Of a stretch of DNA of 38,283 nt, positions 1 to 38,283 are shown piece after piece; positions within the stretch are counted from its first letter, which is position 1, and every line of letters begins with the position of its first letter. A program made the position numbers and the translations under genes. The notes below the pieces were generated by a model. The model was not told where the DNA came from and did not search any database. It saw only the letters and a list, made by a program, of their open reading frames with translations. The DNA is taken from NCBI GenBank assembly GCA_963204705.1, contig CAUJHL010000009.1:1-38283 (forward strand), written 5' to 3'. This DNA is from Pseudomonadota bacterium. GTDB lineage: Bacteria > Pseudomonadota > Gammaproteobacteria > Pseudomonadales > Moraxellaceae.

Positions 1-407
1 ACAAACTGATGCGTCGGATCCATGTCAGTGATGCGGCCGAGCATGACAGCCAGCACTTCGAGGCGGTCCTGGATCCGCAGAACACCAGTCGTGTGGTGTA
101 TGCGGACAAGGCCTATCCGTCGCGGGAGCGTGACGCACGCCTGACGGCGTTGGGATGGCGGCTGCAATTGCAGCGCAAGGCCCAGGCGGGTAAGCCGTTG
201 TCGGATTGCCAACAGCGCCGTAACCGGCGGCTGGCGAGCCCCCGGGAACGCGTGGAGCATGTGTATGCAGGGATGTCGCAGATGTGAGGCAAATTGCTGC
301 GCAGTATTGGCCTGACACGGGCGACACTGAACCTGCACCTGAAGGCACTGACGTACAACCTGAAGCGGTTAAGCTATTTGAAGGAAGCAGGAGTGGCTGC
401 TTTTTGA
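1..407 (+). pseudogene. IS5-family-like transposase, C-terminal part; interrupted by an in-frame TGA and truncated by the window edge
   Basis: ORF 9..287 (VVYADKAYPSRERDARLTALGWRLQLQRKA..RERVEHVYAGMSQM) ends at TGA 285-287. The same frame continues GKLLRSIGLTRATLNLHLKALTYNLKRLSYLKEAGVAAF to TGA 405-407, which is the expected IS5-type C-terminus (MGGKLLR...YNLKRL). Confidence 0.8.
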
Positions 408-491
408 TCGGGGTGCCGCCATCGGGATGATGGCTGGCGGTCGATTTTAAGCAGGAAAGCAGATCAGTGACGAGTCGTCAGAAAGGCGGTG

Positions 492-549
492 GCTGAGCCA
501 ATCACGGCTTGGCGAGCCTGAATGGCCAGTTTTTAGAGGTGCCCTATAG
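492..549. repeat. 58-bp direct repeat copy 1, probable right end of the IS5-like element
   Basis: gctgagccaatcacggcttggcgagcctgaatggccagtttttagaggtgccctatag; 57/58 identical to 3434-3491. The terminal TTTTTAGAGGTGCCC resembles an IS5-group inverted-repeat end (recalled, not searched). Confidence 0.85.
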
Positions 550-560
550 AGAGTAGTAAT

Positions 561-3002
561 ATGGATATTGTTAATGAGATTTTGAAATATTGTGAATTGC
601 TGTCTTTAAAAAATGCAAATGAGGCTGAAACTAGAAAGAAAATTATAGATAAAGTTCTGGAAGGTTTTTTGGGTTGGAATGATAATGATATTTCATATGA
701 AGAAAGGGTATCAGAGGATGGCTTGACTACTTTTGCTGATTATATTATTAGGACTGCTGATATTTCTATTTTGATTGAAGCTAAGAGAGTTGGTGTTGTT
801 TTTGGTTCGTTACCTGATAAAAGAAAAGTAAAAATTTCAGGTGCTTTTTTGCAAGGTGATACAGGTCTAGCTATAACTCAAGCGAGAGAATACTGTAGAA
901 AGAAATCCATTCCATTTGCGGTAGTAACAAATGGACTGCAATGGATTTTATTTCCTGCTGTGAGAGTGGATGGAGTGCCATTTTCTGATTCAAGTGCCAT
1001 AGTTTTTAATTCTATAGAAGATGCATTAGGAGAGAGTTCAAATTATTTTAAAAGTTTGCTTTCAAGGGATGGGGTTATTGAGGGTAATTTAACGCTGGAG
1101 CTTATAGGTCGGCGCACTGATCAGTATGAAGAGAGGAGGTTGAATAAGTTTTTTAAGGGAGGTATTAGTAAGAGGGAAAATCCAATATTTTCTCTGATAG
1201 AGAACGAGGTTTTGACTGCTTTTTCTGATTCTATAGTTGAATCTAATATTGAGGTTTTGGAGAAGTGCTACGTTAAAAATGCGGACAGAGTGAAATTTGA
1301 TAATAGAATAAAAATGCATTTACAAAGAAGAGAGCCTTTGTTTTCAGTTCAGCCTAAGAAGCCCATGAGGAAAAAAGAATCTGGCACACTGGTTGCATCA
1401 ATTAACTCCGTTAGTGCTAATAGGCGTCCATTGGCAATATTGATTTTAGGAACAGTCGGAACAGGAAAAACAACCTTTCTGCAATATACGAGGAGGGTGG
1501 CTTCCAAAGATTTTTTTCATGTTCGTGATAGTGGGTACTATCCTCATTGGATAGATGTTGACTTTAGAGGTTTTTCCAAAAATGAGTCTCCTATAGATTT
1601 TATTTACTCTAAGATTTTTGATTACATTTGCGTTGATCCTTATTTTTCTAATTATGAAAAATCCATTAAATTTTCATATGAGAAGGAAATTTCCGCTCTA
1701 AAAAAAGGGCCTTTATTTTTGATGATGAAATCTGAAGATGATTTTAATAAAAGAGTTTCCGACTTGATTATGAGTGACTATAACGAAAAAAAGCCTTATG
1801 TTGATAAACAATTAAAGTTTGCTGCTAAAAATTGCCCTGTATTTATAGTTATTGATAATGTAGATCAGTTTGAGAGTGACGATATTCAGTCTGAAATATT
1901 TTCTGATGCTATCGCAGTTGCAAGTCGAGCGAATATTAATCTCATAATGGCTATGAGAGAGTCTACTTATGTAAAACATAGAGGTTCTGCTGTTTTTGAT
2001 GCGTTTGATTTTGACCCCTTGCATGTGGAGCCACCAGAAATATTATCTGTTTTATCTAGAAGATTTTTTTTAACTAGCCAGCTTTTATCTGGGAAGAGGG
2101 GGGATTTTGTTGCATTAAATGGTGCGAGTTTTCAGGTGGATGATTTATCAATATTTATTGATATTTTAAAAAGCTCTGTATTAGGGACAGAGATTGGAGA
2201 AAGAATTGATGTTTTATCAAACCATGATGTAAGGCTTGCTCTCAGGATGACAAGAGAGTTTATATCCAGAGGTTATACTGATCCAGCTAAAGCCATCAGT
2301 GCTCATGAGACTGAGAAAAGATATACTTTGCCGAAGCAAGAGGCTTTTAGGTCTATTTTGCTAGGTAATCAATCGGTTTACAGTGAGGAGTATTCTGTAA
2401 TAGGAAATCCATTTGATTCTAGGTTGGGTAGATCTAATGGTGAGATGTTGAGATTATTTGCTTTGTCTGCTTTGGTTAATCAGGCTAGTATTAATAGCGT
2501 TGGTTATATCGATGCTCCGGATATAAAAAATATTTTTCAAAATATTGGTTTTTCTGAGTCTGATACTCTTAGGGTTTTAAATGATTTATGTAGTATGAGA
2601 TTTGTGCATACTAAATCAAATGGTAAATCTGTCTTCTCCAGTAGCTACGCTTCTACGAGGCTTGGAGGTCATATAATGCGAAATCTGTTGGGTGATTTTA
2701 CTTTTATAGAGAATGTTATGATGGATACTTTTATTTCAGATAAAGATACGTGGGAAGAGCTGAGAAGGCTATCTACTTCTATCCAAGAGGAGAGAGATGT
2801 AGTAAGTAGAGTTATACTTAGGGTAAAGAAAGTGAAGACTTTTTATTCCTATATCACGAATCAGTATACTCTCTTAGTTGATGAGGCTAAGCGAAGAAAT
2901 ATTGATCAAATATGGCTGAGTAATCCTTTGAGTGAAATGCGTGCTACTTTGGATGGCAATATGGAAAAAGCTATTGAGTCAGCACGTAGGAATTATGGAT
3001 AA
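561..3002 (+). CDS. PD-(D/E)XK-like (HsdR_N-type) nuclease domain fused to P-loop NTPase with predicted wHTH-like C-terminal region; candidate anti-phage defence protein
   Basis: 813-aa ORF. N-terminal TEAETRKK-like helix and ADYIIRTADISILIEAKRVG (D...ExK); Walker A LGTVGTGKTTF; Walker B VFIVIDNVDQF; C-terminal helical segment LFALSALVNQ..IFQNIGFSESDTLRVLNDLCSMRFV. Much more AT-rich than its flanks by eye. Confidence 0.75.
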   Translation: MDIVNEILKYCELLSLKNANEAETRKKIIDKVLEGFLGWNDNDISYEERVSEDGLTTFADYIIRTADISILIEAKRVGVVFGSLPDKRKVKISGAFLQGDTGLAITQAREYCRKKSIPFAVVTNGLQWILFPAVRVDGVPFSDSSAIVFNSIEDALGESSNYFKSLLSRDGVIEGNLTLELIGRRTDQYEERRLNKFFKGGISKRENPIFSLIENEVLTAFSDSIVESNIEVLEKCYVKNADRVKFDNRIKMHLQRREPLFSVQPKKPMRKKESGTLVASINSVSANRRPLAILILGTVGTGKTTFLQYTRRVASKDFFHVRDSGYYPHWIDVDFRGFSKNESPIDFIYSKIFDYICVDPYFSNYEKSIKFSYEKEISALKKGPLFLMMKSEDDFNKRVSDLIMSDYNEKKPYVDKQLKFAAKNCPVFIVIDNVDQFESDDIQSEIFSDAIAVASRANINLIMAMRESTYVKHRGSAVFDAFDFDPLHVEPPEILSVLSRRFFLTSQLLSGKRGDFVALNGASFQVDDLSIFIDILKSSVLGTEIGERIDVLSNHDVRLALRMTREFISRGYTDPAKAISAHETEKRYTLPKQEAFRSILLGNQSVYSEEYSVIGNPFDSRLGRSNGEMLRLFALSALVNQASINSVGYIDAPDIKNIFQNIGFSESDTLRVLNDLCSMRFVHTKSNGKSVFSSSYASTRLGGHIMRNLLGDFTFIENVMMDTFISDKDTWEELRRLSTSIQEERDVVSRVILRVKKVKTFYSYITNQYTLLVDEAKRRNIDQIWLSNPLSEMRATLDGNMEKAIESARRNYG

Positions 3003-3325
3003 AAGTACGTGGATCTTTAGTTCAGTGATTTGATCTGTTTTTGTCTTTTTTGTCGTAGCCAATGTTCTTGTTTAGCCAATTTTGAGATTGTATTTGCTAT
3101 TCAGGCTTACTACGATCGGGTACAAGTAAACGTGCTGCATCCATATGAAATTCTCGAAATAGGAGATGATCATATGTTGATTGTAGCATGTGGTGATTGA
3201 GTGACCATAGTGCTAGGCCAATAAACCAGAAAATTGCTGTTAAACAGATCAACAAAAACGGCTTTTTCTGCCGAGAAGTGCTTGTTCTATGGCATCATCA
3301 TGCCAAATTTTTTGGGAAGCTCCTC

Positions 3326-3463
3326 ATGTCTCAATTTGGCTCACAAATCCGCATTCCTGCCACCTACATGCGTGGCGGTACCAGCAAAGGCGTCTTTTTC
3401 AAACTTGACGATCTGCCAGCAAGCTGCCAAGTAGCTGAGCCAATCACGGCTTGGCGAGCCTGA
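3326..3463 (+). pseudogene. prpF: prpF (2-methylaconitate isomerase-like) N-terminal fragment fused to the IS-end repeat
   Basis: MSQFGSQIRIPATYMRGGTSKGVFFKLDDLPASCQVA matches the PrpF N-terminal signature (RIPATYMRGGTSKGVFF). The frame runs into the 58-bp repeat at 3434 and stops after AEPITAWRA. Confidence 0.7.
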
Positions 3464-3491
3464 ATGGCCGGTTTTTAGAGGTGCCCTATAG
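3434..3491. repeat. 58-bp direct repeat copy 2, probable solo IS right end
   Basis: gctgagccaatcacggcttggcgagcctgaatggccggtttttagaggtgccctatag; one mismatch to 492-549; no transposase sequence adjoining. Confidence 0.85.
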
Positions 3492-3748
3492 GCGATCACT
3501 CGGTACCAAGCCGCCGTGCCGGCTGGCCTTCAGGTGGGCAGGGTCTCCCTGATGACACTGCCAAAACCCATTGATACGCAGCGGCGTTACCTCTTTCATG
3601 GGGTAGTGTGAACAAAGGCGATAGGCGGCTTTTCATTCCCCCTCACTGCACCGATAATAGACGGTTATTGTGCCTGCCGTGGCTTCACCGCGTATGCCTG
3701 TAAGGGGATGCCCCGGAACGAGGCTGTCAGGGCATTTTTCCCCAGGCT

Positions 3749-4771
3749 GTGAGTAGTGTCATGACACCACCGGACGAAAACGCGATTTCATCGGCATCGC
3801 CCGCCAATCCGCCGGAATCGCCTCCACCCCATTCATCAGATGCACCGGTTGCGCATGTTTCCGTTTTGCTGCAGCCAACGGTGGATGCCCTGATGGATGG
3901 CCCTTTGGGGATTTCGGACACTGGGCCAAGGGTATTTGTCGATGCCACCTTTGGCCGGGGAGGGCATAGTCGTGCGCTGCTGGCCAGACTGGGGCCGCAG
4001 GATCGGTTGATTGCGTTTGACAAAGACCCCGCGGCGCAGGCAGAGGGTGCGCGATTACACCAACAGGATTCGCGCCTGACGATGGTGCATGCCAGCTTTG
4101 CAGAGTTATCGTCGCAACTGGCCGCACTGGGCATAGCGGGCGTACACGGCATCATGGCCGATCTGGGGGTTTCCTCGCCGCAGCTAGACGAGGCGGGCAG
4201 GGGATTTAGCTTTATGCTCGACGGCCCGCTGGATATGCGGATGGATTGCAGTCAGGGCCTGACCGCAGCCAAATGGCTGGAGAACGTCAGTGAAGTGGCG
4301 CTGGCCGATGTGCTTTTTGAATATGGTGAGGAGCGTTACAGCCGCAGGATCGCCAAAGCCATCAAACACGCGCTGCCCTTGACTACGACGCTGCAACTGG
4401 CCGAGGTGATTCGGGCGGCACATCCCCGCTGGGAAAAAAACAAACATCCCGCCACCCGCAGTTTTCAGGCCATTCGTATTGCCATTAACCGCGAGCTGGC
4501 GGATCTGGACAGTTTTCTGCAGCAAACGCCGGCGCAGCTAGTACCCGGTGCCCGACTGGCGGTGATCAGCTTTCATTCGCTGGAGGATCGGCGGGTAAAA
4601 CAGTTTATCCAGCTCCAGGCGCAACCACCCGCCAACGATCATCCCTTTGCGGTGACGCAGACCACACAAAAAACCTTGCGAAAAGTGGCGAGAATCGCGC
4701 CAGATGCGCTTGAAATCCAGCATAATCCGCGTTCACGGAGTGCCTGGTTGCGGGTAGCCGAGCGCGTATGA
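3749..4771 (+). CDS. rsmH: 16S rRNA (cytosine(1402)-N(4))-methyltransferase RsmH/MraW
   Basis: HVSVLLQPTVDAL, FVDATFGRGGHSRALL, GIMADLGVSSPQLDEAGRGFSF, AVISFHSLEDRRVKQF motifs. GTG at 3749 or ATG at 3761. Confidence 0.95.
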   Translation: MSSVMTPPDENAISSASPANPPESPPPHSSDAPVAHVSVLLQPTVDALMDGPLGISDTGPRVFVDATFGRGGHSRALLARLGPQDRLIAFDKDPAAQAEGARLHQQDSRLTMVHASFAELSSQLAALGIAGVHGIMADLGVSSPQLDEAGRGFSFMLDGPLDMRMDCSQGLTAAKWLENVSEVALADVLFEYGEERYSRRIAKAIKHALPLTTTLQLAEVIRAAHPRWEKNKHPATRSFQAIRIAINRELADLDSFLQQTPAQLVPGARLAVISFHSLEDRRVKQFIQLQAQPPANDHPFAVTQTTQKTLRKVARIAPDALEIQHNPRSRSAWLRVAERV

Positions 4772-4801
4772 CGCGGTGCCCGCAATCCCTATAGGAAGCA
4801 G

Positions 4802-5218
4802 TTGAGTAACCCCATGGCGCAGCAAGCGGCCCAGCGGCCACTGAATCATTCCCCTTTATCCCAGACGAAAGCGCCCGTGGCAGCATGGCGCGTGACCGTT
4901 CGGCAATGGCTGTTGGTCGCAGTGCTGGCGGGTGCGGTGGTTGGCAGTGCGCTGGCCGTGGTGTACAGCGTCTTTTTGTATCGGCTGGAATTTCGTGATT
5001 TGCAGCAGGCACGCCAACAGCGGGAACAGCTGGATCTGGAATGGAGCCGTTTGCTGATTGAGCAGCAGACTTTTGGGGCAACCACCCAGATCGGTGGCCG
5101 TGCAGTGATGTTTTTAAGGATGTATTCGCCGCCTGCCCGCCAGATTGTGACCCTGACGGCGCCCGGAAGCACCCCCGTTGTGGCGGCAGATGCCTCTGCA
5201 CCACTGTCCCCACCCTGA
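4802..5218 (+). CDS. ftsL: cell division protein FtsL
   Basis: Small single-TM protein with membrane-proximal coiled coil (YRLEFRDLQQARQQREQLDLEWSRLLIEQQTF), located between rsmH and ftsI. TTG 4802 or ATG 4814. Confidence 0.85.
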   Translation: MSNPMAQQAAQRPLNHSPLSQTKAPVAAWRVTVRQWLLVAVLAGAVVGSALAVVYSVFLYRLEFRDLQQARQQREQLDLEWSRLLIEQQTFGATTQIGGRAVMFLRMYSPPARQIVTLTAPGSTPVVAADASAPLSPP

Positions 5219-5254
5219 TAACGGCCTGCGCCGACCCACAGGATTGTTTGTACC

Positions 5255-7102
5255 GTGATGAAACCCCGCGCCCCACTCACTGCACCCCGCACGCCCCAGC
5301 GACGCAATGTCACAGCGCGTGCCAGCCTGAGTCATGACCAGTGGCGTTTTCGCATGCTGTGGGCAGCCATGGCACTGGTGTTTGGGCTGATTGTGCTGCG
5401 AGCGTTTTATCTGCAGGTCATTCAGCACGATTTTCTACAGGACAAGGCCGATGCCATGATCCTGCGTACCGACAAGGTACGGGCAATCCGGGGCATGATT
5501 ACCGATCGCAACAATGTCCCACTGGCCATCAGTACGCCCATGGTAACGCTGTGGTTTGATCCCTGGGAATACACCGAAGCCTTGCGCGATTTGCAGGAGC
5601 TGGATCAAAAAATTGCCGAAAATCCCACCAGTAAAGTATTGCGGCGCAAACGGCCCAAAACCAGTTTTGATCTGGATGCACTGGCCTTGACCGTGGGCAT
5701 GGATGCCGCTGCCCTGAAACAGCAAACGGCCATACTGGCGAAGAAACATGTCCGTTATCTGATTCTGAAACGCCAGATGCCGCCCGCAGTCGCACAAGTG
5801 GTGCTCGATCGGAAATTTCAGTCGGTGTATCGCCAGACCGATTTTCAGCGCTATTACCCGCAAGCTCAGCCCAATGCACAGCTGCTTGGCCTGACCAATC
5901 GCGCTGGCAAGGGTATCGAAGGGCTGGAAATGGCCTGGAACAAGGAGCTGGCGGGAGAGGATGGCAAGGTTCGGGTAATGCGGGACAAACGCGGCAACCG
6001 GATCAAGGACGTCGAGCAGATCAAGGCGGAAACGCCCGGCAAGGACATTCAACTCAGTATCGATTCCCGCCTGCAATACATCATGTACCGTGAACTGGCG
6101 GCGGGAGGCATTGCCAATAGTGCCCGTTCGGCGACCGCGGTCGCCCTCGATGCCAAAACCGGCGAAGTGCTGGCCATGACCAGCTGGCCATCCTTTAATC
6201 CCAATGATCCCAAGGGCCTCGACAACAAGGACGCCATGCGAAACCGTGCGGCCATTGATATGTTTGAGCCCGGTTCGACCATGAAGCCGCTGACTATCTC
6301 CGCAGCGCTGGAAACGGACAAATACCATGTCAATTCGGTGGTTAATACCTCCCCGGGCAGCATGCGGGTGGGCAATCACACCATTCGGGACCATGGCAAC
6401 AACGGGATGCTGAGTCTGGAAGGCATCATCGTGAAATCCAGTAACGTCGGTGCGGCCAAAATTGCCCTGTCCCTACCCAATAACACCTTGCCAAGTTTTT
6501 ACAAACGAGTAGGTCTGGGTGCCAAAACCGATTTGCATTTTCCCGGTGAAAGTGGCGGTCTGATTTTGCCGCAGCGCCTTTGGAATACTGCCGAAGTAGC
6601 GACGATGTCCTATGGCTATGGCCTGAATGCGACGGTGATCCAGCTCGCACAGGCTTATGCGGTGCTGGCGGGTCAAGGCATGCACTACCCGGTGACCCTG
6701 CGTAAACTCGATCATGAACCTCAGGGCGTACGGCTGCTGGATGCCGGTATTGCCAAATCCGTATTGCATATGATGGAAGGCGTGGTGTCCTCCAGTGGTA
6801 CTGCGCCACAGGCGGCGGTTCCGGGCTATCGGATTGCGGGTAAAACCGGCACGGCGCACAAGCTGCGCGCCGATGGCCGGGGCTATTCCGAATCCGAATA
6901 TCGCGCACTGTTTGTTGGAGTAGCTCCGATAAGTGATCCCCGTATCGTATTGGCGGTCGTGGTGGAAAATCCGGTGGGCCAATATTATGGGGGTCTGGTG
7001 GCGGCCCCGATTTTCTCCCGCATCATGCAGGAATCCCTGCGCCTGATGAATGTGCCGCTCGACAAGTCGCTGGAAGATGAGCAAAAGGCCAAGAAATCAT
7101 GA
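5255..7102 (+). CDS. ftsI: peptidoglycan D,D-transpeptidase FtsI (PBP3)
   Basis: FEPGSTMKPLTI (SxxK), KSSNVG (SxN), RIAGKTGTAHK (KTG). Confidence 0.95.
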   Translation: MMKPRAPLTAPRTPQRRNVTARASLSHDQWRFRMLWAAMALVFGLIVLRAFYLQVIQHDFLQDKADAMILRTDKVRAIRGMITDRNNVPLAISTPMVTLWFDPWEYTEALRDLQELDQKIAENPTSKVLRRKRPKTSFDLDALALTVGMDAAALKQQTAILAKKHVRYLILKRQMPPAVAQVVLDRKFQSVYRQTDFQRYYPQAQPNAQLLGLTNRAGKGIEGLEMAWNKELAGEDGKVRVMRDKRGNRIKDVEQIKAETPGKDIQLSIDSRLQYIMYRELAAGGIANSARSATAVALDAKTGEVLAMTSWPSFNPNDPKGLDNKDAMRNRAAIDMFEPGSTMKPLTISAALETDKYHVNSVVNTSPGSMRVGNHTIRDHGNNGMLSLEGIIVKSSNVGAAKIALSLPNNTLPSFYKRVGLGAKTDLHFPGESGGLILPQRLWNTAEVATMSYGYGLNATVIQLAQAYAVLAGQGMHYPVTLRKLDHEPQGVRLLDAGIAKSVLHMMEGVVSSSGTAPQAAVPGYRIAGKTGTAHKLRADGRGYSESEYRALFVGVAPISDPRIVLAVVVENPVGQYYGGLVAAPIFSRIMQESLRLMNVPLDKSLEDEQKAKKS

Positions 7103-10100
7103 GTATGTCAACGGTGGCCTTGCAGGAAGGGCAAAAACCCGCAGTGCGCTTAGGTGAGTTGTGCCCGGAGCTGCCGCTGAATGCCGATCTCGGTGCTCTG
7201 CCCATTCGGCGAGTGGTCAGCGATAGCCGCAAGGCCACAGCGGACAGTCTGTTTTGCGCGCTGTTGCCCGCACACCCCAGTGGCCAGCCCCTGCAGGCGG
7301 AGCTGCACCGCGAGCGGCTGAGTGGTTTTGCCCGCTCGGCCATTGGACAGGGTGCGACTGTGGTGCTGAGCCAGATTGCGCTCACCCTTCCCGAGACTCC
7401 GGATGTACCGGTCATCGTCGTGCCGGAGCTGCCGGAATGGGTGGGGCTGTTTGCTCGCCGCTGTCTGCAGGCGCATCATCCCGTTACCCCTATGCGCGTC
7501 GCGGCAGTAACCGGAACCAATGGCAAAACCACGATTTGCCGGTTACTTGCTGAAGTATTGACGCTGGCCGGCCATAAAACCGCTGTGCTGGGCACCACAG
7601 GCAATGGGATTTTGCCGGCACTGACTCCTTCCAGCCATACCACGCTGGATGCGGTGACTTTGCAGGAATATTTGCACGAATTTGCGGTGCAGGGTGCTGA
7701 ATTTGCCTGCATTGAAGCCAGCTCACACGGGCTGGATCAGGGCCGTTTGCAGGGTACGCCGATTGAAGTGGCGATGTTTAGCAATCTGACCCACGATCAC
7801 CTGGATTATCACCAGACCATGGCGCATTACGCAGCAGCCAAGGCGCGGCTGTTCGATCCTGTACGATTTCCCAGTCTGGCCAGTGCCATCGTGAATGCGG
7901 ATGATCCCCAGTCGGCCGTGCTGACCAGTCATATGCCAGACACCCTTCCGGCATGGCGGTACAGCCAGCAAGCCAATGGTGGTGCTGAATTCCGTGTCGT
8001 GGATGCAGAATATCAGCTGACGGGAGCGGTTTTGACGATCGAGACCCCGGATGGTCCCAAAGTGCTCAACAGCCCCTTGCTGGGCAAATTCAATGTGTCC
8101 AATTTACTGGCGGCGGTGGCCGCGGCGAGGGCACTCGGTCTGAGCTGGGAAAGCGTGCAGTCCGCGGTGCCTCAGCTACAGGGGGCGCCCGGCCGGATGC
8201 AGGTGGTGGATGACCCAGACCGGCTACTGGTCGTGGATTATGCGCACACGCCAGACGCACTCCAGCAGGTACTGAGCAGCCTTAGGCCACATACTGCGGG
8301 GCAGTTAAGGGTGGTGTTTGGCTGTGGCGGTGACCGTGATCGCGGCAAGCGTCCCCTGATGACCGAGATTGCGCTGAATCATGCAGATCATGTCCTGCTG
8401 ACCAGTGATAATCCGCGCAGTGAGCCGATTGGCCGCATTTTGGATGACATGATTGCGACGCTGGATGAATCCCAATTGGCAAGAATCCAGGTACAGCAGG
8501 ATCGGCGCATGGCGATCCGTCAGGCTGTGAGTCAGGCTAAAGTCGGTGATGTCGTGGTGGTCGCGGGCAAGGGCCACGAGGACTATCAGGAAATCGAGGG
8601 CGTCCGGCATTGGTTTGACGATGTGGTGGAGTTACGACAGGCACAGACAGCCTGTCTGGATGACGCTAGCCGTCTGGGGTATGCCGCCACCGCGTTTTCT
8701 TCCCCCGCCCCGTCTGGAGCACTGAGGATCAACCCCATGGTATCGACACCATCGCCCCTGTCACCAACATTGCCAGCTACGAATTTGTCGCCTATGACCT
8801 TGCCTGAGTTACAGGCGGACGTTGCGCCCTGGAATCCCGATACCCTGCAACAGGCAACGGGTGGGGTATGGCAGGGTGATCTGTCGCAGCCCATTAGCGC
8901 CTGGCGAATTCAGACCGATACCCGTGCGATTCAGCCTGGAGATATTTTTCTGGCGCTAAAAGGCGAGCGTTTTGACGGCCACCAGTTTGCCCTGCAGGCC
9001 ATTGCAAAAGGAGCTGTGGCGCTCCTTGTCAGCGAGACCTTGCCAACCCCGGCTCCGCAACTGGTCGTGAGCGACACACGTCTGGCGCTTGGCCAGTTAG
9101 GGCAATATCACCGCTTGCGCATGCCGGATCTGAGCGTGGTGGCGCTCACGGGTTCCAGTGGTAAAACCACCACCAAGGAAATGCTGGGCAGTATTGTGTC
9201 GCTGGCCGGCCCGACACTGATGACGCGGGGCAATCTGAATAACGATCTTGGCGTGCCCATGATGTTGCTGGAGCTGATGCCCAGCCATCGCTATGCGGTC
9301 ATGGAGCTGGGTGCCAATCACCGGGGTGAAATCGCCTATACCACCCAGCTGGTGCAGCCACAGGTGGCCGCGGTGCTGAATATTGGCACAGCGCATCTGG
9401 GTGAGTTTGGCGGCCGTGAAGGCATTGCCCATGCCAAAAGTGAGATTTTTCAGGGACTGTCGCCTACCGGCATTGCGGTATTGCCCCGGCAGGTGGATTA
9501 CAGTGAAATTTTGCAGGAAGCCGCCCAGAACCAGCCGATTCTTGAATGGGGCGACGGCGCGGAAGTGTGTGCCAGTGATATTGAATTGCTCCCAGACAGC
9601 AGCCGGTTTGTCCTGAATTATCAGAGTGCCCAGCAACCCATTCAGTTGCCGTTTGCAGGTCGGCACAATGTGGATAATGCGCTGGCAGCGGCCAGCATGG
9701 CGCTCGCGCTGGGTATGACGATGGACATCATTGCGCGCGGACTGGCCAGCGCCACCACGATTAAGGGCAGGTTGGTCTTTCATCGGAAGAATGGCATGAC
9801 CCTGATTGACGATACCTATAATGCCAACCCTCATTCGGTGCTGGCAGCGGCTAAAGTGCTCAGTACCCAGGCGGGCCAGCGCTATCTGCTGCTCGGTGAT
9901 ATCGCCGAACTGGGTGAGGAATCGCGGCAGGAGCATTACCGGCTTGGTACCCAGCTGGCTGCACTCCCTTTGGCCGGTTTGCTGTGTGTGGGGGAGTTTG
10001 CACCCGATACCGTTGCCGGAGCACAGGCCCATGGAATGGCCGCGGCGCAGGCATTTGAAAACAAAGAAGCCTTACTGGCTCAACTTCAGACGCGGCTGTC

Positions 10101-10191
10101 CCTGGGTAGCGATCCGCTGGCAGTTCTGATCAAAGGGTCGCGTAGCGCCCGAATGGAAACCCTTGTTGATGCTTTGCTGGAGAAGTCCTGA
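7099..10191 (+). CDS. murE-murF: fused UDP-MurNAc-L-Ala-D-Glu ligase MurE and UDP-MurNAc-tripeptide-D-Ala-D-Ala ligase MurF in one ORF
   Basis: MurE-type [20 protein letters not shown] and [28 protein letters not shown] in the first half. MurF-type [45 protein letters not shown] in the second half. The ORF is uninterrupted across 1030 aa. Confidence 0.9.
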
Positions 10192-11309
10192 TGTTGCTGT
10201 GGTTATTTGAACAACTGGGACATTATTTCCCCTTGTTTCTGGTATTCAAGTATTTGACGCTGCGGGCAATGCTCAGTGTACTAACGGCATTCAGCCTGAG
10301 TTTGCTGCTGGGTCCCATGGTGATCGAACGTCTGCGCGCGCTCAAATACGGTCAAGCCATTCGCACAGATGGTCCGCAGTCGCATCTGGTAAAAACCGGC
10401 ACACCCACCATGGGTGGCATCCTGATCCTGGGCGCCATTGGTATCAGTACCTTGCTGTGGGCAGACCTGCGCAACCCTTACGTCTGGATTGTGCTGATGG
10501 TGATGGTAATTTTTGGCGCCGTGGGCTGGATGGACGACTGGCTAAAAATCAGATACAAAAACCCCGACGGTCTGGCGGCACGCAAAAAATACTTCTGGAC
10601 CTCAGTAGGCTCGCTCGGGGCAGGCATCGCGCTGTATCAGATTGCCATCCACATGCCAACTATTGCCCAGACCCATGCTATGGTGGATTTGCTGATTCCG
10701 GTATTCAAGAATCTCAGCATTCCGTTTTCGGCGGTTCCATTTGGGCTGGCCTTTATTGCCTTTACCTATTTTGTGATCAACGGCGCCAGCAACTCGGTCA
10801 ACCTCACCGATGGTCTGGATGGTCTGGCGATTATGCCGGTGGTCTTGGTTGCAGCCGGACTGGGTACCTTTGCCTATCTGACGGGCGATGCCCGCTATGC
10901 AGCCTATCTACACATTCCCTACATCAGTTTTTCCAGTGAGCTGGTCATTATCTGTACGGCGATTGCGGGTGCAGGCATGGGATTTCTGTGGTTCAACGCC
11001 CATCCGGCACAAGTCTTTATGGGCGATGTGGGTGCACTGACACTGGGGGCTATGCTGGGCACGATTGCGGTAATGGTTCGACAGGAAATCGTCTTTGGCA
11101 TCATGGGTGGGCTCTTTGTGGCCGAAGCCATTTCGGTGATTTTGCAGGTGGGCTCGTACAAAATGCGCAAAAAGCGAATCTTCCGTATGGCGCCATTGCA
11201 CCATCATTTTGAGGAAAAAGGCTGGAAAGAGACGCAGGTGGTCGTGCGTTTCTGGATCGTCACCATCATTCTGGTGGTCTTGGGGTTGATGACGCTGAAA
11301 ATTCGTTGA
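10191..11309 (+). CDS. mraY: phospho-N-acetylmuramoyl-pentapeptide-transferase MraY
   Basis: [45 protein letters not shown]. Confidence 0.96.
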
Positions 11310-11502
11310 GGGGTTTTCGCGGAGTCGGCTATTCTACGAACTGACTGAAGTTGTTTAGGCCAGATTTTTTGATGTCTGTCCATTCCTTATTTGGGGTAAT
11401 TTTGACTCGACAAGGCTACCAAATAGGCATTTTGTCAGCCTTTTGTCATACTCCGCCACGACACTAGCCGTCATTCCCTCGGATGTTTCAGGAGTGACGG
11501 TC

Positions 11503-12246
11503 ATGACGACCATGGCGATCCCCATCGCTCATTTGGGTGCTGCACCCGCCTCACATTCCCACAGTGAGCTGTATTATTGCCGTACGCCCGAAGGTCAGGT
11601 AGAGCTGGCCAGTCGTAGCGGCATTCTATCCCCCCGATTACGCCAGCTACTGGTATTGATCGGACAGCCGGATGGAGCACAGAACGCGCTGTTCCGTGGT
11701 CTGGCCACCCCCGAACGTCTGCAGGCGCTTTTGTCTCTGGGTTTCATTTCTTCGCTTCCGATGGCGGAATGGAGGGGTCGGGAGCTGCCTGCCACACCTA
11801 CGCTGATGGACACACAGACAGGCTCGCAAGCGGACATGCCCGCACAGTGGAACATCACACTGGCCGAATTGAGTCAGGCCCTGTATGAGCCCCACGATGA
11901 AAAGCAGTATGAACCCCAGCAGGTACCACAGGAAACGCCACCACCCGTTCCAGTGCATGCTCCAGCGACTGCAAAAACCTCGCAACTGCTTGAAGTAGCA
12001 GAATTGCCACTGGACGGTTTGCCCAGCCTCCAGCATTTTATGTCGCACTGCCTACAACAGGCCTGCGGATTGTTGGCGGCCAGTCAGATGATGGATATCG
12101 ATCGTGCGCATGACCTGCAGATGCTGGGTCGATTGCAGGCACGCTGGAAAATGACCTTGCTGGATTCGCGCTACGATCGCATCGCTCTGGAACGGTGGAT
12201 CGCGCGGGTACGCGAATCGTTCCAGCTACTGCAGGGCGATTACTAA
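11503..12246 (+). CDS. hypothetical protein
   Basis: ORF 11443..12246; ATG at 11503 (MTTMAIPIAHLGAAP) after a likely promoter/leader region. No recognised domain. Confidence 0.6.
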   Translation: MTTMAIPIAHLGAAPASHSHSELYYCRTPEGQVELASRSGILSPRLRQLLVLIGQPDGAQNALFRGLATPERLQALLSLGFISSLPMAEWRGRELPATPTLMDTQTGSQADMPAQWNITLAELSQALYEPHDEKQYEPQQVPQETPPPVPVHAPATAKTSQLLEVAELPLDGLPSLQHFMSHCLQQACGLLAASQMMDIDRAHDLQMLGRLQARWKMTLLDSRYDRIALERWIARVRESFQLLQGDY

Positions 12247-12264
12247 GGCTGGAAAAGCAGGAAA

Positions 12265-12708
12265 TTAATTGGACATCCGCAACCAGGTATGGGTACGGCC
12301 CAATGTCGAATTTGAAGTGAAATCCCGGCCAATCAGGGTACGGCCATTGTCGCTAAGCCGTGCCTTGAGGCGGGTAACCTTGCCAAGGTAGGGGTCGAGA
12401 ATACGACCACCCACATATTGCTTGTCGCCCGCAGGTGAAGGCAGTAACTGGGTGATCACTTTGAGGCCATCAATCGGCTTGTTCTGAAAGGGCGCGGGGC
12501 ATTTTTCGCATACAGTTGCCATGCCCGGGCGCGTGAAGCGCTGAACGATGGTGGCAGACAGGGTCCCGTTGCTTTCCTGGGAGAATTCAACAATGGCCCG
12601 AATCTGGCCGGTGCTCTCGTCAATCTGCTTCCATTTTCCCACGATGGGATCGGCTGCCAGCGCGGCAGTACTCGCCATAACCGAAGCAAATACTATCCCT
12701 TTCAACAT
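12265..12708 (-). CDS. DUF2147 family secreted protein
   Basis: Signal peptide MLKGIVFASVMASTAALA; VGKWKQIDESTGQIRAIVEF, VCEKCPAPFQNKPIDGLKVI. Confidence 0.8.
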   Translation of the reverse strand: MLKGIVFASVMASTAALAADPIVGKWKQIDESTGQIRAIVEFSQESNGTLSATIVQRFTRPGMATVCEKCPAPFQNKPIDGLKVITQLLPSPAGDKQYVGGRILDPYLGKVTRLKARLSDNGRTLIGRDFTSNSTLGRTHTWLRMSN

Positions 12709-12978
12709 CCTGCTCTCCTTTGCAAAAAATAAACCTTATCAAAACCCTGTAGTGAACTACTGCTAAATAGCCCCAGCAGCAAACCGAAGCATTTTAGTCA
12801 AATTCATTCCCGGTTACCTAGTAATTTACCCCCCAAATTGAAAGAAAAATCAACACACGGTTGCCGACACAAAATCGGCACCTCACACCGTCAATAAGGC
12901 CAGCCATGCTTTGGCTATTCTGTGCCTGTCGCGGGTCTGCTATAGTGGCGGCTTTTGCATCACCCGTGCCGGATACCC

Positions 12979-14769
12979 ATGACAACTGCGATTCAGACTG
13001 CTTTGGCCACCGCTGTTTCTACCCTGCAGACTCAGGGAATTTTGCCTGCTGACTGGCAGGATCGCAGTGTGCTCAATCGCACCAAAGACCGTGCGCACGG
13101 GGATTTTGCCAGCAATGTGGCCATGCTGGCCGCCAAAAGTGCTGGTATGAATCCGCGCGAGCTGGCGGCGAAGCTCATTGAGGCACTCCCTGCGTCGTCT
13201 GAGATTCTGAAAGTCGAGCTGGCTGGGCCGGGATTTATCAATTTTTTTCTCAATGACGATCAGCGCTTTGCGGTGCTGGATCAGATTGCCACTCAGGGCG
13301 ACCGCTTTGGTGAGTCCGCACAGTATGCCGGCAAGCGCATCCAGGTGGAATTTGTCTCGGCGAACCCCACCAGTTCCCTGCATGTGGGTCATGGGCGCGG
13401 TGCGGCCTATGGCATGACGGTCGCGCGGCTGCTGCAGGCCGTCGGCTACGAAGTAGAGCGTGAATACTACGTCAACGATGCGGGCCGCCAGATGGATATT
13501 CTGGCCACCAGTACCTTTTTGCGCTACCTCGAACTGTGTGGCGAAACACTGGTGTTTCCCTCCAACGGCTATCGCGGTGACTATGTGTACGACATTGCCC
13601 GCCGCATTCAGGTAGCCGAAGGGGATCGCTTTTGTCAGGACGTTCATGCGGTCATGGCCAATGTTCCGGCGGATGCGGTCTATGGCCCGGCAGACGCGGA
13701 GGGCAATCGGCCCCTGTTGTCTGGCGACAAGGAAAAACACATTGATGGCCTGATTGCCAATGCCCAGCAGTTGTTGGGGCATGAGGGCTATGCGGTATTT
13801 CATCAGGCGGCACTGAATGACATTCTGAACGACATTCGCGATGATTTATCAGAATTTGGTGTCCATTTTGAACGCTGGTTCAGTGAGGCGACCTTAAAGG
13901 ACAAAATCACCGAAGCCCTGCATACCTTGCGGCACAACGGCTTTTTGTACGAAAAAGACGGCAATCTGTGGTTTCGCTCGACCGATTTTGGCGATGAAAA
14001 AGACCGCGTGGTGCAGCGAGCCAATGGCCAGACCACGTATTTTGCCGCCGACATTGCCTACCATCTGAATAAATTCCAGCGTGGATACGACCGCATCGTC
14101 GATATCTGGGGCGCGGATCACCATGGCTACATTGCGCGGGTCAAAGCGGCCATTCAGGCCATGGGGTTTGATCCGGAAAAATTGACAGTACTACTGGTGC
14201 AATTTGTCAGCCTGTGGCGTGGCGGAGAAATGGTGCAGATGTCGTCGCGCTCTGGCCAGTTTGTGGAACTGCGTGAATTGCGCAAGGAAGTGGGCAATGA
14301 TGCGGCCCGCTTTTACTATGTGATGCGCAAGAGCGAGCAACACATTGATTTTGATCTGGATCTGGCAGTGTCGCAAAGCAAGGACAATGCGGTGTATTAC
14401 ATCCAGTATGCCCATGCCCGAATCTGCCGGATGATTCAGCGGCTGGAAGAGCAGGGTGGGCATTTCGATCGCGAACTGGCCCGGGCATCTGCCGGCCGAC
14501 TGACGGTGGGTGTCGAGGCAGAACTGCTGGCCAAACTGGCCGCCTACCCGGATCAGGTGGTGCGTGCGGCGACCCAGTTTGAGCCCCATCAGCTCGGCAA
14601 TTACCTCAAGGAACTGGCGTCGCTGTTCCATGGCTGGTACAACGAATTCAAGGTGATAACAGAGGATGAGACGCTCACGCAGGCCCGTTTATTATTGTCA
14701 CTATCGGTACGGCAAGTGATTCGTAACGGCTTGTTACTGCTGGGTGTGTCCGCTCCTGAGAGCATGTAA
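12979..14769 (+). CDS. argS: arginyl-tRNA synthetase
   Basis: VEFVSANPTSSLHVGHGRGAAYG (HIGH motif), RFYYVMRKSEQHIDFDLDLA, C-terminal DALR anticodon-binding domain. ATG 12979 preferred over TTG 12955. Confidence 0.95.
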   Translation: MTTAIQTALATAVSTLQTQGILPADWQDRSVLNRTKDRAHGDFASNVAMLAAKSAGMNPRELAAKLIEALPASSEILKVELAGPGFINFFLNDDQRFAVLDQIATQGDRFGESAQYAGKRIQVEFVSANPTSSLHVGHGRGAAYGMTVARLLQAVGYEVEREYYVNDAGRQMDILATSTFLRYLELCGETLVFPSNGYRGDYVYDIARRIQVAEGDRFCQDVHAVMANVPADAVYGPADAEGNRPLLSGDKEKHIDGLIANAQQLLGHEGYAVFHQAALNDILNDIRDDLSEFGVHFERWFSEATLKDKITEALHTLRHNGFLYEKDGNLWFRSTDFGDEKDRVVQRANGQTTYFAADIAYHLNKFQRGYDRIVDIWGADHHGYIARVKAAIQAMGFDPEKLTVLLVQFVSLWRGGEMVQMSSRSGQFVELRELRKEVGNDAARFYYVMRKSEQHIDFDLDLAVSQSKDNAVYYIQYAHARICRMIQRLEEQGGHFDRELARASAGRLTVGVEAELLAKLAAYPDQVVRAATQFEPHQLGNYLKELASLFHGWYNEFKVITEDETLTQARLLLSLSVRQVIRNGLLLLGVSAPESM

Positions 14770-14837
14770 GGTTGGCGGTGTTACCGTCCGGTTGGGAGTT
14801 TGACCGGCGGTAAACCGGAGAATGGGGAACACGAGCC

Positions 14838-15452
14838 ATGCAACTGGGTAAAGCCAAACGCGGCGCAACACAGCGACCTGCACCACCGCCTGCAGACCGG
14901 CAGCTGATCCCGGGCTGGCTGTGGACGATTGTCTTTGTGCTCGGTGCGCTGAGTCTGATGCTGATTTTGTATTTATGGCAGCCCTGGCAACCAGCCCAGC
15001 GACCCATGGACGCCACCTTGCCACCCGATGTGGTGACGGCAACACCGACACGCACCCAAACCGAAACCGGCGACTATCAGTTTTACGATCTCTTGCCCAA
15101 GCAGCAGGTAACGCCAGTGCCCGCTGAGGCTGTGCCCAAGGTAGCTCCTGCACAGCCTGCCAAGCCTGCCCGTCCAGTCAGCAATAGTGATGCCAGCTCT
15201 GCCAGTCCGGCAGCCTCAACCCAGTATCTGTTGCAAATCAACAGTTACACCTCCCCGGATGATGCTGACCAGAAACGCGCAGAAGTGTTGCTGGTCGGGC
15301 TGTCTGCCGATGTGCGCCAGATGACGGCGGCTGATGGCGTGGTGTGGTTCCGCGTGGTGTCGGGGCCGTACCAGACGCGGGCAGAGGCACTGGATGCCCA
15401 GCGCCTGCTACAGGACAGTGGTGTGGATTCACTGGTGGTTGAGCAGCATTAA
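14838..15452 (+). CDS. SPOR-domain membrane protein
   Basis: N-terminal TM segment, Pro/Ala-rich linker, C-terminal YLLQINSYTSPDDADQKRAEVLLVGL..WFRVVSGPYQTRAEALDAQRLL (SPOR). Confidence 0.85.
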   Translation: MQLGKAKRGATQRPAPPPADRQLIPGWLWTIVFVLGALSLMLILYLWQPWQPAQRPMDATLPPDVVTATPTRTQTETGDYQFYDLLPKQQVTPVPAEAVPKVAPAQPAKPARPVSNSDASSASPAASTQYLLQINSYTSPDDADQKRAEVLLVGLSADVRQMTAADGVVWFRVVSGPYQTRAEALDAQRLLQDSGVDSLVVEQH

Positions 15453-15473
15453 ACCGCCTCAAGTGCGGTTTTG
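15451..15473 (+). terminator. rho-independent terminator
   Basis: aaaccgcctcaagtgcggtttt: AACCGC/GCGGTT stem followed by a T run, just after the SPOR gene. Confidence 0.6.
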
Positions 15474-15529
15474 GATGGACTGCGATGGATGGCAGTGCAA
15501 TGTTTTGTTGCGACTGCTGATTGTGCCAG

Positions 15530-16393
15530 TTACGGCGTGTCCTGAACCGTGATCAGCATGCTGCGTTCAACCAGTCGCAAGCGCACCGGTGCCGGTAAAA
15601 ACCGAACCAGCGACGAAAATTTATTCAGCACGCCGGGTATGTAACTCGCCTTGCCGGACAACATCGCGGTAACGGCCAGGCGGGCCACCGCTTCTGCGCT
15701 CATCATGCCGGTAGTGCCTTTTAGCGTTTGTCCGGAGTGTTCCATAAATTCCGTCAGCACCCCGCCCGGATGCACGCAAGTCACCCGAATGGGCGTTTGC
15801 CGCAGCTCATAAGCCAGAATTTCACTGAACTGCCGTACATACGCCTTGGTGCCTGCGTACACGGCAAAACGGGCTGTGGGTAGCATGCCTGCCAGCGAAG
15901 CCACATTCAGAAGGTAGGCCGGTTGTCCATGTTTGCGTGCCTCATGCACAAAGGCATGACTCAGGGTGGTCAGTGCCGTGACATTCAGATCGATATCGCG
16001 CTGGATTTGCCCAGCCTGCTGATCTGCAAACACTTTCCAGACGCCTGTACCGGCATTATTGACCAGCACGGCCAGATAGCGGCCAGATTCACCCAGCCAG
16101 GGCTGGGTCCGGGCCATCAGCCCATTGAGATCTTCCCGCCGGGAAAGATCACAGGACAGACACAGGCTCTGGGTGCCATAGTCGACGGCAAGTTGTTCGG
16201 ACAACGCTTGTAGACGGTCTGCACGGCGGGCCACCAGAATCAGCGCAAAGCCCCTGGCGGCCAGCTCCTTTGCCGTTGCCTCACCAATTCCGGACGATGC
16301 TCCGGTAATCAGTGCCACCGGCTGAGCGGGCGTGCCTGCTTGCGTGGCAGAAGGGTGTGGGGCAGGGATGGTCGGTTTCTGGGGCAAAGTCAT
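15530..16393 (-). CDS. SDR-family NAD(P)-dependent oxidoreductase
   Basis: ALITGASSGIGEATAKELAARG, NNAGTG, YAGTKAYV (YxxxK). Confidence 0.9.
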   Translation of the reverse strand: MTLPQKPTIPAPHPSATQAGTPAQPVALITGASSGIGEATAKELAARGFALILVARRADRLQALSEQLAVDYGTQSLCLSCDLSRREDLNGLMARTQPWLGESGRYLAVLVNNAGTGVWKVFADQQAGQIQRDIDLNVTALTTLSHAFVHEARKHGQPAYLLNVASLAGMLPTARFAVYAGTKAYVRQFSEILAYELRQTPIRVTCVHPGGVLTEFMEHSGQTLKGTTGMMSAEAVARLAVTAMLSGKASYIPGVLNKFSSLVRFLPAPVRLRLVERSMLITVQDTP

Positions 16394-16656
16394 GCAGGGT
16401 CTCCTGAAACAGTGGCTTCTTACAGCGGCTTTTTAACGATCGTCGCTAGGCTGGGTCAGGTACTGACGGTTTTCTAGTCTTTCACTGACAAAAAAACAGA
16501 ATTTGTTGTTCTGAACCAATTGATAAACTGCCCTGTTGTCTCCATGTCTGTGGGCAGATTTCAGTCCAACTGTCGATGGTGTGTCAATTCTGTGTAAACC
16601 TGCAGCCTGTAGGGCACCGACCGTTGGAAAAGCACCCTGTGGAGATGACTGCTGTC

Positions 16657-17778
16657 ATGGCAAAGCGCGATTATTACGAAGTACTGGGCGTCAGCAAAGG
16701 CGCCAGTGAAGACGAAATTAAAAAGTCCTATCGCAAACTGGCGATGAAGTATCACCCGGACCGCAATCCCGACGATAAATCCGCCGAAGAAAAATTCAAG
16801 GAAGCCTCTGAGGCCTATGAAGTACTAGCGGATGCCGAGAAACGGTCCGCTTATGACCGCATGGGCCATGCCGCGTTTGAAGGCATGGGTGGCGGTGGAT
16901 TTGGCGGTGCCAATTTTCAGGATATTTTCAGCAATTTTGGCGATGTATTCGGTGACCTGTTTGGCGGACGGGGCCAGGGCGGAGGCCAGCGCCAGCGCCG
17001 GGGTTCTGATTTGCGCTATGTGATGGAGCTCACGCTGGAAGAAGCCGTCAAGGGTGTCAAAAAAACGATCACATTTACCGCTCCGGCGACCTGCACCACC
17101 TGTGATGGCAAAGGCACGCAGAAACCGGAAGATGTCGTGACCTGTACAGGCTGTCAGGGCTCAGGTCACATCCGGATGCAGCAGGGATTTTTCTCGGTGA
17201 ATCAAACCTGTCCGCAGTGCCAGGGCCGGGGAAAAATGGTCAAAAACCCTTGTGGCACCTGCCGTGGCAGTGGTATTGCTGACCGTTCGCGCACGCTGGA
17301 AGTCACGATTCCACCCGGTGTGGATACTGGCGATCGTGTCCGGCTGTCGGGTGAAGGCGAATCCATCGGCAGTGCCGGTCAGGCTGGTGATCTGTATGTT
17401 GAAATTGCCGTGCGGGAACACGCGGTATTTCAACGCGATGGTGCCGATCTCTACATGGATGTGCCCATCAGCATTACCGATGCAGCCTTGGGCAAAGAAG
17501 TCGAAATCCCTACTCTGGACGGACGTGTTAGTCTGAAAATCCCTGAAGGCACCCAGACTGGTCGTGTGTTCCGCTTGCGGGGCAAAGGCGTTAAACCGGT
17601 GCGTACCAGCATGATTGGCGATATGCTGTGCCGGGTGGTGGTGGATACGCCAGTAAATCTGACCAGCCGCCAAAAAGAGTTGCTTCGGGAGTTTCAGGCC
17701 ATCGAAGACCAGCATCAGTCCCAATCCGCCAACAAAAAGTCGTTTTTTGACAAAGTCAGCGAGTTCTTTGGCGGCTAA
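16657..17778 (+). CDS. dnaJ: molecular chaperone DnaJ
   Basis: [38 protein letters not shown] (J domain), G/F region, four CxxCxGxG zinc repeats. Confidence 0.97.
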
Positions 17779-17811
17779 GCTGTGCCGCCACGTTGTCGTC
17801 AGAAGTCAGAT

Positions 17812-17866
17812 GTCCAGTGACGCATGCAGTTCCTGAAGCTGCGTTTGTCACTGGAGACGTTTTTTA
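17812..17866 (+). terminator. long hairpin and T tract downstream of dnaJ
   Basis: tccagtgac...gtcactgga outer stem with inner gcag/ctgc pairing, followed by cgtttttt. Confidence 0.6.
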
Positions 17867-17934
17867 GGTTCGTTAATTATTCAAATCCTGCGCGATGAAT
17901 TACGCTTCGTTGTTCACCCTTTCGCGCGCTATAA

Positions 17935-18795
<861 letters not shown>

Positions 18796-18896
18796 GTATG
18801 GATTAGCCTTTGGCTAAATCCAGAGGCACGCATTGCCGATAAAACTGACACGCTTAATACGAGTCATAGCCGAACAACACTGCAGGGAGTCATGGG

Positions 18897-19628
18897 ATGT
18901 TACAGCACGGTATGAGCATCGCACGCTCGTTGGCATTAGGTACTCTCGGTATGGCCCTGTGCCTGCCTGCCTCCAGCCTGCTGGCAGCGACAACTCAGGT
19001 GAGCCCAGACAGCAAAGTCGTGCGCTTGTCCGAACCTACCCAGCTCAAAATTGATCGCAGTGGCGTCAAAGTCTGGACCTATCAGGTGGCAGGTAATCCC
19101 TCATTCAATTTCAAAGCCACCACCGTGCTCGACAGTACGCTGGCCGGTGCAGTCAATCTGGTGCTGGATCTGGAGCACATTTCAAGCTGGGTGCCGTTTA
19201 CCCGCAAGGTTGATTTGCTGCAGAAACAGGATGAAAACGGCAATTTTGTGCTACGCATGGAGCTGGATTTTCCGTTCCCGCTCAAGGATCGGGATGTCGT
19301 TGTTGCCGGGCAAATTCGCCAATTGGCTGATGGCAGTGTCGTCATCAATAATCGCGCGATTGCTGACAATGCCGCGCCAGAGCGCACGGATTTTATCCGG
19401 ATTAAACATTACGAAGGTGGCTGGGTATTCCGTCCGATGGGCAATGGCAAAGTACAGGTAACGGCGACCGGTTTTGCTGACCCTGCAGGCTCACTGCCCT
19501 TGGGCATCGTGAATATGTTCGTGCAGCAACAACCCTATATGATGCTGCATAACATGCAGACGGCGGTGCAGGCTTCGCAGTATCAGCAATCACGCCTGAC
19601 AATTCCGGCAGAAGCAATCCAGCACTAG
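18897..19628 (+). CDS. START/SRPBCC-domain lipid-transfer-like exported protein
   Basis: Signal peptide followed by a START-type pattern (VNLVLDLEHISSWVPFTRKVDLL.., DFPFPLKDRDVVVAGQI..). Confidence 0.75.
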   Translation: MLQHGMSIARSLALGTLGMALCLPASSLLAATTQVSPDSKVVRLSEPTQLKIDRSGVKVWTYQVAGNPSFNFKATTVLDSTLAGAVNLVLDLEHISSWVPFTRKVDLLQKQDENGNFVLRMELDFPFPLKDRDVVVAGQIRQLADGSVVINNRAIADNAAPERTDFIRIKHYEGGWVFRPMGNGKVQVTATGFADPAGSLPLGIVNMFVQQQPYMMLHNMQTAVQASQYQQSRLTIPAEAIQH

Positions 19629-19793
19629 GGTCTGTTGACGTTTCAGCCCCTGCACGAAAAGACAGGGATGGATTACCAAAATTTCATGTCGCTTTTGTTA
19701 ACGGGGCGACATACAGGAAAAAAATACGCTAAGATTTTTCTTTAGGAAAATTTAAGCACAGGCCGGTAAGGCCTTCTACGACGCACACAAGGA

Positions 19794-20348
19794 GTGTTCA
19801 TAATGTCCATGATTCGTTTTCTCGCCCCCGCTGTGCTGGCGAGCCTCAGCCTGATTGCCAGCGGTGCCGCACTGGCATCCAAAACCTATGACACTGTGGA
19901 TGGCTACTGGCGCACCATTGACGACAAAACAGGGTTTGCCAAGGCAATCGTTCAGGTCAGCAAGGATTCAGAAGGCAATTATCAGGGCACCATCGTCAAG
20001 ATCATTCCACGGCCTAACTATACGCCCCGTGAGTTTTGCCAGAACTGCCCAGCACCCTATACCAACAAGCCCATTTTAGGGCTGAAAATCCTCAATCACC
20101 TGCAACAAACCGATAAAGCCAATGCACGTGTGCTCACGGGTGCGGAGATTCTCGATCCACTCAATGGCCATATCTACAAATGCAAAGCCAAACTCAGTGA
20201 AGATGGCCGCCGCCTGCAGATTCGTGCCTATATTGGGACACCGATTATTGGTCGTTCGCTGATCTGGCTGCGTGAAGATGGCGCCCCGACTGCAGCAACC
20301 GGTGCGATTACCGCACCCGCTGCCCATCCGGCAACTGAAAACCACTAA
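19794..20348 (+). CDS. DUF2147 family secreted protein
   Basis: Signal peptide; DGYWRTIDDKTGFAKAIVQVSK, FCQNCPAPYTNKPILGLKIL. Paralogous to 12265..12708. Confidence 0.8.
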   Translation: MFIMSMIRFLAPAVLASLSLIASGAALASKTYDTVDGYWRTIDDKTGFAKAIVQVSKDSEGNYQGTIVKIIPRPNYTPREFCQNCPAPYTNKPILGLKILNHLQQTDKANARVLTGAEILDPLNGHIYKCKAKLSEDGRRLQIRAYIGTPIIGRSLIWLREDGAPTAATGAITAPAAHPATENH

Positions 20349-20378
20349 ACGCTTCTTTCAGATCTGATCGTCAGCATG

Positions 20379-21530
20379 TCAGACCAGCCCTCCCTCGCGG
20401 AGGGTTTTTAATGCCTGTAATAACAGCGATATGTGTTCAGGTGTATGAGCCGCACTCAGTGTAATGCGTAAGCGGCTGGTACCCAGGGGCACGGTCGGTG
20501 GGCGGATGGCCATGACCAGCAGGCCCTGCTGTTCGAGTGCTTCGGCAGCTCGCAGCGCACGATCGGCACTGCCCACAATCAGCGGCTGTATCGCAGTCTG
20601 GCTGGCAGGCAGGTGCGCTGCTGGCCAACCCAGCTCGCTTAAGCCCTGTTGAAAGAAGTGGATATTTTCCTGCAGCTTTAGCCGATGGTGTGGTTCGGAG
20701 TGCAGGACGTCCAAAGCCGCCAGTGTGGCAGCCGCCAGCAGGGGTGGTGTTGCGGTGGTAAAACAATAACTGCGTGCACGACTGCGCAGCAGCTCAATCA
20801 GCTCAGCACTGCCCGCAACAAATGCGCCAAAGGTTCCGATCGCTTTCCCCAGTGTGCCCATGTAAATGTCCACGGGCGGCAGGGGGTGCGGTCGCAAGCC
20901 AAAGCCATGGGCATCGTCGATCATTAGCGCGGCCTGATGGCGCTCGGCCAGTTCGCGCAGTTCCGACAAGGGAGCCTCGGTGCCATCCATGCTAAAGACC
21001 TGATCGGTCGCGATCAGCGTGCGCTGCGCTGGATCTGCTGAAAGCCATTCTCCTAATTGCACCATGTCGCGGTGCGGATAGCGACGCAACCGCGCCCCAC
21101 TCAGGCGCGCTCCATCCAGCAGGGAGGCGTGATTAAGTCGATCCTGATAGACCGTGTCCTCACGACTCATCAAGGCAGACAGTACGCCCAGATTGGCCAT
21201 ATAACCCGTTGAAAACAGCAGGGCCGACGCATAGCCGGTTTCCTGAGCGAGTCGCTGTTCAAGTACGTCGTGCAGGCTGCTATGGCCGGTGACCAGATGG
21301 GCGGCTCCGGCACCGACCGCATGTTCCTGTAAATGCTGATGAATCGCATCACGCAGCGCTGGATGGCTGGCCAGTCCCAGATAGTCGTTACTGGAGAAAT
21401 TCACCAGGGTGCGGCCATCGCGCTGGCAGCTTGGCGTGACGCCAGCGCTGATAATACGGGTCTGCCGCAAGAGTTGCTGATGCCCTAGCGATTCCAATTG
21501 GCCTTGAAGGTCGAAGGAAATCAGGCTCAC
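20379..21530 (-). CDS. bioF: 8-amino-7-oxononanoate synthase
   Basis: [42 protein letters not shown]. Confidence 0.93.
20388..20408 (+). terminator. terminator of the forward DUF2147 gene, overlapping the 3' end of bioF
   Basis: ccctccctcgcggagggttttt: CCCTC/GAGGG stem followed by T5. Confidence 0.5.
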
Positions 21531-22615
21531 GCCGGCGTGGAACCTGCCAGTCGCCGCGGGCAGGCGGCGGGGACGCGTGTTGCCTCAGCCGCATTGAGGC
21601 TGGGCAGGGAGGGTTGTGCGGATTGTGTGGGTGCCATCGCATCCACGGCGGTGGCGCGGACGCTGGGTCTTGGAGCTTCTTTTTTCAAACCCAGCGTGGC
21701 AAACAGCGCTTCATCCCGGCCAGTGTCTGCATTCGGCGTGGTGAGTAATTTTTCACCATAAAACAGCGAATTAGCCCCCGCCATAAAGGCCAGTGCCTGA
21801 TCGGACTCCGACAGTGACTCACGTCCAGCCGACAGCCGCACATAACTTTTGGGCATCAGAATACGGGCAACCGCAATAGTGCGAATCCATTCCAGCACCG
21901 GCAGGCGTGCCGTCTCGCCCAAAGGCGTGCCAGCAACTGGAACCAGCAGATTGATCGGCACCGACTCGGGATGCACCGGCAGGGTCGCCAGTTCAAACAG
22001 CAAACCAACCCGGTCTTCCCGCTGCTCGCCTAGCCCAACGATGCCGCCACTACAGACCTTCATGCCTGCCGCGCGCACATGCGCCAGGGTATCCAGCCGG
22101 TCATCGTAGGTGCGGGTCGAGATGATTTCAGGATAATGTTCTCGCGAGGTGTCGAGATTGTGGTTGTAGTAGTCGAGTCCGGCTTCCTGTAGGCGCTGCG
22201 CCTGACTGGCGGTCAGCATGCCCAGTGTCATACAGGTTTCCATGCCCATGGCCTTGACACCCTGCACCAGCTCCAGCACATAGGGCATGTCCCGTTCGTG
22301 CGGGTTGCGCCAGGCCGCACCCATGCAAAAGCGCGAAGAGCCTGTGCGCTGGGCTTCGGCAGCGGCTTCCAGCACCTTGGCGACGGCCAGTTTTTTTTCG
22401 GCCTGCAGGGCCGTGTTGTGATGGCCGGACTGCGAACAGTAGCTGCAATCCTCTGGACAATTGCCGGTTTTGATCGACAGCAGGGTACTGACCTGAATGG
22501 TATTGGGCTCAAAGTGCTCACGATGAACGGTCTGCGCCTGAAAGACCAGATCCATGAACGGCAATTCAAACAATGCCGCGATTTCGTCACGGCTCCAGTC
22601 ATTACGCACGGTCAT
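21527..22615 (-). CDS. bioB: biotin synthase
   Basis: [20 protein letters not shown] radical SAM CxxxCxx[18 protein letters not shown] overlap with bioF. Confidence 0.95.
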
Positions 22616-22751
22616 GGGCAACGTTCCTTGCAGGGTGGAAGCCAGATCCAGCGGCTTCCAGAGGGAGGAGGGTCAAAGGGGGCAAACAGCCCGCACCAAG
22701 CCATCGTCAGGGCGTCAGCAATGCTATGGCCCTAACACTATTGCCGTGGGA

Positions 22752-23249
22752 TTAACGGGCCGCAAAGGCGTCGCGTTTCTCATTGACAAAATCTTTCACC
22801 TGACGAAACCGTGCCTTGAGAGGCTTGGGCACCTGGGGAACGATCAGTTTGGCCACCCCGTTAAACCACAGCAGCAGCGAAAAATCCCCTTCCATCACGA
22901 TGGCGCCACTTTGCATGCCTTCCATAAAGGCCGCAGGATCGCCTTTCAGCAGCGTCTTGACCGCCGTTTCGCTGTCCTTGAAACGCAGGATGAAATCGGC
23001 TTTTTCGGCAGGCCCTGCGCCCATGGTCACGGTGTCATCGTGAATATGAAAATGACGCGCCACACCATCGTTGGAACCCAGCTGCAGGGTAAAATTGCGG
23101 CCATGAATCATGCCCATGAACTTGGCATTGGTACGGGCCAGCAATTGGAGACGCAGGCCCAGACCCGCCAGCAGCAGATCAAAGGGATTGGTGGTCAGGT
23201 CAATCAGTGGGAGCTTAATGGTTGGGATCTGGCTCAGGTTGAAAGTCAT
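22752..23249 (-). CDS. SCP2 sterol-binding domain protein
   Basis: FHIHDDTVTMGAGPAEKADFILRFKDSETAVKTLLKGDPAAFMEGMQSGAIVMEGDFSLLLWF. Confidence 0.75.
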   Translation of the reverse strand: MTFNLSQIPTIKLPLIDLTTNPFDLLLAGLGLRLQLLARTNAKFMGMIHGRNFTLQLGSNDGVARHFHIHDDTVTMGAGPAEKADFILRFKDSETAVKTLLKGDPAAFMEGMQSGAIVMEGDFSLLLWFNGVAKLIVPQVPKPLKARFRQVKDFVNEKRDAFAAR

Positions 23250-23409
23250 GGCAATCGTGTCTTGAAAAGCAAAATGACGGTCACTCTAGCACTGAGCTTG
23301 CATCATTGCCATGACCAGAATGCTCAGTGCGTGAGTGGGTGGTGTGGCACGCGGGTTTCCCAAGGCGCCCTTTGCTGGGCAACCCAGCGTAAGTCAAGGG
23401 TAGTCAGGC

Positions 23410-24615
23410 TTATTTAGACCCGGCTTTCCAGCGGAATCCAAACCCGTAGGCCGCATCCAGTTCAGGATGACCCTCAAAATAACGAATCAGCCGCTGCACC
23501 TGCAAACTGCCTTGCTGGTTGCTGATTTCAGCAATAGCGCACATGCCCAGTGAGCTGGTTTCATTGAGCTGCACTTCGATTTCCGGTTGATTGGGAATCA
23601 GGATTTTGACCACGCCATCGGTAGCTGCCCAGTTGGGTACCCCTTCATAAATAAAGGCAAAAATCACGATCCGCTTGATCTTGTCCCAATGGCGACCATT
23701 GATGTGCAACCATTCGCCGTCGCTGTTTTGGCCGGTACGATCATCGCCCTTGAGCTGCATCCAGGGAAATTGATCAAAACTGCCAAAGCGGTTACCGAGT
23801 GCCTGAATAACACTGCCTTCCCCGTTTTGCATCTGGAACATACAGCCCAGATCCAGGTCAATGCCACTGGATTTACTGCCCAGCAAACCGCCAAAAAGCC
23901 CTTTGCTGCCACTATTCGCCCCAGCACCCCGGTTCCAGTTGAGATTGATGCGAATCTGGTCAAAGGAACTACCCTGCTTTTCCAGCCGGATGGTGCTGTT
24001 GGACTTGCTAAGGCTCACTTTACTGAGGGAAATTTTGGCAGCAGGAGCAGGAGCAGGAGCAGGAGCAGGTGCAGGTGTGGGAGCTGGTGCAGGGGCAGGG
24101 GCTGCAATCTCCACTCCAAAATGTTCTGCAAGCGGCTGCAACCCACCCTCAAAGCCCTGAACCACTAGTCGGAATTTCCAGCTACCATTACGGCGATAGC
24201 ATTCGCCGACGATGAGAGCGGCTTCCTGTAAATTTCGGGTATCAATGTCTGCCTGGGCAAATACGCCCGTGGGACCTGACAGCGTGATGCTTAACTGTTG
24301 TAATTCCCTAAAGCGATGGGGATTATCCAGCGTGGCACAGAACGCAATTTTACCCACGGCGGCTTCAACAGGCTCCAGATTGAGCTGAAACACCGTTTCG
24401 CTGCCCTGCTGACACATACTGACCTTGCCACTCGCGACACTGGTCTGGTTATAAAACACCATGTCGTGGTCGCCGCGCACTTTCTGGGTGCTTTCGGCCA
24501 GTAAATAGGCAGACAGATCGGCACTTGGGCTGCTGCCGTGTTGTTGGAGCGTCAGGGTAACGGTGCCTGCGGGCATGGCAACATTGGCGCCGGGGATCAG
24601 GGTAGTGATGCTCAT
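23410..24615 (-). CDS. TerD-domain and TerA-like two-domain protein with Ala-Pro linker
   Basis: N-terminal TerD fold (VRGDHDMVFYNQ, ALIVGECYRRNGSWKFRLVVQGFEGGLQPLAEHFGVEI), (AP)n linker, second TerA/TerZ-like domain (SLSKSNSTIRLEKQGSSFDQIRINLNWNRG..IDLDLGCMFQM). Confidence 0.85.
   Translation of the reverse strand: MSITTLIPGANVAMPAGTVTLTLQQHGSSPSADLSAYLLAESTQKVRGDHDMVFYNQTSVASGKVSMCQQGSETVFQLNLEPVEAAVGKIAFCATLDNPHRFRELQQLSITLSGPTGVFAQADIDTRNLQEAALIVGECYRRNGSWKFRLVVQGFEGGLQPLAEHFGVEIAAPAPAPAPTPAPAPAPAPAPAAKISLSKVSLSKSNSTIRLEKQGSSFDQIRINLNWNRGAGANSGSKGLFGGLLGSKSSGIDLDLGCMFQMQNGEGSVIQALGNRFGSFDQFPWMQLKGDDRTGQNSDGEWLHINGRHWDKIKRIVIFAFIYEGVPNWAATDGVVKILIPNQPEIEVQLNETSSLGMCAIAEISNQQGSLQVQRLIRYFEGHPELDAAYGFGFRWKAGSK
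24040..24110. repeat. short tandem repeat (gcagga-type hexamer) encoding the Ala-Pro linker
   Basis: ggcagcaggagcaggagcaggagcaggagcaggtgcaggtg..ggggcaggggctgc. Confidence 0.8.
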
Positions 24616-24778
24616 AAACAGATTCCTTGCATTCCTGCGTCATGAATTTCTGGTGTGAGGTGGAACATGGCGACGGGCGCTATAGCTACTCACACGGAGT
24701 TTGTTTCGTCAATTGGCTGTGGTTGAAAGGCATTGTTAATTGTGGTTGTTGGCGCTGAGTCCCCCACTGATCGGGCAC

Positions 24779-25732
24779 TCAGGCTTCTTGCCACGACCGG
24801 CTTGGCCCCGGCCAGGCAATCAACTGATCCTCTGTCCCCGCCAGTCCATACATGGCGGCACGGGCAACCACCCGCTGCGCCCATGCCCGGTGAGTGGCCG
24901 GTTCCAGCATGGCTCCCTGCTGCTGAAAAACGGCATCTGCCGTAGGACGTAAAATGGCCTGGGCAGCTGCATGATCCAGCGGGTCAACCTGTAGGGCACG
25001 GTGTACCGTGTCAATCTGACACGGGTGGATGATGGTTTTGGCACTCAGGCCATGCAGCAAATCCTGAACCAGTTCCTGCTCCAGCAGGGCGCTATCCTGA
25101 AAATATTCACAGACGGGCGCTGTCAGGGCGAGGCCTGAAGGTAGAAAAATCCCTGCCAGCTGGGCAATCAGCGGGCCAATCGGCGTCTGATAAAGGGTGA
25201 ACTGGCGAGGCCGGCGCAGACCCAGACAGGCCAGCAAGTCATTGCCCCCAATGCGCAGGGCAAGAATTTGGGCGGGCTGCTCAAGCAAACGATCCCGCAA
25301 GTCACGCATGGCACCTGGATCAAACACACTGGCACTTTCCAGGGTAGGCATGATCAGCAGCTCGGGTAAAACACTGCGGCGCCAGCTTTGCTCTGTGCTG
25401 GCATCAAATTTGGGCAGCACCATGCCATCAATCTGGTGAATCAGGGGCCATTCGCACAATTGCGCTGCCATTCGCGGGTGACGGGGGCGAACAAAAATCA
25501 GCGGAGCACCCGGCTGGCGCGGACAGGTCGCCAGTCGATGCAACAATTGCTGCAGGTGTGCCAGACCCTGCGGCAGATCCGATTCGGCGACGGCATCTTC
25601 CAGACAAATGACTAGCGACCTCAGTGCAGGGTATTTACTGCCACTGACGGCATCCCAGAGATCCGTGCGAGTCGCGGGCATATAGAGGGTGGCGCCCAGT
25701 GACAGTGCAGTGAGAGGAAGGCTGGCGCTCAT
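24779..25732 (-). CDS. HpcH/HpaI aldolase / citrate lyase (CitE-like) family protein of Ter cluster
   Basis: GATLYMPATRTDLWDAVSGSKYPALRSLVICLEDAVAESDL; PLIFVRPRHPRM; ILALRIGGNDLLACLGLRR. Confidence 0.8.
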   Translation of the reverse strand: MSASLPLTALSLGATLYMPATRTDLWDAVSGSKYPALRSLVICLEDAVAESDLPQGLAHLQQLLHRLATCPRQPGAPLIFVRPRHPRMAAQLCEWPLIHQIDGMVLPKFDASTEQSWRRSVLPELLIMPTLESASVFDPGAMRDLRDRLLEQPAQILALRIGGNDLLACLGLRRPRQFTLYQTPIGPLIAQLAGIFLPSGLALTAPVCEYFQDSALLEQELVQDLLHGLSAKTIIHPCQIDTVHRALQVDPLDHAAAQAILRPTADAVFQQQGAMLEPATHRAWAQRVVARAAMYGLAGTEDQLIAWPGPSRSWQEA

Positions 25733-26001
25733 GATCAGTGCTGGTCTCTTAACGAATGGCAAGGGTTTGGGCGTGTCTGGGCGTTATTCATGGTTCTTAG
25801 TGATTTAGCCAGTGATTTAGTCAGTGCATTAAGCAATCATTGGGTCAGTCAACATTCAACAAAGGATAGTCAGCACAAAAAATACAAGCGCTGACAGAAT
25901 CTATGTCTGCTTCCGGTCACTGCGGGCCACGATGGGTTATGCCCTGTGCAAAACGGGCGGATACGGATGAATATTACCCAAATTTAATCTTTGTCGCCGA
26001 A

Positions 26002-27216
26002 TTATTCTGTGCCTGACCGACTCGCAATCAGGGTGACCGCCTGATAGGGCCCCAGACGTTCACCCAATACGTCGACACCCGTGCCCAGCTCACTGGCCAG
26101 CGCTCTCAGGGCGGCCGTTTCTGGCGCATCAGCGGTTTTTAACAAAATCCGGTCGGGTGCTCGTCGTAACAGGGCGCGGGTAGCCTCCGCCAGCCCGGGT
26201 TTAATGCGATTACGATTGCTGATTTGGTAATGTTCAGCGAGTGCATTAATCGTTTCACGGGACCAGCGTTGTTGGTGAAGTCTATCGGTCTCGGACCATT
26301 GAGCGGGCAGGCAGGCAGGATCACCGGAAGAAACCAGCGCCTGTCGTAACTGATCCAGATGCTCAATGACTCGCTGGCTTTGATCGTGGGGAGCCAGCTC
26401 GGGGTAGCTGGTACAGCCATGCCAGTCCGTGGGAGTGTCCTCCAGACAGACACTACGGGACAGTAGGCCAGAGACGGTTGCTCCCATCAGGCCGGTAGGA
26501 ATCAGCCAATCCTCCGCGCTGGCACACAGCCAGGCTTCGCCGGCGGGATCGGCGAGCGTCACCAGTCGCAGGCGTCCACACTCACGGGGAAAGCGATTAT
26601 CCCCTGCCAGGCTGTGTTCCAGTTCCTGACTGATCGCCCCTTTACCGGTCCAGCCATCGACGAAATAGAGGGTCTGGGCCCCATGGCGACTGACAATTGC
26701 CTCCAAAGCCAGCGCATCAATTCCGCGATCCCTGAGAATACTAATCCCATAATGCACACAGGGCATTCCCAGTGAACGAATGGCGCGTGCCAGCAAAATC
26801 CCCAACGGAACGCCAGCCCGTACCAGACTGACCAGCACCAGAGGATTGGGGGACCGCCCGGCAGGCAATGATTGAGACTGATAATGGCTCACCAGTTGCA
26901 AGGCCAGCTGTTGAACTTCCCGTACCATACGCTCACCCCCTTGGGCCAGTGCTTGCTGAAACGCAGAAGCCAGCCGATCCGAAGGCGGGGATTCCCGCGT
27001 GATCATGCGGGAGTAATGTTGTTGGCCGGTTTGAATAAGACGTTCCTTTTCCGCAATCGGGGTGCTTTCCAGAGTCAGGAGCCGCAACAAGAATTGGACT
27101 TCACCTATGGAGTAGCTGCCTGTGAGGGCGCCAGGCAGGGCGTCATGCAGGCTATTAGACTGGTCAGAGCTGTCGAGCTTTTCAGTCGTTTCGGCAGTGA
27201 CGGTTAGTTTAGTCAT
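26002..27216 (-). CDS. StiP-like (PRTase-type) protein with C-terminal PELOTA-like domain, Ter cluster
   Basis: YSIGEVQFLLRLL..., LVSLVRAGVPLGILLARAIRSLG.PCVHYGISILRDRGID, YFVDGWTGKGAISQEL, C-terminal RNRIKPGLAEATRALLRRAPDRILLKTAD. ATG 27216. Confidence 0.75.
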   Translation of the reverse strand: MTKLTVTAETTEKLDSSDQSNSLHDALPGALTGSYSIGEVQFLLRLLTLESTPIAEKERLIQTGQQHYSRMITRESPPSDRLASAFQQALAQGGERMVREVQQLALQLVSHYQSQSLPAGRSPNPLVLVSLVRAGVPLGILLARAIRSLGMPCVHYGISILRDRGIDALALEAIVSRHGAQTLYFVDGWTGKGAISQELEHSLAGDNRFPRECGRLRLVTLADPAGEAWLCASAEDWLIPTGLMGATVSGLLSRSVCLEDTPTDWHGCTSYPELAPHDQSQRVIEHLDQLRQALVSSGDPACLPAQWSETDRLHQQRWSRETINALAEHYQISNRNRIKPGLAEATRALLRRAPDRILLKTADAPETAALRALASELGTGVDVLGERLGPYQAVTLIASRSGTE

Positions 27217-28063
27217 GCCAATACCCTCCGGCCTGCTCAAGGTGGCTGGCCAGCTGTTGCCCAACCCAGTGATCCAACTGACTGGCTGCCGGCATGCCCC
27301 ACCAGTCACACTGCTGTAAAAAGGCACAATCCGACAACGAGTCTCCGAGACCAATCACCGGTTGATCCGGCTGGGAGATTTGCGGGAGCAGATAAGCCAC
27401 TGCCTCTGCTTTACCAATCCCTTCAGGAATCAGCGCCAGCGTGACGCCATTGCGATGCAGATAACAGCCAGCCAGCAGTTCTGGCGGCAGCCACTGCATA
27501 AACTCGGTGAGAAATAAGGGTAAGTGGCGAGACTGGCGAACCACGCCGTACACAATCAGGCCATTTTCCCGTTGCAATTGAACGCGCAAGGCATCCATGG
27601 GCAGTGTCTGTCCGGGGAAATGGGCGGCTAAAAACGTGAGGCCCAGTTCTGGCAGGGACTCATACCATGTCGTCAGACTGGCTTGTAAGGGCGTTATGAG
27701 CGACAGGGTCCGTTGCCACCAGACCGGATCCGGCTGGTCAGGCTGCTGTAAAATGACAGCGCCGTGTGCACAGATGGCTGGAAAGGGCAGCTCTAGCTGT
27801 ACGCGTGCCAGGCCTTCACTGCTGCGTGCTGTCACCGGAACCAGCCGGGCATGCTGCTGGAGCCAGCGCCACCAGTGCCACTGACGGGCAGACATCATCC
27901 CCAGGGGCTGGCCGTGCTGATCATGGGTAGCGGTCGCTTTTGGGTCGAGTCCCCTGCTGGCCAATCGACGGCCAGTCTGAAACAGGGTGTCGTCCAGATC
28001 GACCAGAAAAAGGGGAGGCAGTGGAGAGTCTGACAACTGCGTGGCGAGGGGCAAGCTAGTCAC
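27209..28063 (-). CDS. HAD-superfamily phosphatase of Ter cluster
   Basis: LFLVDLDDTLFQTGR, PVTARS, PVIGLGDSLSDCAFLQQCDW. GTG start overlapping the upstream TGA (GTGA). Confidence 0.8.
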   Translation of the reverse strand: MTSLPLATQLSDSPLPPLFLVDLDDTLFQTGRRLASRGLDPKATATHDQHGQPLGMMSARQWHWWRWLQQHARLVPVTARSSEGLARVQLELPFPAICAHGAVILQQPDQPDPVWWQRTLSLITPLQASLTTWYESLPELGLTFLAAHFPGQTLPMDALRVQLQRENGLIVYGVVRQSRHLPLFLTEFMQWLPPELLAGCYLHRNGVTLALIPEGIGKAEAVAYLLPQISQPDQPVIGLGDSLSDCAFLQQCDWWGMPAASQLDHWVGQQLASHLEQAGGYWHD

Positions 28064-29415
28064 GTCTCCTTGCCCCCCAGCACGACTAGCCCTGGCAAGG
28101 CAGCCAGCAAGGCGGGGTCTACACTGGCTGTGTCTGTTTCTACCATCAGGAACATGCGGTCGTAGTCCGCAGGCACAATGTTGTACACAAAATTGGGCAT
28201 GCCAAGTCCGTAATTGTCCTGAAATGCCAGCTGGTGCTGAATGGCGTGTCCGCGCGCGATGGGGGATCTGGTGGTGGCAGCAACAGAGACCCGAGCTCCC
28301 TGTCTGGCCAATGCCTCTGCCAGCAGGAATGGCGGCCACACGTATTCACTACTGCCCAGCACCAGAATGCGTTCACCGGGCTGTGCCTTCAGCAGCGGCA
28401 GTTTTCCCTGATCCGTAAGGCCTGTCGGCACCCGTCCCCAGTCGGCGGGACGGCAAATTGGCCATGCACCGCGGGCGACAGTATCGACCTTAGGCATCTC
28501 GGGCAGGTCGGCACGCGGATTATCCTGCCAGCGCCAATGCCCCTGTAACAGACTCACCCGCTGCCAGTGAGGAAATGCGGGAAACACAGGTTGCGACCAA
28601 TCGGTCAGGGTCGCTGTGATGATATGTTCTAACTGATCGAGTCCAGCGGATTGCAGGGCGGCGACCAGATGCTGAAAAGTCTGACCCGTTGAGGCTTCAT
28701 CATCTACCAAAATCAGGCTCCGCGTAGCCAGTAGCCGCTGCTGTACCTCAGGGTCAGGCGATCCATAGAGCAAATGCGCTGGCGCATGGCTGTGGGTTTC
28801 CTCAAATCGGCACCACAGTGGTGCCTCAGCGTCGGGCAGAGGATGGCGGGTACTGGCCAGGTACAGTGCCTCGGGATAGGGGCCTTGCCGCAAGGCTCGA
28901 TGCACACCGGCGCCGAGCGCAACGGCTGTTTCTGCCATGCCAATCACCAGCACCGGCCCGGGCAAATGGGTGGGAATGCGGGCAGCCAGTGCATTCCAGG
29001 CCGCATTCATGCGCTCGGGAGAGACCGGGATGTGACGCCCCAGCACTTTCGAGACAAACAGAAAAGCCCGACGAGGGTTGATGCGTTCGGCAAACCCAAA
29101 CAGCGCATCGGCTGTCCAGCCATCCGACGGCGAGCTGGGGGTGTCATTGTCTCGGTAGGGCTTGCTTTCGCGGTCGTTGCGCTCACCGCCCTGAACGCTG
29201 GCTGTGGAGGATGTCGGGTTAGATGTCGCGGCGGGAAGCAGGGTTAACTCAAGAATCCCGCGAGACAGTACACAAGTGCTTGTCACAGAAAGGCTGGAAG
29301 CCAGCACAGGATCAGGAGTATGGTCTGGTGAAAAATCAGACTGGGGGTCATCCAGGCGCTCAGGCAGAATGTCCGGTAGCGCGTCCGGCTGGGAATCAGG
29401 CAAAGAAACAGTCAT
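28060..29415 (-). CDS. phosphoribosyltransferase with TRSP-type C-terminal domain, Ter cluster
   Basis: VLVIGMAETAVALGAGVHRAL, SLILVDDEASTGQTFQHLVAAL (PRPP-binding loop), ERILVLGSSEYVWPPFLLAEALARQG, IQHQLAFQDNYGLGMPNFVYNI. Confidence 0.8.
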   Translation of the reverse strand: MTVSLPDSQPDALPDILPERLDDPQSDFSPDHTPDPVLASSLSVTSTCVLSRGILELTLLPAATSNPTSSTASVQGGERNDRESKPYRDNDTPSSPSDGWTADALFGFAERINPRRAFLFVSKVLGRHIPVSPERMNAAWNALAARIPTHLPGPVLVIGMAETAVALGAGVHRALRQGPYPEALYLASTRHPLPDAEAPLWCRFEETHSHAPAHLLYGSPDPEVQQRLLATRSLILVDDEASTGQTFQHLVAALQSAGLDQLEHIITATLTDWSQPVFPAFPHWQRVSLLQGHWRWQDNPRADLPEMPKVDTVARGAWPICRPADWGRVPTGLTDQGKLPLLKAQPGERILVLGSSEYVWPPFLLAEALARQGARVSVAATTRSPIARGHAIQHQLAFQDNYGLGMPNFVYNIVPADYDRMFLMVETDTASVDPALLAALPGLVVLGGKET

Positions 29416-29477
29416 AACTCACGCATAAATAAACTAGTAAAGACAGAAGCCGCAGTGCAGCGCCCGGTTTGCAGCAG

Positions 29478-30788
29478 TCAGCGCTCACACTCCAACAACC
29501 ACACCGATCCTTGTGCCTGTCGCACCATGGTATTGCCGCTTTGGGCAGAAACCGGCGGGGCCGTAGGGCTGGGGAAATGACTCGGGTCGATATCCGCCGA
29601 TTCCAGCAGGGCCGCAATCAGCTGGTGGCGTACCGCAAAATTCATGTTTTGTGCTGAACTGATGCTGGAAATCGCCATGGCGATGACCTGGCCCTGGGTA
29701 TTCAGCAGCGGGGATCCACTGGATCCGGGCTGTATGGGGGCGGTGAATTGCAAAAAGCGCAAATCCTGATTAATACCCCGCAACGCGGCAATACATCCCT
29801 GCGTCACCTGCAACTGGTTTCCCATGATCCCGGAGAGGGGGTAGCCTAGCGTGGTGAGAGACTCGCCCAGGGACAAGGGCACGCTCTGGGCCAGAGTCAG
29901 CCATTGTTTCAGGGGGGCGTCGTTGTAGGGAGTGTCCAGCTTTAACAGCGCCAGATCGCAGCCTTCATCCAGCGTAATGACCTGTACGGCAAAGCGTCCC
30001 TGCAGAGACTGCGCCGTAATGCGGCGGGCCTGATCGGCCACATGGGCACACGTCACCAGATGACAGGGTGAAATGGCAAAAGCGGTTCCGGTCCAGGCGT
30101 CTGGCAGCGGGTTGCCGTGACGGTCATAGCCCGGTCGGCGCTCACCATTGCCCGGCTGGCCTTGACCATGGCCCGTATTTCCTGATGCGCTGCCCTGCGA
30201 TAAAGTGCGGGGCGAACGCTCATCCAGTGCCAGTTGCATCCGCAGGCCCAGCGCAGCCAGACCCATAGGCGACCCTTCGGCCAGCGCACGCATTTTCCAT
30301 TGATTCTGGCGCAGGTAAATTTCCAGACAGATCATCGCGCGATCGGCACTTTGGTCAATGGCAGGCACATAACAGACGTGGTCAGCACCCGACGGCCCAG
30401 TCAGGCAGTTTAGGCTAAGCTGAGCGCCAGACTGCTCAAGAGTGCCGGTCTGGTCGTAGCGATAGGCCACCAGCAGCAAGTGGCGGACGCTAGCAAAGCG
30501 TTGCTGCAGTTGGGCCAAATCCAGTTGCCACTCCGCCTGTTGCGGATTGCCCTCAATCTGGATCCAGTCGGGCACTTCGTGCAAATACGCAGGCGCCATC
30601 ACCGGTTTGCGCGCTTCGTCCAGCACCAGCCAGACCAGCCCCAGCTCCTCTGCCAGCCAGTCCCGGTTTGCCCCGCGCGGACTGGAAAGGGTGGCTTTCA
30701 GGCAAAGACGGGCTTGGTCGGGCAGGGTCGTATTGGCACCCGTTACCAGCTCGGTGGCAGAGGCTGAAGGGGGGTTAGGGGGGGTCAT
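29478..30788 (-). CDS. TerD-domain fused to trypsin-like serine protease
   Basis: N-terminal TerD features (LLLVAYRYDQTGTLEQSGAQLSLNCL.., CLEIYLRQNQWKMRALAEGSPMGLAALGLRM). C-terminal protease triad CAHVAD (His), DEGCDLALLKLD (Asp), QPGSSGSPLLNTQGQVIAM (Ser). Confidence 0.85.
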   Translation of the reverse strand: MTPPNPPSASATELVTGANTTLPDQARLCLKATLSSPRGANRDWLAEELGLVWLVLDEARKPVMAPAYLHEVPDWIQIEGNPQQAEWQLDLAQLQQRFASVRHLLLVAYRYDQTGTLEQSGAQLSLNCLTGPSGADHVCYVPAIDQSADRAMICLEIYLRQNQWKMRALAEGSPMGLAALGLRMQLALDERSPRTLSQGSASGNTGHGQGQPGNGERRPGYDRHGNPLPDAWTGTAFAISPCHLVTCAHVADQARRITAQSLQGRFAVQVITLDEGCDLALLKLDTPYNDAPLKQWLTLAQSVPLSLGESLTTLGYPLSGIMGNQLQVTQGCIAALRGINQDLRFLQFTAPIQPGSSGSPLLNTQGQVIAMAISSISSAQNMNFAVRHQLIAALLESADIDPSHFPSPTAPPVSAQSGNTMVRQAQGSVWLLECER

Positions 30789-31900
30789 CCGGTGACTCCT
30801 TCTGGCTGCTGGGCGCGTGGCGTGCCCGGCGGGCTGTTGCGGTCCGGTGCCGGAATGGGGATGGGCAGGTCAACGACCCGCACCCATAGTGGCTGTAAGT
30901 AATTGATCGGTAAGGAAATTCCTAGCCGGTTGGCCACCATGATCGCTGGCAAATTCAGGCCACACGCCAAACCATAGCCAATCCCGCCCGAAGGACGGGC
31001 ATTGATTTCAAGCAGATGCGGCGTGCCGTCAGCGTCTTCGCGTAACTGGACATTGACCAGTCCGTCGCACTTAAATTCGTCCACAGCACGCACGGCCAGA
31101 TCGACGACCGCCTGTTCACGCGGGGTGACGTGGTGTGTCTGCTCCGGTAACCAGGGGCTGATATGCTGCATGCTGTCAATCTTGGTCCGGATCGCGGCAG
31201 CCAGCGTCTTGCCGTCAAGCACGACCAGATCGACGGAATATTCCTGCCCTGATAAAAAGGGCATCACCAGATAGGGCTTGGGATCCAGCGCATAAGCCTG
31301 AACAAATTGTTCAGGATGGACCTGTCGGTTATCGGGCTGCGCAAAGGCATAAAAGGGACTGACTTCGGGGTTGAGCACCCAGAAACCCGCGGCATACACG
31401 CCCTTGACTGGTTTCACGCACAGCCGTTCGTTGCCGGCTGCGGCCATGGCTTGCTGCAGCTCGTCCCGACTTCGCACCACGGTGGCTGGTGTTACTGCCA
31501 GTCTGGCGTGTTCACAGCGCTGGATAAACAGGGCCTTGTCATCCATGGCCTCAAAATCTGCCAGTGAGAGTGCGCCACTGATCAGCTGGCAGCCTGACTG
31601 TGCCAGCGCCTGACGCAGAGGCTCGTAATCGCGACCGGATTGTCCGGCATGCAGCAGGCTGATGTTATGCACTCTGACCTGTTCCATCACCCAGTCCAGC
31701 CGTGCCCGTTTGCCCATGGGTTCCTGCAGGGCATGATCGGCCAGGGACGTTATTTCCGGGCGATGCTGGGCATGGGAGGCCAGTTGATATAACTGAGGCA
31801 GCGCCGAACGGGTCGCTTTGATCAGCTCCCGCTGGCTGGCATGCCCTTTTAACCACCAGAGGCTGGGGGTTGAGGTAGAGTGCGCTATCGGGGTCTGCAT
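30785..31900 (-). CDS. ATP-grasp family protein of Ter cluster
   Basis: LCVKPVKGVYAAGFWVL, YLVMPFLSGQEYSVDLVVLDGK, CDGLVNVQLREDADGTPHLLEINARPSGGIGYG. Confidence 0.85.
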   Translation of the reverse strand: MQTPIAHSTSTPSLWWLKGHASQRELIKATRSALPQLYQLASHAQHRPEITSLADHALQEPMGKRARLDWVMEQVRVHNISLLHAGQSGRDYEPLRQALAQSGCQLISGALSLADFEAMDDKALFIQRCEHARLAVTPATVVRSRDELQQAMAAAGNERLCVKPVKGVYAAGFWVLNPEVSPFYAFAQPDNRQVHPEQFVQAYALDPKPYLVMPFLSGQEYSVDLVVLDGKTLAAAIRTKIDSMQHISPWLPEQTHHVTPREQAVVDLAVRAVDEFKCDGLVNVQLREDADGTPHLLEINARPSGGIGYGLACGLNLPAIMVANRLGISLPINYLQPLWVRVVDLPIPIPAPDRNSPPGTPRAQQPEGVTG

Positions 31901-32001
31901 GATGGTCAGGGTCTGAAAAGGGAGAAAAAGAAATGAAAAAGGCGAATTATTGGGTTTAAAAACCGGATGTTAGGATAGTCGTTGGTCATTTGTCCAGCCG
32001 A

Positions 32002-32023
32002 CACGTCATCCGCACGTCATCCG
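32002..32023. repeat. exact tandem 11-mer repeat in divergent Ter promoter region
   Basis: cacgtcatccg cacgtcatccg. Confidence 0.85.
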
Positions 32024-32196
32024 AGCTTAGCCCACTCGTCGCCACCCCACAGCGACTCCTGCGTCTTCACGCGGGTCATGGGGCTTGCACTGGCGACTAG
32101 GGTGGCATAACTGCCCGCAGGCCGCAATTCTCTGCACAGGGAAAGTCGTGCTACCGGTCAGGATCGCAAGCGATGTGCTTCAGCCGTTTTCTCGTT

Positions 32197-32222
32197 CGCT
32201 GACTGACTCGCTGGCTGACTCG
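32197..32222. repeat. imperfect tandem 12-mer in divergent Ter promoter region
   Basis: cgctgactgact cgctggctgact cg. Confidence 0.8.
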
Positions 32223-32268
32223 TTGTCTACACGGGCAGACAGCGCTGGCAGATAGCGTTTTTTACATC

Positions 32269-32297
32269 TTTTCATTCGCGCAGCGATGGCCTATAAC
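32269..32297 (+). promoter_or_regulatory. candidate sigma-70 promoter for forward ter operon
   Basis: TTTTCA, 17-nt spacer, TATAAC, about 34 nt upstream of the terD start codon. Confidence 0.4.
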
Positions 32298-32330
32298 CTG
32301 TACACGGATTTTTAAAAAAGGATCAGCGTG

Positions 32331-32906
32331 ATGGCACTCAGTCTTTCCAAGGGCGGCAATCTCTCACTCAGCAAAACAGACCCCAGTCTCAAGCGCATTT
32401 TGGTGGGACTCGGCTGGGACCAGCGGGCGACCGATGGTAATGAATTTGACCTCGACGCCAGTGCATTTTTATTGACCAGTCAGGGTAAAGTGCGAGGCGA
32501 GCACGATTTTATTTTTTACAATCAATTGCGTGCTGCGGATGGGTCGGTAGAGCATACCGGCGACAATCGCAGTGGCGCAGGCGACGGTGATGATGAAGTC
32601 ATCAAGGTCAATTTGGACAAGATTGCCGCGGATGTGGATAAAATCGCCATTACCGTGACTATCCATGATGCGGAGAGTCGCCGACAGAATTTTGGCCAGA
32701 TCGCCAATGCGTTTATACGCGTTGTGAATGAAGACACTAATGCAGAAATTGTCCGTTTTGACCTCGCGGAGGATTACTCCACCGAAACGGCCATGATTTT
32801 TGGGGAAATTTATCGCCATAACGGTGAATGGAAATTCCGCGCCGTGGGTCAGGGTTATGCGGGTGGATTAGCGGCCATGTGCGGCCAGTTCGGGCTTAAC
32901 CTCTGA
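32331..32906 (+). CDS. terD: TerD family protein
   Basis: [89 protein letters not shown]. Confidence 0.93.
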
Positions 32907-33055
32907 GGGCTTGCGACCTTTTCAGCTCAGACAATGGCAGACTCTACCCCGGGTCTGTCGCGTGTACCTGCGATACGATTTATGACAAACGAAACATTAA
33001 CTTTCTGTCATTATTGGGCTCCAAACTCTGCGTTCGGGGTTTTAGTGGATTTAAC

Positions 33056-34123
33056 ATGATGAAACATTTTGGTTTTTCGATCGCCTTTTCGGTGATCTGT
33101 CTGGCCATTGCTGGCTATTGGGGCCTGTCGCATGGCGGTGTCAATGCCATGTTGTCAGCTCTGTTTATCACGGCCGTTCTGGCGGTGATGGAAGTCTCCC
33201 TGTCCTTTGACAATGCGGTGGTCAATGCGTCCGTACTGCGGGACTGGGACGAATTCTGGAAAAAGCTGTTTTTGACCGTGGGTATTCTGGTCGCAGTGTT
33301 TGGTATGCGCTTGCTGTTCCCACTGGTGATTGTGGGCGTTACGGCCGACATGGGGCTGATGGAAGTTGCGCGGCTGGCACTGGATAATCCCAAAGAGTAT
33401 TCCGCCAAACTGATTTCGCACCATGAAGAAATTTCCGCCTTCGGGGGGATGTTCCTGTTGCTGGTATTCCTGAACTTTTTCTTTGATGACAGCAAGGACG
33501 AGCACTGGTTCCACAGCCTGGAAACTCGTCTGGCCAAGCTGGGTAGTATTGACGCCATGTCGATTTTTGTCGCACTGGTGGCCTTAATGCTAATGCTGGG
33601 TCTGGTCGAGCCGGCAAAACAGTTCGTAGTCCTGAGCGCAGGCCTCTGGGGCATTATCGTCTACGTCGGGGTCAATGTACTTGGCTATATGCTGGAAGGC
33701 AGCGACGACGAAACGCTGAAGGACGGTGAAGACACGCCAGTTGCCTCACCGGGCAGCAGTAAAGTGGTCAAGGCGGGTATCGGGGGTTTCCTGTACCTGG
33801 AAGTGCTGGATGCGTCGTTCAGTTTTGACGGCGTGATCGGCGCATTTGCCATTACTAATGACGTCATCATCATCATGCTGGGCCTGGCTATCGGCGCTAT
33901 TTTTGTGCGTTCCATGACGGTGTATCTGGTGGAAAAGGGTACGCTGGATGCCTATCAGTATCTGGAGCATGGAGCGCATTATGCGATCGGTGCACTGGCG
34001 GCGATTATGTTACTGAGTATGAAATTTCACATTCCAGAGGTCATTACCGGACTGATTGGGGTGGCATTTATCGTGTGGTCGGTGCTAGCCTCGATTGCAC
34101 AGCGAAAACGCGAGACGGCATGA
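33056..34123 (+). CDS. TerC/DUF475-like integral membrane protein
   Basis: Polytopic; VMEVSLSFDNAVVNASVL, EVLDASFSFDGVIGAFAITNDVIIIMLGLAIGAIFVRSMTVYLVEKG (duplicated acidic TM motifs of the TerC superfamily). Confidence 0.85.
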   Translation: MMKHFGFSIAFSVICLAIAGYWGLSHGGVNAMLSALFITAVLAVMEVSLSFDNAVVNASVLRDWDEFWKKLFLTVGILVAVFGMRLLFPLVIVGVTADMGLMEVARLALDNPKEYSAKLISHHEEISAFGGMFLLLVFLNFFFDDSKDEHWFHSLETRLAKLGSIDAMSIFVALVALMLMLGLVEPAKQFVVLSAGLWGIIVYVGVNVLGYMLEGSDDETLKDGEDTPVASPGSSKVVKAGIGGFLYLEVLDASFSFDGVIGAFAITNDVIIIMLGLAIGAIFVRSMTVYLVEKGTLDAYQYLEHGAHYAIGALAAIMLLSMKFHIPEVITGLIGVAFIVWSVLASIAQRKRETA

Positions 34124-34174
34124 TCTTAAGGCCGCTCGTAACTTAAATTTAAAGCATTAACCTGGAGAAAAAAC

Positions 34175-34750
34175 ATGGCAATCAGCCTGCAAAAAGGTGG
34201 CAACGTCAACCTGTCCAAAGAAGCCCCTGGCATTCAGAACGTCACTATCGGCCTCGGCTGGAACCCTCGTGCAACTGACGGTCAGGCCTTTGACCTGGAT
34301 GCCGTTGTGTTCATGCTGGGCGCGAACGACAAAGTTCGCAGCGATGCAGATTTCATCTTTTACAACCAATCCAAATCCACTTGCGGCTCAGTAGTGCATC
34401 AGGGCGATAACCGCACGGGCGATGGCGATGGCGATGATGAAACTGTCCTGATCGACCTGTCCAAAGTGCCTGCGGATGTCAACAAGGTGATTTTTGGTGT
34501 GACGATCCATGATGGCCAGCAACGTGGCCAGAACTTCGGTCAGGTCAGCAATGCCTACATTCGTGTAGTGAACAATGCCGGTGGCAGCGAAGTCGCCCGT
34601 TATGACCTGTCTGAAGACAGCAGCACCGAAGCCGCGATGATTTTCGGTGAGTTGTACAAAAACAACAATGAGTGGAAATTCCGCGCCGTTGGCCAGGGCT
34701 TCCAGGGGGGCCTCGGCCCGCTGGCAGGCTCTTATGGCGTGAATGTCTGA
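34175..34750 (+). CDS. TerD family protein (TerD/TerE-like)
   Basis: [71 protein letters not shown]. Confidence 0.93.
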
Positions 34751-34770
34751 GTGCAGACCTGAGTGAGAGG

Positions 34771-34793
34771 CACCCGCTACGGCGGGTGTTTTT
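34771..34793 (+). terminator. rho-independent terminator
   Basis: CACCCGC tacg GCGGGTG followed by TTTTT. Confidence 0.75.
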
Positions 34794-34864
34794 CCATGCA
34801 GCCTGTGATGGGCCAATGACGCGTTTAGGGTTTCATTTTTCTCCAAAATCGGAACAGTTGAATT

Positions 34865-35596
34865 ATGCCTACATTTAGTCTGGTGGGTACCCCGGATCCT
34901 TTTTTACATGTCACCATGCGCCGGGGCGAAACCATTTATTGCGAAAGCAATGCCATGGTCATGATGGAAGACGTGCTTGAGTTGAAAGGCAAACTGCAGG
35001 GTGGGCTGGTCGCGGCCCTGGCGCGTCGCTTTGCCAATGACGAATCCCTGTTTCAGCAGCATATCGAAGCCGTACGTGGTGATGGTGACTGTCTTCTGGC
35101 CCCGACGCTGGATGGGGATATGCAGATACTCGATGTCGGTCCACGGCAGTACACCCTGAGTGATGGGGCTTTTGTGGCCGCGACCAGTGGGGTCGATATC
35201 AAGGTCAAAATGCAGGGGCTGGGTGCTGCCCTCTTTGGGGATACCGGTGGCTTTCTAGTGATGCATACCAGCGGTCAGGGCCAACTCGTGGTCAACGGCT
35301 ATGGCACCTTGTTTGAAATCGACGTGGTGCCGGGCAAGGACACCCTGATCGACAATGGCCATATCGTGTGCTGGGATTCCACGCTGCAACACGAAATGTC
35401 GGTCTCGACCACCCGTGGCGGCATGATCGGCAATCTCGTCAATAGCCTGACCAGCGGCGAAGGCATGATCATGCGATTCAAGGGGCAGGGCAAGGTGGTC
35501 GTGTGCTCACGCAACCGTAACAGCCTGCTGACCTGGCTGACTTCCAAGCTGCCGGGGATGAGCAATAACAACAGCAATAGCCAGCGTCTGTTTTAA
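34865..35596 (+). CDS. AIM24 / TIGR00266-like family protein
   Basis: MRRGETIYCESNAMVMMEDVLELKGKLQGGLVAALARR..FVAATSGVDIKVKMQGLGAALFGDTGGFLVMHTSGQGQLVVNGYGTLFEIDV. Confidence 0.75.
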   Translation: MPTFSLVGTPDPFLHVTMRRGETIYCESNAMVMMEDVLELKGKLQGGLVAALARRFANDESLFQQHIEAVRGDGDCLLAPTLDGDMQILDVGPRQYTLSDGAFVAATSGVDIKVKMQGLGAALFGDTGGFLVMHTSGQGQLVVNGYGTLFEIDVVPGKDTLIDNGHIVCWDSTLQHEMSVSTTRGGMIGNLVNSLTSGEGMIMRFKGQGKVVVCSRNRNSLLTWLTSKLPGMSNNNSNSQRLF

Positions 35597-35677
35597 CGGA
35601 GAGGGGCTGACTTTCTGCTTTATTCCATGATCAAACCAAAAGCAACAACGATTAATTAACCTGTGGAGTAATTACTA

Positions 35678-36265
35678 ATGGCACTGAATCTGGAAAAGGG
35701 ACAAAAGATTTCCCTGAATAAAGAAGCGGGTGGCGCACTGTCCATTGTGCGGATGGGTCTGGGCTGGGATGTGGCCAAATCCAAGGGCATGCTGGGAGGC
35801 CTGTTTGGCGGCGGAGGTGACAGTATTGATCTGGATGCCTCCTGCCTGATGTTTGATGAGCAAGGCAGCCTGAAGGATGTGGTGTGGTTTCGCCAGCTGC
35901 GCAGCAATGATGGCAGTATTCAGCATTCCGGTGACAACCGGACGGGCGCCGGGGATGGCGATGATGAAACCATCACGGTCGATCTGAATAAAGTGCCTGC
36001 GACGATCAAGACGCTGGTATTTACCGTGAACAGTTTTTTGGGCCAGAGCTTTGACAAGGTCGCCAATGCGTTTTGTCGCGTGGTGAATCATAGCAACAAT
36101 CAGGAAATCGCCCGCTATAACCTGTCCTGTCAGGGAGCGCATACCGCGCTGGTCGTCGCCAAGCTATACCGTCACAACGGTGAGTGGAAAATGGCGGCAC
36201 TGGGCGAAAGCTCCAGCGGTCGTACATTTAACGATATGATGCCGGTGATTACGGGTCATCTGTAA
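35678..36265 (+). CDS. TerD-family protein, TerZ-like
   Basis: ISLNKEAGGALSIVRMGLGWDVAKSKGMLGGLFGGGGDSIDLDASCLMFDEQG..VFTVNSFLGQSFDKVANAFCRVV: the LFGGGG insert is typical of TerZ. Confidence 0.85.
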   Translation: MALNLEKGQKISLNKEAGGALSIVRMGLGWDVAKSKGMLGGLFGGGGDSIDLDASCLMFDEQGSLKDVVWFRQLRSNDGSIQHSGDNRTGAGDGDDETITVDLNKVPATIKTLVFTVNSFLGQSFDKVANAFCRVVNHSNNQEIARYNLSCQGAHTALVVAKLYRHNGEWKMAALGESSSGRTFNDMMPVITGHL

Positions 36266-36294
36266 GCTGAGAGGCTGGTTTTTTGCTGGGGAAA

Positions 36295-36320
36295 AGGGGC
36301 ACTTAGGTGCCTCTTTTTTA
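36295..36320 (+). terminator. rho-independent terminator of forward ter operon
   Basis: aggggcac ttag gtgcctct followed by a T run. Confidence 0.65.
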
Positions 36321-36427
36321 TGGAAAGACTGACATTCAGCAAGAGGCGCCAGAAACGCAAGGGTTTGAAAAGATGAACTACAAATGGTTGGCTTTGGGAT
36401 TTTTTATAGTACATTTTTTCTGGGGGC

Positions 36428-36805
36428 TTACTTATTCAACGTAATCGGCGTACAGTCTTTACCCTGCCACGTATCCATCTGCTTGAATCGACCAATACTT
36501 TGATCATAATAACGAGCGCGGTTGTAATAGACACCCAATTCTGAGTCGTACTGCTCTCCTGCATACTGATATGCACTGGAGGTACTGCCGCTGCTGGCAA
36601 TGATGTCTCCATAGGCATCATAGGCATAGCTGTCGGTCAGTGTACCTGTAGCATCCGTGAGCGCTTTGGTACTGCCTAAAGCATCTTGCAGATAGTAACT
36701 ATCCGATCCATTACGCGACTGGCTCAGCAATTGATTCCCTAAACCATAGCGGTATTGAGTCGTATTCCCTGCGGTACTTTCCTGTACTACTCGCGCATAT
36801 TTTTC
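36428..36805 (-). pseudogene. Rhs/YD-repeat core C-terminal fragment without toxin tail
   Basis: Minus-strand translation EKYARVVQESTAGNTTQYRYGLGNQLLSQSRNGSDSYYLQDALGSTKALTDATGTLTDSYAYDAYGDIIASSGSTSSAYQYAGEQYDSELGVYYNRARYYDQSIGRFKQMDTWQGKDCTPITLNK*. Confidence 0.85.
36429..36586. repeat. 158-bp direct repeat copy A (Rhs core end)
   Basis: About 95% identical by eye to 37856-38013 (8 mismatches counted). Confidence 0.85.
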
Positions 36806-37234
36806 TCAAAAAAATAACTTTATGATCTTCACATTCGCAAGAATTTCCGATCCAATCATCCAAAACCCATTAATTCCCTCTTTGATCCTCTCTTCATGAT
36901 ACTTTTTGTCCCCAAAGATCCACATGTTCGCAACACCCTTATTCTTTATAGGAGTTTCTTTATCTAAAATAATATTACCATTATCATCTAAAATCTCTGG
37001 ATAAATCATATAATTTACATTTTCACCCTCGTAACGAAAATCACAGCGCATTCCTTGAAAGGGTTTCACACCTTGCAACCGAGGAGAAATATTAAGAACA
37101 TACTCAACTTGAAAATCTGGTTCAGGACGATCAAGCCACCCATATGGATGATGTACACTTGATTGATTATGCATTTCCTCACGCTTAGACATTAAGTCTC
37201 GTATAAGCTCTTCACTTAATCCATATCTATTCAT
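36806..37234 (-). CDS. putative cognate immunity protein of the Rhs toxin
   Basis: 142-aa AT-rich ORF immediately downstream (8-nt gap) of the Rhs-CT toxin ORF on the same strand; position typical of immunity genes. No recognised domain. Confidence 0.65.
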   Translation of the reverse strand: MNRYGLSEELIRDLMSKREEMHNQSSVHHPYGWLDRPEPDFQVEYVLNISPRLQGVKPFQGMRCDFRYEGENVNYMIYPEILDDNGNIILDKETPIKNKGVANMWIFGDKKYHEERIKEGINGFWMIGSEILANVKIIKLFF

Positions 37235-37242
37235 TTTCTTTC

Positions 37243-38013
37243 TTACCGATTAAACGTCTGTATAAACTTCCAGCCACCCATTTTATCCATATCTAGATTA
37301 AATGCAGGCAACATATAATTTGGAACTGTTACAATTGGCCCAATTCCCGGCTCATAAGCATTATGATCTAGAGTATTGTACATCTCCTCTGAGATGAAAG
37401 CATTGGTCAGATGAAATCTAGGCTCAAATCTAAAAATGAAGTCACTCCCAAACTTAACTGCTTCATCATCTGTATGAAAGAATTGCTTAGGAAATGCATT
37501 AGGCCCTAGACTATAACAGCCACATAAATACATTTGTGCAAGCTCTGCATCCTCAACAACCCTAGCCAACTTCACAGGCTTTTGGTCTTTTTTCTCCAGT
37601 TTTTCTTTAATGTTTTTATATACTTGAGTTCCTTTTCCTGACATCCATGCAACAGTTAACCAGCCAATTTGAATTGGTGTATACCCAACATCTGTCGAAC
37701 TACCATGATTAGATAACTCTTGCCCTGGAGAATAAGAAACTGCTATAGCACTGGCCGCCAATACACCCATTATTTGTAACGCAGCACTTGACTCTCCCAA
37801 ACTCATATACCCACTCGGATCGGTATACATCACCGGATTCGCATTGGCATACAGATACTTATTCAACGTAATCGGCGTACAGCCTTTACCCTCCCACGTA
37901 TCCATCTGCGTGAATCGACCAATACTTTGATCATAATAACGAGCGCGGTTGTAATAGACACCCAAGTCTGAATCATACTGCTCTCCTGCATACTTATACG
38001 CACTGGAGGTACT
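37243..38013 (-). CDS. Rhs core C-terminus with variable toxin domain (orphan Rhs-CT), possible ADP-ribosyltransferase-like toxin
   Basis: AYKYAGEQYDSDLGVYYNRARYYDQSIGRFTQMDTWEGKGCTPITLNKYLYANANPVMYTDPSGYMSLGE (Rhs core end) followed by a divergent ~190-aa tail with ARVVEDAELAQMYLCGCYSLGPNAFPKQFFHTDDEAVKFGSDF. ORF track start 37965 is an internal TTG codon; the reading frame continues upstream to the repeat end at 38013 with no upstream Rhs core. Confidence 0.75.
   Translation of the reverse strand, partial: STSSAYKYAGEQYDSDLGVYYNRARYYDQSIGRFTQMDTWEGKGCTPITLNKYLYANANPVMYTDPSGYMSLGESSAALQIMGVLAASAIAVSYSPGQELSNHGSSTDVGYTPIQIGWLTVAWMSGKGTQVYKNIKEKLEKKDQKPVKLARVVEDAELAQMYLCGCYSLGPNAFPKQFFHTDDEAVKFGSDFIFRFEPRFHLTNAFISEEMYNTLDHNAYEPGIGPIVTVPNYMLPAFNLDMDKMGGWKFIQTFNR
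37856..38013. repeat. 158-bp direct repeat copy B (Rhs core end)
   Basis: About 95% identical by eye to 36429-36586. Confidence 0.85.
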
Positions 38014-38136
38014 TCCTAACCTCCCGACCTAAACCCATACACAAAAACATTCTTTTGCAGTATGTTTACTGGTGCTAAACCCCTCTTTCCCGCGGTGATT
38101 GCGTCAGACTCATCACCAAAGCCAGCAGACTCGCAC

Positions 38137-38283
38137 ATGCTTGACCCCTACAATCACTGGCTGGCCAATATGATCGTTGCCGGCGCTACGCTTTTGATCG
38201 TCGTACTGGTCGTTCTGGTGCATTATGAAGGGCTTAATGTGCTCAATCAGCGCCTGACCCGCCTCAGCAAGACCGACCGGCGG
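38137..38283 (+). CDS. N-terminus of a membrane protein (truncated by window end), possibly ion-channel-like
   Basis: MLDPYNHWLANMIVAGATLLIVVLVVLVHYEGLNVLNQRLTRLSKTDRR: TM helix, open to the window edge. In-frame upstream ATG at 38062 also possible. Confidence 0.55.
   Translation, partial: MLDPYNHWLANMIVAGATLLIVVLVVLVHYEGLNVLNQRLTRLSKTDRR

Follow-up and report, generated by a model that had tools for sequence, protein, structure and literature searches.

The window, by which we mean the whole 38,283-nt stretch of DNA analysed here, carries near its left end a single gene that joins a predicted nuclease to a predicted ATPase (Table 1). The reading frame of this gene is intact and has exactly the position, strand, and length of 813 residues given in the original prediction; its ATG start is credible, as the N-terminus of the protein agrees with those of its relatives. 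The gene is also AT-rich, as had been noted, with a GC content of 34.6% against 55.7% over window positions 3501-38283.

Table 1. Features at the left end of the window (positions are those of the window).
Feature	Position	Strand	Evidence
DDE (IS5-type) transposase, 3' part, truncated by contig start	9-287	+	PF01609, 3.9e-8
IS right end, immediately 5' of gene	489-549	+	repeat comparison, other IS copies
Nuclease-ATPase gene, 813 aa, ATG start	561-3002	+	ORF list, profile match
HsdR-like PD-(D/E)XK nuclease domain, residues about 1-180	561-1100	+	alignment, fold matches, Pfam
Helical linker, residues about 181-270 (low confidence 257-269)	1101-1370	+	AlphaFold2 model
ORC1/Cdc6-type P-loop ATPase core and lid, residues about 271-615	1371-2405	+	Pfam, alignment, model, Foldseek
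Winged-helix-like segment, residues about 626-698	2436-2654	+	model, ORC1/Cdc6 fold matches
C-terminal helical tail, one long helix (residues 747-778)	2655-2999	+	model
prpF 5' remnant	3326-3430	+	PF04303, 8.9e-11
Second IS right-end copy (remnant), splits prpF	3431-3491	+	97% identity to 489-549

The gene sits between two remnants of the same IS5-type insertion sequence (IS), and the IS-derived repeats that had been described as its boundaries are real: they are direct repeats of 61 bp, of which the right-hand copy is a bare IS end without the rest of the element. The contig start falls within the IS, and the left flank of the gene in the window is IS sequence. Further fragments of this IS occur on three other contigs of the same genome (C16, C112, and C40), and homology with the other IS copies stops at position 544, only 16 bp 5' of the ATG. 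An IS end so close to the start codon suggests that the native promoter of this copy has been replaced by IS sequence, and the forward strand shows no promoter-like site at positions 300-560; the copy may therefore be transcribed from the IS or not at all. Judged from the sequence, its expression is doubtful. Elsewhere in the genome, contig C58 carries a 50-bp stretch similar (86%) to the prpF fragment.

Several other features were observed in the window. A division and cell wall cluster includes a single ORF of 1030 aa that contains two Mur ligase modules, an apparent MurE-MurF fusion (7099-10191). A tellurite/stress cluster (26002-36265) contains several TerD genes, a TerC/DUF475 protein, and StiP with a PELOTA domain, and within it a trypsin-like peptidase and a partial TerD domain form one fusion protein (29478-30788). 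Lastly, an ORF resembling the C-terminus of an RHS-repeat protein, with the start motif GVYYNRARYYDQSIGRFTQMDTWEG, lies on the reverse strand (37243-37965); its tail matches no Pfam family.

Domain architecture and conserved residues

The N-terminal domain is confirmed by structural modeling to have the PD-(D/E)XK (restriction-endonuclease-like) fold, of the HsdR type, with putative DNA cleavage activity. Structure prediction had been proposed as a check on this fold, and the top Foldseek match to the isolated domain (model pLDDT 80) is HsdR (3h1t; probability 1.00, E 6.6e-4), followed by weaker matches to BpuSI, Hjc, and Cas4; the best viral match to the full-length model is a phage protein with an HsdR N-terminal domain. 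The Pfam match to HSDR_N_2 (1.9e-4) lies under the curated cut-off. In an alignment of 48 proteins, with identity down to 19%, the invariant positions on the nuclease side are E21, R25, E47, D60, Y61, E73, A74, K75, Q107, Y111, N124, and G125, which comprise the putative active-site elements E21, D60, E73-A-K75, and Q107xxxY111 together with N124-G125.

The same alignment has invariant positions from the ATPase onward at G297, G300, G302, K303, D432, N433, D435, Q436, Q443, R466, P492, R501, R558, S612, N616, and D722. These include residues of Walker A (297-303) and of the DNxDQ form of Walker B (432-436), as well as R466, R501, and R558, the last within a (G/H)DxRxAL motif that we take to be the sensor-2 signature of archaeal Orc1/Cdc6. 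The D..ExK core, Walker A, and Walker B named in the original prediction are thus all present, and their invariance across the 48 aligned sequences argues that they are not chance occurrences.

On the basis of the full-length AlphaFold2 model (pLDDT 86.2, pTM 0.80), the ATPase is assigned to the ORC1/Cdc6 kind, with a winged helix, and ATPase activity is predicted. Against the PDB, Foldseek returned Cdc6 (1fnn, 7.3e-7), and DNA-bound Orc1 (2qby and 2v1u), with further matches to Apaf-1, ORC subunits, TnsC, CED-4, plant NRC3, and RdrA (1.7e-4). The TM-scores over the full length are low (0.14-0.25, normalized to query length), as is expected of a multidomain query, and the matches are accordingly read as evidence of fold class. 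Pfam recorded a partial match to KAP_NTPase (5.5e-6, covering 2-169 of 293 positions) with a score of 26.3 against a cut-off of 20. The ORC1/Cdc6 matches cover the ATPase and the C-terminal domain together, and the segment at residues 626-698 is modeled as helices and a beta hairpin, both of which bear out the wHTH-like C-terminal segments proposed earlier. The C-terminal tail, modeled mostly at pLDDT above 90, is a candidate sensor or oligomerization segment. No TPR or other repeat array, and no Avs-like repeat sensor, is seen in the model, and the protein stops at 813 aa. The proposal of a nuclease-NTPase fusion stands, and the sensor-2 GDxRxAL motif and the winged helix place the ATPase with the ORC1/Cdc6 kind rather than with repeat-bearing Avs/STAND proteins.

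These features bear on two alternative accounts of the protein. In the first, it acts as an Avs/STAND-like receptor whose C-terminal helices bind a conserved phage protein, such that ATP-bound oligomers activate the nuclease and all DNA is degraded (abortive infection). The fold matches to Apaf-1, CED-4, and plant NRC3, the position of R466 at a STAND-like sensor site, and the order of domains (nuclease effector N-terminal, ATPase central) agree with such a receptor, whereas the short C-terminus without TPR or other repeats does not, and the invariant sensor-2 arginine of GDxRxAL is ORC/Cdc6-like; we consider this account possible, at clearly less than even odds. In the second, the protein is a type IV-like (modification-dependent) or replication-structure-specific restriction enzyme, whose ATPase and winged helix load directly onto foreign DNA and whose HsdR-like domain cuts there, without abortive infection. 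One homolog is indeed annotated as a 'predicted type IV restriction endonuclease', the nuclease is HsdR-like, the ATPase has DNA-loading kin in ORC1/Cdc6 and TnsC, and the gene is solo, with no methylase partner. Set against this, the Pfam search detected none of the modified-base readers SRA, ASCH, EVE, or PUA, and no SF2 helicase/translocase domain such as HsdR has. We consider this account, too, to be at clearly less than even odds.

Distribution and genomic context of the family

Residues 4-791 of the protein match phrog_14719 (PHROGs v4, unknown function) at 8.1e-140, and by this sequence criterion the protein is a member of that family. Family members occur at 49 loci in GTDB representatives, on 15 IMG/VR contigs, in 25 plasmid records, and also in genomes of the order to which the window belongs, spanning seven phyla (Pseudomonadota, Bacteroidota, Acidobacteriota, Verrucomicrobiota, Spirochaetota, Campylobacterota, and Thermodesulfobacteriota). 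Genome contigs were matched by an alignment query; a single-protein query found no match. A tblastn search of 50,697 phage records returned no family member, so the known members are those of prophages, plasmids, and chromosomes. Two relatives of 886 aa whose HsdR_N-type start differs (L042, 9633-12293, and L043, 9549-12209, reverse strand), one of which adjoins P2-like tail genes, form a second branch of the family and were excluded from the alignments.

The family spreads horizontally and its occurrence is sporadic. Among near relatives, the gene is present in 2 of 38 (the genome of the window being counted), and within the phylum in 4 of 399 genomes; 5426 E. coli genomes, searched twice, gave 8 full-length matches each time. 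The closest rows in the tree come from Pseudomonas, Methylobacter, and another family of the window's order; Alkanindiges, from the window's own family, is not among them. The GC content of the gene is below that of its flanks at 38 of 39 loci, and the frame is disrupted by stops or frameshifts at five to six of 54. Two Pseudomonas copies at unrelated sites share a stretch of 2,765 bp, and one of 2,561 bp is common to a plasmid of Enterobacter and a prophage of E. coli, in both cases the gene with short flanks. Since such near-identical or similar copies have only this in common, the transferred unit appears to be one gene with about 30-200 bp on each side, and its ends are not alike from pair to pair.

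A unit this small could suggest a selfish one-gene mobile element that copies itself by means of a TnsA-like nuclease and a TnsC-like ATPase. TnsC is among the fold matches, and similar inverted 15-bp sequences flank Pseudomonas copies; conversely, the unit has variable ends and no fixed target, TnsA is not among the listed fold matches of the nuclease domain, and the gene recurs in prophage cargo slots, all of which leaves a selfish element very improbable. The inverted 15-bp sequences (TGACTGCTTTGGGTC / AGACCGCTTTTGGCC) were observed near both ends of three Pseudomonas copies (L052, L053, and L055), at about 8740-8820 and 11513-11603, and perhaps reflect a MITE-like carrier.

The original prediction noted that no companion gene accompanies this copy, and clustering of the neighboring ORFs extends this to the family, with no recurrent partner across 73 loci; the commonest neighbor families reach five loci and belong to the prophage backbone (DUF977, portal). 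Homologs confined to housekeeping contexts would have spoken against a role in defense. Many chromosomal copies are in fact lone AT-rich inserts among housekeeping genes (guaA, gyrB, lepA, glyS), with no defense island, but homologs also occur in prophages, on plasmids, and beside defense genes. Some copies adjoin an integrase, one adjoins a restriction-modification pair, and one is carried by a Klebsiella phage-plasmid. Another lies next to the portal and terminase genes in a P2-like prophage, matching the cos-adjacent antiviral hotspot reported previously (PMC9122126).

The E. coli copies lie in two lambdoid prophage types, Rac-like and Qin/DicB-like. In the Rac-like prophages, the gene is on the strand opposite to the adjoining phage genes and occupies the slot between DUF977 (found in 4181 of 5426 E. 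coli genomes) and DUF1367 (in 1,324 genomes). In other E. coli strains, this slot holds defense-related cargo in three of six prophages, a small sample picked by hand from a spread list, and other or no cargo in the remaining three. The defense-related cargo comprises, in one strain each, PD-Lambda-2_C-like and cll-like genes, a ThsA/LmuA-like SIR2 gene with a CARF_ADA-like deaminase, and a 1210-aa Tmn-like protein (1e-66). The slot thus accepts defense genes, with the phrog_14719 family as one of its occupants. As an observation in its own right, the slot (L117-L122) is a prophage defense hotspot whose cargo varies by strain.

That the gene serves the maintenance or replication control of a phage or plasmid, and not defense, is improbable. 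Such a role would suit the presence of the gene in prophages and phage-plasmids, and origins would be a conceivable target of an ORC/Cdc6-like ATPase; yet nearly all prophages of the same type lack the gene (8 full-length matches per search, compared with the 4181 E. coli genomes with DUF977), many chromosomal copies are solo, and the nuclease site is invariant.

Immediate neighbors of the family identified with PADLOC include SIR2, HerA, SduA (Shedu), AriA-like, RT-Toprim, MTase_II, PDC-S02, and PDC-S04. At 1e-15, PADLOC matches were found for at least 8 of 146 immediate-neighbor ORFs and about 2 of 130 distal ORFs, a difference that is not significant (p = 0.11). With this p value, and with counts taken from family tables, the enrichment is treated as supportive, and its use as proof on its own was dropped. 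The neighborhood analysis proposed earlier thus showed no significant enrichment of defense genes next to the family, and it placed copies in prophage slots (P2-type cos-side and lambdoid) that also hold them.

Relation to known systems

PADLOC gave no strong match to the protein, the only one being DrmMI (1e-4) in the nuclease region, with no Avs, Tmn, or Qat profile, and sequence searches of NCBIfam and the PDB likewise gave nothing strong. The claim that the protein is undescribed thus holds for PADLOC 2023, Pfam, and NCBIfam. The 2026 DefensePredictor report (PMC13092281) describes 13 validated PD-(D/E)XK systems and seven P-loop NTPase systems, and these may include a member of the phrog_14719 family. 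That family is homologous to the window protein over its full length, i.e., the two are one family, although as defined in PHROGs it has no assigned function and is limited to phage and prophage members.

Combinations of ORC/CDC6-clade conflict ATPases with REase domains are already known from counter-invader systems (PMC10853773). The window protein shares with these an ATPase of that clade, a restriction-like nuclease, and a wHTH, but the known systems have a C-terminal REase (kin of CR-effectors) or are multi-gene HerA/FtsK, Dnd, or BREX operons, whereas here the nuclease is N-terminal and HsdR-like and the gene is solo. Similar to Avs/AVAST STAND NTPases, the protein is the product of a single gene, with an N-terminal nuclease, a central ATPase, and STAND/Apaf fold kinship; it differs from them in its length of 813 aa, the lack of a repeat sensor, and the presence of the ORC/Cdc6 sensor-2 motif and winged helix. 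The N-terminal domain of type I HsdR provides the closest nuclease fold (3h1t) and the QxxxY motif, but the SF2 helicase and the HsdM/HsdS partners of type I restriction are missing. The KAP NTPases (Tmn, QatA) are linked to the protein by the partial Pfam match over the cut-off and by the Tmn-like gene in the same prophage slot, yet neither a Tmn/Qat profile match nor a recurrent partner was found and the fold search prefers ORC/Cdc6. RdrA of RADAR has a matching ATPase fold (1.7e-4), while the window protein has its own nuclease and no RdrB deaminase partner. GiPD474, a single-gene ATPase defense of prophages, was considered as a relative and ruled out, being a ParA-like protein.

The family accessions were not mentioned in the literature found, and no literature on HsdR-like island systems was recovered. 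In the libraries and literature searched, we found no solo gene joining an N-terminal HsdR-like nuclease to an ORC/Cdc6-type ATPase.

Proposed mode of action

The prophage hotspots and defense neighbors strengthen the original proposal of a stand-alone defense effector. We put the probability at roughly 80 to 85% that the gene encodes a single-gene effector against phages (mobile elements), one that travels as cargo of prophages, plasmids, and small insertions. The protein would stay inactive until infection supplies a cue, most probably phage DNA or a replication structure engaged by the winged helix and the ATPase, or a phage protein to which the helical C-terminus binds. This cue would bring about ATP-dependent oligomerization similar to that of ORC/Cdc6, TnsC, and Apaf-1. 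The N-terminal nucleases, once clustered, would switch on DNA cleavage, and either the phage DNA would be destroyed or the cell killed.

Gating of DNA cleavage by oligomerization is, we infer, somewhat better than an even prospect, while no one particular trigger reaches even odds. DNA as part of the cue is favored by the ORC/Cdc6 features and the winged helix, and the kinship to Apaf/CED-4 leaves room for a protein cue. More tentatively still, the ORC1/Cdc6-type ATPase might itself sense incoming DNA or the replication of that DNA and directly license the attached HsdR-like nuclease; were this so, a replication-initiator fold would serve as a DNA-sensing restriction switch with no need of a methylase, guide, helicase, or partner.

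The protein joins, in only 813 aa and with no detectable partners, an ATPase of the replication-initiator type and a nuclease of the restriction type. If validated as a defense effector, it would represent a compact and readily transferred immune gene that ranges from plasmids of Enterobacteriaceae to Bacteroidota, as well as a simple model of effector gating by ORC/Cdc6-STAND ATPases. The analysis also points to the DUF977-DUF1367 slot of Rac-like prophages as a source of defense genes.

Follow-up and report, generated by a model that had tools for sequence, protein, structure and literature searches.

A TerD-like domain fused to a probably active HtrA-like protease is encoded among Ter genes and has lost the calcium ligands of TerD

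A single gene in the window (the whole stretch of 38,283 nucleotides analysed here) encodes a TerD-like domain followed by a trypsin-fold protease domain, and structure modelling confirms that this fusion is real. The fusion is probably a cytosolic protein and, as far as its residues tell, probably an active protease. We give an even chance to its being a TerD-tethered cytosolic protease that works on Ter assemblies and cuts Ter-associated or stress-damaged protein. Its metal-free TerD domain, of the type found in the N-terminal half of TerA (TerA-N), would dock it at TerC on assemblies of TerD, TerA, and TerZ, where the HtrA-like domain, which has no PDZ domain, would then cleave such proteins. 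The folds of both domains, the invariant catalytic triad, the association with ter genes, and the co-occurrence with PRTase_2 speak for this; the analysis also shows the loss of the Ca2+ ligands and the dispensability of the fusion in relatives. Counted against it are clusters without the fusion (L189 and L115–L117), a copy in genome G015 that is not beside ter genes, and the finding that terCD alone confer tellurite resistance in Escherichia coli (PMC8779313).

The original prediction gave no strand for the gene; it is read from the minus strand, and the plus strand of the same interval is stop-rich. Its ATG (30786–30788) overlaps the stop codon of the ATP-grasp gene as ATGA, as had been predicted, and an AAGGAG motif lies 7 nt 5′ of the ATG at 30796–30801, both read off the sequence. 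AlphaFold (AF2), run with an alignment of 36 sequences, gave a full-length model with a mean pLDDT of 77 and a pTM of 0.53, in which the linker has low confidence, whereas residues 1–194 modelled alone reached a pLDDT of 88 and a pTM of 0.84. Comparison of the models with Foldseek recovered a TerD fold for residues 1–194 and an HtrA-type fold for the remainder; given the confident model of the TerD part and the Foldseek matches for both parts, we regard both domains as real. Homologues from sequence collections and whole genomes (57 full-length, 58 sequences with that of the window) have a mean identity to the window protein of 46% in the protease part and 33% in the TerD part. The Gly-rich linker that had been described holds for the window protein, but this long Gly-rich form is peculiar to it: at 40 residues its linker is the longest in a family ranging from 14 to 40 (median 17). 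There is no signal peptide, the maximum 17-residue Kyte–Doolittle mean in the first 45 residues being 0.38 compared to 2.76 for a TerC control, which supports the cytosolic location first proposed.

The assignment of the N-terminal part to the TerD fold was upheld by structure comparison. The Pfam TerD match (PF02342) in the window protein is marginal and covers residues 100–180 only (E = 3.7e-6, 27.0 bits, cut-off 25.3); homologues of the main family score 24.7–48.7 bits, with one under the cut-off and one without a listed match. At E ≤ 0.001, residues 1–194 matched nothing in the PDB but the TerD structures 3ibz, 2kxt, and 2qz7 and the chain 9a6r, all with E from 7e-10 to 2e-6; we infer 9a6r to be a TerD-family chain. 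The Foldseek TM-scores to solved TerD structures were 0.57–0.66. In profile comparisons with hhalign, the fused domain matched the N-terminal half of TerA over its full length (E = 4e-21), canonical TerD at 4e-15, and TerZ at 3e-6; thus by profile it is nearest to TerA-N among the profiles compared. Both share the TerD fold, an N-terminal L.PGaN motif, and the absence of the GDNR..GDGDDE loop; TerA differs in that almost every copy retains the DxD of Ca site 1, and in having a second TerD-like half in place of the protease. Canonical TerD, TerE, and TerZ proteins (Klebsiella pneumoniae TerD, 2kxt; Streptomyces coelicolor, 3ibz) share the fold at 13–17% identity in structural alignment, and differ from the fusion in their Ca2+ ligands.

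The original prediction suggested that a Ca2+-responsive TerD module could regulate or localise the proteolysis. K. pneumoniae TerD does bind Ca2+ (cited in PMC8779313), through residues 40, 41, 42, 78, 79, and 89 and residues 29, 82, 84, and 88 (PMC8779313), and these ten positions are retained in 95–100% of canonical TerD and in 100% of TerZ-like proteins. In contrast, all ten are lost in all aligned fusions, with the alignment over the missing loop being approximate: in most fusions Y/A/A or Y/A/G stands in place of DLD, and the GDNR..GDGDDE loop is missing. No acidic cluster able to replace the ligands was found in the fusion-family alignment. Because none of the ligand pattern is left, the Ca2+ hypothesis is unsupported; we reject Ca2+ sensing by the fused domain, and Ca2+ control of the protease is very improbable. 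As read from the alignment, the domain is of a metal-free type without Ca2+-binding residues. The TerD fold is thus separable from Ca2+ binding, an attribute often assumed for TerD proteins.

The three protease motifs first quoted, CAHVAD (H249), CDLALLKLD (D278), and PGSSGSP (S357), are all in the fusion protein, and Pfam places Trypsin_2 at residues 234–371 (E = 6.4e-22). The triad was described as intact, and this extends to the whole homologue set, in which the oxyanion Gly355 and Q380, N381, and N383 of a QNxNFAV motif are likewise the same in 58/58 sequences. That the domain is a catalytically dead pseudo-protease serving as a binding module is hardly credible against such invariance of triad, oxyanion glycine, and QNxNFAV motif. 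In the full-length model the protease fold matches the HtrA, HhoA, DegS, and MucD proteases (E about 1e-10). HtrA/Deg proteases (DegS, MucD, HhoA, HTRA1) have the fold and triad in common with the fusion, and most bacterial members carry a secretion signal or membrane anchor; the fusion has neither these nor a PDZ domain, and adds the TerD-like front domain, the QNxNFAV motif, and a C-terminal tail. A Pfam scan found no PDZ domain, and the protein stops about 38 residues past the protease domain. We count this tail as belonging to the protease, since one like it is found in L169, a related protease that has a hydrophobic signal-like N-terminus and no recognised TerD domain. The position equivalent to trypsin residue 189 is a proline (P351, counted back from Ser357); therefore, ‘trypsin-like’ denotes the fold only, and a preference for Arg/Lys is argued against.

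The minus strand of the window carries, in order, genes for ATP-grasp, the fusion, PRTase-TRSP, HAD, StiP-PELOTA, a C-C lyase, and TerA, and the plus strand genes for TerD, TerC, TerD, AIM24, and a TerZ-like protein (Table 1). The fusion is thus encoded among ATPgrasp_Ter, PRTase_2/TRSP, HAD, StiP, and C-C lyase genes, and its placement inside a Ter biosynthetic operon is correct for the window; as a general rule it fails, since copies in the genera g7 and g10 adjoin TerZ/AIM24/TerD/TerC genes (L130, L131, L132, L191, and L193). Pfam calls the StiP protein a cysteine protease, but 13 homologues share no invariant cysteine (best column 10/13); a conserved FVDGWTGKGAI motif resembles a PRPP loop. 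Its profile comparison with the PRTase of the operon was not significant (probability 1.6%), and its PELOTA C-terminal part matches L7Ae proteins weakly.

Table 1. Features of the fusion protein and of the surrounding Ter genes in the window
Feature	Position	Strand	Basis
TerD-like / trypsin-like protease fusion, 436 aa	29478..30788	-	ORF reading, Pfam
TerD-like domain, residues 12–193, TerA-N type, Ca2+ ligands lost	30210..30755	-	Pfam, profile comparison, AF2, Foldseek
Gly-rich linker, residues 194–232	30093..30209	-	AF2 pLDDT <50 at 199–221
HtrA-like trypsin-fold protease domain, residues 233–398, no PDZ	29595..30092	-	Pfam, fold comparison
Catalytic His249	30042..30044	-	58/58 sequences
Catalytic Asp278	29955..29957	-	58/58 sequences
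Catalytic Ser357 in PGSSGSP	29718..29720	-	58/58 sequences
Conserved C-terminal helix-strand tail, residues 418–436, W430 in 57/58	29481..29537	-	Model, alignment
ATP-grasp (ATPgrasp_Ter, PF15632), upstream partner, ATGA overlap	30785..31900	-	Pfam, sequence
PRTase_2 + TRSP, downstream partner	28060..29415	-	Pfam
HAD phosphatase (S6PP-like), ORF start probably too long	27209..28339	-	Pfam
StiP + PELOTA_1 protein	26002..27354	-	Pfam
C-C bond lyase (PF15617)	24779..25762	-	Pfam
TerA-like, two TerD-like halves; N-terminal half is the nearest compared profile to the fused TerD domain	23410..24615	-	Pfam, profiles
Canonical TerD/TerE	32328..32906	+	Sequence, Pfam
TerC	33014..34123	+	TerC annotated in same gene set of pRBL16
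Canonical TerD	34175..34750	+	Sequence comparison
AIM24-family protein	34865..35596	+	Pfam
TerZ-like TerD-family protein	35678..36265	+	Sequence comparison

The same fusion architecture was found in many Proteobacteria and is nearly always linked to ter genes, either in the biosynthetic operon or beside TerD/TerC genes. Pseudomonas, Pseudomonas megaplasmids, and a small number of related genera share the order ATP-grasp, fusion, PRTase with the window, and Burkholderia shares its fusion–PRTase part. A PRTase gene lies directly downstream in 49/51 full-length loci from Pseudomonas, Burkholderia, Oceanobacter, and Marinobacterium; the two exceptions are a divergent PRTase gene in Parachitinimonas and a locus that stops at a contig end. 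Pseudomonas plasmid records matching the fusion number 126, are annotated ‘trypsin-like peptidase domain-containing protein’, and include a copy on pRBL16 beside terZABCDE. The laboratory strain Pseudomonas putida S12 also has a homologue, on its plasmid. Among 50,697 phage records there was no full-length match, and a phage origin is rejected on this ground. In the window's taxonomic family (149 genomes), 30 genomes have the fusion, 59 have PRTase_2, and 28 have both; PRTase_2 is present in 28/30 genomes with the fusion versus 31/119 without (Fisher p = 9e-12, without correction for kinship). A count of operons based on ATPgrasp_Ter gave no information, as the profile also matches other ATP-grasp enzymes.

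Several copies and clusters depart from this arrangement. In one g7 genome (L194) the fusion adjoins ATP-grasp, with the other biosynthetic genes absent in the stretch read, and the G015 copy (L127, from a genome that is 68% complete) has no adjacent ter genes. PRTase_2 clusters scoring over about 170 bits numbered 12 in 399 genomes of the phylum, that of the window included, and the fusion was not found in the stretches read round the other 11 (L115–L125), some of which end at contig ends; in three of the 11, ATP-grasp is followed directly by PRTase. PRTase_2 clusters without the fusion are also present at L188 and L189. Genus g8 has the fusion in the operon at L129 and the same cluster without it at L189, where ATP-grasp lies next to PRTase. 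As L189 and L115–L117 combine neighbouring ATP-grasp and PRTase genes with no fusion, the protein is not essential to the pathway, and its role as a core enzyme of the operon is rejected. Together with the g7 and g10 copies that lie away from the biosynthetic genes, the close relatives with the whole cluster and no fusion lead us to view it as an accessory protease of the Ter system. At L188 (g8), an MFS-like transporter gene on the opposite strand (10817–12109, minus) occupies the ATP-grasp/PRTase gap where relatives carry the fusion, and a similar gene lies upstream of the fusion at L190. At L176 a broken fusion frame (7810–8826, minus) has stops within the match, its open frame ending near window-protein residue 366. 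Genome G739 has two copies with identical protein sequence (L175, 8820–9974, minus; L174, 5187–6341, plus), one of which has just a short piece of PRTase after it.

The steady position between ATP-grasp and PRTase, and the joint presence with PRTase_2 even in genomes that have the two genes at separate places, agree with another reading, in which the operon enzymes (ATP-grasp, PRTase, HAD, and C-C lyase) would make a nucleoside-like compound that the TerD-like domain binds, switching the protease on in the manner of nucleotide-activated defence proteases. This reading is attractive because specialised nucleotide derivatives have been proposed as TerD-domain ligands (PMC7159879) and the fusion tracks PRTase_2. 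W75, E156, Y158, R160, and R167, which are invariant in the TerD part, could line a binding site. However, the remaining operons, sampled in other parts of the phylum, do without the protease, in two genera the fusion sits in the TerC/TerD gene set, and PADLOC matches touch the protease domain only, and we consider it unlikely that the protease is gated in this way. The TerD-like sensor might have traded metal binding for recognition of its own operon's nucleoside-like product, a proposal that we consider more doubtful still; if true, Ter would pair a signal with an effector and so be comparable to nucleotide-gated defence proteases. Among the PADLOC matches, RT-Protease_XI hits the protease domain at 67 bits and the reverse transcriptase is absent here; a known defence system is rejected, the matches being confined to that domain.

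The HtrA-type fold and the flexible linker of variable length would also suit a generic cytosolic protein-quality protease in which the TerD fold is merely an oligomerisation scaffold. A second TerD–trypsin fusion, found in two genomes of the window's class (L172, 3125–4357, minus; L173, 8375–9613, plus), could be cited for this, as it adjoins biotin synthesis genes with no ter genes near. Against it is the strong ter-gene linkage of the main family, and we judge a generic role improbable. The TerD match of the second fusion (92.5 bits) is much stronger than that of the window protein. In a quick tree of the protease domain, the main family falls on one side of a branch with SH-aLRT 87, and a single clade of main and second fusions was not rejected (p-AU 0.34).

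A TerD-Tryp architecture was listed in 2008 for one Pseudomonas syringae protein, YP_273108.1, and called not functionally characterised (PMC2605481). In that protein, too, a TerD module precedes a trypsin domain, a layout shared by the Pseudomonas homologues found here; it was reported on its own in 2008, with neither gene context nor function (PMC2605481), and we liken it by architecture rather than by direct sequence comparison. Our data add that the Ca2+ ligands are lost, that the position of the gene is conserved, that it has an alternative location, and that relatives can do without it, although Anantharaman et al., in their 2012 survey of Ter, may already name the fusion. A conserved protease that is probably active, judging by its residues, offers a handle on the Ter biosynthetic genes, in that its substrate or activator would point to the Ter target.

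Elsewhere in the window, the protein encoded at 37243–37965 (minus) starts with a stretch (GVYYNRARYYDQSIGRFTQMD) that resembles the C-terminus of an RHS-repeat protein and is followed by a variable tail; the protein has no Pfam match. A small ORF (36806–37234, minus) comes after it, and the two are possibly a toxin and immunity pair.
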